From assembly GCF_947504145.1 (NCBI RefSeq), contig NZ_CANNGQ010000004.1:310001-374000 (forward strand): a stretch of 64,000 nucleotides of DNA, written 5' to 3'. This DNA is from an uncultured Microbulbifer sp. GTDB taxonomy: Bacteria; Pseudomonadota; Gammaproteobacteria; Pseudomonadales; Cellvibrionaceae. Shown in pieces: positions 1 through 64,000 of this stretch (position 1 is its first letter; each line of letters opens with the position of its first letter). The notes under the pieces are model-generated. The model was not told where the DNA came from and did no database searches. It saw nothing but the letters and a program-made list of their open reading frames with translations. The position numbers and the translations under genes were made by a program.

Positions 1-6
1 CGACTC

Positions 7-837
7 ATGCGGCTTAAATTCACCAAAATGCACGGCCTCGGCAACGACTTTGTCATGGTCGATGGCATCACCCAACGGGTGAAGCTGTCGCCGGAAAAAG
101 TCCGCCAGATCGCCGATCGCCACACCGGTATCGGCTGCGACCAGCTGTTGCTGGTAGAAGCGCCGCGCAACCCGGACCTGGATTTCCGCTACCGCATCTA
201 CAATGCCGACGGCAGCGAAGTGGAAAACTGCGGTAACGGCGCGCGCTGTTTCGCCCGCTTCGTGCGCGAGCGCCGCCTGACCAGCAAGGAAAAAATCCTG
301 GTGGAAACCGCCGCTGGCACCCTGGCGCTGAATGTCCAGGGCGCGGACCAGGTCAGCGTGGAGATGGGCGCACCGGTGCTGGAGCCCGCACAGATTCCGT
401 TTGAAGCAGATATTCAAGCGGAGACTTATCCGCTGGTGGTCGACGGGGAAACCTACAACATTGGCGCCGTATCCATGGGCAATCCCCACGCAGTCCTGCT
501 GGTGGAAGATGTCTTCAACGCGCCCGTCGACAGCCTCGGCCCGGCAATCGAATGCCACCCGCGCTTCCCCGCCAAGGTGAATGTGGGCTTTTTGCAGATT
601 GAAGACCGCGGCAAAGCCCGTTTGCGGGTGTGGGAACGGGGCGTGGGCGAGACCCGCGCCTGCGGTACCGGCGCCTGTGCCGCCATGGTTTCCGCGCGCC
701 TGCGCGGGCTGGTGGACGAGGAACTGCAGATCACCCTGCCCGGAGGCACCCTGACAATCCACTGGCCGGGGCCCGGAGAGCCGGTTACCATGACTGGATC
801 CGCCACCGCGGTATATCACGGACAGATAGCACTCTGA
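7..837 (+). CDS. dapF: Diaminopimelate epimerase
   Basis: Interconverts LL- and meso-diaminopimelate, the cytoplasmic step that supplies meso-DAP for peptidoglycan and lysine. The 276-residue length is normal for the family. The two catalytic cysteines are visible: C75 in ENCGNGAR and C219 in RACGTGAC, which act as the acid/base pair in known DapF enzymes. The N-terminal [11 protein letters not shown] is the family signature. It is followed by a DUF484 gene and xerC in the same direction, the classical dapF-DUF484-xerC order of gammaproteobacteria, so the three are probably co-transcribed. The promoter lies outside the window. Confidence 0.98.
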
Positions 838-868
838 GCACCAATTCTGGAAGCAGCCGAAAAGAACA

Positions 869-1630
869 ATGACCGATCACAGCGACGCCCCCCTGCTCGA
901 TAGCAACGTCGAGGCCAACCTGGACCGACAGGAAGCCGCCGACAGCGAAAACCAGCGCAACAAGAAACTACTGTCGCGACAGGTGGCCCGCTACCTGGTC
1001 CAGAACCCCAATTTTTTTGCCGACAACATGGAGCTGCTGGAAAGCATCCAGCTGCCCCGCGAATCTGGCAAGACCGTGTCGCTGATGACACACCAGACCA
1101 ACCTGCTACGCGAGCGCAATATCGAGATGCGTCAGCGGCTCGACCAGCTGCTGCAGAATGCGCGTGAAAACGACCAGCTGTTTATGCACAGCCGCCGTCT
1201 GGTGCTGGCGCTGCTGGAAGCGCGCACCGTTGCCGAAGCCGGCGCGGCGCTGCTGAAAAGCTTCAAAGACGATTTCAACGTAGATGTCACCGCACTGACT
1301 CTGTTCGGTCCCCTGCCCGGCTCGGGCAAACACCTGGGCGACGTGCGCAGCAGCGCCCGCACCAGCGCCGAGACCGCCATCGGCTCCATCCTGCGCAATG
1401 GGCGCACCGTTTGTGGCACCCTGCGCCCCACGGAAACCGCATACCTGTTCGGCAAAGACGCAGACAAGGTCGCCTCCGCCGCGGTGGTACCACTGGCCGG
1501 CCAGCTGGGTATCCTTGCGGTCGGCTCCAGCGATCCCAACCACTACCGCTCCAGCCTCGGCACCCTGTTCCTGTCCTATATCGGTGAAATCCTCGAGCGG
1601 CTGTTGCCCGACCTGCTGGCGCGGAGCTGA
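869..1630 (+). CDS. DUF484 family protein
   Basis: A 253-residue cytoplasmic protein of the DUF484 family, identified by its place between dapF and xerC and by the N-terminal YLVQNPNFFADNMELLESIQ stretch typical of the family. A short helical region (about residues 70-100) precedes a GAF-like C-terminal half (about 105-250). Its biochemical function is not established. The stop lies 5 bases before the xerC start, so translation is probably linked. No catalytic motif is visible. Confidence 0.93.
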   Translation: MTDHSDAPLLDSNVEANLDRQEAADSENQRNKKLLSRQVARYLVQNPNFFADNMELLESIQLPRESGKTVSLMTHQTNLLRERNIEMRQRLDQLLQNARENDQLFMHSRRLVLALLEARTVAEAGAALLKSFKDDFNVDVTALTLFGPLPGSGKHLGDVRSSARTSAETAIGSILRNGRTVCGTLRPTETAYLFGKDADKVASAAVVPLAGQLGILAVGSSDPNHYRSSLGTLFLSYIGEILERLLPDLLARS

Positions 1631-1635
1631 GCCCC

Positions 1636-2568
1636 GTGCAGCTTGCCGCAGCAACGGATGCCTTCCTGCTGCACCTGCAGCAGAAACACCTCTCTCCGCA
1701 CACCCTCGCCGCCTATCGTCGCGATCTCGACAAGCTGCAGCTCCTGGCAGATGGGGAGCAGCTGACAGATCTGCAGCGGCTCGACGAAATGCGCCTGCGC
1801 AGCTGGCTAGCCCAGCTGCACCGCGGCGGCCTCTCCCCCAAAAGCCTGCAACGCTGGCTCTCCGCCGTGCGCACTCTGCTGCGCTTCTGCGTGCGCGAGG
1901 GATGGCTGAAAGCCAATGTGGCGGAGGGGCTGCGCGCCCCAAAAGCCGCCAAAACCCTGCCCAGGCTGCTGGATGTGGATGCCGCGGCACAATATGTGGA
2001 AAGCCCGCGCGCATCAGAAACAGACACTGGCGACAGCAATGACCTGCTCACCCTGCGCGACGCCGCCATTCTCGAACTTTTTTACAGCAGCGGTCTGCGC
2101 CTGTCGGAGCTGACCGGACTGAACTGGGAAGACCTGGATCTGCGCGGTGGCGAAGTCCGGGTAACCGGCAAGGGCAACAAAACCCGCCTGCTGCCGGTAG
2201 GCCGACAGGCCCGCCGCGCACTGGAGGACTGGCGCCACCAGGCGCCTGCCACCATCGCCGATGATCAGGGAGCAGACCCGGTCTTTACCAGCGCCAAAGG
2301 CCGACGCCTCGGCAACCGCGCGGTACAACAGCGCCTGGCCCACTGGGCGCGCGCTGGCGGTGCCGATCAGCGGGTGCACCCGCACATGCTGCGCCACTCC
2401 TTCGCCAGCCATATGCTCGAATCCAGTGGCGATCTGCGCGCTGTGCAGGAGTTACTCGGGCACGCAGATATCAGCACCACACAGATTTACACCCATCTCG
2501 ATTTCCAGCACCTGGCGCGGGTCTACGACAAGGCCCACCCGCGGGCGAACAAAACCGACGACGATTGA
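1636..2568 (+). CDS. xerC: Tyrosine recombinase XerC
   Basis: Site-specific recombinase that, with XerD, resolves chromosome dimers at dif under FtsK control. The start is GTG, 5 bases after the DUF484 stop; the downstream sequence immediately gives the SAM-like N-terminal core-binding domain (about residues 1-95). The catalytic set is complete: R155 (SSGLRLSEL), K179, H250 and R253 (HPHMLRHSF), H276 (LLGHADIS) and the nucleophile Y285 (QIYTHLDF). Length 310 is slightly above the usual ~300, with extra residues around 121-137 between the two domains. XerC rather than XerD is called from the dapF-linked position. Confidence 0.95.
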   Translation: MQLAAATDAFLLHLQQKHLSPHTLAAYRRDLDKLQLLADGEQLTDLQRLDEMRLRSWLAQLHRGGLSPKSLQRWLSAVRTLLRFCVREGWLKANVAEGLRAPKAAKTLPRLLDVDAAAQYVESPRASETDTGDSNDLLTLRDAAILELFYSSGLRLSELTGLNWEDLDLRGGEVRVTGKGNKTRLLPVGRQARRALEDWRHQAPATIADDQGADPVFTSAKGRRLGNRAVQQRLAHWARAGGADQRVHPHMLRHSFASHMLESSGDLRAVQELLGHADISTTQIYTHLDFQHLARVYDKAHPRANKTDDD

Positions 2569-2632
2569 TTCTGCCGGTAGGGACCGGAGGAGAGGTTGGG
2601 GATAGTGGGTAGAAAAAGGAGAGAAGGGAGAA

Positions 2633-2699
2633 CTGGACCCCGGCCTGGGCCGGGGTGACGTCGAAACTGTCGCCATACCGGCCTAGGACCGGTATCCAG
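2633..2699. repeat. Composite palindromic intergenic repeat (REP/BIME-like)
   Basis: Two GC-rich palindromes lie side by side: CCCCGGCC-TG-GGCCGGGG (2638-2655) and ATACCGG-N6-CCGGTAT (2675-2694, imperfect centre), bracketed by an outer inverted repeat CTGGA (2633-2637) and TCCAG (2695-2699). It sits between convergent xerC and the sutA-like gene, where dispersed palindromic elements commonly lie. It could also act as a bidirectional barrier to transcription, but there is no T-tract. Its copy number in the genome cannot be judged here. Confidence 0.55.
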
Positions 2700-2721
2700 A
2701 GATTCCTGCCGTCTGAATCGC

Positions 2722-2934
2722 TCAGATGGGCCGACTGCCGTACTTCGGCTGCGGCTTACGCGGCGGATCCGCACTGACATCCGGTGCCACCTCATCGATG
2801 GCACCACCGCGTGCGAGGAAAGCCTCGACTTCGGCGGTCAGTTGGCTGCGGGCCCGATGGCGGGAGGAGAGTGTACGCTCTTCTGCGAAATCCTCAGTGT
2901 CTTTCGTACGAGCGCTGGACTGGTCGTCTTTCAT
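2722..2934 (-). CDS. sutA: SutA-like RNA polymerase-binding transcriptional regulator
   Basis: A 70-residue, highly charged protein. The C-terminal third (about residues 30-70), with EAFLARGGAIDEV, ADPPRKP and the terminal KYGSRPI, closely resembles the conserved C-terminus of Pseudomonas SutA, a small protein that binds RNA polymerase and supports transcription in slow-growing cells. The acidic N-terminal tail of P. aeruginosa SutA is much shorter here. Neighbourhood supports the call: as I recall, sutA also lies close to glnK-amtB and ubiK in Pseudomonas. An AGGG Shine-Dalgarno-like run precedes the ATG. The family call rests on remembered similarity, not a search. Confidence 0.75.
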   Translation of the reverse strand: MKDDQSSARTKDTEDFAEERTLSSRHRARSQLTAEVEAFLARGGAIDEVAPDVSADPPRKPQPKYGSRPI

Positions 2935-2945
2935 GTCAATTTACC

Positions 2946-2971
2946 CTGTAACTTGATACCCCTTGTTACAG
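2946..2971 (-). promoter_or_regulatory. Inverted repeat upstream of the sutA-like gene (operator or leader hairpin)
   Basis: Perfect 7-base arms CTGTAAC (2946-2952) and GTTACAG (2965-2971) are separated by 12 bases. The element ends 11 bases before the sutA-like start codon, so the proximal arm covers the likely ribosome-binding site (AGGG). It may be an operator dyad or a leader hairpin affecting translation. The sequence shows only the symmetry; the function is inferred. Confidence 0.4.
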
Positions 2972-3320
2972 AGGGAATACCCCTGCTGCCGCGAAGTTTT
3001 TCCCGGATTACTCCGCGCGGGCTGTGCAGATCTGTATCGCAGACTCATTTTGGCAGTAGCGCCAAAGCAAAACGGCAAACCGGATCCGCCGGCCGGAAAC
3101 TTTCCTGCGGCGAAATATTTATAGGCAGTGTCTGACGAGCCTGCCAGCAAAGGTTCCCCAATTCGGTAGAGTTTTTTTGTTCGATTTTTGCTCGATATAT
3201 TGCGCTTGGTTATGCAATTTTTAGCGACGCACTCTGGGCGGTGTTGTGATGGCGTTAACAACATCGAGACACTTTCCGCGCCACTCGAAAAGCTTGCTCG
3301 ATTTGCACAAATTTCAGCCA

Positions 3321-3347
3321 CAAAAAAGCCCCGCAATGCGAGGCTCA
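3321..3347 (-). terminator. Rho-independent terminator of the glnK-amtB operon
   Basis: Read on the minus strand, GCCTCGC-ATT-GCGGGGC forms a 7-bp stem (one T-G wobble) followed directly by TTTTTTTG. It lies 26 bases after the stop of the last glnK. Confidence 0.8.
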
Positions 3348-3372
3348 TAAAACACTGTGTCGGATTCTTTGA

Positions 3373-3726
<354 letters not shown>

Positions 3727-3740
3727 TTATGTTTCTTGCG

Positions 3741-3812
3741 GGCACCGGCCCGAAAACCGGTGCCGGAAGATTATGTTGCCGCCGGCGGGGACTGTTCCCT
3801 GGCACCGGCGGC
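3741..3812 (-). repeat. Twin intercistronic hairpins between amtB and distal glnK
   Basis: Two perfect 8-bp inverted repeats occupy the 115-base gap: GCCGCCGG/CCGGCGGC (3778-3785 and 3805-3812) and GGCACCGG/CCGGTGCC (3741-3748 and 3757-3764). Neither is followed by a T-run in the direction of transcription, so they look like mRNA-stabilising or partial-termination structures rather than full terminators. Confidence 0.5.
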
Positions 3813-3826
3813 CATCTTATGAGCGC

Positions 3827-5086
3827 TTACTTGCTCATAAATTCCGGATAAGCTTCCATTCCGCACTCGGCCAAGTCAACACCCTGTTGCTCTTCTTCTT
3901 CGGTAACACGGATACCGGTGATGAGCTTGAGGGCGAACCAGACTGCGAAGGAGGCGGAGAATACCCAAGCAAAGATGGTTGCAGCGCCGATCAGCTGGCC
4001 GCTGAAGGAGGAACCGTCGTTGGTAACCGGTACCAGCAGCAGACCCAGCAGACCAACCACACCGTGCACAGAGATGGCGCCAACAGGATCGTCGATGCGC
4101 AGCTTGTCCAGGGTGATGATGGAGAAGACCACCAGGATGCCACCCAGGGCGCCGAACAGGGTTGCCTGCAGCGGAGTCGGGGTAGAAGGCTCAGCGGTGA
4201 TCGCTACCAGGCCGGCCAGTGCGCCGTTCAGCAGCATGGTCAGGTCGGCTTTGCCGAACAGAATGCGGCCGGTAATCAACGCGGCTACTGCACCACCAGC
4301 GGCGGCTGCGTTGGTGTTCAGGAATACCAGGGCCACGGAGTGTGCACTGGCAGCATCGCCCAGTTTCAGCACGGAACCGCCGTTGAAGCCGAACCAGCCC
4401 ATCCACAGGATGAAGGTACCCAGAGTCGCCAGTGGCAGGTTGGCACCGGGGATGGCGTAGATTTCGCCATTCGGGCCGTATTTGCCTTTACGCGCGCCCA
4501 GCAGCAGTACGCCAGCCAGGGCTGCAGCAGCACCGGCCATGTGTACGATGCCGGAACCGGCGAAGTCGGAGAAGCCCAGGTCGCCCAGGTTGTACAGGCC
4601 GAACACATCGCCACCGCCCCAGGTCCAGTTACCTTCCAGCGGGTAGATGAAGCCGGTCAGGGCCACGGCGAATACCAGGAAGCTCCACAGCTTCATGCGC
4701 TCGGCAACCGCACCAGATACGATGGACATTGCGGTAGCAACGAACACAACCTGGAAGAAGAAGTCGGAAGCGCCGGAGTACACGGAATCACCTTCGAAAC
4801 CGTTTTCGGCAGATGCCGCGAGTACGCCACCGAGGTCGAAGTCTCCGATACCGTTCAACAGCCAGCCGCCGTCGTACATGATGGCGTAGCCGCTAACCAG
4901 GTACATGGTGCTCGCAATCGCGAACAGCGCCACGTTTTTAGTAAGAATCTCGGTGGTGTTTTTAGAACGCACCAGGCCTGCTTCCAGCATGGCAAAGCCC
5001 GCTGCCATCCACATGACCAGTGCACCACACACGAGGAAATAAAATGTATCAATTGCGTACTGCAACTGAAAAATTTGATTTTCCAT
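3827..5086 (-). CDS. amtB: Ammonium transporter AmtB
   Basis: Inner-membrane ammonium channel of the Amt/Rh family, 419 residues, with eleven or so hydrophobic segments. The family signature around DFAGSGIVHMAGAAAAL (about residues 175-191) includes the first pore histidine region, and SVHGVVGLLGLLLVP (about 340-355) carries the second. Unlike E. coli AmtB there is no obvious cleaved signal peptide; the first helix starts around residue 16 (YFLVCGALVMWMAAGFAMLEAG). It is flanked by two glnK genes, the normal partner that blocks the channel when nitrogen is sufficient. Expression probably comes from the sigma-54 promoter upstream of the porin gene. Confidence 0.97.
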   Translation of the reverse strand: MENQIFQLQYAIDTFYFLVCGALVMWMAAGFAMLEAGLVRSKNTTEILTKNVALFAIASTMYLVSGYAIMYDGGWLLNGIGDFDLGGVLAASAENGFEGDSVYSGASDFFFQVVFVATAMSIVSGAVAERMKLWSFLVFAVALTGFIYPLEGNWTWGGGDVFGLYNLGDLGFSDFAGSGIVHMAGAAAALAGVLLLGARKGKYGPNGEIYAIPGANLPLATLGTFILWMGWFGFNGGSVLKLGDAASAHSVALVFLNTNAAAAGGAVAALITGRILFGKADLTMLLNGALAGLVAITAEPSTPTPLQATLFGALGGILVVFSIITLDKLRIDDPVGAISVHGVVGLLGLLLVPVTNDGSSFSGQLIGAATIFAWVFSASFAVWFALKLITGIRVTEEEEQQGVDLAECGMEAYPEFMSK

Positions 5087-5177
5087 TTTTCGCTCCGTTT
5101 AACCCAAACTTGCCCGAGTTGCCCCGGTAGTTATTGTCTATTGATCAAAGAATCGTTCTGGCAATCTGTTCTACTAA

Positions 5178-5525
<348 letters not shown>

Positions 5526-5572
5526 CTATGATGAGAGCCCGCTCAAAGAGCAGGCTCATGTCGTTTTGGTTA

Positions 5573-6301
5573 TTACCAGCTGTAAGATGCACCGGCGACA
5601 ACCGTCGGCTCACACCAATCGGTAGCCCAACACTCGCTCTCGCTCAGATCGGTACCGATCAGGGAAGCCGAGAGACCCAGGCCACCGAATTCCTTACTCA
5701 CAGACACCGTGTAATCGATGTAGCTATCGGTATCCGCAAAAAACATGTCGTCTTCTGCAAACAGGTTCAGGCCAGCGCCCAGGTCCAGGGCAATATCATT
5801 GGCCAGGCTGAAGGAATAACCGGCGCTCAGGTAGTAAAAGGCACCGGTTGAGGCCCAATAGTCATCGGAATAGGCAAAGCCTACCGACGCATCGCCAAAG
5901 CCGAGGCTGCCGTACACTTCCTGGTAATCTTCGTCCCAGTCGCTGCCGTGGTAGGCGTAGTAGATGTAACCAACGTCGTAGCTGACACCGCCGGCAGTTT
6001 CACCGGCGTAGCCGCCATAGAAATCCTGCTCATATTTAGTCTCGTCAGCGCCCCAGTTGAAGTCCACCTGGGAGGCCCAGGTGCCCAGGTAAACGCCGTT
6101 ACCCATGTCCAGGTCTACACCGCCCTGTACCGCGAGGCCAGTATCGCTTTGGGAAATACCACGGAAACGGTAGTCGCTCACCACGCCGACATTTGCGCTG
6201 AAACTCGGACCGTCGGCGGCGGTTGCCGCACTGCTGATGGCCATGGCCAAAACGCTTCCGGATACGAGGGCGGCAACTTTGTTATTGAATTTGATTCCCA
6301 C
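5573..6301 (-). CDS. TorF-family putative porin
   Basis: A 242-residue predicted outer-membrane beta-barrel of the TorF putative porin family. I choose the GTG at 6301: it follows AAGGAG by about 8 bases and opens a clean signal peptide (FNNKVAALVSGSVLAMAIS, cleavage near ATAADG). A start at 6421 would add 40 residues with no signal-peptide character. The mature part alternates glycine/aromatic beta strands (FSANVGVVSDYRFRGISQ, YDVGYIYYAYHG) and ends in a C-terminal aromatic residue (SYSW), typical of barrels. Its place in front of glnK-amtB, under a nitrogen-type promoter, suggests uptake of a nitrogen-containing solute; this is inference. Confidence 0.85.
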   Translation of the reverse strand: MGIKFNNKVAALVSGSVLAMAISSAATAADGPSFSANVGVVSDYRFRGISQSDTGLAVQGGVDLDMGNGVYLGTWASQVDFNWGADETKYEQDFYGGYAGETAGGVSYDVGYIYYAYHGSDWDEDYQEVYGSLGFGDASVGFAYSDDYWASTGAFYYLSAGYSFSLANDIALDLGAGLNLFAEDDMFFADTDSYIDYTVSVSKEFGGLGLSASLIGTDLSESECWATDWCEPTVVAGASYSW

Positions 6302-6473
6302 TGTTTGGTTCTCCTTGATCTCTGTGTGAAATGCTCGTCTTGCTTTTATGTCTGCTTTTTTATCTGCGACTTTGACTTCGCCGGGGAGACAGCACACGCC
6401 GCACTCGCCCAGGCACTTCACTTGAAGACCTATCCCCTGCCTTCATTACCAGGGCGATTCGCACAGGGGTACT

Positions 6474-6490
6474 TGCAGAGTTAGTGCCAA
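6474..6490 (-). promoter_or_regulatory. Sigma-54 (RpoN) promoter of the porin-glnK-amtB-glnK operon
   Basis: On the minus strand TTGGCAC-TAACT-CTGCA matches the -24/-12 consensus TGGCAC-N5-TTGCA with the required 10 bases between the GG and GC dinucleotides; the only core mismatch is C for T in the -12 element. Start of transcription would fall near 6463. Nitrogen-limitation control by NtrC is known for glnK-amtB in many proteobacteria, which fits. Confidence 0.78.
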
Positions 6491-6590
6491 CTTTGAGAAC
6501 CCGCTTTGAAATCAGCGGCTTAGGTGGATTTGCGGGGGATATACCGACACAGGGAACGGGCCGGTCAGAAAATTTGCGCAAAAACAGTGC

Positions 6591-6613
6591 GCACCAAAAT
6601 GGAACCCGCACCA
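6591..6613 (-). promoter_or_regulatory. NtrC-like enhancer site
   Basis: GCACCA-AAA-TGGAAC (6591-6605) matches the NtrC site GCACCA-N3-TGGTGC in 13 of 15 positions, counting the spacer. A further GCACCA half-site follows at 6608-6613. It lies about 135 bases upstream of the predicted sigma-54 start site, the usual enhancer distance. Confidence 0.6.
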
Positions 6614-6748
6614 CCAGCGGGCATTTCTTTTGTGCAGATTCTGCAGCGCGACCCATTGCAGCGCACGGCAATCGTAGCTTGGTGGTAAAACCTCGCTGCG
6701 GTACTATTTCCCTTCGTTTTACAGCGGTTTCTTAGTGGAGAATTGCGC

Positions 6749-6970
6749 GTGGCCCGGGACAAATTGCAACAGTTGTTAAATGAACTGCAACAACAGGGGG
6801 CAGTAATCAGCAGTGACCTGCGCGATGCACTGGAGGTCGCAATGGGAAAACTCCCCCTGGTGAGCCAGCGGGAGTTTGACCTTCAGGCGGCAAAATTGGC
6901 GCGAGCGGAGGAAAAGCTCGCGCAGCTGGAAGAACAGGTTCGCGCGCTGGAGAGCAGACTCGAAGACTGA
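6749..6970 (+). CDS. ubiK: Ubiquinone biosynthesis accessory factor UbiK (BMFP family)
   Basis: A 73-residue helical protein of the BMFP/YqiC family. UbiK helps the late steps of aerobic ubiquinone synthesis by working with UbiJ in the Ubi complex. The family pattern is clear: an N-terminal amphipathic helix (LQQLLNELQQQG), DLRDALEVAMGKLPLVSQREFDLQ, then a C-terminal coiled coil (about residues 45-73). I prefer the GTG at 6749, 8 bases after AGTGGAG, over the in-frame TTG at 6743, which would lie too close to it. It stands between the nitrogen operon and comM, as in Pseudomonas. Confidence 0.9.
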   Translation: MARDKLQQLLNELQQQGAVISSDLRDALEVAMGKLPLVSQREFDLQAAKLARAEEKLAQLEEQVRALESRLED

Positions 6971-7041
6971 AACGAGTCCGTCTTTGCGGCACAGACACCC
7001 GCCGAACCTTGTTCACGGAAGACCATTTTTCAAGGAAGAGA

Positions 7042-8532
7042 ATGAGCCTATCCATAACCTACGCCCGCGCTCAGCTGGGCATACAGGCGCCACTGGTGAC
7101 GGTGGAAACCCACCTCGCCAATGGCCTGCCCGCATTCAACATCGTCGGCCTGCCTGAGGCGGCCGTGCGCGAGAGCCGCGACCGGGTGCGCAGCGCCATC
7201 GTCAACAGCCACTTTGAATTCCCTCAGCGGCGCATCACCGTCAACCTGGCCCCGGCGGATCTGCCCAAAGCCGGCGGGCGCTACGACCTCGCCATCGCCC
7301 TCGGCATCCTCGCCGCCTCCGGCCAGGTCCCTGGCGAGACTCTGGAACAGTTTGAATTTATCGGCGAACTGGCACTCTCCGGCAGCCTGCGCACCATCCC
7401 CGGTGCCCTGCCCGCGGCTATGGCCTGTCGGGACAGCGGCCGCATCCTGGTGACCGACACCGAATCGGCCCGCGAAGCCGCACTGATCGCCACCCCCATC
7501 AAGTCCGCGTCCACCCTGTTGCAGGTGTGCGCGCAACTGCACGGCCGCGAACCACTGCCGGATGCAGTGCAGGACACCGAACAGAAAGCGGCGATCTGTG
7601 CAGACCTGGCGGATGTGCGCGGGCAGCTGAAAGCGCGCCGCGCGCTGGAAGTGGCAGCCGCGGGATCTCACAACTTGCTTTTTTACGGGCCTCCCGGAAC
7701 GGGAAAGACCATGCTGGCCAGCCGCCTGCCCGGCATACTGCCGCCGCTGGCAGAGGATGAGCTGATCGAAGTAGCCGCGCTCTACTCGAGTGCCGGCCTG
7801 GACCGCGTACGCCAACGACCCTTCCGCGCTCCGCACCACTCCGCCTCTCCCACGGCTCTGGTGGGTGGCGGCAGCAACCCACGTCCCGGTGAAATCAGCC
7901 TGGCCCACCGCGGTGTACTGTTTCTGGACGAAATGCCGGAATTCCCCCGCGCCGCACTGGAGATACTGCGCGAGCCTCTGGAGAACGGCGAAGTGCGCAT
8001 CTCCCGCGCCCGCGCCCAGGTCACTTTCCCCGCGGATTTCCAGCTGGTCGCCGCGATGAATCCATGCCCGTGCGGTTATCTGGGCGAACCCCGCTGCCGC
8101 TGCACCCCGGACCAGATCGACCGCTACCGCAGCAAACTCTCTGGCCCACTGCTGGACCGTATCGACATGCAGGTAGAAGTCGCCAGCATGAGCGCCAGCC
8201 AGCTGCAGGATGCGCCCCACGGCGAAAGTTCAGAAACCGTGCGCGAACGCGTCCGGCGTGCGCGGGATATCCAGTTGAACAGACAGGGCAAGATCAATGG
8301 CGAGTTACAGGGCGGCGAACTGGATGAACACTGCCGGCTGGGCAAAGCGGAAAGTGCCCTGTTGCGCACCTCGGTGGAAAAACTCGGATTGTCGGCGCGC
8401 AGTTACCACCGGGTATTGAAAGTCGCGCGCACGCTGGCGGATTTATCCGGGCAGGAAAATATCGGCACCGGGCAAATTGCGGAGGCTCTGGCGTATCGCA
8501 ATCTGGATCGAAAAACGGTCACGCCCGCATAA
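7042..8532 (+). CDS. comM: YifB/ComM family AAA+ ATPase (Mg-chelatase-like)
   Basis: A 496-residue hexameric AAA+ protein. ComM homologues are branch-migration helicases that help integrate incoming DNA during transformation and occur widely as YifB. Domains: Lon-like/ChlI N-terminal domain (about 1-165), AAA+ core with Walker A GPPGTGKT (about 223-230) and Walker B LFLDEMPEF (about 295-303), and a C-terminal Mg-chelatase domain (about 400-490). The cysteine-rich NPCPCGYLG...CRCTP typical of the family is present. The ATG at 7042 follows AAGGA by 5 bases and matches the usual N-terminus (SLSITYARAQLGI); an upstream TTG would add 11 atypical residues. Confidence 0.93.
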   Translation: MSLSITYARAQLGIQAPLVTVETHLANGLPAFNIVGLPEAAVRESRDRVRSAIVNSHFEFPQRRITVNLAPADLPKAGGRYDLAIALGILAASGQVPGETLEQFEFIGELALSGSLRTIPGALPAAMACRDSGRILVTDTESAREAALIATPIKSASTLLQVCAQLHGREPLPDAVQDTEQKAAICADLADVRGQLKARRALEVAAAGSHNLLFYGPPGTGKTMLASRLPGILPPLAEDELIEVAALYSSAGLDRVRQRPFRAPHHSASPTALVGGGSNPRPGEISLAHRGVLFLDEMPEFPRAALEILREPLENGEVRISRARAQVTFPADFQLVAAMNPCPCGYLGEPRCRCTPDQIDRYRSKLSGPLLDRIDMQVEVASMSASQLQDAPHGESSETVRERVRRARDIQLNRQGKINGELQGGELDEHCRLGKAESALLRTSVEKLGLSARSYHRVLKVARTLADLSGQENIGTGQIAEALAYRNLDRKTVTPA

Positions 8533-8553
8533 AATGTTGCTGAAACCTACAGG

Positions 8554-9093
8554 CTATTGAGGATTTTTCAGGCGATAGAGCAGGTGCTCCTGCATCGGGT
8601 GCCCCTGCGGCAGCCCGGGATGCAGAAAATTTTCAGCCCGGCTCATCCCCAGCTTTTCCATCACCGCGCGCGAACGAAAATTGCCGGGCACGGTAAATGA
8701 AACGATTTCCTTCAGCCCCACCTGCTCAAACCCGACCTGCAGGCTCGCTCTTGCCGCTTCAGTGGCATATCCCTTTCCCCAGGCATGAGCAGCCAATCGC
8801 CAACCAATTTCCACCGCCGGTGCGAACGGCATATCGTCGGTAACCTGTTTGATGCCGACGAAGCCGATAAATTGCTGATCGACAAGCGTCTCCACCGCCC
8901 AGAAGCCCCAGCCATATTGATGGATATGGGCAATCTGGCGATCGATACCCGCATCACTTTCGGCACGGCTCAACAGTGCAGGGAAAAATTCCATTACCGC
9001 GGGATCGGCATTCATTGCCGCAAAAGGCACACGGTCTTTCTCCTGCCACTGGCGAAGCTGGAGCCGCTCCGTTTTTGGCTCTACGAGTTTCAC
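8554..9093 (-). CDS. GNAT family N-acetyltransferase (RimJ/RimL-like)
   Basis: A 179-residue acetyl-CoA-dependent N-acetyltransferase of the RimJ/RimL subgroup. Visible features are the N-terminal [10 protein letters not shown], the acetyl-CoA-binding region [20 protein letters not shown] (about 90-110) and the C-terminal VMEKLGM. The substrate is unknown; many members modify small molecules rather than ribosomal proteins. Its start overlaps the stop of yaiI by 4 bases (ATGA), so the two are translationally coupled. It is convergent with comM, with a 21-base gap. Confidence 0.88.
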
Positions 9094-9551
9094 CGGCCAC
9101 CTCTTCTCGCCTGCACCAGCCAGCGATCCAACTGATCCGCAAACGCCTTGCGCTCCTGCTGCCCAAGCGGCGGTGGACCGCCGGTGTGCACGCCGCTGGA
9201 GCGCAGTGTTTCCATAAAGTCGCGCATATTCAGACGCGCGCGGATATTCGCTTTGGAATATTTCTCGCCGCGCGGATTCAGTGCGGTGGCATCCTTGTCG
9301 ATCACTTCTGATGCCAGGGGAATATCCGCGGTAATTACCAAGTCGCCGGCCTCACACTGGCGGACAATTTCGTTATCCGCCACATCGAAGCCGGAGGCAA
9401 CCTGCACGGCGCGGATAAATTTTGATGGTGGCACCCGCACATATTGGTTGGCCACCAGGGTCATGTCCGTTTCCGTGCGCTCGGCGGCGCGGAACAGGAT
9501 GTCTTTGATGACCGTAGGACAGGCGTCGGCATCTACCCAGATTTTCGGCAT
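9090..9551 (-). CDS. YaiI/YqxD family protein (DUF188, PIN-like)
   Basis: A 153-residue member of the YaiI/YqxD (UPF0178) family. The N-terminal IWVDADACP and [11 protein letters not shown] (about 70-80) are signature stretches, as is the C-terminal FADQLDRWL. The fold is considered PIN/NYN-like, which suggests nuclease activity, but no function is proven. The start codon overlaps the DUF3565 stop by one base and the stop overlaps the acetyltransferase start by four, giving a compact three-gene unit. Confidence 0.92.
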
Positions 9552-9796
9552 TAATCAGCTTCTCGCGGTTGTTTATCCGGCGGCGCGCCTTCATCGCACT
9601 TCTTGCACTGAAGTTCCAGACCGAGCATCTGCTGGCGCCCCTCGCGGGTCACCACCCAGGGCCGATTCTGCCAGGGGGGATCGTGGCGCACATGCTGATT
9701 GTGGCCGCAGGCCAGCTGCGCCACATAGTGGTTTTCTTCGTCGCGGTGGTAGCCGGTGATCGGTTGAAGCATAAGCGGTGGCTGCGAAACACTCAT
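9551..9796 (-). CDS. DUF3565 domain-containing protein
   Basis: An 81-residue protein; [28 protein letters not shown] and the closing CKKC are the hallmark of DUF3565. The CGH and CxxC pairs suggest a small zinc site. Function unknown. The ATG at 9796 begins right at the T-tract of the upstream terminator, so its ribosome-binding site would be inside the terminator stem (AAGGTG). An internal ATG at 9772, giving [13 protein letters not shown], is a plausible true start and fits the length of relatives better. Confidence 0.85.
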
Positions 9797-9798
9797 AA

Positions 9799-9825
9799 AA
9801 AAGGCACCTTAAAGAGGTGCCTTTA
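9799..9825 (-). terminator. Rho-independent terminator after the transporter gene
   Basis: Perfect 10-bp stem AAAGGCACCT/AGGTGCCTTT with a 5-base loop. On the minus strand it is followed by a run of Ts leading into the DUF3565 start codon. It terminates the transporter transcript and may attenuate entry into the DUF3565-yaiI-acetyltransferase unit. Confidence 0.85.
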
Positions 9826-9852
9826 TAGACAAATAAACGCGGGAGGTAAAAG

Positions 9853-11268
9853 CTAATCTCCCGCAGAGGCCACCTGTGAGGATTGCTCGGAAGCATCGGG
9901 CTTTTTCTGCCAGCGCGGCAGATTGCCATTGATGAAAATCAGCAGGAACACCGCAGCGGCAAGCGCGGTCCACACATCAAACATGGCCAGCATATAGCCG
10001 ATCACCAGGGCACAAACCATTTCCAGCGGCTTCTTAACCAGCGGTGCGGCCACCAGGATGCAGGCAAAGGCGGTGAGTGCGAGGGTAAGCATCAGGGCGA
10101 TGGCCATGATCGGTTTGATGAGGCTGATCCACGGCCAGCACAGGTAAATCAGTGGCAGGCCAAAACCGTAGTAGGAACCGATCCCGCTGTGCAAATCTGC
10201 CATCTTGCTGCGACCGGCACTCCAGGTCTGGATGATCACCGCGTGCACCCCGGTCCACAGCAGGCCCTGATAAGGGAACAGCGGCGCGAACAGTGCCGAC
10301 ACACCATTGCGCAGAGCGACGGCAACCTGACTGCGCTCGAAGTCCGGCTTCACCGGATCGTCTTGCCGCGCCGCCTGCGCGCTGCGAATCATCTCCGAAC
10401 CCGTGACAAAATCGCCAAACAGGATCACGTACGCCACGAATGCCAGCGGCAACACCTCCAGATACATGGACAGGGGCGGCCAGCCGATGCTGAATGGCGA
10501 GACCTTGGCCAGGGTTTCCACCACCGGCGGCAGGAACAGCCCCCAGCGGATATCGAACTGGATTTCCCCAACCACAACTCCCACCGCGGCGGCGGCCACA
10601 AAACCCGGCAACAGCCCCAGGCTGGAAAGGCTGTCGAGCCATTTGGACTTGGCCCGCAGCGCCTGCATGGGCGCGGAGAAGGTAAACAGCAGAGCCACCA
10701 GCAGTGCGGAAATGGCGCTGTACGGGTGGCTCTCGAACAGGGCGATGTCTTTGACAAACACCCGGTCCAGCGCCGAAATGGCGGCGCCGAAAATGATGCC
10801 CGCTTTCAACGCCTGCGGCAGCGCGCCCATCATCCGCCGCGACAGCCCTGACAGGCTGAAAAATAGCGCGATGGCAGCGAACGTCAGTGACAGTGCAGTC
10901 ATCACCTGAAAGCGCTCAGGCCCTTCGGGATAACCGCTGACAATAAACGTGAGCACCAGCGGGAAAGCGGGGGTCAGCATACCCGGCGCAAACGGCTCGC
11001 CAAACAACAGAAACGAGGCGCACAGCACGGTGTTTGCCAGCAACAACAGCGCCAGGGACTCTTCGAAGGACAACCCGAAGAACCCCATCATCACCGGCGC
11101 CATGATCAGGCTGGTGCCACTGGCCACCACCAGTCCCTGCACAAACTGGGAGGGCACGAATTTCAGGTGCAGGAACGGCACACGCAAGGTAAAGAGCCCC
11201 CAGCGCCAGCCGCTGGGTTTGCGGGGTGAAGATTCCAGGCGGCTGCCCGGGGAATTGGTCTGGTCCAT
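9853..11268 (-). CDS. Polytopic membrane transporter, NCS2/SulP-like
   Basis: A 471-residue inner-membrane protein with about twelve hydrophobic segments (from residue ~42 onward) and a soluble Pro/Ser-rich N-terminal tail. Stretches such as FGEPFAPGMLTPAFPLVLTFI and the paired broken helices resemble the APC-fold nucleobase (NCS2) and sulfate (SulP) transporters, but I see neither the QGxR-type NCS2 signature nor a STAS domain. Substrate therefore unknown. It stands alone between an MmyB-type regulator in the same orientation and a strong terminator. Its regulation is not evident. Confidence 0.5.
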   Translation of the reverse strand: MDQTNSPGSRLESSPRKPSGWRWGLFTLRVPFLHLKFVPSQFVQGLVVASGTSLIMAPVMMGFFGLSFEESLALLLLANTVLCASFLLFGEPFAPGMLTPAFPLVLTFIVSGYPEGPERFQVMTALSLTFAAIALFFSLSGLSRRMMGALPQALKAGIIFGAAISALDRVFVKDIALFESHPYSAISALLVALLFTFSAPMQALRAKSKWLDSLSSLGLLPGFVAAAAVGVVVGEIQFDIRWGLFLPPVVETLAKVSPFSIGWPPLSMYLEVLPLAFVAYVILFGDFVTGSEMIRSAQAARQDDPVKPDFERSQVAVALRNGVSALFAPLFPYQGLLWTGVHAVIIQTWSAGRSKMADLHSGIGSYYGFGLPLIYLCWPWISLIKPIMAIALMLTLALTAFACILVAAPLVKKPLEMVCALVIGYMLAMFDVWTALAAAVFLLIFINGNLPRWQKKPDASEQSSQVASAGD

Positions 11269-11337
11269 CGCCTTGCGCTCGTTATCGTTTTGACGCCTTC
11301 GAGCTTAGGTGGGGCCAGACTGGGCCACCATTATTTG

Positions 11338-12231
11338 TCAGGTAATACTCTGACCCACGCCCTGCGCACTCAGCAGTTGGCGATACAGAAGCGGATGGTC
11401 TTCCGGCACCACCGCCAGCTCCTCATCGCTCACCACCCGCTCACCATCATCCCGGTAAATGCGCCCGATCAGCAGGCGCGGCTGCACCAGCTGCGAGGTG
11501 GACGACAGGGTATCGTTGTACACGGTGAGATTGACCACACCCTGGTCCGTATTCAGTGCCAGCGGGTAGTCGCTGGTGTGAATCAGGCGCCGCCCCAGCT
11601 GCTGCCAATTCTCCGGCAGCGCGCCGGCGGCCTGCAGTCGCTCCAGCATGGCCCAGCCGTTGGGGTTGTCGCTCTGCAGGGTCTCCATGGTCAGGTACAG
11701 GGCCAGGCCGCAGGACAGCGCCATACCGTTGTGTAAATGCGAGCGCAGGCCGGTGGGGTTCATCACCAGTTCGTACATATTCGGGTCTTCCAGCAGCGCC
11801 GGGTCCACCCGAGGCAGGAAAAATGCCAGCCAGGCCCGATTCACCGAGACCACGCGGCCGAAGTTATCCAGTGCAAACGCGGGCTCCGGCTCCGCGCGGG
11901 CCATCGCATTCTGCAGGGACTTGTTCATCCACACCGCCAGTTCCGGTGTCTCGAACACCGACTGGTCGGCAGAGAAGCCCGCTGCGGTGAGCAGATAGGC
12001 ACGATCGCGGGCACTGAGGCCAAAACAATCCGCCAATGCCCCCGCCACCAGCCGCGATGGCTGGGAGCGCCCGGTCTCCAGGAAACTGATATGGCGGGTG
12101 GAGACGCCGAGATCTTCCGACAACTGCTCCTGGGAAAGGCCGAGAGTCTTGCGCCAGAAATGCATCAGGCGCCCGAAGGCACTCTCACTGCGGGATTGAT
12201 CCACCAGGCTGAGCGGTGTGTTGGTCTTCAT
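11338..12231 (-). CDS. XRE-family regulator with MmyB-like ligand domain
   Basis: A 297-residue transcription factor. Residues ~18-75 form a helix-turn-helix (LMHFWRKTLGLSQEQLSEDLGVSTRHISFLETGRSQPS). The C-terminal part (~110-280) matches the MmyB-type ligand-binding domain (ALDNFGRVVSVNRAW, DPALLEDPNMYELVMNP). Related proteins control nearby dehydrogenase or transporter genes in response to small hydrophobic ligands. The transporter 69 bases downstream in the same orientation is a possible target, though the link is inferred. The ATG at 12231 opens a short polar N-terminus before the HTH. Confidence 0.85.
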   Translation of the reverse strand: MKTNTPLSLVDQSRSESAFGRLMHFWRKTLGLSQEQLSEDLGVSTRHISFLETGRSQPSRLVAGALADCFGLSARDRAYLLTAAGFSADQSVFETPELAVWMNKSLQNAMARAEPEPAFALDNFGRVVSVNRAWLAFFLPRVDPALLEDPNMYELVMNPTGLRSHLHNGMALSCGLALYLTMETLQSDNPNGWAMLERLQAAGALPENWQQLGRRLIHTSDYPLALNTDQGVVNLTVYNDTLSSTSQLVQPRLLIGRIYRDDGERVVSDEELAVVPEDHPLLYRQLLSAQGVGQSIT

Positions 12232-12404
12232 GATGCGGACCTGCGTTATCGATTGTTCTTATATTGCCTCCTCTGTACGGGAGGATTCTCGTCGTCGCGC
12301 TGGTCAATATAAATCCAATCGACAGACGCAGCCAACCCGCGACGCGACTGATAGAATCTCCCCCCTTGTGTCAGTCTCCGACTTCTCCACTACAGCTGTA
12401 CCCC

Positions 12405-14438
12405 ATGACCAAACTCAATCCGCGCCAGGCGGAAGCAGTCAAATACATCGACGGCCCCTGCCTGGTGCTGGCCGGCGCCGGCTCCGGCAAGACCAGCGTA
12501 ATCACACGTAAAATCGCCTATTTGGTAGAGAAATGCGGCTATCAGGCGCGAAATATCGCCGCCCTGACGTTTACCAACAAGGCCGCGCGCGAGATGAAGG
12601 AGCGAGTGGGCAAGCTGATTACCGGCCCCGATGGCAAGAAATCCAAAGCCTCCCACGGCCTCACCGTGTCCACGTTTCACAACCTGGGGCTGAATATCCT
12701 GCGCAAGGAATACCGCGCCGCCGGCTTCAAACCCGGCTTCTCGATTTTCGACTCGGAAGACGCGCGCAGCCTGATCAAGGAACTGATGCTGCGCGATGGC
12801 GACCTGGACACCGACCTGCTGGACCGGGTGCAGAACCAGATTTCCAACTGGAAAAACGACATGCTGGCGCCAAAGCAGGCGCTGGAAAGCGCCCAGAGCC
12901 CCGGCGAGCAGGCCATGGCGGTGGCCTACGGCCGCTACTGCGACGCCCTAAAAGCCTACAACTCCGTCGACTTCGACGACCTGATCATGATCCCGGTGCA
13001 GCTGTTCGACAGCGACCCGGAGCTGCTGCACCGCTGGCAGCGCAAGATCCGCTACCTGCTGGTGGACGAGTACCAGGACACCAACAGCTCCCAGTACCTG
13101 ATGGTCAAAATGCTGGTGGGCAGCCGCGGCGGCCTCACCGTGGTGGGCGACGACGACCAGTCCATCTATGCCTGGCGCGGCGCGCGCCCGGAAAACATGA
13201 GCCAGCTGAAGCAGGACTACCCCAACCTGCGCCTGATCAAACTGGAGCAGAACTACCGCTCCACCAGCCGCATCCTCAAGGTGGCCAACCACCTGATCGC
13301 CCACAACCCGCACGAATTCGACAAGGCCCTGTGGTCTGACAAGGGCCTCGGCGACGAGATCCGTATTCTCAAGGTGGCCAACGAGAATGAGGAAGCCGAG
13401 CGGGTCGCCAACGAGATCTTCCTGCAGAAATCCCGCCGCGGATGCAATTTCATGGACTTCGCCGTGCTCTACCGGGGCAACCACCAGGCGCGCCTTATCG
13501 AAATGAAGCTGCAGGAAAACCAGATTCCCTACCAGATGTCAGGCGGCACCAGTTTCTTCGCGCGCGCGGAAATCAAGGACGTGATGGCCTACCTGCGCCT
13601 GCTGGTAAACCCGGACGACGACAACGCCTTCCTGCGCATCATCAACACCCCGCGCCGCCAGATCGGCACCAGCACACTGGAAGCCCTGGGCAACTACGCC
13701 AAGGGCCGCGAGGTATCGATGCTCAGCGCCTGTACCGAGATCGGCTTCAAGGAGCACATCACCGAGGCCGGCTACGAACGCCTCAACCGTTTCGCCCACT
13801 GGCTCGAAGGCGTGGCCCGCAACTGCCGGGACAACAGCCCGGAAAGCGCCCTGCGGGAAATGCTCGACGATATCGACTACCCCGGCTGGCTGTCGCAAAA
13901 CGCCAGTAGCGAAAAGGTCGCCGAGAAACGTATGGAGAACGTCTACTGGCTGCTGGATAGCCTGATGAAAACCATGGAAGGCACCGACGACGAACTGGAG
14001 CAGGATGTGCGCCTGGAGCAGGCCATCTCCAAACTGATCCTGCGCGACATGCTCGACCGCCAGGAAGAGGAAGAGGCCACCGACAAGGTCAGCCTGATGA
14101 CCCTGCACGCGTCCAAGGGTCTCGAGTACCCCCACGTATTCATGATCGGCATGGAAGAAAACCTGCTGCCCCACCGCAACAGCATTGAAGACGACAACAT
14201 CCAGGAAGAGCGCCGCCTCACCTATGTAGGCATCACCCGCGCCCAGCGCACCCTAACCATGACCCTGGCCGGCAAGCGCAAGATGTTCGGCGAAAACCAG
14301 GACACCACTCCCAGCCGTTTTCTTGAAGAACTGCCGGAGGAAGATTGTATTTTTGAAGGATTCGGCAAGGCCTCGCCGGAACAGAATCAGGCGAAGGGAG
14401 AGGAGACACTGGGGTCGTTGCTCAGCATGTTTGATTAA
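12405..14438 (+). CDS. rep: ATP-dependent DNA helicase Rep
   Basis: A UvrD/Rep-family superfamily 1A 3'-5' helicase of 677 residues that assists replication forks past bound proteins. Walker A is AGAGSGKT (23-30), Walker B is LLVDEYQDTN (about 218-227), QSIYAWRGA is motif III, and VSLMTLHASKGLEYPHVF marks motif V. The ATG at 12405 is chosen because MTKLNPRQAEAVKYIDGP is the standard Rep N-terminus and E. coli Rep is 673 residues; the frame stays open upstream but adds non-homologous sequence. Divergent from the MmyB regulator. Confidence 0.96.
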   Translation: MTKLNPRQAEAVKYIDGPCLVLAGAGSGKTSVITRKIAYLVEKCGYQARNIAALTFTNKAAREMKERVGKLITGPDGKKSKASHGLTVSTFHNLGLNILRKEYRAAGFKPGFSIFDSEDARSLIKELMLRDGDLDTDLLDRVQNQISNWKNDMLAPKQALESAQSPGEQAMAVAYGRYCDALKAYNSVDFDDLIMIPVQLFDSDPELLHRWQRKIRYLLVDEYQDTNSSQYLMVKMLVGSRGGLTVVGDDDQSIYAWRGARPENMSQLKQDYPNLRLIKLEQNYRSTSRILKVANHLIAHNPHEFDKALWSDKGLGDEIRILKVANENEEAERVANEIFLQKSRRGCNFMDFAVLYRGNHQARLIEMKLQENQIPYQMSGGTSFFARAEIKDVMAYLRLLVNPDDDNAFLRIINTPRRQIGTSTLEALGNYAKGREVSMLSACTEIGFKEHITEAGYERLNRFAHWLEGVARNCRDNSPESALREMLDDIDYPGWLSQNASSEKVAEKRMENVYWLLDSLMKTMEGTDDELEQDVRLEQAISKLILRDMLDRQEEEEATDKVSLMTLHASKGLEYPHVFMIGMEENLLPHRNSIEDDNIQEERRLTYVGITRAQRTLTMTLAGKRKMFGENQDTTPSRFLEELPEEDCIFEGFGKASPEQNQAKGEETLGSLLSMFD

Positions 14439-14500
14439 GGCCCGACGGCAAACCACTCCGGGGCCCACCCATACCAGATTCGGCCCCGCATCCAGACACA

Positions 14501-14529
14501 AAAAAGCCGCTCAATGAGCGGCTTTTTTA
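14501..14529. terminator. Bidirectional terminator between rep and cytochrome c5 gene
   Basis: Stem GCCGCTC/GAGCGGC with a 3-base loop, preceded by an A-run and followed by TTTTTT, so it works for both convergent genes. Confidence 0.9.
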
Positions 14530-14548
14530 TTACCGCGTAAGCAGTCGC

Positions 14549-14968
14549 TTACTTGCTGCCTTCCACCATATGGTCAACGGCGGCCTTCACTTCATCGTCG
14601 GAACAGGTCATACACAGACCTTTTGCCGGCATCGCGTTGAAACCGCTGATGGCGTGGGTGTAGAGGGTGTCGATACCCTTGGCTACGCGCGGGCCCCAGG
14701 CACCAGCATCACCCATCTTCGGCGCGCCAGCCGCACCAGTCGCGTGACAGGCTGCGCAGTGCGCACCGTACACATCGCTACCGCTGCGTGCACCACCGGA
14801 AGAGGCGCTGGCCGCCGGCGCTGCCGCCGCACACTCGTCGCCCTTCATACAGATCTGACCCGCCGGCGCGATGCGCTCCGCAATCTCTTCGTCCACCGAC
14901 TGGGCCACAGCCATCGCCGCACCCGCCGCTACGGCCAGCGCCGCGATAAAACTTACTACACCTTTCAT
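14549..14968 (-). CDS. Cytochrome c5 family protein
   Basis: A 139-residue periplasmic c-type cytochrome. The signal peptide is residues 1-22 (FIAALAVAAGAAMAVA). The heme-binding CAACH is at 71-75. The axial methionine probably lies in GFNAMPAKG (about 110-118), and the extra cysteine pair in LCMTC is characteristic of the c5 group. A short Cys/Ala-rich linker (CMKGDEC, 40-46) precedes the heme domain. Likely an electron carrier to terminal oxidases or other periplasmic partners. On the minus strand a TATAAT at 15044-15049 lies about 75 bases upstream and is a possible -10 box. Confidence 0.92.
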   Translation of the reverse strand: MKGVVSFIAALAVAAGAAMAVAQSVDEEIAERIAPAGQICMKGDECAAAAPAASASSGGARSGSDVYGAHCAACHATGAAGAPKMGDAGAWGPRVAKGIDTLYTHAISGFNAMPAKGLCMTCSDDEVKAAVDHMVEGSK

Positions 14969-15220
14969 CCATTCCCCCTAAAGGCCCAAGCCGGCCTGTA
15001 GATTCCGGCGAATTCGCCACAAACCTCTACCAAACAGCGGCGCATTATAAGCATAGCGCCGCCCCCTGCGAAGGCCTCGACACCGAATGCGGTCCACTTG
15101 TGGTGCACAAGGCCCCAAATCCACGACTCAGCGGGTAATATTCAACGCATATTGTGAAGGGAAACTAGACTGACTTCGAACGATTACGGAATAGTCAAAG
15201 GAACGGCACAGGTACCTTCC

Positions 15221-16201
15221 ATGATCCGCAGGCCCCCTTCTCAAAACTCGCAGCTCTATATCGCGTTTACGCTGTGCTTTGCGGTCAGCTCGCTATTATT
15301 GCCGATCCGCTCAAGCGCCACGGAGGGCGGTATCGGATACTACGTACCCGGCACGATGGCGACACTGATCGATCGCGCGCCAGTTCAAACCGGCTGGGTG
15401 TTCAAGCCCCAGTACATGCACTATAGCGGCGACTTCAGTGCTTCCGCAGACACCCCGATAGCGGGCCTGGTCGCCGCTGGGATCGATGTGAAAATAGATG
15501 CGGTGGCACCAGGACTGCTGTACACCTTTGAGAAAGACGTCCTCGGCGCAAAATACACTGTGGGGGCCTTCCCCTCCTGGGTAGACGTGACCGTAACAGG
15601 CACCATTGAAAGCAATATCGCCAATATCAGTCGGCGGGATTCGGTGTCCGGCCTCGGTGACACCACCCTGATCCCGGCCCTGATGGCCTGGCAGGAAGAC
15701 TGCTGGCAATACAACTTCATGTTTGCCGTACACGCCCCCACCGGTGACTACGAGGTTGGTCGCCTGGCCAATGAAGGGCTCAACTACTGGGCGGTAAACC
15801 CGGTTGTCGGCCTCGCCTACAGCAATCAACCGGCCGGCTTTAATGCCTCGGTGTTTACCGGTGTGATGTTCAATGACGAGAACTCGGACACCGATTACCG
15901 CAGCGGCCGCACCTTCCACCTGGACGCCAGCATCCAACAGATGATCAAAGCTGGGGCGGGCTTCGTCACCCTGGGACTGAATGGATTCTGGAGCCAGCAA
16001 TTTAGCCCGGACCGCAATCCCGGGCGCTTCGTCGACGAGTTCAAGATGCGCTCTTCCGGCATTGGCCCAGTGGTCGGTTATATGCTGCCCATGGGCAAAG
16101 ATAATCTCCTGCTGGAACTCAGCTGGCTGCCACAGACAGATACCCGCAATACCACCGAAGGGGAATATGTCTGGCTGAAGTTGGTGTACCAGTGGCAGTA
16201 A
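15221..16201 (+). CDS. MetA/SphA-type outer-membrane transporter-like protein
   Basis: A 326-residue predicted outer-membrane beta-barrel of the phenol-degradation MetA family (COG4313 type). An N-terminal signal peptide ends near SSATEGG. Family traits include EGGIGYYVPGT, SGLGDTTLIPALMAW, FAVHAPTGDYEVGRLANEGLNYW and the C-terminal WLKLVYQWQ. Members near catabolic genes are thought to pass hydrophobic substrates across the outer membrane. Here it stands alone between cytochrome c5 and tRNA-Arg, so the substrate cannot be inferred. Confidence 0.82.
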   Translation: MIRRPPSQNSQLYIAFTLCFAVSSLLLPIRSSATEGGIGYYVPGTMATLIDRAPVQTGWVFKPQYMHYSGDFSASADTPIAGLVAAGIDVKIDAVAPGLLYTFEKDVLGAKYTVGAFPSWVDVTVTGTIESNIANISRRDSVSGLGDTTLIPALMAWQEDCWQYNFMFAVHAPTGDYEVGRLANEGLNYWAVNPVVGLAYSNQPAGFNASVFTGVMFNDENSDTDYRSGRTFHLDASIQQMIKAGAGFVTLGLNGFWSQQFSPDRNPGRFVDEFKMRSSGIGPVVGYMLPMGKDNLLLELSWLPQTDTRNTTEGEYVWLKLVYQWQ

Positions 16202-16225
16202 CCCCCCAAAACCCGAATCCACACT

Positions 16226-16253
16226 TTGCCCCGTAGGGGGGCTTCTGTATAAT
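16226..16253 (+). promoter_or_regulatory. Sigma-70 promoter of tRNA-Arg
   Basis: TTGCCC (16226-16231), a 16-base spacer and a perfect TATAAT (16248-16253), followed by the GC-rich discriminator CCGCG common at stable-RNA promoters under stringent control. It lies 34 bases upstream of the tRNA. Confidence 0.75.
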
Positions 16254-16287
16254 CCGCGTCCCACTGGCCTCGCCAGTGGCGCGTTTT

Positions 16288-16364
16288 CCGCCCCTAGCTC
16301 AGCTGGATAGAGCGTCGCCCTCCGGAGGCGAAGGTCAGAGGTTCGAATCCTCTGGGGCGGGCCA
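16288..16364 (+). tRNA. tRNA-Arg (anticodon CCG)
   Basis: A 77-base cloverleaf folded by eye: acceptor CCGCCCC/GGGGCGG with discriminator G and encoded CCA; D arm GCTC/GAGC; anticodon stem TCGCC/GGCGA with loop CTCCGGA giving anticodon CCG; variable AGGTC; T arm AGAGG/CCTCT around TTCGAAT. It reads CGG codons. No integrated element follows at its 3' end; mtgA begins about 200 bases downstream. Confidence 0.97.
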
Positions 16365-16369
16365 TATAT

Positions 16370-16401
16370 AAAAAGGCTACCCATGTGGGTGGCCTTTTTT
16401 G
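16370..16401 (+). terminator. Terminator of tRNA-Arg
   Basis: AAAAGGCTACCCA and TGGGTGGCCTTTT form a 13-bp stem with one T-G wobble, ending in a T-run, immediately after the tRNA 3' end. Confidence 0.85.
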
Positions 16402-16568
16402 TATGTGGCCCGCGCCAGTGGATTTGCCCAATTCCCAGGTTCGAGCTGCAGGCGCGAAGCGTCTGAGACCAGCGACCGCAGGGGGCTGATCCTCCCGGGC
16501 GCAACTCCGCACGGGAACTCTTCACAAGATATTGCCTCTCAACAACCAAATCCCCAACCCGAAAACCC

Positions 16569-17258
16569 ATGGCCCGCCCCAACAAACTACTACAGCGAAC
16601 CGCCAAGGTGGGCCTCTGGCTCGGCCTGAGCTTCATTGCCATTACCACAGTATTGGTACTCACTCTCCGCTGGGTAAATCCGCCCTCTTCCATGGTAATC
16701 CAGCAGTGGCAACGCGAAAGCGATCGCAAAGCGGTACAGACCTGGCAGCCCCTGAGCAGAATTTCGCCAAACCTGCAGATGGCGGTTATCGCCGCCGAAG
16801 ACCAGAAATTTTCACACCATCACGGCTTTGATTTTTCCTCTCTGCAAAAAGCCCTCAACGAAAACCGCAAGCGCATTCGCGGAGCCAGCACCATTACCCA
16901 GCAGACGGCGAAAAACCTGTTTTTGTGGAATGGGCGCAGCTATGTCCGCAAAGGGCTTGAGGCCTGGTTCACTCTACTGATGGAGCTGCTTTGGCCCAAG
17001 GAAAGAATTCTGGAGGCATATCTTAATATCGCCGAGTTTGGCGAGGGTATTTATGGTGCCGAGGCCGCCGCGCGCAATCATTTCGGTGTCCCGGCGCAGT
17101 CGTTAAACCGCTGGCAATCGGGACTTTTGGCGGCGGTGCTGCCCAACCCCAGGCGCATGTCGGCGCGGTACCCTTCCGAGTATGTCCGGGGGCGGGCACA
17201 CGCAATCAATCGCCAGGTCAATCAGCTGGGTGGTACAGGCTATTTAAAGGCGATGTGA
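16569..17258 (+). CDS. mtgA: Monofunctional biosynthetic peptidoglycan transglycosylase
   Basis: A 229-residue glycosyltransferase-51 enzyme that polymerises lipid II into glycan strands at the inner membrane. One N-terminal membrane anchor (about residues 13-34) precedes the catalytic domain. The GT51 motifs are clear: VIAAEDQKFSHHHGFD with the catalytic Glu (about residue 77), GASTITQQTAKNLFLW (about 108-123), and LEAYLNIAEFG (about 151-161). The length matches E. coli MtgA. The 258-base gap downstream holds a Pho-box-like site for the next gene and a lone TTATCCACA (17283-17291). Confidence 0.95.
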   Translation: MARPNKLLQRTAKVGLWLGLSFIAITTVLVLTLRWVNPPSSMVIQQWQRESDRKAVQTWQPLSRISPNLQMAVIAAEDQKFSHHHGFDFSSLQKALNENRKRIRGASTITQQTAKNLFLWNGRSYVRKGLEAWFTLLMELLWPKERILEAYLNIAEFGEGIYGAEAAARNHFGVPAQSLNRWQSGLLAAVLPNPRRMSARYPSEYVRGRAHAINRQVNQLGGTGYLKAM

Positions 17259-17434
17259 ATATATCCCTGTCTGTGCACACGGTTATCCACAATGAAGTTC
17301 CCCACAGTTTCCCGGGGTAGACCTGTGAATATCTGCTGGATATCTCTCACCAGCCCAACGGGGTCGTCGCCATGGGCGCGGCGATCAAAATAACGCCAGC
17401 CAACTATCGTCCGACACAAGACTATTGCGAACGA

Positions 17435-17452
17435 ATGTCATAGTTCGGTCAC
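17435..17452 (+). promoter_or_regulatory. Pho-box-like site upstream of TonB receptor gene
   Basis: ATGTCAT-AGTT-CGGTCAC fits the PhoB direct-repeat pattern CTGTCAT-N4-CTGTCAT with 6/7 and 5/7 matches, 65 bases before the receptor start codon. A matching site precedes the convergent phoD gene. Confidence 0.5.
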
Positions 17453-17516
17453 AGCCTCGACGCATTTGCTCTCTAACATCCGGCTTTTTGCACAGACCAT
17501 AAACGCTGGAGTTACC

Positions 17517-19769
17517 ATGAATCATCTTTTCCGGGGGAAATTTCCCGTTTCCATCCTCGCTACCCTGATCGCGGCCTCCGCCGCGCCTGCAGTGGCGCAG
17601 ACCGCGCCGGAAGACATCGAGGAAGTGATCGTTACCGCGCAAAAACGTGCACAGTCCATTGTGGACGTGCCGGTAACCATCAGCAGCCTGGATGGCGATA
17701 CCCTGGAAGCGCTGGGTATTGATCGTTTCGACACCCTGTCGGATATGGTGCCCGGCCTGGTGGTGCAGCAGCAGAGCGTCAACAACAACGGCTATGTGAT
17801 CCGCGGTCTCACCTCGGACGACGGCAGCGCGCCGGGTGCCGCGCGGGTTTCGGTCTATCTGAACGGCACCGATGTTTCGCGCTCCCGCGCCTCCTATTTC
17901 GAAGTGTACGACCTAGAGCGTATCGAGGTGGTGAAGGGACCCCAGGCTACCCTGTTTGGCACCGCGGCCTCCATCGGCGCGATGAGCTTTATCACCGCAA
18001 AACCCCAACAGGAATTTGCCTCGTCCCTGACGGTGGCAGCGGGCAACTTCGATATGCAAAAGGTCGAGGGTATGGTGACCGGTGGTAATGACACTGTGCA
18101 GGGACGCGTAGCCTTTACCAGCCGCGAACGCGCCGGGTACGTGGAAAATGCCAGCGACGAGGCAGATCTGAACGGGTACGAACGCCAGGCATTTCGCCCG
18201 AGCCTGCGCATCACCCCCAACGATGATCTGACCATTGACCTGGTGTACAACCAAGATAAAGCCACAGATCCCGGCACGGCGTTTGTCAGCCGCGAGCTGC
18301 TGTTCACCGACAACGCGGCACTCAGTGTTCCGGACAATAACGTACTGGGCATGAACGACGTGGGTGTGGACCGCACCGTAAGTGATTTCAATGCGACGGT
18401 TAGCTGGGATCTGAACGATCATCTCGCGCTCACCTATATCGGCGCGCAGCGCGACTACGACTCTCTGGAAGCCTTCGATGCTGACGGCACCGAGTTTGAG
18501 ATGCTGAACTTCTCCGAAGACGCCAGCGGTGACCAGGCCAGCCACGAACTGCGCCTGAATTTCAGCGGTGAAAAGGTCAATGGTTTTGTCGGCGCCAGCT
18601 ATTTCGCAGAGAGCGCGCAGCAGTCGGTGGGTTACGCCAGCGACGAAGGTACATTCCTGAGCTGCTCCGGCGGTCTCGCCGCGGCGGGCATTGCCGGGTG
18701 TAACGCCGATACCACCGCCCTGCTCACTGGTGGCGCAGTGTCTGAGCTGCTGTATGAAAGCGAATTCACCAATACCGCCGACAACAGCAACCTCAACCTG
18801 TTCGCGGACGTCGCCTATCAGATAAGCCCGCGTCTCGAGGCCACCGCCGGCGTACGCCTGGTGCAGGAAGAACGCGAGTCCGGCTATGTCAGTACCCTGC
18901 CCAATTCCATGCTGCTCGCAGCCCTGGGTATCAACAGCGACCTTTTCTTCGGCCTGCTGCCCAACACCGGCGGCGTCCTCATTCAGGGGGATACCGACAA
19001 CTCCGCCGTGCTGCCGCGCTTCAACCTGCTCTACAGCGTCAGCGACAACATGAATGTTTACGCTACTGTATCCCGCGGCGAGCGCTCTGAAATTGTGGAT
19101 ATGTCCTCCGGCAGTGAAAGCATTCTGCCTTCAGAGGAAATCGACAACTACGAGCTGGGTATCAAGGGGCGCCTGGGCGATACACCACTGGATTACACCC
19201 TGGCGGCTTTCTACCAGAATTACGAAAACTTCCAGGTCAACGTGGTGGATCAGGAAAGCGGCCAGAGCCGCACGGAAAATGCGGGCTCGGCGACCAACAC
19301 CGGTCTGGAAGCGGAACTGCGCTGGTATCCCACAGACCAGCTGCAGGTTCTGGCCAATGCCGCCTGGATTGATGCGGGCATTGACGACGATTCCGGCAAC
19401 GGCAGCTATGCCGGCAACCAGTTCCGCCTGCAGCCGGAGCTGACAGCCGCACTGGGTTACGTGTATGAAACACCGATCAACGGTGCACTGATTTTTACCA
19501 GCAGCGGCAACTGGAGCTATCGCTCTTCCGTGTACTTCGATATCGCCAATCAGTACGAAGAAGATGCGGTGGACCTGCTGAGCCTGCGCGCGGGCATTGC
19601 CGCCAGTGATCACAACTGGGCGCTTACCCTGGCGGCCAGCAATCTGCTGGACGAGGAGTACATCATGGATGCGGGCAATACCGGCGGCGCCTTCGGCTTC
19701 CCCACCTACATCGAGGGTGCACCGCGTATGATCAGTGTGGAATTCAACAAGCGTTTCGGCGCATTCTGA
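17517..19769 (+). CDS. TonB-dependent outer-membrane receptor (possibly phosphate-regulated)
   Basis: A 750-residue ligand-gated outer-membrane transporter powered by TonB-ExbBD. The ATG at 17517 follows CTGGAG by 6 bases and opens a signal peptide ending at AVAQ. The TonB box region EEVIVTAQKR (about 37-46) and plug domain (about 50-160: NNNGYVIRGLTSDDG, LERIEVVKGPQATLFG) precede the barrel, which ends in a terminal Phe (KRFGAF). An earlier in-frame ATG at 17466 would add 17 residues in front of the signal peptide. Its convergent neighbour is a PhoD phosphatase and both have Pho-box-like repeats, so a role in taking up a phosphorylated organic compound is plausible but inferred. Confidence 0.9.
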   Translation: MNHLFRGKFPVSILATLIAASAAPAVAQTAPEDIEEVIVTAQKRAQSIVDVPVTISSLDGDTLEALGIDRFDTLSDMVPGLVVQQQSVNNNGYVIRGLTSDDGSAPGAARVSVYLNGTDVSRSRASYFEVYDLERIEVVKGPQATLFGTAASIGAMSFITAKPQQEFASSLTVAAGNFDMQKVEGMVTGGNDTVQGRVAFTSRERAGYVENASDEADLNGYERQAFRPSLRITPNDDLTIDLVYNQDKATDPGTAFVSRELLFTDNAALSVPDNNVLGMNDVGVDRTVSDFNATVSWDLNDHLALTYIGAQRDYDSLEAFDADGTEFEMLNFSEDASGDQASHELRLNFSGEKVNGFVGASYFAESAQQSVGYASDEGTFLSCSGGLAAAGIAGCNADTTALLTGGAVSELLYESEFTNTADNSNLNLFADVAYQISPRLEATAGVRLVQEERESGYVSTLPNSMLLAALGINSDLFFGLLPNTGGVLIQGDTDNSAVLPRFNLLYSVSDNMNVYATVSRGERSEIVDMSSGSESILPSEEIDNYELGIKGRLGDTPLDYTLAAFYQNYENFQVNVVDQESGQSRTENAGSATNTGLEAELRWYPTDQLQVLANAAWIDAGIDDDSGNGSYAGNQFRLQPELTAALGYVYETPINGALIFTSSGNWSYRSSVYFDIANQYEEDAVDLLSLRAGIAASDHNWALTLAASNLLDEEYIMDAGNTGGAFGFPTYIEGAPRMISVEFNKRFGAF

Positions 19770-19801
19770 TTCCCTGTCTGGCGGAGTCCAAACGCCAGAC
19801 C

Positions 19802-19837
19802 ACAAAAAAAGCCAGCACCCCGGTGCTGGCTTTTTTC
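19802..19837. terminator. Bidirectional terminator between TonB receptor and phoD
   Basis: GCCAGCACC/GGTGCTGGC stem with a 2-base loop, flanked by a seven-A run and TTTTTT; serves both convergent genes. Confidence 0.92.
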
Positions 19838-19869
19838 GTTTGCGACAGAATAAATTGCCGATTGAGGAA

Positions 19870-21558
19870 CTACACCAGTTGGTGTGTCTCCCGGTGACTA
19901 TCTACTTCGGCAAACTCCGTGCTGTCGATATTGTCGATATATTTCCACTCCGCCTCGATACCATCGCGCCGGAAAGTCAGCGCCATAAACCCGCGCTGAT
20001 GCAGGTTACAGTACTGCAGGTCGTCTACCAGTGCAGACATGCCGCGCGCCAGCTCCATTGCAGACTGGTGATCCAGTTTCAGGTAGCTTTCCATCCCCGG
20101 TGAGGTCACGCTGGGGGTCCCGAACTCGAGGCCCACCATTCGGCCATCATTGTCTTTCAGGTGGTTAAACCAGGCGTTGTGGGTATCACCCGCTACCACC
20201 ACCAGATTTTTACCCTGCTCGCGCACTTGCTGATACAGGGTTTCCCGCTCCACCGCGTAACCGTCCCAGGCGTCGAGATTGTAAGGTACCGCGTTCTGCA
20301 GCCGCTGTTGCTGCTGTTCGGTGAGTTGTTCGCCGCGCAGGCTCGCCGCTTTCAGACCAATAAGCTCCGCAGTCAGTTTGTTGTCACCGCCCTGGTAGAA
20401 ACTGGTCATCAGCTCCACCGGCAAATGCATACGCCCCATCAATACCTGCTGGCCGAGCACCTGCCAATGCCCCTTGGACTTGGCCAGCGTCTTCCGCAAC
20501 CATTTGCGCTGGTCTTCTCCCAGCAGAGTACGGCTCGGGCTCGCCACGTCCAGGCTGAATGCCCGCGTATCGAAATTCCCTTCCTTGTCCATATAATTGG
20601 CAAACTGCAGTTGCTGATCACGGCCGATTACCCGGGTATCCAGCATATGCAGATCCAACAGATCACCAAACTGGAAGCTGCGGTAAATCTGTGGATTGGT
20701 CTCTCCCATAGGTGGGCGTATTGGCAGCCATTCGTAATACGCCTGCACGGCAGCCGCCCGACGAGAATAGAAATCCCCTTCATCGGCACTGTGATTTTCC
20801 GCACCGTCTGTCCAGGTGTCGTTGGTAATTTCGTGGTCGTCCCACACCGCAATAAACGGGGCGGCGGCGTGCAGCGCCTGCAAGCCAGCATCGGTACGAT
20901 AGAGCGCGTAGCGTTTGCGGTAGTCGGTGAGTGTCAGGATCTCGCCGCTGTTATCTTCCGGCAGCGCGCGCCCGATCTGAGCAGAGGTTTCCGTGGCGTA
21001 TCCGCCGGCACCGTATTCGTAGATGTAATCGCCCAAATGCAGCACCGCGTCCCAATCCCCTGCTTGCGCCGCAAGCTGATAGGCATTGAAGTATCCGGCC
21101 GGGTAATTAGAGCAGGAGAAAATAGCGAGCTGTACTTGTTCTACGCCTTTTTCGGGCAGCGTTTTAGTACGACCGACAGGGCTCAGCGTACTGGCGCCGG
21201 CAAACCGGTAGTAATAGCGCGTATCTGGTTGCAGCCCACGCACATCAATTTTGGCGGTGTAGTCCCGTGCGAGATCGGTTGCCACACTGCCGCGCCGCAC
21301 GATCTTTTCAAACTTCCCGTCTTCGGCCAGCTCCCAGGTAACATTCACCGGCCCGGCGGGGTTGGCGTCCACAGGTGTGGCACGGGTCCACAGGATGACG
21401 GCATCCTGCAGCGGATCGCCACTGGCGACGCCGTATTCGAACGCAACCTCCGACGGCAATTGCGGGCGGGTCATGGCCTGCAGAGGAGTAGAAACGGCAA
21501 TACTGCCGGTGCTGGCAAGTGCCGCCTTTAAAAAGTTGCGACGATTGAGGTTGGTCAT
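19870..21558 (-). CDS. phoD: PhoD-family alkaline phosphatase/phosphodiesterase
   Basis: A 562-residue secreted phosphatase that releases phosphate from mono- and diesters. The N-terminus has a twin-arginine signal (NRRNFLKAAL), expected because PhoD exports folded with bound metals. An N-terminal fibronectin-like PhoD_N domain (about 38-130: FEYGVASGDPLQDAVILWTR) precedes the metallophosphatase domain with HLGDYIYEYG (about 173-182), VWDDHEITND (about 235-244) and VVVAGDTHNAWFN (about 450-462) as metal ligands. A Pho-box-like direct repeat lies about 50 bases upstream. Convergent with a TonB receptor that has a similar box. Confidence 0.95.
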   Translation of the reverse strand: MTNLNRRNFLKAALASTGSIAVSTPLQAMTRPQLPSEVAFEYGVASGDPLQDAVILWTRATPVDANPAGPVNVTWELAEDGKFEKIVRRGSVATDLARDYTAKIDVRGLQPDTRYYYRFAGASTLSPVGRTKTLPEKGVEQVQLAIFSCSNYPAGYFNAYQLAAQAGDWDAVLHLGDYIYEYGAGGYATETSAQIGRALPEDNSGEILTLTDYRKRYALYRTDAGLQALHAAAPFIAVWDDHEITNDTWTDGAENHSADEGDFYSRRAAAVQAYYEWLPIRPPMGETNPQIYRSFQFGDLLDLHMLDTRVIGRDQQLQFANYMDKEGNFDTRAFSLDVASPSRTLLGEDQRKWLRKTLAKSKGHWQVLGQQVLMGRMHLPVELMTSFYQGGDNKLTAELIGLKAASLRGEQLTEQQQQRLQNAVPYNLDAWDGYAVERETLYQQVREQGKNLVVVAGDTHNAWFNHLKDNDGRMVGLEFGTPSVTSPGMESYLKLDHQSAMELARGMSALVDDLQYCNLHQRGFMALTFRRDGIEAEWKYIDNIDSTEFAEVDSHRETHQLV

Positions 21559-21608
21559 ACTGGCGGCGCCCTGTTCTGGAATCTGGCCCGCCAGCCTATC
21601 GTGGTTTT

Positions 21609-21626
21609 ATGACAGAACAAGAACAG
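21609..21626 (-). promoter_or_regulatory. Pho-box-like direct repeat upstream of phoD
   Basis: Minus strand CTGTTCT-TGTT-CTGTCAT matches the PhoB box with 5/7 and 7/7, then AAAA and a weak third unit CCACGAT in the same 11-base phase. A further CTGTCAC lies just upstream (21633-21639). About 50 bases before the phoD start. Confidence 0.6.
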
Positions 21627-21644
21627 CCGACGGTGACAGCACAC

Positions 21645-22673
21645 TCAATCCTCGATGTTGAGCACCACCTTGCCAATAGAGCGACCACTGCGCAGCAGTT
21701 CAATGGCCTTATGCGCCTGCTCAAATGGAAATTCGCTGTCGATATGGGGGGCGGGTAACGCCAACGCAGCGCAGCCATCCAATAATTCTTCAAACAACGC
21801 CTGCTCCTGCCATAACCAGATCAGGTTGAATGCCAGCAGGGATTTATTGCTGCTGATCATATCCATCACATCATAACGCGGCCGTTTTAAATACAGCCAC
21901 GCCGCCTTGAGCCAGTTCGGTTTGTCACCGGGGGTAAATTCCGCCGCACCGAAAACGACCAGCCGACCTGTGGGAGCAAGCGCAGAAAAAGAGCGCTTTT
22001 GAATCTCGCCGCCAATGCCATCGAGTACCAGATGTAGTGGCCGGTCGTTTAACTGGGCGTGCAACTGTTCCGCAAAATTCTTTCCGCGGACAATCACTTC
22101 ATCAAACCCCTGGTCGGTAAGAAACTGGCGCTTGCGCTCGGAGCTGACGGTACCAACCGGCACTGCCCCCATTTGCGATGCCATCCGCATGGCCTGCAAA
22201 CCGACACCACCTGCGGCGCTCTGAATCAGTACAAGTTGCCCCGGCTTTATTGCACCCAGGGTGGTGAGCGCGTAGTACGCTGTCAGGCTCTGTGCGGGGA
22301 AGGCGGCGCCTTCGGCAAAACGCCATTGTTCAGGAAGTTTTCGGCAATGTGCCGGTGGCACATCCACTGTAGTGGCATAACCGCCAAAACGGGTGCAGCC
22401 ATAGACGCGATCCCCCACCTGAAAGTTCGTCGGCATACGTTTGCCGAGCTGGGTCACAATACCGGAAAATTCCAGTCCGGGAATAAAGCTGCCCTGCGGC
22501 GTTGCGGAGTAGAGGCCCGTGAGCGCGAAGATATCGGCAAAATTGAGGCCGACGGAACGGACCTGGATACGGATATGTTCATCCGCGAGCGACGTCAGTT
22601 GTTCTTCCCGCAATTGCAGGTTACTGATCGAACCGGCTTTTTCCGTTCGCCAAACTTTGCGGGTTTCCTTCAT
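21645..22673 (-). CDS. Zinc-type alcohol dehydrogenase-like / NADPH:quinone oxidoreductase
   Basis: A 342-residue medium-chain dehydrogenase/reductase of the quinone oxidoreductase and VAT-1-like group. The ATG at 22673 follows GGGGAG; an upstream in-frame start would add 44 unrelated residues. GroES-like domain (about 25-110: VRSVGLNFADIFALTGLY, PGLEFSGIV), nucleotide-binding Rossmann motif QSAAGGVGLQAMRMA (about 149-163), and YDVMDMISSNKSLLAFNLIWL (about 262-282) typical of VAT-1-like proteins. No zinc-ligand cysteines are seen, consistent with zinc-free quinone reductases. Substrate unknown. Confidence 0.85.
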   Translation of the reverse strand: MKETRKVWRTEKAGSISNLQLREEQLTSLADEHIRIQVRSVGLNFADIFALTGLYSATPQGSFIPGLEFSGIVTQLGKRMPTNFQVGDRVYGCTRFGGYATTVDVPPAHCRKLPEQWRFAEGAAFPAQSLTAYYALTTLGAIKPGQLVLIQSAAGGVGLQAMRMASQMGAVPVGTVSSERKRQFLTDQGFDEVIVRGKNFAEQLHAQLNDRPLHLVLDGIGGEIQKRSFSALAPTGRLVVFGAAEFTPGDKPNWLKAAWLYLKRPRYDVMDMISSNKSLLAFNLIWLWQEQALFEELLDGCAALALPAPHIDSEFPFEQAHKAIELLRSGRSIGKVVLNIED

Positions 22674-22755
22674 ATGCTGCTCCCCTCTACCGTAGGGTAT
22701 CCGGTCGATAAAGAGGAGCAGCCTATCGGGAAGAAGTGGTGATGGCCAGTATCGA

Positions 22756-24429
22756 CTATTCCGGCCGTGCGGTTGTGGATGAGGGTTGCGCAGTGGCAAG
22801 CGCACCGGCAGTTTTTACCAGGCGCAAAAACTCGGCGCGATCGCCACTCAGGTCTTGGCCACGGGCCAGTTGTGCCAACGCGGCTACATCGTCGTAGTCA
22901 AACTCACTCAGTGGCTCACTGCGTAGTAACAGACCAAACCCGGCAACAGCGGTGGCAAACTGCAGATCTTTCTGGGTCTCTTGCAGCGGCTTCAGCTGCG
23001 GGGCCAGATTCCATTGTTTTAGGGTGCTGTCCACTTCGCCCGGTTTTTTATAGCGCACTTTTACCGTGGCCAGCTCGTTGCTTTTAAGGATTGATGTACT
23101 GGATTCGTTCTCTGCCCCATACCGCAGCGGATCCACCTGCGGGGTATCACCTGCCAGGGTTAGTTCATAGAGGGCTACTACCGAGTGACCAGCTCCGATA
23201 TCCCCGGAATCTTTGGCATCGTTGTTGAAGTCTTCCCGATTGAGGCGACGGTTTTCATAACCGAGCAGACGATATTCGGTTACTCGCGCCGGGTTAAACT
23301 CAACCTGTACTTTGGCATCTTTCGCGACGGTAAAAAGCGTGCCGGATAGCTGCTCCACCAGTACGCGGTTGGCTTCAAAGATGGTATCGATATACGCGTA
23401 ACTGCCGTCGCCCACATTAGTGAGCTGCTCGACCATCTCTTCCCGATAATTACCCATACCAAAGCCCAGCGCGCTGAACTGCACCCCGCTCTTGCGGCCA
23501 CGTTCAATACGCTGCTTGAGCAAATCCACGTCACTGATCCCTACATTGAAATCGCCGTCGGTAGCCAGGAGGATACGGTTAACCCCATTTTTTTTGAGGG
23601 CCTGCTGTGCCACGGAATATGCTAACTCAATCCCGCCAGCGCCGTTGGTGGAACCGCCAGACTGGAGACGGTCAATTGCCTGCAGAATTTTTGTTTTCTG
23701 ATCGCCAGAGGTTGGCTCCAGTACCAGCCCGGCACTGCCGGCATAAGTGACAATGCTAACGGAGTCCTCCGCACGCAATTGTTTCACCAGGAGCCGGTAG
23801 GCCTGCTGCAACAGCGGCAACTTATTCTGCTGGGCCATAGAGCCGGAGGTGTCGATCAGAAAAACCAGGTTGACCGGCGGCACTTCTTCCATCGGCAGTT
23901 CACGCGCTTTCACACCGATGGAGAAGAGTGCGCGCCCGGTATCCCAAGGAGCGCGAGAAAGATCGAAGTGCACAGCAAAATCGTCGTCGCTCGCCGGTGT
24001 CGTATCGCTTCCGGCAAAATCGTAGTTGAAGTAGTTGATCAGCTCTTCCAGGCGAACGGCATCTTTGGGCGGCAGTTGTCCGGCCGTCAGGAAACGCCGT
24101 ACATTGCTGTAACCTCCGGTGTCCACGTCAAGCGCGAACGTGGAAACTGGCTCTTCCCGGACCAGCTTTACCTGGCGCGGCTCCAGTTTCTGGTATTTTT
24201 CTTCTTGGGGGGCCGGAGCAATCGCCGGCACAGGGCTCTGTTGGACCACGTAATCCGCCGACTTAGCATGTCGCATGCGCGTGCTAGTGACCATCACTTC
24301 TTCCACTGACCCGCTGGCGACTACCACAGACTGATTCGCAGAGTCATCCGTATCCGTAGAGGTACAGGCGGCAAGCGCAAGCACCAGGGTGCTCGCAACC
24401 AGTATTGGCTTGGTGAACCGAATAGGCAT
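22756..24429 (-). CDS. von Willebrand factor A domain lipoprotein (YfbK-like)
   Basis: A 557-residue predicted lipoprotein. The ATG at 24429 is preferred since it opens a lipoprotein signal with lipobox LALAAC (Cys about residue 22); the longer frame adds 16 residues before it. Domains: a von Willebrand N-terminal extension (about 95-170, STFALDVDTGGYSNVRRFL), a VWA domain with the MIDAS motif DTSGSM (about 208-213), and a C-terminal DUF3520-type domain (about 380-540). Same architecture as E. coli YfbK. VWA domains bind proteins through a divalent metal; the partner is unknown. Divergent from the LexA-controlled operon. Confidence 0.85.
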   Translation of the reverse strand: MPIRFTKPILVASTLVLALAACTSTDTDDSANQSVVVASGSVEEVMVTSTRMRHAKSADYVVQQSPVPAIAPAPQEEKYQKLEPRQVKLVREEPVSTFALDVDTGGYSNVRRFLTAGQLPPKDAVRLEELINYFNYDFAGSDTTPASDDDFAVHFDLSRAPWDTGRALFSIGVKARELPMEEVPPVNLVFLIDTSGSMAQQNKLPLLQQAYRLLVKQLRAEDSVSIVTYAGSAGLVLEPTSGDQKTKILQAIDRLQSGGSTNGAGGIELAYSVAQQALKKNGVNRILLATDGDFNVGISDVDLLKQRIERGRKSGVQFSALGFGMGNYREEMVEQLTNVGDGSYAYIDTIFEANRVLVEQLSGTLFTVAKDAKVQVEFNPARVTEYRLLGYENRRLNREDFNNDAKDSGDIGAGHSVVALYELTLAGDTPQVDPLRYGAENESSTSILKSNELATVKVRYKKPGEVDSTLKQWNLAPQLKPLQETQKDLQFATAVAGFGLLLRSEPLSEFDYDDVAALAQLARGQDLSGDRAEFLRLVKTAGALATAQPSSTTARPE

Positions 24430-24528
24430 GAAGATCCCTCTCTCACATTGTTGTTTTGACATTATCAGGCATTTCACAACAGGTCCAAGCGTTTACCCGC
24501 TCCGGTGGCTCTGCAGTCGCACACCGGT

Positions 24529-24565
24529 TTGTTCGCGCGAGCCAGATGCTGTATAACCATACAGC
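24529..24565 (+). promoter_or_regulatory. Sigma-70 promoter overlapped by a LexA (SOS) box
   Basis: TTGTTC (24529-24534), 17-base spacer, TATAAC (24552-24557). The LexA box CTGT-N8-ACAG (24550-24565) covers the -10 box; its symmetry extends to 10-base arms (GATGCTGTAT on the left, ATACAGCATC on the right, centre AACC). It lies 53 bases upstream of the FAN1 start codon. This is the textbook arrangement for LexA repression. Confidence 0.9.
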
Positions 24566-24618
24566 ATCGAGTATTTTTTCAGCCCATCGCAACTTCCCCG
24601 CTAGCGCCTGATCCCTTC

Positions 24619-26283
24619 ATGACCGACCCCATTGAACTGGCTCCGGATTACTACCTCAGCAACTTCCACGCGCTGCTGGGCTTCGTGGTGGCCCGCTATG
24701 CTGACCTGCTGTCCGATGGGGAGCGGCTGTTCTACGACCGCTTTCACGGGCTCGATGCCGACAGCCAGCGCCTGTATGTGCGACTGCTATCCCGCAAGGG
24801 GGTTCCATCGTCTTGTGGTGCGCTGTTTCGCCAGCACAAACTCGACTACGGAGAAATTGCAAAGCTGCCGTTTGCGGTGGAGCGGCTGGTGACGGTCGGC
24901 TTGCTGCAGCGCAACCCGGACCTCCCACTGCCAGAGATCCTGCCGCTGTTTACCAAAAGCGAACTCTTCGCCAACAGCCCCGAGCCACAGCCCCGATCTC
25001 TGAATCGCCCCGCGCTGGAGCAGGCCCTGCTGGAGCAAGACCGCACCCAGATTCGCCGCAGCCTTGAACGCGATGAACCGCTGCTCGCGGTGCAGTCTGC
25101 GGAGCACTTCGAGACCTTCAAGCTACTGTTTTTTGGCAACCTGAATCAGGATCTGACCGACTTTGTCCTGCGGGATCTGGGGCTGTTTCGCTATGAACAA
25201 TACCCTCTGGAGCAGGATCAGCTGCCCTTCTACAGCCGCGCGCAGATCGAGCAATACCTGCGCTACTACGAATGTTTGCGCGAGGCCGAGTCCGCTCTGG
25301 TGGCCAGCGCAGACGACATTGTTGCCCTTGCCAGCGCCTTGCCCGCGGGTATCGACAGCGACAACACCCTGCACCGACGCCTGGATCGCCTGCGTCTGAC
25401 GCTGGCGCGACAACTGGAACGGCTCGGCGCACTGGTGGAGGCCGACCAGCTTTATGCTCGGTGCACCCGCCCGCCGGCGCGGGAACGGCGAGCCCGGATT
25501 GCAGTGGCAAACGGGGATACCACAGCCGCGCTAGCACTGTGCTCAGAGATTCTCACCGCGCCACACCACGAGGCCGAACGCTCGTTCGCCGAGGGCTTTG
25601 GCTACCGCACCGCGAAAAAAGCCGGCACTACAGAGGGCTGGGCCGCACCGGACCGCCACAAGCCACCCACCCAGACGGTGGCATTAACCCAGGCTGCGGA
25701 GCGGGTCGAAACCATCGCGGCACACTATCTGGCCCAGCAGGCGCCGGGTAATCAGTGCTTTTATGTGGAAAACAGCCTGTTCAATGGCGTACTCGGCCTT
25801 TTTGTCTGGGACATTTTGTTTGCGCCGATTCCAGGCGCCTTCTTCAATCCGTTTCAGACGGCCCCGAGCGATTTCCGCACACCCGATTTCTTTTCCCAGC
25901 GCCGCGGGGCATTTGAGCGGCGGCTGGCAGCGATGGACACAGACGTGTTCCACACCCGGGTGTGGCAGTGCTACCGGGATAAACAGGGCATTGCCAATCC
26001 GCTGGTCCATTGGGATGCCCTGCCGGAACCGCTGTTGTCACTGGCACTGGAGCGCGTTTCCACGAATCACTGGCGAGCCCTGTTCCGCCGACTGTTGAGC
26101 GATATCGCCCACCACCGCAGCGGGCTACCGGATCTGATTCTGTTCCCGGCTGGCGGCGGTTTTGAACTGGTGGAAGTGAAAGGTCCCGGCGATCGGCTGC
26201 AGCAAAACCAACAGCGCTGGCTGGCCTATTTCGCTGAGCACACGATCCCACACCGGGTACTGCATGTGGAGTGGCAGCCTTGA
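24619..26283 (+). CDS. FAN1-type VRR-NUC structure-specific nuclease
   Basis: A 554-residue bacterial homologue of the FAN1 nuclease, which cuts 5' flaps and unhooks interstrand crosslinks. The C-terminal VRR-NUC domain carries the PD-(D/E)xK residues: D505 in SGLPDLI, E519 and K521 in ELVEVKGPGD, then a conserved Gln region (QQNQQRW). The N-terminal part (about 15-110: YLSNFHALLGFV, LYVRLLSRKG) is the SAP-like/wHTH DNA-binding region. ATG 24619 is chosen over an upstream in-frame ATG at 24505, which would start inside or before the promoter. First gene of a LexA-boxed operon; 17 bases before the helicase gene. Confidence 0.92.
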   Translation: MTDPIELAPDYYLSNFHALLGFVVARYADLLSDGERLFYDRFHGLDADSQRLYVRLLSRKGVPSSCGALFRQHKLDYGEIAKLPFAVERLVTVGLLQRNPDLPLPEILPLFTKSELFANSPEPQPRSLNRPALEQALLEQDRTQIRRSLERDEPLLAVQSAEHFETFKLLFFGNLNQDLTDFVLRDLGLFRYEQYPLEQDQLPFYSRAQIEQYLRYYECLREAESALVASADDIVALASALPAGIDSDNTLHRRLDRLRLTLARQLERLGALVEADQLYARCTRPPARERRARIAVANGDTTAALALCSEILTAPHHEAERSFAEGFGYRTAKKAGTTEGWAAPDRHKPPTQTVALTQAAERVETIAAHYLAQQAPGNQCFYVENSLFNGVLGLFVWDILFAPIPGAFFNPFQTAPSDFRTPDFFSQRRGAFERRLAAMDTDVFHTRVWQCYRDKQGIANPLVHWDALPEPLLSLALERVSTNHWRALFRRLLSDIAHHRSGLPDLILFPAGGGFELVEVKGPGDRLQQNQQRWLAYFAEHTIPHRVLHVEWQP

Positions 26284-26300
26284 GCGGAGGAAAACCAGCC

Positions 26301-28730
26301 TTGAGCGATACGCCCTCGCGACCGGCACTACAGGTTTCCGTCGGCGATCTGGTGGATTTTGCCTGCCGCGGTGGCGATCTTTCCGGCATCAGCGGCGGTG
26401 GCCCCACCGCGCTTGAAGGTATTCGCGCGCATCAAAAACTGCAAAAAAAGCGCCCCAAAGGCAGCGAAGCGGAATACGCTCTGCAGGTAATCATCGAGCA
26501 GGAGGGTTATCTGGTCACCCTCCGCGGCCGCGTTGATATCCTGCACCCCCAACCCGATCTGCACAGCCCGGTGCAGCTGGATGAGATCAAAACCACTTAT
26601 CAATCACCGCAAAAACTGCCCGAGGCCACACGGGAGTTGCACTGGGCACAACTGAAAATCTACGGCTTCTGCTATGGACTCGAGCACGAGTATCACGCGG
26701 ACGATTCTCTCGCTCTGCAGATGCTCTGGCACAATATCAAAGAGCGGAAAACCACGCCGGAATTACAGGAGTTTCGCTGGGCGGAACTGGAAACTTTTGC
26801 CCGAACCGCACTCCGCGAATACCTGCAATGGCACCGCCACTGGCAGGCACACCGGAATACTGTGCGCCATTCTGCCCGCGCGCTGTCATTCCCATTTTCC
26901 ACATACCGTGCCGGGCAGCGCGATCTCGCCATTGCCGCCTATCGCTGCTTGCGCGATGGTGGCGAGCTGGTGGTGGAGGCACCCACCGGTATCGGCAAAA
27001 CCATCAGTACCCTGTTCCCGGCGATCAAGGCAGTGGGGGAAACGTCCCTCGATCAACTGGTATATCTCACTGCAAAAAATTCCGGCCGTCAGGTGGTACG
27101 CGAGACCACTGCGAAGCTGCAGTCACAGGGGCTCACCCTCTCACTTCTGGAATTACAGGCACGGGAAAAAACCTGTGCCTGTAGCCTCGGCCTGTGCAGC
27201 CGCGATGAAGAGGGCATCTGCCCGCGCACCCGGGGCTTTTTCGACCGCCTGCCAGAAGCGCGCCGCGCACTACTCGGTCAACCGCTGCTGACACCAGAAA
27301 CCATTGCCAGGGAAGCAGACCGGTTGCAGCTGTGTCCGTTCGAGTTGTCACTACAGATGCTGCCCTGGGCCGACCTGGTGGTATGCGACTTCAATTACGT
27401 ATTCGATCCGCTGGTGCAGATGCACAGTCTCCGGCAAGCACCGCGGCAACGTGCCCTGTTGATCGACGAGGCTCACAACCTGAGCGACCGCGCACGCGCC
27501 ATGCACAGCGCGAAGCTCACCCGCAGCGACGCCCGGCGCGCCGCCGCGGCATGCAAGGGCGCCCACCCAACGCTGCGCCGTGCAATCCAGTCTCTGGTGC
27601 GCGGCCTGGATAAATGGGTGGCTCAACAGCGCGCATCAGAGCAGCCGAATCTTGGGCAAACGCGCAATACCGAGTTGTGGATAGCACCTCACGAGAATAC
27701 TGCCCCCGTGCCGCTCAGCAACGCGGTACAAAAAGTACTGACGGTGGTCAATCAATTGTGGGAGCAATCGCAATCGCCACCAGAGGCCATCAGTGACTGG
27801 CTCCGATCCCTGTTTCGCTACCAGGCTATTGAGCAGCTCGCCGCCGATCATCACCGCTGCATTACCCGCGCGCACACCGCCTCAGATCCCGACGGCCGCA
27901 TCCGGGAACAGCAGGTTGAGCTGCTATGCATGAACGCGGCAGAATACTTACAACAGGCCTACCAATCGTTCCACGGGGTGATCGCCTTTTCCGCCACCCT
28001 GCGGCCGCAAAATTTCGTCTACCGGCAACTGGGATTCCCGCTGGACTCTCCCTACGTGGCTCTGCCCTCCCCTTTCCACAGGGATCAACAGGGCGTATTT
28101 CTATGCCCCTACGTTGATACCCGCTACCACGCCCGCCACCGCGCAACCGATACGCTGGTGGACATGATCGCGCGCACTTTTCACAGCCGCCCGGGCAATT
28201 ATCTGGTGTTCTTTCCCTCCTATCGTTTTTTGCAGCAGGTGGCGGAACACTTTGCCGCGCAGTTTCCCGAGCTGGCGCTGGTACAGCAACTGGCAGGCAG
28301 TAGCGATCAGCAGCGGACAGAATTCCTCGCACATTTCCGCGAAAATCGGCGCAGTCTGGGCTTTGCGATTATGGGCGGCATCTTCGGTGAGGGCGTGGAT
28401 TATGTAGGCGAGCAGCTGGTGGGGACCATTGTGGTAGGCGTGGGCCTGCCGCAAGTCAATCAGGAACAGGAACTGCTGCGCGAAGCCTGCGAGCGACAGG
28501 GCGAAAATGGCTTCGACACGGCCTATCGCTACCCGGGCCTGACCCGGGTGTTGCAGACCGCCGGACGGGTGATCCGCACCGAGACCGACCGTGGTGTGGT
28601 GATTCTCGCGGACTGTCGTTTTACCGATCCGTTTTACCGCGACCTCTACCCACAACACTGGCAGCCGCAGATCTGCGACAATGGCGACACACTGAGTAGC
28701 GCCCTCGACCAGTTCTGGAATAGCAACTAG
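26301..28730 (+). CDS. XPD/DinG-type iron-sulfur DNA helicase with N-terminal PD-(D/E)xK nuclease
   Basis: A superfamily 2 5'-3' helicase of about 809 residues. Start is probably TTG at 26301, 9 bases after GGAGGA; in-frame GTG at 26271 and TTG at 26280 overlapping the FAN1 stop are alternatives. The N-terminal ~180 residues look like a RecB/Cas4-type nuclease: SEAEYALQVI, RGRVDIL (Asp), LDEIKTTY (Glu-x-Lys) and WAQLKIYGFCYG. The helicase has Walker A APTGIGKT (~228), four cysteines for a 4Fe-4S cluster (CACSLGLC, GICPRTRG, LQLCPFEL, ~292-345), DEAH box LLIDEAHNL (~388) and motif VI AGRVIRTETDRG near the end. Co-operonic with FAN1, suggesting combined unwinding and cleavage of crosslinked DNA. 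Confidence 0.9.
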   Translation: MSDTPSRPALQVSVGDLVDFACRGGDLSGISGGGPTALEGIRAHQKLQKKRPKGSEAEYALQVIIEQEGYLVTLRGRVDILHPQPDLHSPVQLDEIKTTYQSPQKLPEATRELHWAQLKIYGFCYGLEHEYHADDSLALQMLWHNIKERKTTPELQEFRWAELETFARTALREYLQWHRHWQAHRNTVRHSARALSFPFSTYRAGQRDLAIAAYRCLRDGGELVVEAPTGIGKTISTLFPAIKAVGETSLDQLVYLTAKNSGRQVVRETTAKLQSQGLTLSLLELQAREKTCACSLGLCSRDEEGICPRTRGFFDRLPEARRALLGQPLLTPETIAREADRLQLCPFELSLQMLPWADLVVCDFNYVFDPLVQMHSLRQAPRQRALLIDEAHNLSDRARAMHSAKLTRSDARRAAAACKGAHPTLRRAIQSLVRGLDKWVAQQRASEQPNLGQTRNTELWIAPHENTAPVPLSNAVQKVLTVVNQLWEQSQSPPEAISDWLRSLFRYQAIEQLAADHHRCITRAHTASDPDGRIREQQVELLCMNAAEYLQQAYQSFHGVIAFSATLRPQNFVYRQLGFPLDSPYVALPSPFHRDQQGVFLCPYVDTRYHARHRATDTLVDMIARTFHSRPGNYLVFFPSYRFLQQVAEHFAAQFPELALVQQLAGSSDQQRTEFLAHFRENRRSLGFAIMGGIFGEGVDYVGEQLVGTIVVGVGLPQVNQEQELLREACERQGENGFDTAYRYPGLTRVLQTAGRVIRTETDRGVVILADCRFTDPFYRDLYPQHWQPQICDNGDTLSSALDQFWNSN

Positions 28731-28745
28731 GAACCCCCGATCACC

Positions 28746-29522
28746 GTGGTATTAGACCGAAAATTCTACCGCCGCAGCCCCCACCAGCGCGCACCGAGCG
28801 CCGTGGGCTTTAATGATGTGCGCAAACGTTTCGACTTTCGCGGTATCAAGATCGGGCGCTGGGTGACCGAGGCGGAAAAGGCCCGTGCGGCGGGATTGTT
28901 TTACGATGCCCTGGTAGACCTGATGGCCATTCTGCAGGGCCCCGAGCTGCTGATCTCTCTGCGCGGCACCCTGGCCTTCCAGTACGGCACCGGCGGTCGC
29001 CCGGGTATCTCCGCCCACTACGAGCCGGGCAGCCGCACCTTCGCCCTGGCCAAAAATGCCGGCCCGGGCTCCATTGCGCACGAATGGTTCCACGCCCTGG
29101 ATCACTACCTCGGCGACAAAGCCTTCAGTGATGCGCCGGAGCGAATGTTCGCCTCCGAAGCCTGGCTGCGTGACGCCACCCCGATTCCCCACCCGATCAA
29201 CGATCTGCTGTTCGCCTGTTTCCGTGCCGTCATGCTGGATGAAAGCGGAGAAAATCCCAGCGAATTATTTCGGGTTTCAAAAATCGCAGATAAAGCCAAT
29301 GGCTGCGTTTACTACGCAGAACCGGCAGAAATGTGCGCGCGAGCATTTGAAGCCTTTGTACAGGACGCCGGGATTTCCAATAATTTTTTGGTGGCCGGCA
29401 CCAAGGCAACGGAAGAGGCTAAGATGGGGCTCTACCCCAATGGCGTACAGCGGGAGCGGATCAACGCGACCTTTCACCGCTATTTTTCCGCCCTGGGGCA
29501 CGCACTTATCCAATCCGTATAG
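28746..29522 (+). CDS. CLCA_X family / LPD1-like putative metallopeptidase
   Basis: A 258-residue protein that I associate with the CLCA_X annotation; the fold resembles LPD1-type domains. The clear motif is SIAHEWFHALDHYLGD (about residues 98-113), an HExxH-like H-E-W-F-H with a further His, which suggests a zinc peptidase. It starts with GTG 15 bases after the helicase stop, so it is the third gene of the LexA-controlled operon. No signal peptide, so it should act in the cytoplasm. A role in digesting DNA-protein crosslinks is an attractive but untested idea. The family name rests on memory; the motif is seen directly. Confidence 0.75.
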   Translation: MVLDRKFYRRSPHQRAPSAVGFNDVRKRFDFRGIKIGRWVTEAEKARAAGLFYDALVDLMAILQGPELLISLRGTLAFQYGTGGRPGISAHYEPGSRTFALAKNAGPGSIAHEWFHALDHYLGDKAFSDAPERMFASEAWLRDATPIPHPINDLLFACFRAVMLDESGENPSELFRVSKIADKANGCVYYAEPAEMCARAFEAFVQDAGISNNFLVAGTKATEEAKMGLYPNGVQRERINATFHRYFSALGHALIQSV

Positions 29523-29679
29523 AAGGCACTAGTTTTTTCCACTGTGAAAATAACTGCTTCGTCAAAGGCCTTCAAACATAAGCGAACGGTTCGCATGTGC
29601 AGCAAAGCGGTTGCGTCGCCGGCCGCCATCCAATAGCAGCACTTTTCGGTGCCCACGCGCCAGTTGCATGGCCGGACTT

Positions 29680-31059
29680 TTAGCCCGGTGGGAGAGAGTT
29701 CAGAGCATCCGCCACGGTCTGAACTTCGCCCATGACCCGCATCAGGTTTCCGCTCCACAACAGACCGATTTCGTCTTCGCTGTAATCGCGCTTTATCAGC
29801 TCTTCTGTCACCGCCGCGGTCTCGGAAGCATCGTTCCAACCGGCAACACCACCGCCGCCGTCGAAATCGGAACTGATCCCCACATGTTCGATACCGATCT
29901 TCTGCACCAGATAATCAATATGGTCGACAAAGTCCTGCACATTCACCGGCGGGGTTATCGGATCTACTTCCGCCTCGACCAGTGGCGCAACCTGCGCGCG
30001 CAGCTTCATAAAACCGTGCATATATTCGTGGCGGGCATCGTGGTCCAGCTGCGCGACCTCCTTCCATTCCAGCAGGTTGAAACCGGTCTTGTGCGCTTCC
30101 CTGGCCATGACCGCGAAGGCCTTGTCTTTCCAGGCATCGTATTTTTTGCCGTTGACGTAGGCCCCAAAGGCAACTGTCTGCACTACGCCGCCATTCTTCT
30201 TGATCGCCATCAGCTCTTCGTCGTCAAGGTTGCGGCTGTGGTCACTGATGGTACGCGCGGAAGAGTGCGACGCAATGACCGGTGCCTTGGTGAGAGCCAA
30301 GGTCTGCATATTGGCGGTTTTGGACGGGTGCGACAGGTCGATGATGATGCCGACCCGGTTCATTTCCTGTACCAGCTCCCGCCCGAGATCGCTGAGGCCG
30401 TTGTGCAGCCAGACACCATCACGTTCACCGGTATTGGAGTCGGCAAACTGGCTGTGGCCATTGTGTGCCAGCGACATGTAGCGCGCGCCGCGATCATAGA
30501 AATCCTGCACCAGGCTGAGGTCGGTACCCAGTGGGTAAGCATTTTCAACACCGATTAATGCAACCAGCTTGCCTTGATCAATCAGCGTGTTTACCTCTTC
30601 CGGAGTGGTGGCAAACCCGATACGCTGCGGGGCAATTTCTTCCGTGAGGCGATGGACCGCCTCGAATTTGGCGATGGCATTTTCCAGCGCTGCGGCATAC
30701 CCGGCCTCGTTCAGTTCGCCCTGTCCGGTGTAGACACTGAACCAGATCGCATCGAGACCACCTTCTTCCAATTTTCCAAGGTCTACCTGTGTTTGCAGTG
30801 TCTGGGTGTAATTGCGCTCGGCAGTAAAGTTACTCACATCCAGGTCCACATGAGTATCCATAGTGAGCAGGCGCTGGTGTAGTGCGTGTAGATCGTCAAC
30901 CGACGGTTCGGCAGACCCGGCGGTATCCAACGGCGCGCTTGCCACCGGATCCGGTTGAAGGTCGACGGCTTTACTGGCTTTCGATGTGTCGTTATCCGGC
31001 GTACAGCCGGCGAGCAATACACCGGCTATACACAACGCAAGATTGATTTTTTTATACAT
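29680..31059 (-). CDS. Membrane dipeptidase (M19 family) lipoprotein
   Basis: A 459-residue M19 renal-dipeptidase-like zinc hydrolase with a lipoprotein signal (lipobox LLAGC, Cys19), so anchored in the cell envelope. Metal-binding features are MDTHVDLDVSNF (HxD, about 71-82), GVENAYPLG with the bridging Glu (about 170-178), YMSLAHNGHSQF (about 193-204) and IIDLSHPSK (about 238-246). The C-terminal HVGISSDFDGGGG is also typical. It lies 34 bases downstream of a TonB-receptor gene and follows the DUF885 peptidase, suggesting a periplasmic dipeptide-processing role. Confidence 0.93.
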   Translation of the reverse strand: MYKKINLALCIAGVLLAGCTPDNDTSKASKAVDLQPDPVASAPLDTAGSAEPSVDDLHALHQRLLTMDTHVDLDVSNFTAERNYTQTLQTQVDLGKLEEGGLDAIWFSVYTGQGELNEAGYAAALENAIAKFEAVHRLTEEIAPQRIGFATTPEEVNTLIDQGKLVALIGVENAYPLGTDLSLVQDFYDRGARYMSLAHNGHSQFADSNTGERDGVWLHNGLSDLGRELVQEMNRVGIIIDLSHPSKTANMQTLALTKAPVIASHSSARTISDHSRNLDDEELMAIKKNGGVVQTVAFGAYVNGKKYDAWKDKAFAVMAREAHKTGFNLLEWKEVAQLDHDARHEYMHGFMKLRAQVAPLVEAEVDPITPPVNVQDFVDHIDYLVQKIGIEHVGISSDFDGGGGVAGWNDASETAAVTEELIKRDYSEDEIGLLWSGNLMRVMGEVQTVADALNSLPPG

Positions 31060-31093
31060 AAGGTTTCCGTTGTTTTTCCGTTTGTGACGTTCG

Positions 31094-33415
31094 TCAGAAA
31101 TTGTACGAAACGGTGCCCTGGAAAGTGCGCGGGCTCAGCGGGCGGTAATACGGCGAGCCCGCATAGACAAATGACATCACTTCGGTATTGAATACATTGT
31201 CGAGATTCAGGCGCAAACTGGCATTTTCAAGACCGACGGATTCACCGCTGATATCCACATAGGCACTCGCCGTGGTGTAATCCTCCATCTCAAACATTTC
31301 CGCGTAATCCGCGTAACGCTTACCAGTGTATTTGACCGAAAAGTTGGCAACCACCCAGTCGGAAGGCTCCCAGGTCACACCGCCGGTCACCAGCCACTCC
31401 GGACTATCCGCCAGCGTGCTACCCCCGGGGTTGCTTCCAAACCCATCGCTCAACTCCGCATTGTTGTAACTTAGATTAGCATTGAAGTAGAGCGAATCGT
31501 TAAACAGTGATGGCATATAAACACCGGACAGCTCCACACCCCAGGCCGTGGTTTCACCGGCATTGACATAGAAGGCTTCCGGCTCACCAGTCGCCGGGTT
31601 CAGCACGTTGCCCGCCACCAGGCGATTGTCGAAACTGGTGTAATACATGGACACGGCGCCATTGTACTGGGAGCGGCTGGTGCGGACACCGATTTCAATA
31701 TTTTCTGCGGTCTCGCCTTCCGGAGCCGGTGCATCGAAACTGGTGGCTACAGAGAAAATATCATCGGCACCTTTCGGCAGAGCAAAATTTTCCGATACGG
31801 AGCCAAACAGCTGATCGGTATCATTCAGGTTGTATACCGCCCCGAGCATGGGCATGAAGTTGTCCGAGTATTTCGCACCAACCGTTTGGGGGCCAAACCC
31901 CGGCATGCTGTCGATCTCATAGTCGGCGTAATCCCGATACCCCTTCAGGGTGTAATCAATCGTGAGTGCTTTTGCGCCCACCTCGACGTTCAGTCGATCG
32001 TCCATCAGGGTAATGGTGTCTTTCACATAGAGCTGTACGGTTTCGCGGGTACTTGTGTAGTCCCGGCGGTAGTAAGCCACTTCATCCCTGATCACTGAGC
32101 CATCGGCGCTGCCGCCGGTTTTGTTGTAACGCAGCTGAGTTCGATTGTAGGTTTCATCCTCGAACCAGCCGCCGAATTCCAGCAGGTGCTGACCCAGTTG
32201 CCACTCAATGCCGCTAACCAGACCCTGCCGCTCACCACCAACCCCGGAATAGCCGTACTGAACGCCGCGGGGATGCACCACATCCAAACCAGCCGCGGTC
32301 TGGCGTTCGTAGATGGACAGCGAGTTGCCGTAGCTGTCTGGTGACACGCCATACCCGGCTTTATCTTCGTAATACCAGGTAGCGTTCAGATAGACATCTG
32401 TCGCAAGGTCAGAGCCGAAAGAGACGGAGTAGAGTTTGTCGTCGCGAATATTGATACGGTCTTCGTAGTACTGGGTACAGTTACTTCCGGTGTTCACCGG
32501 CGTAAAATCCTGATCATCAATATTGCCATCACCGTTGAAGTCATAGACTCCGGGCATGGGATTGTCGCACCCCTCCGGCGTCGCATTCAGATACGCGTAG
32601 TAGTAGTCGGCATCGAAGGTGCTTTCAGTGCCGGATGGGGAATCATAATCATAGAAATCGTTGCTGATAAAGCTGGCCTTCACATAGGTGTCTTCATCAA
32701 AATCGTATTTTGCTTTCCCCTCGATATGTTCGCGGTCAATGGAACCGGGTCCCCGCCAGAGATCGCTGTCGGTTTTCGAGCGGCTGACATACGCAGAAAA
32801 TCCGCCGATTTTTCCGGTTTCCAAACGCACGAAACTTCGCAGCAGATTGTCATCGCCGGCGGTCATCGAGATGGCACCGCCCATCTCGTCCGCCGGATCC
32901 ATGGAGCTGTATGCGACGATGGGGCCGAGCGAAGAATAACTGGGCATCGATACGTCGCCGGCACCGGGCGAGGCCAGTACCGAAGCCAGATTTTCGTTGT
33001 CTACATAGCGGAAAATCGGGCTGCCCCCGAAGGCATCTGAGCGCCCCATAGGCACGCCATCCAGCACAAAACCAACCTGCGCCAGGCTGAATGCCCGCAC
33101 CTGTACCGAGTTGCCAAATTCATATAAACCCAGGGCACCATCGGTCTGCACATTAAACCCCGGGAGACTTTCGAGCATTTTCAATCCGGAGATGCCCGCT
33201 GGTGCGGACAACAGTTCATCCCTGGTGACGCCTACGGTATTACTGACCTGATCTTCGCCAATTGCGAGGTCCGCCTGGGAAGTGCGCTTGGCCTGCACCA
33301 CCACCTCTTCCATTTCGCCAGCCTGAGATTGTTCTTCCGCTGCGATCGCAGGATAGGCGGTAAACGCCCCGGAAATTGCCAACAGGTATGCCACTGATTT
33401 GGTATTGCTCGCCAT
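31094..33415 (-). CDS. TonB-dependent outer-membrane receptor (peptide locus)
   Basis: A 773-residue TonB-dependent transporter. The ATG at 33415 follows AAAGGAAGG and starts a signal peptide ending at AIAAEEQ; an upstream ATG would add 20 residues. A TonB-box-like MEEVVVQAKR, plug (about 60-170: GISGLKMLESLPGFNVQ, FVLDGVPMGRSDAFGG) and barrel ending in SYNF are visible. A calcium-loop-like repeat YDFNGDGNIDDQDF sits in an extracellular loop (about 290-305). Its tight linkage to an M19 dipeptidase and proximity to a DUF885 peptidase suggests peptide import. The ligand is not predictable. Confidence 0.92.
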   Translation of the reverse strand: MASNTKSVAYLLAISGAFTAYPAIAAEEQSQAGEMEEVVVQAKRTSQADLAIGEDQVSNTVGVTRDELLSAPAGISGLKMLESLPGFNVQTDGALGLYEFGNSVQVRAFSLAQVGFVLDGVPMGRSDAFGGSPIFRYVDNENLASVLASPGAGDVSMPSYSSLGPIVAYSSMDPADEMGGAISMTAGDDNLLRSFVRLETGKIGGFSAYVSRSKTDSDLWRGPGSIDREHIEGKAKYDFDEDTYVKASFISNDFYDYDSPSGTESTFDADYYYAYLNATPEGCDNPMPGVYDFNGDGNIDDQDFTPVNTGSNCTQYYEDRINIRDDKLYSVSFGSDLATDVYLNATWYYEDKAGYGVSPDSYGNSLSIYERQTAAGLDVVHPRGVQYGYSGVGGERQGLVSGIEWQLGQHLLEFGGWFEDETYNRTQLRYNKTGGSADGSVIRDEVAYYRRDYTSTRETVQLYVKDTITLMDDRLNVEVGAKALTIDYTLKGYRDYADYEIDSMPGFGPQTVGAKYSDNFMPMLGAVYNLNDTDQLFGSVSENFALPKGADDIFSVATSFDAPAPEGETAENIEIGVRTSRSQYNGAVSMYYTSFDNRLVAGNVLNPATGEPEAFYVNAGETTAWGVELSGVYMPSLFNDSLYFNANLSYNNAELSDGFGSNPGGSTLADSPEWLVTGGVTWEPSDWVVANFSVKYTGKRYADYAEMFEMEDYTTASAYVDISGESVGLENASLRLNLDNVFNTEVMSFVYAGSPYYRPLSPRTFQGTVSYNF

Positions 33416-33604
33416 GTGCCCTTCCTTTTTTAACAGTTGACTGCGGCGATGCGCAGCATCCCGGAAGCGGGGCAATCTGTACCAGCATTGATCCCGGCAG
33501 TGGGACTATCAGTAGAAAAGCAACATGCATGCCACAAGACAGACGGGCGTCAAATATGGTGGATGGGAGTGCGGTAAAGCGAGATCGGGGTTCGATAGGC
33601 TGAA

Positions 33605-33644
33605 TTTTCCCGGCGCCTGCTAAGTTCAAAAGGCGCCGGGAAAA
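33605..33644 (-). repeat. Long perfect hairpin after the DUF885 gene
   Basis: Fourteen-base perfect inverted repeat TTTTCCCGGCGCCT (33605-33618) and its complement (33631-33644) with a 12-base loop, starting 6 bases after the DUF885 stop. On the minus strand it is followed by TTCAGCC, not a T-run, so it may terminate poorly or mainly protect the 3' end. Confidence 0.55.
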
Positions 33645-33649
33645 GCATT

Positions 33650-35428
33650 TTATTTTTTGTACTGGAGGATAAAACGATTCAGTTGCTGCTCCAGCATTAA
33701 CATCGGCAACGCACCGTTTGCGAGCACGGCATCGTGGAATGCACGCAGATCAAACTGATCGCCCAGCTCTTCTTCGGCTTTTTTGCGCAGCTCACGAATT
33801 TTGATTTCGCCCATTTTGTAAGACAGTGCCTGTCCGGGCCAGGAAATGTAACGGTCCACTTCGGCACGGACGTTACCTTCCGACAGGGATGTATTGTCCG
33901 AGAGAAAATCCAGTGCCTGCTGGCGCGTCCAGCCCTGGGAGTGGATGCCGGTATCAATTACCAGGCGAGCGGCACGCCACATTTCATAGCTCAGGCGACC
34001 AAAGCGCTGGAAGTCGGTTTCATACACACCCATTTCTTCACCGAGACGCTCGGTGTACAGGGCCCAGCCTTCGCCGTAGGCACTGAGATACAGGTTGCGG
34101 CGAAACTTGGGCACGTTTTCCAGCTCCAGAGACAGGGCGCCCTGCAGGTGATGCCCGGGCACGGCTTCGTGCAGGGTCAGGGCCACCAGTTCGTACAGGG
34201 GGCGCTGATCCAAGGCGTGGGTGTTCAGCCAGTAGGCGCCGCCGCGGGTACCACCGATGGCCGCGGGGTTGTAGGACGCGGTAGTGTAGTTGGGGGCGAT
34301 TTCATCCGGAACAGGCACCACGCCGTAGGGGAGTCGCGGCAGTTTGCCGAAGAATTCCGGCAGGCGATAATCGATACGCTTGGCGATATACGAGGCTTCT
34401 TTCAGCAGATCTTTTGGCGTTTTTGCGTAGAACTGGGGATCGGTGCGGAGGAATTCGGTAAACGCTTCAAAGTTGCCGTCGAATCCGGTCTTTTCGATCA
34501 GCGCGTCCATTTCCGCACGAATGCGCTTCACCTCGGCAAGGCCAATTTTGTGGATCTCATCCGGGTCCATTGCGATGGTCACATAGGTCTGGATACCGTG
34601 ACGGTAGTAGGCCTCGCCACCGGGCAGGTCCTGCGCGGCCAGGGAATCGGTCGCGGAAGTCAGATAATCTTCTTCGAGGAAGGTGGCAACACGGTCGAAC
34701 GCGGGGATCGCATCGTCCTGGATCGCCGCCTTGCCTGCCGCCTGCAGGCGTAGGCGCTCCGCTGCTGAAAAAGTTTCCGGGAAATTCTCAAAGGGTTCGT
34801 ACAGGCTGCTCTCGGTCGGATCCGTTTTCACCTGCGCGCGCACTGTAGGCGCCACGCCTTCAACCACGATTTTCGGCAAAACAAAGCCGTCTTTGATACC
34901 GACGCGCATATTGGCGATATTCTCGTCAAAGTAGCGACCGATATCCTCGATGCGGGCGATATAGGCTTCGTAATCGGAAACCTTGGGCATACTCAGCCCC
35001 TTGCTGGCGCTGAGGGCGGCATTCCAGAAACTGTAAAAGGTATTTACGGGTATCCGGTCGAGAAACAGTTCGTTGCTCTCGATATCGTTCTTCAAAACCC
35101 ACATCAGCAGATCCCGGTTGACCTGATCGGATTCACTCAGCGCTGACACATCGATTTTATCCAGTCGCGCGACAAAGGTCTTCATCGCCTTGAGACGCCG
35201 CGCCCGGTCTTTTTCCGACACACCAGGCAACCGATTGCTGTAGCCCTTTTCCCCCATACGACTGGCGGTAATCGGGTTCTCCCGTAAGCTGAACGCCCAG
35301 TGATCGTCAATTACCGACTGCAGTTGCTCTGTGGGAGTGTTCGCGCTGGCCAATTGCGCGAAAAAAATTAGAGTGAGAAATAGAAACGCTCGTACGTTCA
35401 AGCGTGGTAGAAGGGCCGTACCGGGCAT
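33650..35428 (-). CDS. DUF885 family metallopeptidase-like secreted protein
   Basis: A 592-residue exported protein: signal peptide residues 1-29 (RAFLFLTLIFFAQLASA). The DUF885 signature is complete, with LTLHEAVPGHHLQGAL (about 440-455, an HExxxHH-type zinc motif) and GEGWALYTERLGEEMG (about 479-494), as well as the C-terminal PGQALSYKMGEIKIRELR. Members are thought to be zinc carboxypeptidases/oligopeptidases. Upstream in the same direction of the TonB receptor and M19 dipeptidase, it probably completes a peptide-scavenging set, though the hairpin in between suggests separate transcripts. Confidence 0.9.
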   Translation of the reverse strand: MPGTALLPRLNVRAFLFLTLIFFAQLASANTPTEQLQSVIDDHWAFSLRENPITASRMGEKGYSNRLPGVSEKDRARRLKAMKTFVARLDKIDVSALSESDQVNRDLLMWVLKNDIESNELFLDRIPVNTFYSFWNAALSASKGLSMPKVSDYEAYIARIEDIGRYFDENIANMRVGIKDGFVLPKIVVEGVAPTVRAQVKTDPTESSLYEPFENFPETFSAAERLRLQAAGKAAIQDDAIPAFDRVATFLEEDYLTSATDSLAAQDLPGGEAYYRHGIQTYVTIAMDPDEIHKIGLAEVKRIRAEMDALIEKTGFDGNFEAFTEFLRTDPQFYAKTPKDLLKEASYIAKRIDYRLPEFFGKLPRLPYGVVPVPDEIAPNYTTASYNPAAIGGTRGGAYWLNTHALDQRPLYELVALTLHEAVPGHHLQGALSLELENVPKFRRNLYLSAYGEGWALYTERLGEEMGVYETDFQRFGRLSYEMWRAARLVIDTGIHSQGWTRQQALDFLSDNTSLSEGNVRAEVDRYISWPGQALSYKMGEIKIRELRKKAEEELGDQFDLRAFHDAVLANGALPMLMLEQQLNRFILQYKK

Positions 35429-35543
35429 ACTGGAGCTCTCCGTGAAGTTTTGGCCGTACTTTCATAGCACTTGGGCCGGATATCCACAACTGTACCACGG
35501 CCAGCCTCCAGCCTTCCCGACACCACCCTTATACCCGTCTAAC

Positions 35544-37406
35544 TCATGCCCACAATCGGACCCCGATCAACCCATAGCCGAGCAGGTATACAGCGAACAC
35601 AAGGTTCAGGAAAATCAGCAGTGTTGCGTGTCCATGCCAGAATCCAGCCGTTGCCTCACCACGTTGGCGATACCAGACGTGCAGGCTCCCCAGTGCACCG
35701 GCTAGAAATACCAGTGTGCCAAGAAATATCAGCATAGAGGACATGGAGACGGTGACAGATAACGCATAAGGCTCACTGCTGCGGCTGTTCATCACTGCAC
35801 CCGCAGCCGCCATCAAAATGCCGATCAACGGTAGTAATGACCAGCGACGGATACACGCATCGGCCTTCGACAGACTTCCGCCGAACACCTTCCTGACCAG
35901 CCAGAACAGTAGCTGAAACACCCCGACAGCAATTGAAGCCAGCCAGACCGCCAGCAGTACGGCCGGCACCAATGCGATTACTGCATTTGTTTTCTGCAAC
36001 GTCATAGGGCCGTAATGTACGACCTTACCGACGAGCGGATCATCCACTTGCACCAGAGCTACCCGCCCCGAGTACGGTTGCAGGTACTGACCGGACTCCG
36101 ACACCGCAAGATTGCGCGACGCCCCTCCCACGAGCGGCGACAACTTAACACCTGAATCGGCGATGGATATCTTCCAGGGCAGCAGGCTATGGGCAATGCG
36201 AAAACGCTCGGCCACCGGGCTAATCACGCGATAAAAACCGGCCAGCGAGGAGTCCGGTTTGCCGCGGTAATCTGATGCCGGAATCGGGCTCGCCTCCTGT
36301 TGCGTGGCGCGGTGCTCTGCCAGCAATTTATGGATTTGCCCTGCCGCTGGACTGTCACCATTGGTCAGTATCACATGCCCAGCATTATTATTCGGTTGAT
36401 ACGCCACCAGCGCCCGCGCTCCGGGCAGAGCGCCCTCGTGTCCATACCACACCTCCCCCTCATGATGAAATGACGTAAGCCCAAAGCCCCAACCGATCTG
36501 CAACCCGGCATCTGTAGCGCTCGTCCCATTGGGCTCTTCCATCATCCGGACGAACTTGCCGGGAAGCACGCTTGGTATCTCGCCCCCATCAGGATTTTGC
36601 AGGAAGGCAAGCAGCTGGATCATGTCATCCAGACTGCTGTGCATCCCCCCTGCGGCGCGATTGGGGAGATGCCAATATGACAACTTTTCACTTCCACGAT
36701 ACAAATCCGCCGAGTGCGACCGGTACCGGTCGTCAAAGAAATAACCGCTATCAGTCATACCCAACGGATCAAAAAAATGCGCCTGCACATATTTTTCAAA
36801 CCGTTTTCCGGTCAGTTTCTCTACCAGGTAGGCGGCCACCAGCGGCCCGGTATTGTTGTAGGCAGTGCGGCTTCCGGGTATCCAACGGGACTCGCGCGAA
36901 TGCGGATGCAGCGCCAGCACTTCGGCAATAGTCGGCGGTTCACCACTCTGCGCTACCAGTTCTGGCGCGTGGGGGGCATCCCAACCACTGGTATGGTTCA
37001 GTAGATGAACCACACGCACCGGGTGTTGATCCTCCCACGGATTGTAAAACTCAACTTCTGGCGCGACTTCGGCCAGACGGTCCTGCAGCGATAGCCCCCC
37101 CTCAGCAACCAGCTTCATGACCGCCAGGCTGACGAATATTTTCGACACAGAGCCCACACGAAAAATAGTGCTCGGATCGACCGGCTCGTTATGTGCGATA
37201 TTTTTAAAGCCGGTGGTGTAACGCCATACGGACCCGCCCGGTTCGATCAGCGCAATGGCGGCACCCGGGGTTCGGGTTTGCTGCAATATGCGGTCTACTT
37301 CTTCGGCCAGTTGGCTGTACTCTTGTGGTGGTGACGACACTGCGGCACCTAAATGACAGTGCATCATTAACATTAGCGCTAGCGCCGCTCTGAAAACTGA
37401 GGCCAT
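35544..37406 (-). CDS. Serine hydrolase, class C beta-lactamase/DD-peptidase family, with C-terminal membrane part
   Basis: A 620-residue protein with a signal peptide (1-23). The catalytic domain (about 30-350) has the S-x-x-K motif SVSK (S86, K89) in FRVGSVSKIF, a YNN motif in SRTAYNNTGP (about 168-177) and HEGALPGARALVAY (about 323-336) in the place of the KTG triad. A non-catalytic region (about 390-470) precedes at least four hydrophobic segments (about 480-615), so the protein is anchored in the inner membrane with a periplasmic enzyme domain. Probably a peptidase or esterase rather than a true beta-lactamase. Divergent from a ToxR-like regulator. Confidence 0.88.
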   Translation of the reverse strand: MASVFRAALALMLMMHCHLGAAVSSPPQEYSQLAEEVDRILQQTRTPGAAIALIEPGGSVWRYTTGFKNIAHNEPVDPSTIFRVGSVSKIFVSLAVMKLVAEGGLSLQDRLAEVAPEVEFYNPWEDQHPVRVVHLLNHTSGWDAPHAPELVAQSGEPPTIAEVLALHPHSRESRWIPGSRTAYNNTGPLVAAYLVEKLTGKRFEKYVQAHFFDPLGMTDSGYFFDDRYRSHSADLYRGSEKLSYWHLPNRAAGGMHSSLDDMIQLLAFLQNPDGGEIPSVLPGKFVRMMEEPNGTSATDAGLQIGWGFGLTSFHHEGEVWYGHEGALPGARALVAYQPNNNAGHVILTNGDSPAAGQIHKLLAEHRATQQEASPIPASDYRGKPDSSLAGFYRVISPVAERFRIAHSLLPWKISIADSGVKLSPLVGGASRNLAVSESGQYLQPYSGRVALVQVDDPLVGKVVHYGPMTLQKTNAVIALVPAVLLAVWLASIAVGVFQLLFWLVRKVFGGSLSKADACIRRWSLLPLIGILMAAAGAVMNSRSSEPYALSVTVSMSSMLIFLGTLVFLAGALGSLHVWYRQRGEATAGFWHGHATLLIFLNLVFAVYLLGYGLIGVRLWA

Positions 37407-37465
37407 TCAGCAGTTCCTCCTTAAGGGTATATAAAGCCACAAACGCCGGGGCCACCCCGGTCACA

Positions 37466-37579
37466 GTGACTGTGTTTTAATAACCAATAAGTAACGAGCG
37501 CGGTGCTGTGACGACAAAGGAACCATTGTGAATGTCTGTGACCAGGCGCCTGCAGGCGACAGTCACATGTATTCACATG
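37466..37579. promoter_or_regulatory. Cluster of GTGAC/TCACATG repeats in divergent promoter region
   Basis: The 215-base divergent region carries GTGACTG (37466-37472) and its inverse CAGTCAC (37560-37566), TGTGAC at 37507-37512 and 37537-37542, and a direct repeat TCACATG-TAT-TCACATG (37563-37579). The spacing suggests binding sites for the ToxR-like regulator encoded alongside, but I cannot fix a consensus or the promoters. Confidence 0.3.
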
Positions 37580-37621
37580 ATCATAACTGTTTGATTTATA
37601 AGAGAATTGGGGTTTTGGCCG

Positions 37622-39661
37622 GTGAACAAGGCGTATCACATAGGCGACTTTTTATACGACCATGGGCGCGGTGTATTAAGCCGCGGGAGTGAGCAAAGAA
37701 AACTCGAGCCACAGGTCAATACACTACTGGCGCTGTTGGCAGACCATGCAGGTGAAACAGTAAGCCGCGACATCATCAGCGCCCATATTTGGTCCGGGCG
37801 CGTGGTGAGTGACGATGCGCTGCGGGCGATGGTCAGAAAGTTGCGCGATGCACTCGGAGACGACGCCAGGAACCCCTCCTATATTCGCACCGAACCTTTA
37901 AAGGGATATTCGCTGATTGCGGAGACCTCCCCCCAACTGCACGTGGTGGAGCCAGATCGACGGCCCAGCTGGCAATTCGTTCTCGCAGCTGCTGTATGTT
38001 CTATCGCCCTTTGTATTATTACCCTCAGTGTTTTGATCCGTGACGATTCATCAGACACACAATCACCCCTGGTGGAACCGCTGACCCGAATGAGTGGATC
38101 GGAAGTCAGCCCGGATTTCAATCCGGTAACAAACCGGTTGATCTTTTCCCACCGGGCCAACAAAGATGACTTTCTGCAACTGTATGTAAAGGATCTCGAT
38201 ACTCAGCAAGTACAGCGGCTGACTTGGGACCCAGCCGATTACGCAAATACACTCTGGTCGCCCGATGGGAAAGAGCTGGTGTACTCGCGCAGTCTTGGTG
38301 ACTCATTGCAGCACTATGTTGCGCGATTTGAGCCGGAGAAAGGTATTGTCGATGCAAAAAGGCTTCTTCCAAATAACGACACCAGGCGCTATCTCGCCGC
38401 CTGGTCGAACACGGAAAGAGCCGTGTATTTTAAAGACAGTGCGACAGCAGCTAGCCCGGCGGGGATCACCAAGCTGAATCTAGACTCGGGTCAACTGCTC
38501 GATATCACTGCGCCGAGTGTACGTGGACGCGGTGACTATTTCGCTCGCGAATCCATCGATGGAAAGATGTTAGCTATCTTGCGCGAGGTGGAACAAGATA
38601 AGCTGGAACTGCTCGTGCTCGATATTGCCACCAACAGTCTTCTTCACGCACGAATCCTATCGAGACCGGCGAGTCGACTTGCCTGGGCCCCAGACAACCA
38701 CAGCCTTACCCTCACCAGTTTCACCGGCGTCATTCAAACCTTCGACCTCAAGGAAAACCGACTAACGATACGTGACGGTACTGCAGAGGGCATCAACGAT
38801 GTGTTCTACCTATGCGGCAACCACTGCCTGTTTATGCGTCAACACAATGGCAACTTTCTCGACCTTCAGGAGCAGCCCAACCCCTTCCTGACCCGCCCTC
38901 TTATGGCTTCCCAGGTTCTGGACCTGCCCGGCGCGGAAGATTTTCCTGTTTTTTCTAAAAATCAGCAGGAAATTTTCTTTGTATCTCTAGGAAGATCACA
39001 CATTTCAATAATGCATCAGTCTACGAACGGTACAGCGAAGACAATCCAAGAATTGCCGCTGGATTCCAGATTAGGATCGTTGCAAGTGAGTCCGGATGGA
39101 CACTACCTTTCGGGGTTGCTGAATGGCCGTGTATTCCTGCTCGATATTGACCAGGAAAAACTGGAATACCTTACCGGCGGGGCTGATCTATCGGGATTCC
39201 CCATTTGGTCAAAAGATGGGAACAGTTTGGTATTCCCAAAAACAGAAAAAGGGACACTGATTCTGTACCGCCTCCATCTTGACGGCCGAACCCAAGAAGC
39301 CATAACACTGGGGTATTCCAGCGCGGTAGAGATCGACCAAAACCGTTCCATTCGGATCGACACCGACCGTACTGCATGGCTATTTCGCGGCGAGGAAAAA
39401 CTTCACAAGATCACATACTTACCCTCTACTTCACCGAACCGCTGGCAAGTTCAGGGGGACTGGCTGTACTACACTGCCCATGAAGGCAACACGGCATTGA
39501 TGAAGCGTACCAATATGAACACGGGCGTAACGGAGACCAGAGAGCTGGCGAGAAACCGTTTCCGATTGAATTTCGACCTGGATGTAAATGGTGAGCGCGG
39601 TGTTTTTGTCAAATCTCTATTGGCCGAGAGTAATCTTGTGAAAGTATCCATGCGAAATTAA
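37622..39661 (+). CDS. ToxR/CadC-type membrane regulator with WD40-like (PD40) sensor
   Basis: A 679-residue transmembrane transcription factor. An N-terminal OmpR-type winged helix (about 1-95: LEPQVNTLLALLADHAGETVSR, SDDALRAMVRKLRDALGD, YIRTEPLKGYSL), one membrane helix (about 118-140) and a periplasmic C-terminal propeller with PD40 repeats (DLDTQQVQRLTWDPAD, WSPDGKELVYS). I prefer the GTG at 37622 (MNKAYHIGDFLYD); a TTG at 37607 is in frame but gives an atypical hydrophobic start. It is divergent from the serine hydrolase gene and probably controls it. Ligand unknown. Confidence 0.88.
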   Translation: MNKAYHIGDFLYDHGRGVLSRGSEQRKLEPQVNTLLALLADHAGETVSRDIISAHIWSGRVVSDDALRAMVRKLRDALGDDARNPSYIRTEPLKGYSLIAETSPQLHVVEPDRRPSWQFVLAAAVCSIALCIITLSVLIRDDSSDTQSPLVEPLTRMSGSEVSPDFNPVTNRLIFSHRANKDDFLQLYVKDLDTQQVQRLTWDPADYANTLWSPDGKELVYSRSLGDSLQHYVARFEPEKGIVDAKRLLPNNDTRRYLAAWSNTERAVYFKDSATAASPAGITKLNLDSGQLLDITAPSVRGRGDYFARESIDGKMLAILREVEQDKLELLVLDIATNSLLHARILSRPASRLAWAPDNHSLTLTSFTGVIQTFDLKENRLTIRDGTAEGINDVFYLCGNHCLFMRQHNGNFLDLQEQPNPFLTRPLMASQVLDLPGAEDFPVFSKNQQEIFFVSLGRSHISIMHQSTNGTAKTIQELPLDSRLGSLQVSPDGHYLSGLLNGRVFLLDIDQEKLEYLTGGADLSGFPIWSKDGNSLVFPKTEKGTLILYRLHLDGRTQEAITLGYSSAVEIDQNRSIRIDTDRTAWLFRGEEKLHKITYLPSTSPNRWQVQGDWLYYTAHEGNTALMKRTNMNTGVTETRELARNRFRLNFDLDVNGERGVFVKSLLAESNLVKVSMRN

Positions 39662-39746
39662 ATGATCAAACGATTCCCCAATGCGCTCCATCGAACAATC
39701 GATATACCAAGGAGGACCAGTATTGATTTGTTGTACGAAACAATTT

Positions 39747-40541
39747 TCAAACAATACTTTTGATCAGGCCCCCTTCCGCCTTGATACTGGCACCATTGAT
39801 CGCTGAACTGCGAGGTGAGGCGATAAACGCAACAACCGAGGCAATTTCCTCCGGCTCAATAAACCGCTGTAAAAGAGAGTCCGGCTCGGTCTCTTTAAAA
39901 AATTCACGGACAAATTGCGCTTCGGTTTTACCCTGTACCTGAGCACTTTCTGCCAACCAGTTACTCACCCCAGCGGTCATGGTGGGGCCGGGCAACACGG
40001 AGTTGACGGTTATATCGGCACCACTGCCTTTGGTAAGGTTTGCCAAGCCACGACCCAATACAATCTGAGCCCCCTTACTCACCGAGTAGTGCACCATGCT
40101 CTCCAGACCGCGCATGCCCGCTTCACTGGATATATTGATAATTCGGCCGAAATCTCTTTCGAGCATTTTCGGGAAAAAGTGTCGGCACAAGCGCACGCTA
40201 CTGAGCACGTTCACATCAAAAAAGTAGCGCCACTCGTCGTCGGATATATCCGCAAAGGGATGGGGATTGAAAATCCCCATATTGTTCACCAACACATCCA
40301 GCTCGCCGTGGGAGTCAATTTCGGTGCAGATACGCTCCGCCTCTTCCGGCCGCGCCAGATCGCCCTCGATGGCGATGACTTCACCCGGGCCTGACATTTC
40401 ACTGGCCACAGTCGCGGTATCGGAACGGCCATTGATAATCACCCTGGCGCCCTCTTGCAGAACTACCTCGGCAATGGCACGACCAATACCCTTCGTGGAG
40501 CCACTGATAAACACCAGTTTACCGTCCAATTTAAGATCCAT
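39747..40541 (-). CDS. SDR family oxidoreductase
   Basis: A 264-residue short-chain dehydrogenase. The ATG at 40541 follows an AGGA and gives the usual N-terminus DLKLDGKLVFISGSTKGIG, where the cofactor loop TGxxxGIG appears as SGSTKGIG (about 12-19). NNMGIF replaces the common NNAG (about 87-92). The active-site Ser is in NISSEAGMRG (about 136) and Y-x-x-x-K is YSVSKGAQ (about 149-153). The C-terminal SSAINGASIKAEGG is typical. Substrate unknown. Divergent from the amidase gene, with a 143-base gap. Confidence 0.92.
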   Translation of the reverse strand: MDLKLDGKLVFISGSTKGIGRAIAEVVLQEGARVIINGRSDTATVASEMSGPGEVIAIEGDLARPEEAERICTEIDSHGELDVLVNNMGIFNPHPFADISDDEWRYFFDVNVLSSVRLCRHFFPKMLERDFGRIINISSEAGMRGLESMVHYSVSKGAQIVLGRGLANLTKGSGADITVNSVLPGPTMTAGVSNWLAESAQVQGKTEAQFVREFFKETEPDSLLQRFIEPEEIASVVAFIASPRSSAINGASIKAEGGLIKSIV

Positions 40542-40684
40542 AGTCCTGTCCGGAATTGTGTTAATTTCCGGCAATACTAGTACGCTTTAACACTGACGGT
40601 AGAGTCAACCGATCAACCAGGTTTGCGTCCAACGTATGTCAGACGCAATACTGAGGTGCAGTCACAGAATTTTCGGAGTCCCAG

Positions 40685-41536
40685 GTGAGAAACTTTTGTA
40701 TCAGCGCGATCCAGATGGTCAGCGGAAGCGATGTCGCCGAAAACCTGGCGCAGGCGCGGGCGCTGACGGAAGAAGCCGCAGGCGCCGGCGCCCATCTGGT
40801 ATTGCTACCGGAGTATTTCGCCCACCTGGCCGAGGGCGGCAGCCGCGCGGTGGCAGAGCCCTTCACCAGGAATGCTGCGGCCAGTGAACACAGACACCCG
40901 ATTCAGTGGAACCTGCAAAACTGGGCGCGAGAACTGGATATCTGGATTGCCGCTGGCGCGATGCCATTGCAAGACAGGCCGGATGGACACCCGGTGGAGG
41001 GCCAGCGTACCCGCTCCGCATTTCTGTTGTACGACCAGCAGGGAGTACTGCGCGCACGTTACGACAAAATGCACCTGTTTGATGTGGAGGTGGACGACGC
41101 CGCCGGTCGCTATCGGGAGTCGAACAGTATCGAACCGGGAGACGCACCCTGCGTCGTATCCACCCCCTGGGCAAAGCTAGGGCTCAGTATCTGCTTCGAC
41201 CTGCGCTTCCCGGAGTTGTATCGCCAACTGGCCATAAACGGAGCCGAGGTATTGATGGTACCCGCGGCGTTCACCCACACCACCGGCCAGGCACACTGGA
41301 AAACTCTGCTGCAGGCCCGCGCCATCGAGAACGGCTGCTTTGTGATTGCGGCCAACCAGGGCGGGCAACACTCGGAAAAAAGGCGTACCTGGGGTCACTC
41401 GGTTATTATTGATCCCTGGGGCGAGATTCTCGCGGAGGCCGGAGAGGGAGAAGCGGTGATAACAGCGACGCTCGACGCCAGTAAACTCGAAAAAGTTAGA
41501 AAAAATATGCCCGTTCTTTCCATGCGCAGACTGTAA
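40685..41536 (+). CDS. Carbon-nitrogen hydrolase (Nit2/NitA-like amidase)
   Basis: A 283-residue nitrilase-superfamily amidase. The Glu-Lys-Cys triad is present: E43 (LLPEYFAH), K128 (RYDKMHLF) and C170 (LSICFDLRFPELY). The subgroup resembles omega-amidase/deaminated-glutathione amidase, which clears side products of transamination; YDKMHLFDV and FTHTTGQAHW support this. GTG start. It is followed by a strong terminator shared with the convergent FAH gene. Confidence 0.9.
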   Translation: MRNFCISAIQMVSGSDVAENLAQARALTEEAAGAGAHLVLLPEYFAHLAEGGSRAVAEPFTRNAAASEHRHPIQWNLQNWARELDIWIAAGAMPLQDRPDGHPVEGQRTRSAFLLYDQQGVLRARYDKMHLFDVEVDDAAGRYRESNSIEPGDAPCVVSTPWAKLGLSICFDLRFPELYRQLAINGAEVLMVPAAFTHTTGQAHWKTLLQARAIENGCFVIAANQGGQHSEKRRTWGHSVIIDPWGEILAEAGEGEAVITATLDASKLEKVRKNMPVLSMRRL

Positions 41537-41566
41537 CCCCGGCACCAACAAAAGCTCACGCAATAA

Positions 41567-41598
41567 AAAAGGTCGCTATGTAGCGACCTTTTTTTGTT
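41567..41598. terminator. Bidirectional terminator between amidase and FAH genes
   Basis: AAGGTCGCTA/TAGCGACCTT, a 10-bp stem with a 2-base loop, flanked by an A-run and seven Ts. Confidence 0.92.
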
Positions 41599-41609
41599 TT
41601 TACAAAGAG

Positions 41610-42617
41610 CTATATCTTCTCTACTTGCTGCTCGATACGCCCAAAGATCGACCGGCCGGTATCATCCAGCATTTCGATTGCAATACGATCCCCGAACTGC
41701 ATAAAGGCCGTTGTGGGCTTGCCGTTCTGGATGGTTTCGATCATTCGGATCTCGGCAATGCAGCTGTAGCCAACGCCGCCTTCCTTTACCGGCTTGCCGG
41801 GGCCACCGTCGAGTTTGTTGGAGACGGTGCCGGAGCCGATGATGGTGCCCGCGCCGAGGGGGCGGGTTTTAGCGGCGTGGGCAATTAGCTGACCGAAGTG
41901 GAAGGTCATGTCGATACCCGCGTTGGGCTCTCCGAATTTATCGCCGTTCAGCTCGGAAACCAGCGGCAAGCTGAGCTTGCCCTCGTTCCAGTTTTTGCCC
42001 AGTTGCTCGGGGGTGACGCACACCGGGGAAAAAGCGCTGGAAGGCTTGGACTGGTAAAAACCGAAGCCTTTACCCAATTCATTCGGAATCAAACCACGCA
42101 GGGAGACATCGTTGACCAGCATTACCAGCTTGATGTGCGTGAGTGCTTTCTCAGCAGAAACTCCCATGGGGACGTCGTCGGTAATTACGGCGATCTCAGC
42201 TTCAAAGTCGATACCGAAACCGTCGCTCTGTGGCATTTTTACCGGCTCGCGTGGCGCCAGAAAAGTATCGGAACCACCCTGATACATCAGCGGGTCAGTC
42301 CAGAAACTTTCGGGCATTTCTGCGTTGCGCGCTTTGCGCACCAGCTCTACATGGTTTACGTAAGCGGAGCCGTCGGCCCAGTGGTATGCGCGGGGCAGTG
42401 GGGAGTGGCACTTGCTCTGGTCGAAAGCCTCGCCTTCGATTTCGCCGCGGTTGAGTTTTTGTTGCAGCGCTTCGAGCTGCACAGATTTTTCCGCCCAATC
42501 GTCGAGCGCGTTTTGCAACGTGGGGGCAATTTCTGCGGCGGAGGCCATACGGGTGAGATCGTCACTGACCACCACAAGCAGGCCGTCACGGCCGGATTTC
42601 AGGCTGGCTAACTTCAC
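41610..42617 (-). CDS. Fumarylacetoacetate hydrolase family protein
   Basis: A 335-residue FAH-family hydrolase. The metal-binding core is visible: MPQSDGFGIDFEAEIAVITDDV (about 126-147) with the E-x-E pair, followed by MLVNDVSLRGL (about 166-176), KPSSAFSPVCVTPEQLG and GAGTIIGSGTVSNKLD (about 275-290). It is the last gene of an hppD-VOC-FAH unit, so it most likely cleaves fumarylacetoacetate (or its maleyl isomer) at the end of tyrosine catabolism. Shorter than the ~420-residue eukaryote-type enzymes. Confidence 0.9.
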   Translation of the reverse strand: MKLASLKSGRDGLLVVVSDDLTRMASAAEIAPTLQNALDDWAEKSVQLEALQQKLNRGEIEGEAFDQSKCHSPLPRAYHWADGSAYVNHVELVRKARNAEMPESFWTDPLMYQGGSDTFLAPREPVKMPQSDGFGIDFEAEIAVITDDVPMGVSAEKALTHIKLVMLVNDVSLRGLIPNELGKGFGFYQSKPSSAFSPVCVTPEQLGKNWNEGKLSLPLVSELNGDKFGEPNAGIDMTFHFGQLIAHAAKTRPLGAGTIIGSGTVSNKLDGGPGKPVKEGGVGYSCIAEIRMIETIQNGKPTTAFMQFGDRIAIEMLDDTGRSIFGRIEQQVEKI

Positions 42618-42661
42618 TGTGCCTTCCTCTTGAATAAGTAATATCGAATAAATTAATCAGT

Positions 42662-43210
42662 TTATGGGTCGAGAGCTTTGAACTCTTCCTCACCGTGCAT
42701 CCACGCGGCGTGGCGTGGCGCTTTCTTGGTGCGGGACCACTCTTCCAGCATGTCTTCGGCAACCCGCTTCAGCTCTTTGTGCATACCGGGTTTTGCGGTA
42801 TTGGCGGCGAGCTCGATGCGGTGACCATTGGGGTCGAAGAAATAGATGGACTTGAAGATGGTATGGTCGGTAGGGCCAAGGACGTCGACACCGGCATCTT
42901 CCAGTTTCTGTTTCATGGACAATAACTCGTCCATGCTCTCTACTTCCATCGCAATATGCTGTACCCATTGCGGGGTGTTTTCATCGCGGCCCATATCCGG
43001 GGAATTGGGCAGCTCGAAAAACGCCAGTACATTGCCCTGCCCCGCATCTAAGAATACGTGCATGTATGGGTCCGGCGCGCCGGTAGACGGCACCCGGTCT
43101 TCAGCGATGGCGAGCTGGAAGTCCATCCCCAGAAGATCGCGGTAAAACGCCACGGTCTCCTTGGCATCGCGGCATCGGTAGGCCACGTGGTGGATACGTT
43201 GTATTGCCAT
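42662..43210 (-). CDS. VOC family protein in tyrosine-catabolism operon
   Basis: A 182-residue glyoxalase/extradiol-dioxygenase fold protein. ATG 43210 follows GGAGG by 6 bases; a longer frame overlaps the hppD end without a good start. Two beta-alpha-beta repeats are visible: RIHHVAYRCRDAKETVAFYRDLLGM (about 4-28) and WVQHIAMEVESMDEL (about 78-92), ending in FFDPNGHRIELAA (about 124-136). Candidate ligands are H7, H81 and E133. It sits between hppD and the FAH hydrolase, where homogentisate dioxygenase (hmgA) is often encoded; no hmgA is in the window. Its reaction is unknown. Confidence 0.8.
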   Translation of the reverse strand: MAIQRIHHVAYRCRDAKETVAFYRDLLGMDFQLAIAEDRVPSTGAPDPYMHVFLDAGQGNVLAFFELPNSPDMGRDENTPQWVQHIAMEVESMDELLSMKQKLEDAGVDVLGPTDHTIFKSIYFFDPNGHRIELAANTAKPGMHKELKRVAEDMLEEWSRTKKAPRHAAWMHGEEEFKALDP

Positions 43211-43256
43211 ATTTGGCCTCCGGGCCGTTTCCAGGCTTTGCAAAAGTCGCCGCGGA

Positions 43257-44351
43257 TTACGCGGCGTCTTCTTTACCTTTGTCGCCAATCACACCGCGCT
43301 TGAGCTGATCGCGCTCGATGGATTGGAACAGGGCCTTGAAGTTACCTTCGCCGAAGCCTTCGTCTTGCTTGCGCTGGATAAATTCGAAAAACACCGGGCC
43401 AAGCATGTTGGCCGAGAAAATTTGCAGCAGCAGGCGCGGTTCGCCGTCTTCGGTAGTGCCGTCCAGTAGCAGCCCGCGTTTTTTCAGTTCGTCGGTTGGC
43501 TCACCATGCCCGGGTAGGCGCTCTTCCAGCATGTCGTAGTAGGTTGCTGGCGGTGGAGTCATGAACTCCATGCCCTGGGCCTTCAGGCGGTCCCAGCAGG
43601 CAAGCAGGTCGTCACAGGCAAAGGCGATATGCTGGATACCTTCGCCGTTGTACTTCATCAGGAATTCTTCAATCTGGCCGCCGCCACCGGCGGCTTCTTC
43701 GTTCAACGGGATACGGATTTTGCCATCTGGCGCAGTCATCGCCTTGGACAACAGACCGGTATATTCACCCTTGATGTCGAAGTAACGGATCTCGCGGAAG
43801 TTGAACAGGTCTTCATAGTAGCTGGCCCAGTAATCCATGCGGCCGCGATACACATTGTGGGTCAGGTGATCCAGGGTATGAAAGCCGCAGCCTTCCGGGT
43901 GCTTGTCGACGCCTTCCAGCCAATGGAAGTCAATATCGTAGATGGCTTCGTTTTCTTTGTAGCGGTCGATCAGGTACAGAGTGGCGCCGCCAATGCCCTT
44001 GATGGCAGGCAGGCGCAACTCCATAGGGCCGGTTTCCACTTCCACCGGCTGTGCGCCTTTCTTCAGCGCTTCGTTATAGGCGAAGGTGGCATCTTTTACA
44101 CGAAATGCCAGGCCACAGGCAGAGGGGCCGTGCTCGCGGGCATAGTAGTCGGCGTGGCTACCTTTCTCGTAATTGGTGATGAAGTTGATATCACCCTGGC
44201 GCCACAGTTCCACGTCTTTGGTGCGGTGGCGAGCAACCTTGGTGAAGCCCATGGCCGTGAATACGGTTTCCAGGATGCCCTTTTCCGGCGCGGTGAATTC
44301 GACGAACTCGAAGCCATCGAGGCCCATTGGGTTTTCAAAAAGATCGGCCAT
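43257..44351 (-). CDS. hppD: 4-Hydroxyphenylpyruvate dioxygenase
   Basis: Converts 4-hydroxyphenylpyruvate to homogentisate with an Fe(II) centre; 364 residues, two VOC domains. ATG 44351 follows AGGAGG and starts [16 protein letters not shown], the normal bacterial N-terminus. The iron ligands are H162 (LDHLTHNV), H241 (GIQHIAFAC) and E323 (FFEFIQRK). The gene leads an operon with a VOC protein and a FAH-family hydrolase. A promoter with a palindrome in its spacer lies 87-115 bases upstream. The product of this enzyme competes for the same substrate that the A-T-TE enzyme at 55.6 kb might use. Confidence 0.97.
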
Positions 44352-44722
44352 GTGATCCTCCTTATACAGTGGATGCATTATCGGGGCCCTCGACGCGGCT
44401 TGTGGCTGCGGAGGCCCGAGTGGTTTCAGGTGCAACGAATTTAGTTACGCGTGTAACCAATGTCAAGGGTCGTGAAGGACAGCGCCCCGGATAACAGCAG
44501 TAATAGGCCCCGGAGGGGGCTGCTGGTGGGAATTTGATGACTGAGGTAAAGATTCTGGTATCCACTTTCCCAGCGACATGACTGCGAAAATCCGACTTCC
44601 AGTGAATAAGGGACGAAACGAGCGGGATCTAGGTGAGAAACTCAGGTATCCGGCCCATTGCGGATCGGATACCTGTTTCGGTGTCTTCAGAGTGGTTTTC
44701 TAGCAGAACGTCTCAGTGAGGT
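44352..44722. other. Intergenic region between flotillin and hppD genes
   Basis: A 371-base gap with the hppD promoter/operator (44438-44466) and a perfect 10-bp hairpin (CAGGTATCCG 44643-44652, CGGATACCTG 44666-44675) 47 bases after the flotillin stop, likely marking the end of the flotillin transcript although its T-run is poor. The part between 44470 and 44640 shows nothing recognisable. Confidence 0.6.
44438..44466 (-). promoter_or_regulatory. hppD promoter with palindromic operator in the spacer
   Basis: Minus strand: perfect -35 TTGACA (44466-44461), 17-base spacer, -10 TAAATT (44443-44438). The spacer contains GTTAC-GCGT-GTAAC (44444-44457), and the symmetry extends outward (TTAGTTAC/GTAACCAA). 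A repressor bound there would block RNA polymerase. The identity of the regulator is not evident; TyrR-, MarR- or IclR-type control is possible. Confidence 0.7.
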
Positions 44723-46417
44723 TTAGAGCTCCGGCTCAACTACCTTACTCAGATCACCCACACCGGCCTCTTTCAGCAGGGAGTCCACCAGTGGCGCCAT
44801 GGCGCGGTGCTTGAGTGCGCTACCGACAAGTGCTTCTGGCAGGCTCTGGCTCTGTGTTTCGCCATCGCTGTCCACGATACCACCGCTGGTGCGGCCGCCG
44901 ACGCCGTTCAGACCTTCCACGGAGATAATCTTCATACCGTCGATCTTCTCCAGCGGGCGTACGCTCTCGCGCACAATACCCGGCAGGCTCTCGTGCAGGC
45001 TGAGCACGCGCTTCAGTGCAATCTGCGCATCGCTGAGGCTGTTCATCGCTTCGTTCATCAGGCGCTGGCCTTCGGCGTCCACCGCGTATTTCTCGCGGTC
45101 GGCTTCCACCTTGATACGCACTGCTTCGGCTTCTGCAGACGCCTGCAGGCGCAGCGCTTCGGCCTTGTCTTCCGCGGCTGCCTTTTCCGCTTCAGCGGCA
45201 ACCTTGATGGAAGTGGCCTGACGTTCCGCTTCTTTCTGCGCCTCAATGATTTCAATGCGCTTGTCACGTTCCGCGACCTCTACATCCTTGGCGGTACGCA
45301 CCTGCTCTTCGGCCTTCACCGCTTCGGCGCGGGCCACGTTTGCCTGCTGATCCGCCAGCGACTGCTCTTTAGATTTTTCCGCGACCGCAATGGCCCGCTC
45401 CTGCTCGGCAATTTCTACGGATTTCGTCTTGGAGATACGCTGCTCGTCCAGCACGCGTTCACGTTCGATTTCCTGCTCCTGCAGGCGTTTTTCTTTTTCA
45501 ATTTCCAGCAGGCGGGTGGCCTGTTCGGCGGCGATCCGCGACTGATCGACTTCGCGCTCGGCTTCAATGGTCGCCTGGCGAGCGGCACGCTCCTGTGCAG
45601 CGGTTTCTTTCGCCATATCCGCTTTCTGAGCGGCTTCGCGATTTTCAAGCTCACGCTGCTGCTCGAGGTGGGCATAACGTTTTTCTTTCTCGATTTCGAG
45701 ACGCTGACGTTCGGCTTCGAGGTTTTTGGTCTCGATTTGCACACGAGTATCCTGCTCCACGTCGTTCACTTCTTTACGACGGGCCTCGATAGAGCGGGTC
45801 ATGCTGGCAAGACCTTCCGCATCGAATACATTGTCTTGGTTGAAGAATTCTTTGCCGGTCTGATCCAGCCCGGTGAGAGACACTGACTCCAGTTCGAGAC
45901 CATTTTTCAACAGGTCCTCAGAAACCACCTGTTGTACTTTCTGTACGAACTGACTGCGTTGCTCGTGCAGTTCGGCCATTTCCATTTCTGCAGCCACCGA
46001 GCGCAGAGCATCGACAAACTTGCCTTCGATCATTTCTTTCAGCGCTTCCGGATCCAGAGTGCGCACACCCAGTGTCTGCGCTGCATTGGCGATCGCATCG
46101 GTATCCGGCTTCACGCGCAGGTAAAACTCGGCAAGTACATCCACACGCATGCGATCTTTGGTGATCAGTGCCTGATGTTCCTTGCGAGATACCGCCAGGC
46201 GAAGGGTATTCATGTTGACCGGAATGATTTCATGCAACACCGGCAGCACCAACGCGCCACCGTTCATAATGACTTTCTGGCCGCCCATACCGGTGCGCAC
46301 AAAGGAGCGTTCTTTCGATGCACGGGTATACAGCCGCGCAAAAATGGTGCCGATAATAATCAGGCCAACCAGTACTGCCCCGGCCATAATCGCAATGCTA
46401 TGCAAATTTTGAATCAC
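44723..46417 (-). CDS. Flotillin/SPFH-domain membrane scaffold protein (YqiK-like)
   Basis: A 564-residue flotillin-like protein. One N-terminal membrane helix (about 8-28), an SPFH/PHB domain (about 40-210: RTGMGGQKVIMNGGALVLPVLH, DRMRVDVLAEFYLRVKP), a long Glu/Ala/Arg-rich coiled coil (about 215-460) and a C-terminal flotillin tail. Forms oligomeric rings in ordered membrane patches. Last gene of a unit with an OB-fold membrane protein and a small hypothetical gene, the same pairing as YqiJ-YqiK of E. coli and the NfeD-flotillin pairs elsewhere. Confidence 0.92.
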   Translation of the reverse strand: MIQNLHSIAIMAGAVLVGLIIIGTIFARLYTRASKERSFVRTGMGGQKVIMNGGALVLPVLHEIIPVNMNTLRLAVSRKEHQALITKDRMRVDVLAEFYLRVKPDTDAIANAAQTLGVRTLDPEALKEMIEGKFVDALRSVAAEMEMAELHEQRSQFVQKVQQVVSEDLLKNGLELESVSLTGLDQTGKEFFNQDNVFDAEGLASMTRSIEARRKEVNDVEQDTRVQIETKNLEAERQRLEIEKEKRYAHLEQQRELENREAAQKADMAKETAAQERAARQATIEAEREVDQSRIAAEQATRLLEIEKEKRLQEQEIERERVLDEQRISKTKSVEIAEQERAIAVAEKSKEQSLADQQANVARAEAVKAEEQVRTAKDVEVAERDKRIEIIEAQKEAERQATSIKVAAEAEKAAAEDKAEALRLQASAEAEAVRIKVEADREKYAVDAEGQRLMNEAMNSLSDAQIALKRVLSLHESLPGIVRESVRPLEKIDGMKIISVEGLNGVGGRTSGGIVDSDGETQSQSLPEALVGSALKHRAMAPLVDSLLKEAGVGDLSKVVEPEL

Positions 46418-46516
46418 GGTTTATTTCTCCCAAATATTTTTAATGTTTTTTGCGGTTTGGTTGTTCGAACTTGTTAGCATGATTGCCATTGAGCCCCCCA
46501 CACAATCCACAGGTAG

Positions 46517-47158
46517 TTAGCCGGCCGGGCGAATAGCCCGGAAGCTGGCTCCCTGCTCTTCCACCAGCACCACTTGCTGTCCCTGAGAAAATAGCTCGCC
46601 CTCATCGTAAGGCTCCACCATGACATAGTGCGTAGTGCCGAATTCATCTTTAAAGCGCGCTTCCGCCGGCGAGCCGACCGCCGCTTCGCCAATGGTGATT
46701 ACTGCCTGTCGGCCCGCAAACGAGTTGCGTTCCACTGCCTGTGTTTCATCCCCCAGGGCAAAGTAGCGCAGCATCCGGCCAAACAGGCGCACCTGCGGCA
46801 ATGCAAGAAACAGCACCGGTATTACCAGTATCCAGGTCGGAATAAGTGCACCGAGCAGCCCCTCGGCCACCATTTGGATCAGCAGCCCGGTAATTCCGAA
46901 GCTGACCAGAAACGCCACCAACAGGATCAACGCCGGCACTTCGCCAAAGCGCAGCCAACCAAGCAGTTTCGTCAAACCAGCGCTGGGGCCGCTATCGGGC
47001 ATCCCTCCATTGAGGTCGATGTCTGGCAAAAGGTTGTCGAGTAGATCGGAAAGGCCGACACCGATCAGCATCATCACCCCTTCGAGTAGGGCAATCATCA
47101 ACATCAATACCAGAGCGCCGGTAAATAGCTGGTTACCATCTTGTAGAAAGAATTCCAT
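46517..47158 (-). CDS. OB-fold/NfeD-like membrane protein (YqiJ-like)
   Basis: A 213-residue protein partnered with flotillin. ATG 47158 follows AGGAGG. Three or so hydrophobic segments (about 14-36, 67-90, 97-118) are followed by a C-terminal soluble OB-fold domain (about 140-205: NSFAGRQAVITIGEAAVGSPAEARFKD, EGELFSQGQQVVLVEEQGASFRAI). The pattern matches YqiJ/NfeD-type proteins, which are encoded next to flotillins and are thought to help them assemble or target membranes. Confidence 0.85.
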   Translation of the reverse strand: MEFFLQDGNQLFTGALVLMLMIALLEGVMMLIGVGLSDLLDNLLPDIDLNGGMPDSGPSAGLTKLLGWLRFGEVPALILLVAFLVSFGITGLLIQMVAEGLLGALIPTWILVIPVLFLALPQVRLFGRMLRYFALGDETQAVERNSFAGRQAVITIGEAAVGSPAEARFKDEFGTTHYVMVEPYDEGELFSQGQQVVLVEEQGASFRAIRPAG

Positions 47159-47178
47159 CAAACCTCCTGAAGCCAATA

Positions 47179-47634
47179 TCAGTACTGCAGTAAATTTTTA
47201 ACGCGCTGCTTAATCGTTTCCGCTACATCCTGGTCAACAAGTCGCGGCTCATCCTGTACCGATAACAACAGCATTTTTTCCAAAAAAGATTCGATGGCCG
47301 GCAGCGCTCTGCGCTCCAGGGCAGGAGCCAATCTTTTCTCTTCAGTGCATACCTGGATAGCTGCAGCGCTTTCCGATACTAGCTCCAGCAATGACTCCAC
47401 GAGTAAGCTTCGGTGGTTTTCTTCCAAATAGCGGCTTTTAATTGGCAACATGGATTCACCGGCGGCCAAATAGGATTGGGCGTAGCGACTCACACCCACA
47501 GACTCCCTTGCCATGGCAATCAACTCACGCACTTTTTCGCTCTGCGTAAACGCACCATTTCGATCGATTGACATCAGGTAGGCATAATCATCTGGAGACA
47601 GACGCACGGATATAGACTGTGTTTTATTTAGCAT
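47179..47634 (-). CDS. Hypothetical protein leading the flotillin operon
   Basis: A 151-residue protein I do not recognise. ATG 47634 follows GGGAG; a longer frame adds 14 residues without a ribosome-binding site. The N-terminal SISVRLSPDDYAYLMSIDRNGAFTQSEKVRELI resembles a ribbon-helix-helix-like DNA-binding start (beta strand followed by two helices), and the rest is helical without membrane segments. Twenty bases separate it from the YqiJ-like gene, so it is almost surely co-transcribed and may regulate the operon. Confidence 0.7.
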   Translation of the reverse strand: MLNKTQSISVRLSPDDYAYLMSIDRNGAFTQSEKVRELIAMARESVGVSRYAQSYLAAGESMLPIKSRYLEENHRSLLVESLLELVSESAAAIQVCTEEKRLAPALERRALPAIESFLEKMLLLSVQDEPRLVDQDVAETIKQRVKNLLQY

Positions 47635-47787
47635 GGTGCTCCCAAGCAAAAACCGTGTATACAAAAGTACACACATGCTCTCACAGCGTCAATTACACCG
47701 CATTACATCAAATGGAGATGATGACCAAACAGCAAAATGGTTGAATATTAGCCACAACCCAGCCCGCCTGTTTAGTTTTCGTCCATA

Positions 47788-47814
47788 AAAAAACCACCCG
47801 GGGGTGGTTATCAT
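47788..47814 (-). terminator. Terminator of the exopolysaccharide operon
   Basis: Minus strand AACCACCC-CC-GGGTGGTT followed by TTTTTT, about 110 bases after the stop of the phosphatase gene. The rest of the 285-base gap to the flotillin operon shows no gene. Confidence 0.8.
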
Positions 47815-47919
47815 GTGTTTCGTCGCTCTTCATGGACTAAGCCACTGGTATTAATAATGTCCGTGCGCGTCCTCTGTGGTCTAATTCTTGTTCAGCCGAA
47901 CATTGTTTGCTCTTACGCC

Positions 47920-48660
47920 TCACCTGGATGAGGTCACAAAGCGGTCACCCACGATCTTTGCAGGGTTATCACGCACCATCTCCCAAGCCCGCTTTTCACC
48001 TACTATTTTCTCCGCCGCACGACGGCCCTCAGCAAGATTTGGTGGCCGCCGCTGAATATGATGGGTATCCGTAGCCAGTACAGTGGCCAACCCCTTCTTC
48101 AGGATCTCGGTGGCGCGGACACGTGCCGGCTCGCCGAACTGGCCAACCAACGCACCTGCCGTTACCTGAAATAAACACCCGGCCTGTACCAAAGGGTCGA
48201 TTTGATGCAAATCCCGCATAATGTCTTTGTTGCGTTCTGGGTGCGCAATCAACGGCCGGATATTCTGACGAGCGAGCCAACCGAGCAGCTTTGGCAAGCC
48301 TGCCGGGATGTGACTATGGGGCATTTCCAGCAATACCAGGAGATCTCCCTCCCAGTAACCCAGTGCCGGAAGTGTATTGGTCGAGGCGAGGTAAATTAGC
48401 TCATCTGACACACGCACCTCTGCGGCAAGCGCAAATTTGATACTGAGGTCTTTGTAGGAGGGTAAATTACCAAGGAACTCGCGAAAAGCGTGTTCTATGG
48501 AGCGAGAGGTGTTTGAGTAGCGCCCCGGGTGGATATGTGGGGTTGCCACCATATGAGTGATACCGTTAGCAGCCGCCGCCCGGATAAGCGCCACGCTTTG
48601 CTCTAATGTCCGGGGACCATCGTCAATCCCGGGCAGAATATGGCAGTGCAGATCAATCAT
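47920..48660 (-). CDS. PHP-family tyrosine-protein phosphatase (CpsB/YwqE type)
   Basis: A 246-residue manganese-dependent phosphatase of the PHP superfamily that dephosphorylates the Wzc-type kinase in capsule and EPS systems. Motifs: MIDLHCHILPGIDDGP (1-16, metal His residues), MVATPHIHPGRYSN (about 37-50), PLIAHPERNKDI (about 137-148) and LATDTHHIQRRPP (about 198-210). It is the last gene of the EPS operon, 105 bases after the kinase gene, which is its expected substrate. Confidence 0.92.
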   Translation of the reverse strand: MIDLHCHILPGIDDGPRTLEQSVALIRAAAANGITHMVATPHIHPGRYSNTSRSIEHAFREFLGNLPSYKDLSIKFALAAEVRVSDELIYLASTNTLPALGYWEGDLLVLLEMPHSHIPAGLPKLLGWLARQNIRPLIAHPERNKDIMRDLHQIDPLVQAGCLFQVTAGALVGQFGEPARVRATEILKKGLATVLATDTHHIQRRPPNLAEGRRAAEKIVGEKRAWEMVRDNPAKIVGDRFVTSSR

Positions 48661-48765
48661 TGGCGTATATTATCGCATTTATTGCGCATTTGTCCGCCGT
48701 CGAGTATGCGCTCTGAACCCGTTTACCTTCACTTAGTGAAGGAATGTCCTTGAACGACTTGGGTC

Positions 48766-50940
48766 CTATCCAGAATATTCCGGGTAATAACCGTAGTATT
48801 GATCGGAATAAGCGCTCCGTTTCTGCATCGAGACGCAGTTCAGGATGACGCCATCAGGTCTCACACCGATGCTTGCCAGACGAGAAATTCCCGCACGGAT
48901 AACGCCTACTCTTGTATCTTCTGCACGCACCACATAAAGCAGCGAACCGACCAACTTGGAAATGACCAGCACATCGCTAACCGCCTGCACCGGCGGAGTA
49001 TCAATAATAATGCGGTCGTACTTTGTCCTGAGCTCTTTCAGCATATTCTGAAACTGTACCGACCCCAGTAACCTCTGAGGATCCTCTGGACGGATTCCGG
49101 ACGGCATCAAATCAATGCCACTTTTTTTATCCCCTACAATACACTCATTGATGGCAAACCTGCCGGATAGGAGGTCGGCCAGACCAGGCCGATTCGGCGC
49201 TATACCAAATTTTCTCGCGATAGAGGGGCACCGCATATCGGCATCAATTAACAATACTTTTTCCAGCTGCCCGAGGGAGAAGGATAGATTGATGGATATT
49301 GACGTCTTTCCTTCTTCTGGAGCCGACGAGGTCACACAGATTACATCGGCTTTATTGTCTAACCTTGAAAGTACAACGCCGGTTCGCAACGATCTGATAG
49401 CCTCAGAGAACTGCCTGTCCTCTCCATCAAAGTAGTTATACAGCGGCAGATCGCCAGAGGACTCTAGGGGTACCATACCCATCATTGGCTGGCCAAGCTT
49501 CCTGCTAATGTCCTGAGGGTCCCGGATTCCATTTTTCAGAAAGTCCAGAAGAACCACTAGAGCCACGCCCAAGCCCGCGCTTGCGACAAATGCAAACAAA
49601 ACCAGAAGTCTCTTTTTGGACGCCAGTGGCCGTCTGGGTGTGACCGCCGGATCTGCTAGGCGGGCCGCCGCGGATTCATATCCCGATACTTCACGGGTTT
49701 CCTTAAATCTCGTCAGGAATGTATTGTAAAGCTGACTGTTTATCTGGACTTCCCGCTTTAGCTCGTCATAACGAACCTCTTTTTGTGCTACCGCTTGCAA
49801 ATCAGATTTTGCCGTCGCCAGCTCTCGCTCAAGAGTCCGCACCTTTTCCCTTGCCTGCTCGAAGTCCACCTCAATACTTGCCACGAGGTTCGCTATCTCA
49901 CTCCGGAGTTGGGCGCGTGCGCTGTCAAGCTCGTCTTGCGCTGCCTGCATGGTCGGATGCTTCGGGCCATAACGGCGAGCCAACTCGGTGACGCCGAGCT
50001 GGGCAGACGTTTCTGCCTGCCTCGCAGCCTGAATCAAGGGGTGATTCAGAACCTCAGGCTGGCTTAGCAATGACTCTGCTTCGCTATTTTTCCGCCGGAC
50101 CTGATTGTAAATCGCCTCGACGACTTTAAGCTCCCGCCTCGCCTCCAGCAGCTGATTCATGGTTTCATTTAGCTCTTGAGAAGCAAGCCCCCGCACTCCT
50201 TGCAGGTCTACCAAATCCTCCCGCTGCTGAAACTCGTTTAGCGCGTGCTCGGAGTCTTCCAGTTTGACGCGAAGACCTTCCAGCCTCTCACTCAGCCAGC
50301 TGGTGGCCTTTTCAGTGACATCGGTACGAACACTTTGCTGCTCTTCGATATAAGCTTGCGCTACCGCATTCGGTATAGCCGCTGCCAACTGCGCTGAGTA
50401 GCTTTCATAAGACAACTTGATCAGCTGCGTAGTTCTGACCGGTTGTACATTTATTCTGTCCACAATCTGATTTACGATCTGTTCGCGCTTGCGGCGGGAT
50501 AACGCGGCGGGATCCAGTGAAGGAGCTTCATCCTCCATACCAAGCCAATGCTTTACCTTTGAAGAAAGTGAGGGCTTGGGTGGTCGATTGAACTCTTCAT
50601 GGTTTTCTAGATTAACCGCATCAACGACGCGCTCGGCAATTGCACGCGACCGCAACATTTCAACTTGCGTCATCAGAAACTCACGACGTTGTGCACCGGC
50701 CTCATACACATCTCGGATAGAAACCAGATTGGCCTGGTTAGTAGACAACAGTAGTGTCGCAGTTGCCTGGTATCTATCGCGAATACTTTGAACGGAAAAA
50801 TATGCAGCTGTGGTGACAATCAGAGCAAACGCAGCGATATACCATTTCTTTTCATAAACGGCAAAAAAAAGGGCAATTAGATCTATATTACCCAGAGGCG
50901 AAGAGTTCGGCTCCTCGTCGATATGATTGTGATTCTCCAT
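48766..50940 (-). CDS. Wzc-type polysaccharide co-polymerase / tyrosine autokinase
   Basis: A 724-residue inner-membrane BY-kinase. An N-terminal Wzz domain with membrane helix (about 32-50), periplasmic coiled coil (about 200-410), a second membrane helix (about 450-470), and a cytoplasmic kinase: Walker A SSAPEEGKTS (about 542-551), Walker A' LLIDADMRCPS (about 569-579), Walker B IIIDTPP (about 645-651). The C-terminal tail is a tyrosine cluster (YSDQYYGYYPEYSG), the autophosphorylation site. Works with the export protein upstream and the PHP phosphatase downstream to control polymer length and export. Confidence 0.95.
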   Translation of the reverse strand: MENHNHIDEEPNSSPLGNIDLIALFFAVYEKKWYIAAFALIVTTAAYFSVQSIRDRYQATATLLLSTNQANLVSIRDVYEAGAQRREFLMTQVEMLRSRAIAERVVDAVNLENHEEFNRPPKPSLSSKVKHWLGMEDEAPSLDPAALSRRKREQIVNQIVDRINVQPVRTTQLIKLSYESYSAQLAAAIPNAVAQAYIEEQQSVRTDVTEKATSWLSERLEGLRVKLEDSEHALNEFQQREDLVDLQGVRGLASQELNETMNQLLEARRELKVVEAIYNQVRRKNSEAESLLSQPEVLNHPLIQAARQAETSAQLGVTELARRYGPKHPTMQAAQDELDSARAQLRSEIANLVASIEVDFEQAREKVRTLERELATAKSDLQAVAQKEVRYDELKREVQINSQLYNTFLTRFKETREVSGYESAAARLADPAVTPRRPLASKKRLLVLFAFVASAGLGVALVVLLDFLKNGIRDPQDISRKLGQPMMGMVPLESSGDLPLYNYFDGEDRQFSEAIRSLRTGVVLSRLDNKADVICVTSSAPEEGKTSISINLSFSLGQLEKVLLIDADMRCPSIARKFGIAPNRPGLADLLSGRFAINECIVGDKKSGIDLMPSGIRPEDPQRLLGSVQFQNMLKELRTKYDRIIIDTPPVQAVSDVLVISKLVGSLLYVVRAEDTRVGVIRAGISRLASIGVRPDGVILNCVSMQKRSAYSDQYYGYYPEYSG

Positions 50941-50947
50941 ACTCGTG

Positions 50948-51490
50948 TCAGAAAAACCCCTGCTCTATGGTTACTACGTCGCCTGGCCGTAGCTTGGTAG
51001 ACATGTCTACGCGCGTTCGCTCTTCTTCAGATCCACCCTCTCTAATGAGATATATCCTGCTTTCCGACCCCCGCTCCGTGATACCCTGCGCAAGTGCTGT
51101 TGCCTTCCCGACCGTTAAGCCCGGCTGATAGCTATACCCGCCCGGCGCCTGTACCTCGCCGTAGATAAATACCGGACGATATTGGGTAATTGTTACAGTC
51201 ACACTTGGATTAATCAGATAGTCACCCTTAAGGCCTTTTACAATGATCGCCTCAAGCTGCTCCGGCGTAAGGTCAACGACCCTAATCTCGCCGAGAAATG
51301 GATAAGTAATATTTCCGGAATCGCCGAGCATAGCCTCATGATTCAGGTCATTTTCGCCATACACCCGTATTGAAATCCTGTCACCGGCATTTAGACGATA
51401 TTCCGAAAAACTCTCTGCCACCAGCTTGAGCGGAACCATGGTTAAGCCAATCAGCGCGATAAGTAGTGACGAAGCCTTAAGGGCATACAT
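50948..51490 (-). CDS. Polysaccharide export protein (short Wza-like, SLBB)
   Basis: A 180-residue periplasmic/outer-membrane export protein. A signal peptide (1-25) is followed by the Poly_export domain (about 28-110: YRLNAGDRISIRVYGENDLN, INPSVTVTITQYRP) and one SLBB domain (about 108-175: VFIYGEVQAPGGYSYQPGLTV). It has no lipobox and only one SLBB unit, much shorter than E. coli Wza (~380), so the outer-membrane pore may be formed by the barrel protein encoded just upstream. Eight bases separate it from the kinase gene. Confidence 0.92.
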   Translation of the reverse strand: MYALKASSLLIALIGLTMVPLKLVAESFSEYRLNAGDRISIRVYGENDLNHEAMLGDSGNITYPFLGEIRVVDLTPEQLEAIIVKGLKGDYLINPSVTVTITQYRPVFIYGEVQAPGGYSYQPGLTVGKATALAQGITERGSESRIYLIREGGSEEERTRVDMSTKLRPGDVVTIEQGFF

Positions 51491-51518
51491 GTAAAAAATC
51501 CTTTTTGAATACGACCTT

Positions 51519-52730
51519 TTAAAGCGGCGCCTCTATACCCAGAAGAAACCGATTATTGTCCAAGTCCGTGCCATTGACGGTGGTGCTATTTTCAAGGCTG
51601 GAAACACCAAATCGAACAATTATCCACTCGACAGGTAGGTATCGAATTAAAAAACTTGAGCGCATTACTCTGTCCAATCTATCTGCGCCGATGAACTCCC
51701 CTTCCGTCTGACTATACGACAGTGTACTACTCAAATTCTGACCCCACTGGTGCGACCAGGAAAAGACTTTACTGTCGACGTCCACATAACTCGCAACACC
51801 CAGGGATTCCTGTACATTTTCACCCAATGAAAAGGAGAGCGTACTGTATGTTTTTGGGCTCCAGGTAATGGTCGCGTCCCAGCGTGGCCCTTCGAAATCC
51901 GCTCTGACCCCGCGAGTAAATTCCTTTTTAAGCTCCCCCCCCCGTAGCTGGATATTTGTTTTCGGCAATCTAATCTCTGCCGTCGCCATCGCCAGCATTT
52001 CATTACTGTCCCGATCCGGTATTTCGGCGAATTCTGCATACTCCAGATCCGTATCCACCAACTGAATACCCACCAGAAGTAGACTATTCAATTCATACGT
52101 TGTGCTAACGCCAGAATATACGGCCGTAGAATCGCGGATCGAATCGTCAAACTCGCTTTTTCTTATTCCGTGTCGAATCAACCCCTGGAGCCTGCCTCCC
52201 TGGCGCCCCAGGGCAATGCCGATTTCACCACTCGGCCGACGCGTCCTCTCAGCCTCAATCAAGATCGGGGCTAGACCACCATCCAGATTGCCGTTAACGG
52301 ACTGGGCAACGTCCGCGTAACTTGCCGACGTGCGCACCTCTACCATTGCAGCCGCGCGCCATTGCCAACCAAGATCCGCTGCGTAGTCAGTAACATTTTC
52401 CCTCGTTCCATTCAGGTAGTGCCCACGCGTAACGGTAAAGCTACTGCTAAGGTTTGTAACCTGCCCCTCTCTCGACAATTCGATTGACGGAGACACGCGG
52501 GTAACCCAGTCACCCTGACGGTTCTGTGTGGTCAGGAAAACATTATCGTCATATTGCACCTCCAGACCGGCAGAACCGACCAACTCGAACTCTGCCGGCA
52601 GGTCTATGGTAACGGCGTGTGCGGTTGAGGCTATTCCCGCCAAACTACAAAATAAGGCGCTCTGTCGCCAGGTGCGATTAACGGGTCCTCGCGGGAAGAG
52701 CGCCGTGGCGCAGTCGAATCTTGGCTTCAT
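51519..52730 (-). CDS. Outer-membrane beta-barrel protein of EPS operon
   Basis: A protein of about 403 residues with a signal peptide (ALFCSLAGIASTAHA) and many amphipathic strands (GSAGLEVQYDDNVFLT, VTRVSPSIELSREG) resembling the BBP2-type barrels found in exopolysaccharide loci. ATG 52730 is preferred, but an in-frame ATG at 52748 is almost equally good. In some systems this barrel is the outer-membrane exit used together with a short SLBB export protein. No enzymatic motif is visible. Confidence 0.75.
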   Translation of the reverse strand: MKPRFDCATALFPRGPVNRTWRQSALFCSLAGIASTAHAVTIDLPAEFELVGSAGLEVQYDDNVFLTTQNRQGDWVTRVSPSIELSREGQVTNLSSSFTVTRGHYLNGTRENVTDYAADLGWQWRAAAMVEVRTSASYADVAQSVNGNLDGGLAPILIEAERTRRPSGEIGIALGRQGGRLQGLIRHGIRKSEFDDSIRDSTAVYSGVSTTYELNSLLLVGIQLVDTDLEYAEFAEIPDRDSNEMLAMATAEIRLPKTNIQLRGGELKKEFTRGVRADFEGPRWDATITWSPKTYSTLSFSLGENVQESLGVASYVDVDSKVFSWSHQWGQNLSSTLSYSQTEGEFIGADRLDRVMRSSFLIRYLPVEWIIVRFGVSSLENSTTVNGTDLDNNRFLLGIEAPL

Positions 52731-52777
52731 ATCAATTTCCGCTCTCATTCACCGGACTATAAACCGGGATTGACGGC

Positions 52778-54196
52778 TTAATAAGCGTTCTTGTGGTAAA
52801 AACCACGGTAGATGGTCAGAAATATGATTCGAAGATCAAGCAGTATCGACCAGCGGCGAATATACTCGAGATCGTATTCGACACGACGACTCATCTTGTA
52901 AAGGGTGTCCGTCTCGCCCCGAAAGCCTTTTATTTGTGCCAGGCCGGTAATACCTGGCTTTACTTTATGCCGGAGCATATAGCCATTGACCTGACTTCGA
53001 TATTCTTCGTTATGCGCAACGGCATGTGGCCTAGGGCCTACGATAGACATGGTCCCCTGAAGCACATTGAAGAACTGAGGTAGCTCATCAAGAGAAGTTC
53101 GGCGCAAAATTCTTCCTAAAGGAGTAATGCGCTGGTCGCCCTCTTTCGCCTGCTCTACTTTTTCGCCATCATCCATGACGGTCATACTACGGAATTTCCA
53201 TACGTAAATAGTGCGGCCATCCAGCCCGTAGCGTCGCTGCTTGAAGATAACCGGTCCCGGCGACGAAAATTTTACAGCTGCGGCAACCACCAGGAAAACC
53301 GGTGAAATTAGCGTGAGGATAACTGAAGCCAGGGCCAGATCCTCAAGTCGCTTCAACCACCCGTCAAAGCCCTGAATCGGTGTATCAAAGACGCTTAACA
53401 GGCTGCTACTTCCCACCTGATGCCACCGCGCGTGAAGCATCTTCGCCACAAAGAAATTGGGAAGAATATGGACCGTGGCAGTAGTGTCCGAGAATTTGTC
53501 CAGCGCCTCGCTAATGAACTGCTCCGCGCGCATCGGTAAAGCAATAAATACGACATCGAGCTCGCCTGCACGGCCCTTTTTGATGGCCTCATCAACAGTA
53601 CCGAGTATTGGAAACCTGCTCTCATCACCAATGCAGGCGGTGTGCTCTTGAAATTCAGGCACCTCATAGAATCCACTGATATGAATTCCCAGCTGAGGGT
53701 TTTCTGCGAGGTCTTTAGCGAGCTTGTAACCGGATTCCGTGCAGCCGATGATGACCGCCCTGCGTGAATTCCCCCCGTTTAGGCGAATGCAAAACAGCAG
53801 CTGACGCAAGCAAAAGCGCCAGAAAGCGAGAGCAAATAAAGTAAATACCAACCATGCCGCCACCGCCGGCCGCATATAGTCAGCGCCAAAGGCGTTAAAA
53901 GAATAAGCGAGAAGGATAAGGAAGGCACACACCGCAACCCAAGCCGTTGTCACGGTACCAAAAATCCTTTTGTACGTTTCGCCGCGCCAAGACCGGTAAA
54001 GTTCAACTGACTCAGCAATGAACGCAAAACTGACGGCGGCCAAAAGGCCTGCAATCAACCAATCTTTGCCAGGCGTGACTTCAAAGTAAGCGAGACTAGC
54101 GTAAAGTACGCCCTGGATAAGCAGCACATCAAATAATCGATAAAGCGCAGTTATCCCGCCCTGCCTACTGCGGATCCATCCTTGTTCCACAAGCAC
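52778..54196 (-). CDS. Undecaprenyl-phosphate sugar phosphotransferase (WcaJ-type)
   Basis: A 472-residue polyisoprenyl-phosphate hexose-1-phosphate transferase that starts repeat-unit assembly. Four N-terminal membrane helices (about 18-125), a CoA-binding-like Rossmann domain (about 145-260: AVIIGCTESGYKLAKDL), another membrane segment (about 280-305) and the catalytic domain (about 310-472) with KFRSMTVM, RTSLDELPQFFNVLQG, SIVGPRPHA and KPGITGLAQ. First gene of the EPS operon. Glucose-1-phosphate is the usual donor of this subgroup, but galactose cannot be excluded. Confidence 0.93.
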   Translation of the reverse strand: MLVEQGWIRSRQGGITALYRLFDVLLIQGVLYASLAYFEVTPGKDWLIAGLLAAVSFAFIAESVELYRSWRGETYKRIFGTVTTAWVAVCAFLILLAYSFNAFGADYMRPAVAAWLVFTLFALAFWRFCLRQLLFCIRLNGGNSRRAVIIGCTESGYKLAKDLAENPQLGIHISGFYEVPEFQEHTACIGDESRFPILGTVDEAIKKGRAGELDVVFIALPMRAEQFISEALDKFSDTTATVHILPNFFVAKMLHARWHQVGSSSLLSVFDTPIQGFDGWLKRLEDLALASVILTLISPVFLVVAAAVKFSSPGPVIFKQRRYGLDGRTIYVWKFRSMTVMDDGEKVEQAKEGDQRITPLGRILRRTSLDELPQFFNVLQGTMSIVGPRPHAVAHNEEYRSQVNGYMLRHKVKPGITGLAQIKGFRGETDTLYKMSRRVEYDLEYIRRWSILLDLRIIFLTIYRGFYHKNAY

Positions 54197-54766
54197 CCCT
54201 CCTTTAGGTAAGGCTACATAGCCTCAAACTATTCCCTGTTATTGTTTCGCTTCGGCTATTGGGCCGGTGGCACTGGCGCGAAGCCAAATACATTACTGTA
54301 CTACTTGCGTATGACATCCCTGCAACCACGACGCCTAATTATGCCAATGCATAAATCGGGCCGAATTCCATTAAACCTGAGAGATTTTGTCAGTGGCCAC
54401 TTTCTAGTGGCGGTGCATGCCAGCGAACAATGATTATCCGCCTAAATTGTGATGGGACTCAACTAATTTTGGCGCAAAACCAAACCAGGGCACTAGAAGA
54501 GTGAAAATTGGCGCGCAAAATCACGTGCCGAGCCGTATTGTGCGACACACCTAAAAGAATATCGCGCCACGTCACCAATAAAAAAGAAAGTCCCGCCAAG
54601 ATAGGCGTGCATTTCGCACAAATTTATAATCGAGCGCAGATCCGAGAGACATTTTTGTGCGCAAGTTCGCAGCAATTTCCGGTTGACATTATTTTGATCG
54701 CTGCCATATTAGCGTCCATTAGCTGCGATTATTGTGGTTGAAAAACAGATTGGGGGGAGACAAGGA
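54197..54766. other. Divergent intergenic region between EPS operon and HPPD-like/A-T-TE genes
   Basis: A 570-base gap that separates two divergent units and marks the switch to AT-richer DNA. It holds a sigma-70 promoter for the plus-strand genes (54683-54712). The EPS promoter should lie at 54200-54500, but I cannot pick boxes with confidence. A 63-codon open frame (54242-54433) has no ribosome-binding site or recognisable content and is not called. Confidence 0.55.
54683..54712 (+). promoter_or_regulatory. Sigma-70 promoter for the HPPD-like gene
   Basis: Perfect -35 TTGACA (54683-54688), 18-base spacer and TATTAG (54707-54712), 54 bases before the start codon. Confidence 0.55.
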
Positions 54767-55429
54767 ATGTCTAGAGTCAGTAGAGTTGACCATATTGCCT
54801 ATGCAGTGGCGGAAGGGATGATCGAAAAGTGGGCGTGGTACCACATAGAAGTTGAAGGTGGAAAGCTCACCAAGCGGGTGGATGATGTCCGTCCCGACGA
54901 TCCGGATAGCAGCATGAAACTCTGGTGTATCGACTTCGAATCTTTCGGTGTGGTGCTCGTAGAAGGGATAGATCGCAAGAAGAAAAGCCAGGTCACCGCC
55001 TTTGCCGATTGCCATGGTGACCACAGCGTACAGCACATAGCCTTCGACACTGAAAATCTCGAGCAGTTTGTCTCCAGGGCCATATCTAAAGGCGTCAACC
55101 TTCGCGGACAACAGCTCGTCAGCAATGATGGGTTCGGCGAACTCAAACAACTGTTCGGCAAGGGATATGCGAAGCAGAACGCCGCGGAAATGTCCTTCCC
55201 TGAGTACGTCGAGCGCCCCAAACACGGCGCCCAGATGAGCACAAGCGTGCCTCAGAATACCGGTAAGAACTTTTATCAACGTATTGAGCATGCCCGCAAC
55301 ACCGGCGATACGTCGACGCTGATCAATTTCTCGCTTATGCCTTCCGACTGGGCTCCAGATTCCTCCGGTAAGAGAGCCTCACCCAGTGCCACACAGCCCG
55401 CCGAACAGCAAGAGCCTGCGGGGGCCTAA
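54767..55429 (+). CDS. HPPD-like single-unit VOC protein next to A-T-TE synthetase
   Basis: A 220-residue VOC-fold protein resembling the catalytic C-terminal half of 4-hydroxyphenylpyruvate dioxygenase. Ligand positions align by eye with HppD at 43.3 kb: H9 (RVDHIAYAV) with H162, H90 (SVQHIAFDTENL) with H241, and E146 (MSFPEYVERP) with E323. The H-to-H spacing is nearly equal (81 versus 79), while the H-to-E spacing is shorter (56 versus 82). The N-terminal VOC domain of HppD is absent. The tail beyond ~152 is Ser/Pro-rich and looks disordered. ATG 54767 lies 7 bases after GGGGGAG. Probable Fe(II) enzyme on an aryl-pyruvate or related compound. Confidence 0.75.
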   Translation: MSRVSRVDHIAYAVAEGMIEKWAWYHIEVEGGKLTKRVDDVRPDDPDSSMKLWCIDFESFGVVLVEGIDRKKKSQVTAFADCHGDHSVQHIAFDTENLEQFVSRAISKGVNLRGQQLVSNDGFGELKQLFGKGYAKQNAAEMSFPEYVERPKHGAQMSTSVPQNTGKNFYQRIEHARNTGDTSTLINFSLMPSDWAPDSSGKRASPSATQPAEQQEPAGA

Positions 55430-55557
55430 TGCGTGACGCTCTCCTGCAGTACGGATAATGAGCATTTCCTGGCGTCACCAAGCCTCAGGCGACGCAAGGG
55501 AAAGCTGAGTTCAAGCTGCAAGCGATAGCCAGGCTTCAGCATCACCCAAGAAAACCA

Positions 55558-58269
55558 ATGGACGAGTACAGCTTGGAAGGTACATCCATATTGAACACGC
55601 GCCGCGGAGACAACCTTGATGTACCGCTTGTCACCGCTACCGTATCTCCATACGACGTCGGTGTTCCGGTAATCCGCCAGATAGAACGCAATGGCCAACG
55701 CCACGCTGACAAGGTCGCCGTTACATATAAAGATGAGGAGTTGACCTATAGCCGCTTGATGTCGTCCGCACGGCAATTGGCTGCAGGCTTACAAGCAAGA
55801 AGGGTTAGCTCAAACTCACGTGTAGCGGTATTAATGGATCCTTGCCCTGAGTTGGTAACCACTCTGCTTGCGACACACCTGCTAGGCGCGACTTATGTGC
55901 CGATAGATCCTAAGTTTCCTCCCGCGAGGATTGGGATGATTCTGGAAGACGTTGCACCAGCCATTATTGTATATGACGCCATAAGCCCAACTGAAAAATA
56001 CAATAAAATACTGAACGATTCTTCTGCAAAGCTTCAAAGCTATCAGTCTATTTCCGACCTTGGCGGTCGGCAGATCCAATCGTTCCAAGCGTACCCGGTA
56101 ACGCTGCTAAATGAATCGCATATTTTTTTCACATCCGGAACTACCGGACGCCCGAAAGGCGCGGTTTCTTCACAATTGAATCTCGCGCACGGTATGTCGT
56201 CTTCGGCTTTCTGTTTCGAGCTCACGAGCGCTCACAGCATCCTATCCGTAGCTGGCTCCTCCTTTAGTATCAGTACATTTGAGCTTCTTTCACTACTTGC
56301 TCTCGGCGGCTCCATCACTATCGCCGAACGATCGGATATCCTCGAAGTGGAGCGGCTTTTTTCTATAGCATCACGGGTATCTGTCTGGCACTTCGTTCCC
56401 ACTCTTCTCGGCAGGCTTATCGAATTCGTAGAGTCAGAGCCGCATAGAATCGCGTCACTTAAGCACCTCGAGCGAATTCTCACCGGCGGTGACAACGTAC
56501 CCCCCAGTCTTCTTTGCAAGATCCGGAGAATATTGCCACGAGTTCAGCTGTATGTGAATTATGGCGCAAGCGAAACCAATTGCATGGTCACTTATTGGCC
56601 GGTCACCGCGACGGAGCTTACTAAGACAAAAATTGGTAAGCCTCAGAAAAATGTAAAGCTCGCAGTTCTCGATAAGGACCACACGGTAGTTACAGATGGC
56701 GAGATTGGAGAATTATTTGTCTCTAGCCCAGGTGTTATACCCGGATACATGCATCGTACGGACCTGAATCACGAAAAATTCGTTGAACTGAATAGCCTAC
56801 GTTATTTCGCAACCGGCGACATGGTGCGAAAGGATAGCGATGGCCTCTACGAAATGCTCGGCCGAGAAGACTTTCAGATTCAGCTCAATGGGAACAGGAT
56901 TGAGCTATTGGAGGTAGAGAGCATACTAAAGCGAGCTCCCGGGATGAAAGACTGCGTGATCGCAGCAAAATATCTCAACGATGATGACTCTTCAGCAACG
57001 CTCATCGCATACGTAGTGCCGGAAGCGACAGGCATGGTATCCGTTAGAGATGTAAAATCCTTCGCTAAAGATTTCATTCCTTCGTATATGATTCCGTCAC
57101 TGTATCTACAGGTCGCATCGATCCCCACCAACAACAATGGCAAAGTCGATCGTATAAATTTGCCGGCACCACAAAATTGCCGGGCATTACAGTCAGACCG
57201 GGAAGAACCGCTTGCAACTCCAATGGAACACAGCATCACCGCTGTGTGGCGTGAACTTCTTGGCGACCGATCCATTCACGCTAACAGTGATTTTTTTGAG
57301 CTTGGTGGAGACTCAATATCTGCGGTACGCCTAGTTGCCAAGCTATCTACTGAGCTGTGCGCCAGTCTTTCAATTGGTGATTTAATACACAACCCAACGG
57401 TGCGGCAACAGTCAGCTCTGATCTCCAGTCGTTTAACAGCCGAAGTAAGATCAGAAGATGGCGGTGCCAACAACGACTCGGGATACCTTTTACTTAAGCC
57501 GGGGCGTAAAAATACTCCGCCCCTGCTATTGATTAACGGAGTTGTTGAGTATCTAGAGCTCGCGAAGACCCTGGCCACAGAACGCTCAGTATATGCCGTA
57601 TACCTTCCTGAAGAATTGGATCTCATCACACGCGGGGCCGATTCGAGGGCAGCCACAACAACAGACTCCATAGGAGGGATTACACAACTATATCTGTCTG
57701 TGATCCTCACGCTACAGCCAAATGGGCCATATTATCTCGCCGGCAAATCCTTTGGTGGGATCATTGCTATTGAAGTCGGGCGAGAGCTCGAAAAGCTGGG
57801 CCACGAGGTAGCATTCACGGGGTTGCTTGATACTGTAACCCCAGACGCCTTCACTGCACACCGAAGGCTTTCATTCCGCGCACAACAACATATTAAACAC
57901 ATATTTACCCACGGTCCTGGGTATCTCATGTCGCGGGTAAAACAAAGGTATTCGCAATTTACCAGGAAGAGTCGAGCACAGCATGCGGACTGTGCCAGAA
58001 AAACAGATGATGCGAACAACATACGAATACGACATCAAGTCCGTAAGAATGCAATTTTTACCACTCGCTTATCTCGCATCTATCGGCCGATCGTCTTAAT
58101 CAAAGCACGTGACCGAAGGCGCCTGTATGGAGAACAGCCCTCCAAAGACCTTGGATGGGGAAAGTATTGTGAAAATCTTACGACCTACGAGGTGCCAGGT
58201 GATCACCATTCCATTTTGAAGGCTGAGTACGTCGGGCAAGTCGCCAATAAAATTGAGTGTTTTATATAG
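55558..58269 (+). CDS. NRPS-like A-T-TE synthetase, probably aryl-alpha-keto-acid activating
   Basis: A 903-residue single-module enzyme without condensation domain. Adenylation domain (~40-535): TSGTTGRPKG (192-201), NYGASET (334-340), YFATGD (416-421), GREDFQIQLNGNRIELLEVE (435-454), catalytic K529 in NNNGKVDR. At the position of the Asp that binds the substrate amino group (FDxS) it has F236-S237-I-S, so an alpha-amino acid is an unlikely substrate. Carrier protein: FFELGGDSIS, phosphopantetheine Ser S586. Thioesterase: GKSFGG (S731), D758 and H883 (GDHHS). This is the architecture of atromentin/terrequinone/ralfuranone synthetases, which dimerise aryl pyruvates. The start has a weak ribosome-binding site. 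Base composition is AT-richer than the core genes. Confidence 0.85.
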   Translation: MDEYSLEGTSILNTRRGDNLDVPLVTATVSPYDVGVPVIRQIERNGQRHADKVAVTYKDEELTYSRLMSSARQLAAGLQARRVSSNSRVAVLMDPCPELVTTLLATHLLGATYVPIDPKFPPARIGMILEDVAPAIIVYDAISPTEKYNKILNDSSAKLQSYQSISDLGGRQIQSFQAYPVTLLNESHIFFTSGTTGRPKGAVSSQLNLAHGMSSSAFCFELTSAHSILSVAGSSFSISTFELLSLLALGGSITIAERSDILEVERLFSIASRVSVWHFVPTLLGRLIEFVESEPHRIASLKHLERILTGGDNVPPSLLCKIRRILPRVQLYVNYGASETNCMVTYWPVTATELTKTKIGKPQKNVKLAVLDKDHTVVTDGEIGELFVSSPGVIPGYMHRTDLNHEKFVELNSLRYFATGDMVRKDSDGLYEMLGREDFQIQLNGNRIELLEVESILKRAPGMKDCVIAAKYLNDDDSSATLIAYVVPEATGMVSVRDVKSFAKDFIPSYMIPSLYLQVASIPTNNNGKVDRINLPAPQNCRALQSDREEPLATPMEHSITAVWRELLGDRSIHANSDFFELGGDSISAVRLVAKLSTELCASLSIGDLIHNPTVRQQSALISSRLTAEVRSEDGGANNDSGYLLLKPGRKNTPPLLLINGVVEYLELAKTLATERSVYAVYLPEELDLITRGADSRAATTTDSIGGITQLYLSVILTLQPNGPYYLAGKSFGGIIAIEVGRELEKLGHEVAFTGLLDTVTPDAFTAHRRLSFRAQQHIKHIFTHGPGYLMSRVKQRYSQFTRKSRAQHADCARKTDDANNIRIRHQVRKNAIFTTRLSRIYRPIVLIKARDRRRLYGEQPSKDLGWGKYCENLTTYEVPGDHHSILKAEYVGQVANKIECFI

Positions 58270-58547
58270 ATGCCATATCGATTCAACAGCACTGCTTGCC
58301 TATAATAATCGTTAGCAATATTATCCGCCACATCTGAAATCGCGAATTTATTTTCTTCATTAGAATTTTTATTTTCTTCGAGAAAGCTAATTTACCATCG
58401 AAGTTCTGATTGCAAAATAAATGAATATATACCTCTAATAATTGACGACATAATTTAACCAGTAAAAATCTTTTTACTAAAAGAGAGAATTTTTATGGCT
58501 TGTCTTTTCCTGCTTATTTTTTTTGCTACTGAATAGAGAGGCGTCGC

Positions 58548-60521
58548 ATGAGGAAGATTGGATATCTAAGGGAAGTACAAGGTCTAAGGATATATGCGGC
58601 ACTTCTAGTCGCCGTTTACCACATCTGGTTTCAGCGTGTATCCGGCGGCGTTGATGCATTTTTCGTGATCGCGGGCTTTTTTATCTACTCCTCACTTTTC
58701 AAAAATGGTGCTCCAGACTGGCCTAACCTATTAGCTTATTACAAGAAGACTTTGGCTCGTGTTGTACCAAGTACAAGTATTGTAATTCTATGCACCTGTG
58801 CAAGCTTCTTTTTGATTGGCATGGAGAGCAAATGGAACTCTCAAATTAAAGATGCCATAGCATCCATTTTCTTTTTAGAAAACTGGTGGCTATTTTTATC
58901 CGGAACCAATTATTTGGCGAGAGGTGAAATAGCCAGCCCTTTCCAGCACATGTGGGCTTTGTCTGTACAGATGCAGGTTTACGTTGCTCTCCCAATAATC
59001 TTCATTGCTTTAAGCTTTATTTTTCGGGGATCTAAATATTTTTATCGAGACATTAGGCTCGCATTAGCATGCTTTTTATTTTTGGGGTTCGCCTATGCCA
59101 TTTTAGTAACTGAAATGAATCAGGCGTCTGCATACTTTAATACTTGGGCACGATTTTGGGAATTTTTGTCTGGCGCGTTATTTGCATCGGTCGTTCATAA
59201 ACTGAATTTGTCGAGAGTTTGGTCTTGGTTTATTGGTTATGGATGTTTGTTGATATTAACATTTTACGCAGCACTCATATCCGTGGGAAGCCACTTCCCA
59301 GGTGTTGCTGCCGTTGTTCCTGTAGTCGCTACCGTTGGCATTATTTTGGCGGCAAACAATGGAGCAAATTTGCGCCTCTTAAATAACAGATTGACTCAGC
59401 GACTCGGTGACATTTCCTTCACCTTTTATCTGTGGCACTGGCCTATACTCATTGGTTACTTGCAGACCACAGGAGTTGAGGCTGTTAGTTTTTTTGCAGG
59501 CGTCCTAATAATCACTGCATCTCTGATTCTCGCATGCATTACCTACTTTTTCTTTGAAGTTCCATTCCGTAAATCTTCGATAATTAATAGAAGCTTCGCA
59601 CACACAACAGCTGCGAGTGTGTTAGTAATGCTCCCAGCTATCGGAACCGTAGGCTTTTGGGGAGTGAACTATATTTCGGCTAAAGAACGTGCAAATCACG
59701 ACGTTGAAATACTATTAAGTGGCGGGAATCCGGTCGGAGTGGTGCCAGCACCTGTTATAGCCAAGTGGGATAAATCGGAAAGCCTAGACAAATCCTGCAG
59801 TCAGCGATGGGATAAAGCTGAATTGATCGAGTGCACATTCGGAAATATGGAAGGGGAAAAGGTGGTTATGTTGGTAGGCGGCTCACATTCGGCCCATTGG
59901 CTACCCGCCCTTCAGACAATTGCTTCGACGGACAGATCTCTAAAAATTTTGAATATCACCAAAGCAGGATGCCCTCTTACATTGTCTAGCTTGGATCTCA
60001 ATCTTGGCGCAGAGAAGGCTTGCCTGAGCTGGTCAAAAGACGTAATCAAAAGAATTAATGAAATCAAACCACGAGCTGTTTTTACGCTACTCACCTCTAC
60101 TCGGACGAGCTCTGAGCAAGCTGGCGATTTTATACCCCAAGGATTTCTCGAAGCTTGGCGGCTCATACCTGATATTCCTATAATTTCAATTAGAGATACT
60201 CCCAGAGCAGATTTTGATGTCGCACTTTGCGTTGACCGTTTTGGCCCAGATTCAGAAAATTGCTCTATCGATAGAAAAAAGAATCTGAATCCTTATTTGA
60301 GCGATATTTTATCGAACGGGGAAATTGATAGTTTGAATTTGCCAAGCAATGTTTTTCCTATAGATGTTTCGGACCTGCTATGTGGCGAAAGTATATGCTC
60401 AGCAGTGACCGGGAACGTTTTAAAATTTAGAGACCAGGACCATTTTACAGCAACTTATGCTCGAGTTTTGGCTCCCGAAATTCATTCCAGAGTTAAGGAA
60501 TATGGGATTTTCATAGATTGA
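58548..60521 (+). CDS. Acyltransferase-3 membrane protein with C-terminal SGNH domain (OafA-like)
   Basis: A 657-residue protein with about ten membrane helices (about 15-370) of the acyltransferase 3 family and a periplasmic SGNH-type domain (about 435-655). The N-terminal REVQGLRIYAALLVAVYHIWF and GGVDAFFVIAGFFIYSSLF match the family pattern. In HMWALSVQMQVYVALPII the usual WSLSVEEQFY acid pair is replaced by Gln-Met. SGNH blocks: GGSHSAHW (about 445-452) and DQDHFT (about 629-634, DxxH). Such proteins O-acetylate polysaccharides. The gene is markedly AT-rich and sits between the A-T-TE gene and a sulfotransferase; the acceptor could be the nearby EPS or a small molecule. The 278-base gap before it is AT-rich without a gene. 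Confidence 0.88.
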   Translation: MRKIGYLREVQGLRIYAALLVAVYHIWFQRVSGGVDAFFVIAGFFIYSSLFKNGAPDWPNLLAYYKKTLARVVPSTSIVILCTCASFFLIGMESKWNSQIKDAIASIFFLENWWLFLSGTNYLARGEIASPFQHMWALSVQMQVYVALPIIFIALSFIFRGSKYFYRDIRLALACFLFLGFAYAILVTEMNQASAYFNTWARFWEFLSGALFASVVHKLNLSRVWSWFIGYGCLLILTFYAALISVGSHFPGVAAVVPVVATVGIILAANNGANLRLLNNRLTQRLGDISFTFYLWHWPILIGYLQTTGVEAVSFFAGVLIITASLILACITYFFFEVPFRKSSIINRSFAHTTAASVLVMLPAIGTVGFWGVNYISAKERANHDVEILLSGGNPVGVVPAPVIAKWDKSESLDKSCSQRWDKAELIECTFGNMEGEKVVMLVGGSHSAHWLPALQTIASTDRSLKILNITKAGCPLTLSSLDLNLGAEKACLSWSKDVIKRINEIKPRAVFTLLTSTRTSSEQAGDFIPQGFLEAWRLIPDIPIISIRDTPRADFDVALCVDRFGPDSENCSIDRKKNLNPYLSDILSNGEIDSLNLPSNVFPIDVSDLLCGESICSAVTGNVLKFRDQDHFTATYARVLAPEIHSRVKEYGIFID

Positions 60522-60805
60522 GAGCACAGCTTTTTTCGAATCATCTTGAGATTTGCGTGAAATTTTCAAGCTAGAGCTTAGGTTTTAACGGATTAAACTC
60601 TATCTATTTTAATCAAATTTGGATATCTAACTTCTCGAAACCCAAGAAGCACTTCTATTCTGACGCTCGTATTCACTGCTACCGAGTAGCATATGACCTT
60701 AACACCACCGATGTCGCGTTACAGAAAGAGTTGAGGGTAGGTGGTGTGAAGGAAATCTAACTTGACAATGTAATAGACTGCCATGTTTATGTAGTGCGCA
60801 TTAAA
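60522..60805. other. Intergenic region after acyltransferase gene
   Basis: AT-rich 284 bases between convergent genes. One frame stays open from about 60572 to a stop near 60760 (ending LRVGGVKEI) but lacks a start codon and a recognisable domain; it could be a remnant of an older gene. No clear terminator is seen. Confidence 0.4.
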
Positions 60806-62053
60806 CTATTCCGTAAACGTTCGCCGGCTTCCGAAAATCAAAGCAATTTTACCAACTACCTGACTCAGAGTGCCGACGCCTAGCCGAATACTTGGATCGA
60901 CTGTCACAGGCTTGTTCAAGAAATATCTGCGGACAATTATCCAAATTGCCTGGAAACAAAGGGAAAATCTTAGCGTGGTATTTTTCCCTAATGGAAGATC
61001 GCCTAGTAGAACATCCGGATGGGGTTTTAAGGCCTCCGCAATATTAGCTGGATAACGAATTGGACTCGCTGTGTACCTAAATCCTTTCTGAGCGCAATCT
61101 ATAATATGTGGTTCATTGGCAACGCCAAAATTTTCACCGAGCGGAAAAACATTTATTTCTTGTTTGGGCTTTTCTGGATTAGGGTAACCAAGTATTTCGA
61201 GAGCATCACAACATATAAGCGATGCTGCTCTCGCGATTTTGTTATCCATATTTAACTTCCAACCGAAGACATTATCGTCATTTATTTTCTTGTCGATATC
61301 ATTCTTCCAGGTTTCCGAAGCTACTCGAACATGCTCAGCACCAGACCGATCAAGCATAGATGATTCGAAATTCTCTCCCAAGAACTTGCAGATTTCCCGC
61401 ACTTTTTGGCTGGGATCTTGTACCAGATCCTCATACCTAACAGTGATACTATTTAAATCATTCTCAAAAAACGAATGGCTTATTGTGAATACAGTCATCC
61501 ACCGGTAGAACTCTCCTATAAGCGAAGTAGAAAGCCCAATATTTTTTATTACCGAGGGAATTGAATCTCTTGGATCACGGACAATTCGGATGATTTTGGC
61601 TTCAGGATAAAGTTTGCGAATAGTCTCAACGTACAATATATGTCGGGGTGTTTTTTCCGCCCAACGTGCTTTTCCCTGAGCTTTAGCAAAGGCAGCGGGG
61701 ACTGCTGAATAAACTGCCTTTGGTGACGGTTCTTGTGTAGACAGGTAATCTCTTACCGATTCCTTTGTCAGCCCAAAATGACTAATCAGGCTTCTTCCAT
61801 CTGGGTATAATATACATTCGAGTCGCTCGGTGACTTGCTCTACCCATTTTGGCCCCGATATGATGCGGCTGGCATCTTCCTGTGGCACGCACTTAAACAG
61901 GTCTGTCTCCGGCCCGCACGCTATTCTGCTGTGACTCCCCATTATAGCCGACAAAAGCGATGTGCCCGACCTAGGCGGCCCGACGATAAAAATAGGGGGC
62001 GATGAATCTCGTATTATTTTAGACATGGCAAATGGAATAATAGTGAAGGCCAT
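60806..62053 (-). CDS. Sulfotransferase family protein
   Basis: A 415-residue protein with the PAPS-dependent sulfotransferase fold. The 5'-phosphosulfate loop is FIVGPPRSGTSLL (about 22-34), and the 3'-phosphate-binding region is IIRIVRDPRDSIPS (about 153-166). WAEKTPRHILY (about 132-142) is common in the group. The C-terminal ~150 residues (after about 265) are not recognisable. The start is uncertain: ATG 62053 or 62026, neither with a good ribosome-binding site. Substrate could be a polysaccharide or a phenolic small molecule from the neighbouring genes. AT-rich, like the surrounding region. Confidence 0.85.
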   Translation of the reverse strand: MAFTIIPFAMSKIIRDSSPPIFIVGPPRSGTSLLSAIMGSHSRIACGPETDLFKCVPQEDASRIISGPKWVEQVTERLECILYPDGRSLISHFGLTKESVRDYLSTQEPSPKAVYSAVPAAFAKAQGKARWAEKTPRHILYVETIRKLYPEAKIIRIVRDPRDSIPSVIKNIGLSTSLIGEFYRWMTVFTISHSFFENDLNSITVRYEDLVQDPSQKVREICKFLGENFESSMLDRSGAEHVRVASETWKNDIDKKINDDNVFGWKLNMDNKIARAASLICCDALEILGYPNPEKPKQEINVFPLGENFGVANEPHIIDCAQKGFRYTASPIRYPANIAEALKPHPDVLLGDLPLGKNTTLRFSLCFQAIWIIVRRYFLNKPVTVDPSIRLGVGTLSQVVGKIALIFGSRRTFTE

Positions 62054-62234
62054 AGAATCCGATAATCGGAACCGCTTTCGAAGCCCAACATTGTACGACA
62101 GTTAGCCGACTAATTGACTTCAAAAAATAAAATTAGCGGCCAAAGTGTGTGAGCGTAGATAGCCTACGCTCACCTTCGTAAAGGCTCATTCCTTACCCAA
62201 GGTTACGACGAGCACCCCAGCCAGACTTCAACCT

Positions 62235-63011
62235 TCACTTTTCTACAAATGCACGCTCGATCACATACTCGTGAGGCACCCCCGCACGCGTTTCGCGGAA
62301 TCCCCAGTCATCAAGAATAGAGGTGAGATCTTTCAGCATGGCTGGAGAGCCACACAACATGAATCGGTCCTCATCCACATTCGGCTGGGGCAGGTCAAGA
62401 TCTTTAAAGATTTTTCCAGACAGCATCAGATCGGTGAGACGCCCATTGTTGCGATATGCTTCACGAGTTACTGTCGGATAATAAAGTAGCCCCTCACGAA
62501 CCATTTCTCCGAAGTACTCGTGCTCAGGCAGCTCTTTTTCAATGTGATCCTGGTAGGCGAGCTCAGAGGTAAACCGTACACCGTGGGCGAGAATGACATG
62601 GTCAAAACGCTCATAAACATCTGGGTCCTTGATGATGCTCATAAAAGGCGCCAAGCCCGTTCCTGTGGATAGTAACCATAACCGCTTACCTGGCAACAGA
62701 TGGTCCGCTACCAGAGTACCCGTCGGCTTGCGGCTTACAAAAATTTCGTCGCCCGGCTTTATTTTCTGCAGCTGCGACGTCAATGGGCCATCTGGAACTT
62801 TGATACTGAAAAATTCCAGCTCATCTTCGTAGTTAGCACTCGCAATGGAGTAAGCACGCAAAAGCGGTCGGCCGTTCGGTTGCTCGAGCCCAATCATGGT
62901 GAAGTGACCGTTCTCGAAACGGAACCCCGGGTCGCGACTGGTTTTAAAGCTGAACAGGGTTTCATTCCAATGATGGACTTCGAGTACCGTTTCTTTATTC
63001 AGATTTGACAT
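62235..63011 (-). CDS. fpr: Ferredoxin--NADP reductase
   Basis: A 258-residue FAD enzyme that moves electrons between NADPH and ferredoxin or flavodoxin. ATG 63011 gives the exact family length; an upstream frame adds 18 residues. FAD motif RAYSIASANYEDELEFFSIKV (about 51-71), NADP motif LLSTGTGLAPFMSII (about 113-127), and C-terminal VERAFVEK-like end (YVIERAFVEK) are all typical of subclass I Fpr. Codon use looks closer to the core genes than its flanking sulfotransferases, so it may be a housekeeping gene at the edge of an acquired segment. Confidence 0.94.
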   Translation of the reverse strand: MSNLNKETVLEVHHWNETLFSFKTSRDPGFRFENGHFTMIGLEQPNGRPLLRAYSIASANYEDELEFFSIKVPDGPLTSQLQKIKPGDEIFVSRKPTGTLVADHLLPGKRLWLLSTGTGLAPFMSIIKDPDVYERFDHVILAHGVRFTSELAYQDHIEKELPEHEYFGEMVREGLLYYPTVTREAYRNNGRLTDLMLSGKIFKDLDLPQPNVDEDRFMLCGSPAMLKDLTSILDDWGFRETRAGVPHEYVIERAFVEK

Positions 63012-63170
63012 ATGTTTAGAACCACTAACTACCTTAGATAATACGTGTATTCTACCTTTAGCCACATTATTCGACTAACAGAACAATCTGATGATATATA
63101 TCTATTAAGCAGATATACAGTTGCAGGTCAACACTCGCACTTGTTGGCCTGACTATACGTCGAGCACCCT

Positions 63171-63785
63171 CTACCTAAACTGATTCCGAAGTTTCATCAG
63201 TAACGGAAACCGTCTTAATCTCGATTTAACCCATATAGGTAGCGGGAAGGCCTTGTTGGCAGCAGGGTAAGCATGGCTACCGCCTTTTATACCCAGGAAA
63301 TCTTCCAGCAGGGTCATTTTGGAATCGGACCCAATTGGGAGCACAAGTAAGTCACTATCTCGGTCGCGAAAGTAGTCAAGGACGTCATCTACGTGATTAG
63401 AGTACGCCGATCGGAAACGCTCTCTATTAAAAACCGAACTACCGTAAAGCGCCTTATGCAATTGCTTCTCAGCCTCAGAACTGGTTAGAACATCATTAAA
63501 ATGATTCTCACACGACTTCAGCCAGCCATTGACATCTCTTGTTGTGAGGATAAATTTCGACCCCGGGTAACGCCTGTCCAGTTGTTTGTAGTAGTAGGCA
63601 ATTTCAATATCGGTAGCGGAATCGACATCATCGAGCTGTGAATAGTCAAAGGTTAGTCCTTTTGGGTCACGGAAGGATAACCACTGAGAGGGATTGTGTA
63701 TTGAATTTTTATACCCGAGTATCTTCAGCGCTTTTGTTAAGCTGCTTGTTCCTGTCTTGGACAAGCCAATTCCAAAAATCTTCAT
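63171..63785 (-). CDS. Sulfotransferase-like P-loop protein
   Basis: A 204-residue protein of the sulfotransferase superfamily (Sulfotransfer_4-like). Its N-terminal loop GIGLSKTGTSSLTKAL (about 5-20) is the PAPS/P-loop equivalent, and KFILTTRDVNGWLKSC (about 77-92) corresponds to the 3'-phosphate site. ATG 63785 is taken; an in-frame ATG at 63791 exists. Related proteins include sulfotransferases of unknown acceptor. AT-rich. The remaining 215 bases to the window end contain no recognisable gene. Confidence 0.8.
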   Translation of the reverse strand: MKIFGIGLSKTGTSSLTKALKILGYKNSIHNPSQWLSFRDPKGLTFDYSQLDDVDSATDIEIAYYYKQLDRRYPGSKFILTTRDVNGWLKSCENHFNDVLTSSEAEKQLHKALYGSSVFNRERFRSAYSNHVDDVLDYFRDRDSDLLVLPIGSDSKMTLLEDFLGIKGGSHAYPAANKAFPLPIWVKSRLRRFPLLMKLRNQFR

Positions 63786-64000
63786 AATCATCCTGATTTA
63801 GTATCGGAGTTTACAGGCTATCCGGCGAGGCCACGCACAACTGTTACTAAAGCAAAGTCATTCCGCATTGATTTTCACCAAAACATCCTTTGAAAATTGG
63901 CATCACATATAGGATTAGATGCCTTTGAGAATAAAAAATATTTACTGGCAGTGATGGCTTCCAGGAAAGCTATCGCACTTGGTACAATGAGCATATCGTA

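What the first reader, a model, noticed from the sequence alone, without database searches (positions are those of the whole stretch)
55558..58269. A-T-TE enzyme lacking the amino-group Asp: candidate bacterial aryl-pyruvate dimerising synthetase
The protein is one module A-T-TE with intact active sites (K529, S586, S731/D758/H883) and no condensation domain. The FDxS motif that normally supplies the Asp contacting the substrate amino group reads FSIS (S237). Known A-T-TE enzymes of this kind (AtrA, TdiA, RalA) activate aryl pyruvates and let the thioesterase join two units into furanones, quinones or butenolides. In bacteria such enzymes are rarely described. The neighbouring HPPD-like protein points to a 4-hydroxyphenylpyruvate-type substrate.
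Basis: partly seen in the sequence, partly recalled or inferred. Interest (0 to 1): 0.82.

Follow-up and report, generated by a model that had tools for sequence, protein, structure and literature searches.

The report
Aromatic-acid enzyme inside exopolysaccharide locus
A marine Microbulbifer carries an assembly-line-type enzyme that appears to have lost its grip on amino acids and, with a partner resembling a tyrosine-breakdown oxygenase, sits in a sugar-polymer gene cluster beside a membrane acyl-transfer enzyme, suggesting bacteria may make an aromatic building block for their outer coat.

Summary
In detail: a 903-aa A-T-TE protein with intact active sites and Ser where amino-acid A domains carry the amino-binding Asp. 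The change is family-wide: 16 of 16 members found (12 Microbulbifer, 4 cyanobacterial) have Ser and lack the YGPTE Pro; they form one fully supported group apart from 37 comparison A domains, all with Asp. The upstream partner is not an HPPD but a one-barrel relative of HPPD/hydroxymandelate synthase keeping the His-His-Glu triad. The pair recurs in 12 of 48 Microbulbifer genomes and in three cyanobacteria, there with a prephenate dehydrogenase gene. An aryl-pyruvate-derived substrate is therefore likely. Best reading: the pair makes an aromatic acyl unit for the polysaccharide. Dimerisation is neither shown nor excluded; the published valine mark of alpha-keto-acid A-T-TE enzymes is absent. 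Substrate, product and TE reaction remain untested.

The parts
54734..55429 (+). Single-barrel VOC protein related to the C-terminal barrel of HPPD/hydroxymandelate synthase (conserved start probably ATG at 54767); residues H9, H90, E146 (numbered from 54767) match the HPPD metal triad
55558..58269 (+). A-T-TE NRPS-like enzyme, 903 aa; A-domain pocket reads SIFHLGNCMK with Ser at the amino-contact position
58548..60521 (+). AT3-SGNH (OafA-like) membrane acyltransferase, 43% GC; holds the place taken by an MBOAT gene plus an SGNH-like gene in 8 relatives
60806..62053 (-). Sulfotransferase of the locus (family present in 8 of the 13 neighbourhoods compared, window included)
63171..63791 (-). Second sulfotransferase (Sulfotransfer_4)
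52778..54196 (-). Undecaprenyl-phosphate glucose phosphotransferase (WcaJ type), divergent from the VOC gene
51519..52748 (-). Outer-membrane beta-barrel protein (BBP2_2) of the exopolysaccharide locus
50948..51490 (-). Polysaccharide export protein (Wza type)
48766..50940 (-). Chain-length/tyrosine autokinase (Wzc type)
47920..48660 (-). CpsB/CapC-type phosphatase
43257..44435 (-). Canonical two-domain HPPD near a fumarylacetoacetase-family gene; tyrosine catabolism, probably not part of the cassette

Best explanation
The A-T-TE enzyme and the upstream VOC protein form a cassette that makes an activated aromatic acid from the tyrosine pathway for use on an exopolysaccharide. Proposed course: the VOC protein, a relative of the Fe(II) enzymes HPPD and hydroxymandelate synthase, acts on an aryl-pyruvate such as 4-hydroxyphenylpyruvate (inferred). 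The A domain, which lacks the amino-group Asp (shown), activates the resulting alpha-keto, alpha-hydroxy or aryl-acetic acid and loads it on the T domain (inferred). The TE, whose triad is intact (shown), releases, esterifies or couples it (unknown which). The membrane acyltransferase encoded next, AT3-SGNH here and MBOAT plus an SGNH-like protein in relatives (shown), carries an acyl group across the membrane to the polysaccharide (inferred), a logic like the Dlt and Alm systems. My separate estimates: non-amino-acid substrate 0.85; aromatic, 4-HPP-derived substrate 0.65; polysaccharide as destination 0.45; direct T-domain hand-off to the membrane acyltransferase 0.2.
For: Ser replaces Asp in 16 of 16 family A domains and YG[A/S/C]SE replaces YGPTE, against Asp in all 37 comparison domains of the tree; the 16 form one group at 100/100. 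VOC: His-His-Glu triad invariant in 20 rows, two of them true HPPD barrels; the PDB matches of its profile and its fold model begin with HPPD and hydroxymandelate synthase. Pairing: A-T-TE in 12 of 48 genus genomes, VOC in the same 12 plus G039, where the VOC match holds stops and no A-T-TE was found. Cyanobacteria: VOC within 10 kb of the S-type A-T-TE in L046, L047 and L048, with a prephenate dehydrogenase-family gene in all three (above an NCBIfam cut-off in L046) and glycosyltransferases in L046 and L047. All 12 Microbulbifer copies lie in the exopolysaccharide locus. Close homologues of the MBOAT and SGNH-like genes occur in 8 of 48 genomes, all 8 among the 12; the other 4 have an AT3 gene there. 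In L036 and L037 the A-T-TE and AT3 ORFs overlap by 4 bases (ATGA). All 8 MBOATs end in FLYFNF; a C-terminal hexapeptide with an invariant Tyr is the acyl shuttle of bacterial MBOAT-SGNH systems (PMC12148441, passages; that FLYFNF is such a hexapeptide is my reading). Window against L027: dN 0.06 and 0.28, dS 1.5 and 3.7 for VOC and A-T-TE (dS near saturation), so both are under purifying selection.
Against: Literature holds that MBOAT-SGNH pairs other than Dlt, and AT3 proteins, use acyl-CoA (PMC12148441 and PMC9558356, passages), so the acyltransferase may simply acetylate the polysaccharide. The Dlt and Alm systems, as I recall them, have no TE. BLAST found no relative of the MBOAT, AT3 or AT3-SGNH proteins around the three cyanobacterial pairs. 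Eight VOC relatives (L049-L056) have no A-T-TE in the held flank; 7 of these genomes were searched whole: six had no match at 1e-60 and one only an Asp-type domain. One S-type A-T-TE (L088) has no VOC match in its genome. The whole polysaccharide locus comes and goes together, so co-occurrence says less about A-T-TE and acyltransferase in particular. Three of the 37 Asp-type comparison domains also lack the A5 Pro (L078, L104, L111). HPPD's Asn in the PLNE strand is not conserved in the VOC (its role is recalled). Foldseek TM-scores to HPPD are low (0.35, rmsd 13), and the model was built on an alignment that contained two HPPD rows.
Confidence: 0.42

Rival explanations
1. One reading: the A-T-TE activates an aryl-pyruvate and the TE joins two units into a soluble furanone, quinone or butenolide; the VOC tailors substrate or product and the acyltransferase acetylates the product or the polysaccharide.
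For: Same domain order and same loss of the amino Asp as described for alpha-keto-acid A-T-TE enzymes; intact TE triad; HPPD/HMS-related partner and prephenate dehydrogenase; EchA and DatA make polyporic acid from phenylpyruvate in bacteria (PMC9379647, passages). Position 5 is Ile in two of the longer relatives (L015, L016), as in some fungal phenylpyruvate enzymes.
Against: Code position 1 is Ser in 16 of 16, not Val; position 5 is Leu in the window, neither the Asn of fungal 4-HPP enzymes nor the Val/Ile of phenylpyruvate enzymes; constant location in an exopolysaccharide locus in Microbulbifer; no dimer evidence.
Confidence: 0.25
2. The cassette makes an unrelated soluble or cell-bound aromatic compound, and the neighbouring MBOAT/SGNH-like or AT3 genes only O-acetylate the polysaccharide; their nearness reflects one large inherited locus.
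For: Acyl-CoA is the usual donor of such acyltransferases; no such acyltransferase found around the cyanobacterial pairs; the locus is inherited as a whole.
Against: Three acyltransferase types (MBOAT pair, AT3, AT3-SGNH) occupy the position downstream, and in two genomes the AT3 ORF overlaps the A-T-TE by 4 bases; a 97-99% identical tract in G032 and G029 spans part of the A-T-TE, MBOAT, SGNH-like and part of the sulfotransferase genes, although a tract only shows contiguity.
Confidence: 0.2
3. The A domain still activates an amino acid, binding it without the Asp, and the TE releases it or passes it on (a Dlt/Alm-like aminoacylation of the polysaccharide).
For: McyG activates Phe with Val at this position (PMC11253843, passages); D-alanine esters on teichoic acids are known (Dlt).
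Against: Second change at the A5 proline and a coherent group apart from the Asp-bearing domains compared; association with an HPPD/HMS-related protein and prephenate dehydrogenase, whose known relatives act on non-amino acids.
Confidence: 0.1

Closest known systems
Aryl-pyruvate A-T-TE synthetases (AtrA, TdiA, HapA1, RalA, EchA, DatA)
   Same: One-module A-T-TE, no active condensation domain, no amino-contact Asp, likely aryl-pyruvate-related substrate.
   Different: Ser instead of Val at code position 1; partner VOC; exopolysaccharide locus in Microbulbifer. Cyanobacterial L046 keeps the last quarter of a condensation domain (profile 352-456 of 456); the three longer Microbulbifer forms show none by Pfam; no HHxxxDG-like motif in any of the 16 members.
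HPPD / 4-hydroxymandelate synthase
   Same: VOC fold and the His-His-Glu triad in the partner protein.
   Different: About 220 aa, one barrel, 35 bits against a 277-bit family cut-off; the Asn of HPPD's PLNE strand not conserved.
Dlt / Alm systems and MBOAT-SGNH or AT3-SGNH polysaccharide acylation
   Same: Adenylation plus carrier domain encoded beside an MBOAT related to DltB with an SGNH-like gene, or an AT3(-SGNH); MBOATs carry a Tyr-containing C-terminal hexapeptide.
   Different: A and T are fused to a TE; substrate apparently not an amino acid; MBOAT far below the DltB equivalog cut-off (170 against 375 bits); polymer is a Gram-negative exopolysaccharide.

Membership tests
Aryl-pyruvate A-T-TE synthetases (AtrA/TdiA/RalA/EchA) | A-T-TE without an active C domain | tested here: met
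Aryl-pyruvate A-T-TE synthetases (AtrA/TdiA/RalA/EchA) | No Asp at A-domain code position 1 | tested here: met
   Ser in 16 of 16
Aryl-pyruvate A-T-TE synthetases (AtrA/TdiA/RalA/EchA) | Val at code position 1 (published mark of alpha-keto-acid enzymes) | tested here: not met
   Ser in 16 of 16; mark from PMC10316625 (passage)
Aryl-pyruvate A-T-TE synthetases (AtrA/TdiA/RalA/EchA) | A domain groups with characterised members | not tested
   No reference sequence at hand; a sample of 119 Actinomycetota genomes (at most 7 candidates scored per genome) gave none that I recognised as EchA; RalA not fetched
Aryl-pyruvate A-T-TE synthetases (AtrA/TdiA/RalA/EchA) | TE couples two aryl-pyruvates | not testable with these tools
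   needs enzyme assay
HPPD / hydroxymandelate synthase (VOC partner) | 2-His-1-Glu metal triad | tested here: met
   H9, H90, E146 invariant in 20 rows, 18 VOC and 2 HPPD; that these are the ligands in HPPD is recalled
HPPD / hydroxymandelate synthase (VOC partner) | Two-barrel protein above the TIGR01263 cut-off | tested here: not met
   231 aa, 35.1 against 277 bits
HPPD / hydroxymandelate synthase (VOC partner) | Fold of the catalytic barrel | tested here: inconclusive
Dlt-type polymer acylation | MBOAT with catalytic His and C-terminal Tyr hexapeptide plus an SGNH partner | tested here: inconclusive
   MBOAT: WHG and FLYFNF in 8 of 8 relatives, profile matches DltB structures at 5.5e-39. 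SGNH partner judged from GSNS and DxxxH by eye only; no Pfam, NCBIfam or convincing PDB match. The pair was not found in the window's genome
Dlt-type polymer acylation | Separate A enzyme and carrier, no TE; amino-acid substrate | tested here: not met
   fused A-T-TE, Ser at the amino-contact site
AT3-SGNH acyltransferases (window gene 58548-60521) | AT3 and SGNH domains with catalytic motifs | tested here: met
   PF01757 79.6 and PF19040 74.3 bits, above cut-offs; RxxR, R-x10-H, GGSH and DQDH found by pattern

The most novel reading that the evidence does not exclude
A new route of bacterial surface-polymer decoration: an NRPS-like A-T-TE and a one-barrel HPPD-related oxygenase convert a tyrosine-pathway aryl-pyruvate into an activated aromatic acyl group, which an interchangeable membrane acyltransferase (MBOAT with SGNH-like partner, AT3, or AT3-SGNH) attaches to a sulfated exopolysaccharide; related cassettes serve cyanobacterial glycans.
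Probability: 0.3. Interest if true: 0.82.

Novelty: new variant of a known kind. Interest (0 to 1): 0.62.

Why it matters
If the reading holds, NRPS-like enzymes would have a role in building polysaccharides rather than free small molecules, and aromatic substituents (possibly for adhesion, UV or redox protection) would join the known acyl decorations of biofilm polymers. It would also define a Ser-type A-domain pocket for non-amino acids and a one-barrel HPPD-related enzyme family, both testable in cultivable Microbulbifer strains. Even if the product proves to be a free small molecule, genome-mining rules that expect Asp or Val at code position 1 may misread these genes.

Tried and rejected
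The idea that the neighbour is an HPPD was rejected: it is far below the family cut-off and a real HPPD lies elsewhere in the window. Recent duplication of that HPPD was rejected: the VOC is only 17-18% identical to the genus HPPD barrel in the alignment. A close plasmid-borne relative was sought and not found (2,890 records matched, all under 60%; the 40 listed rows 26-30%). A wider natural family was sought: VOC in the order, 4 of 390 genomes at 1e-30, all own genus; A-T-TE in the class, 7 of 321 genomes at 1e-130, the only S-type one being the window's own (2 candidates scored per genome); cyanobacteria, 9 of 292 genomes at 1e-160, 3 of them S-type (3 candidates scored per genome), so members could have been missed. 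An EchA yardstick was sought in 119 Actinomycetota genomes without one that I recognised. The first VOC fold was poor (pLDDT 39) and was set aside. A direct profile comparison of VOC and HPPD gave a probability of only 23% (E 0.0009) over 84 columns. The SGNH-like protein gave no convincing PDB match by sequence. Promoter and terminator scans were no richer than shuffles. Literature: ten searches showed in their listings no title or abstract opening on an A-T-TE or VOC of this kind in an exopolysaccharide locus. Two Microbulbifer papers were searched by term only: PMC11285056 has no occurrence of exopolysaccharide, acyltransferase, MBOAT, dioxygenase or thioesterase, and its NRPS passages concern bulbiferamides and general counts; PMC12538549 has none of NRPS-like, exopolysaccharide, acyltransferase or hydroxyphenylpyruvate. 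A mandelate-racemase-superfamily gene near the L046 cluster was not taken as evidence.
Full report
What is there. The ORF at 55558-58269 encodes a 903-aa protein with AMP-binding, AMP-binding_C, PP-binding and Thioesterase domains and no Condensation domain. It is the only full-length match in its own genome; the next best scores 66 bits against 2028. The genus is Microbulbifer: six loci of named Microbulbifer lie on contigs of the same length as those of six unnamed same-genus genomes.

The pocket. I mapped the ten code positions by aligning 71 A-domain segments; the assignment relative to GrsA rests on motif anchors recalled from the literature. The window reads SIFHLGNCMK. All 16 family members (12 Microbulbifer; cyanobacterial L046, L047, L048, L081) read S-I-F-H at positions 1-4, G at position 6 and K at position 10, and have YG[A/S/C]SE where most others have YGPTE. 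All 37 comparison A domains used in the tree have Asp at position 1; three of them (L078, L104, L111) also lack that Pro. The 16 form one group at 100/100 support. Of the 71 segments, 18 were dropped before the tree: 13 partial duplicates, three acyl-CoA-synthetase-like rows (Thr at position 1) and two short comparison rows (L106, L107; Asp). The tree is unrooted and nearly all comparison rows came from searches with this family, so it shows coherence of the Ser type, not its origin. Published alpha-keto-acid domains carry Val or Ile at position 1 and, in StsA, replace the A5 proline; two alpha-hydroxy-acid domains carry Ala or Gly. Ser is none of these. McyG activates Phe without the Asp, so the change alone is not proof.

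The partner. The upstream gene (54734-55429; probable start 54767) encodes a protein more conserved than the A-T-TE (83-87% against 53-65% identity in the eight nearest relatives). It scores 35 bits against the 4HPPD model, cut-off 277. Aligned with the barrels of two true HPPDs, three residues at the HPPD metal-ligand positions (H9, H90, E146) and two Gln (Q75, Q89) are invariant in 20 rows; that HPPD uses these residues as ligands is recalled. A profile of 17 VOC rows finds HPPDs first in the PDB (1.6e-10). The second fold model (pLDDT 69.6; its alignment held two HPPD rows) matches HPPD (E 1.6e-8, but TM 0.35) and hydroxymandelate synthase (E 4.9e-8) first, and hydroxymandelate synthase first by Z (10.2, rmsd 2.8 over 155 residues; simple VOC proteins tie within 1). 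Hydroxymandelate synthase turns 4-HPP into 4-hydroxymandelate and accepts other alpha-oxo acids (PMC3720870, passages). HPPD and HMS activity cannot be told apart here.

Pairing. Of 48 genus genomes, 12 have the A-T-TE at 1e-100; the same 12 have the VOC, plus G039, where the VOC match holds two stop codons and no A-T-TE was found (none at 1e-100 in the genome; none in the 20 kb fetched). One of the 48 relatives outside the genus had a weak VOC match, 2.4e-4. A scan of genome contigs with the VOC found 17 loci: 6 Microbulbifer and 11 others. Three of the 11 (cyanobacteria L046-L048) have the S-type A-T-TE within 10 kb, with a prephenate dehydrogenase-family gene (one family in all three; annotated in L046 and L047; above an NCBIfam cut-off in L046), an O-methyltransferase (L046 annotated; L048 by homology), and glycosyltransferases (L046, L047). 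The other eight have no A-T-TE in the held flank; in at least two (L049, L054) the VOC stands beside an Lrp/AsnC regulator. Seven of these eight genomes were searched whole: six had no match at 1e-60, and the seventh (G445) only an Asp-type domain; L053's genome was not held. One S-type A-T-TE (G575, L088) has no VOC match in its genome at 1e-5. The link is strong but not absolute.

The setting. In all 12 Microbulbifer the pair lies in an exopolysaccharide locus (in L030 the VOC was found by tblastn). In 11 it is transcribed away from a WcaJ-type gene; in G018 (L035) that gene follows on the same strand. Downstream lies a membrane acyltransferase: an MBOAT gene and an SGNH-like gene in 8; the AT3-SGNH fusion in the window; AT3 in G018, G019 and G011 (among relatives Pfam was run on one MBOAT and one AT3, the others were assigned by homology). 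In G018 a hexapeptide-acetyltransferase gene stands between A-T-TE and AT3. MBOAT homologues reach E below 1e-280 in exactly those 8 of 48 genomes; two others (G023, G038) have a distant one at about 1e-91. The SGNH-like gene is in the same 8 of 48. Drawing 8 genomes inside the 12 by chance has probability 1.3e-6, but the genomes are related, so this is not a true significance. Within the short A-T-TE group the window's copy is nested among MBOAT-bearing species, so its AT3-SGNH is probably a replacement; the gene is 43% GC against 49-54% for the A-T-TE and VOC genes, though the MBOAT gene of L027 is also low, 46%. The outer-membrane protein of this locus matches at 1e-140 or better in 13 of 48 genomes, the 12 plus G039, and only more weakly (best 3.5e-100) in 14 more (the profile was built from these loci). 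So A-T-TE and VOC belong to this type of locus. G032 and G029 share a tract of 97-99% identity running from inside the A-T-TE through MBOAT and SGNH-like into the sulfotransferase; the left flank is 59-90% identical and the right side hardly alignable.

Mechanism. Shown: domain order, intact catalytic residues, loss of the amino Asp, triad in the VOC, locus and change of acyltransferase type. Inferred: an aryl-pyruvate-derived substrate, oxidation by the VOC, loading on T, use on the polysaccharide. Unknown: the TE reaction. In three cyanobacterial members the TE nucleophile reads Cys (GLCVGG, GMCAGG), in L088 Ser, so TE chemistry may differ. In the Dlt pathway an MBOAT takes its acyl group from a carrier protein, whereas other MBOAT-SGNH pairs, whose MBOAT bears the C-terminal Tyr hexapeptide, are held to use acyl-CoA (PMC12148441, passages). 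The MBOATs here end in FLYFNF, which I read as that hexapeptide, and yet stand beside a carrier domain; this is the point of tension and of interest.

Verdict. Not filed as an AtrA/RalA/EchA-type enzyme, since the valine mark is not met and no tree with those enzymes was made; it may still work like one. Known kinds of parts in an arrangement that the listings of my ten literature searches did not show as described.

Noticed in passing
window 58548-62053: GC falls to about 42-44% over the AT3-SGNH and sulfotransferase genes, against 49-54% in the VOC and A-T-TE genes; may be recently exchanged DNA.
   Followed up: partly
L027 11000-16500 against L028: 97-99% identical tract in an otherwise 59-90% identical locus of two species: recent recombination of the acyltransferase/sulfotransferase part of the locus.
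   Followed up: partly
L046 12941-16570, L047 5007-8675, L048 12942-16595: Cyanobacterial S-type A-T-TE proteins have Cys in place of the TE Ser; L046 also keeps the last quarter of a condensation domain.
   Followed up: partly
L038 10705-11352 (G039, Microbulbifer elongatus SaN0-4): Exopolysaccharide locus with a VOC match interrupted by stop codons and no A-T-TE beside it: apparent decay of the cassette.
   Followed up: partly
L049, L054: VOC relatives without the A-T-TE stand beside an Lrp/AsnC-family regulator; homologous genes flank the VOC in other lone cases, hinting at a stand-alone amino-acid-related role.
   Followed up: partly
window 41610-44435: Canonical HPPD, a glyoxalase-family gene and a fumarylacetoacetase-family gene lie near the exopolysaccharide locus; HPPD homologues lie in the fetched neighbourhoods of four other Microbulbifer (L027, L031, L032, L038).
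   Followed up: partly
L046 463-4677: A second A-T-TE-type protein whose N-terminal stretch looks by eye like a formyltransferase, with an Asp-type A domain, on the other strand about 5 kb from the VOC.
   Followed up: no
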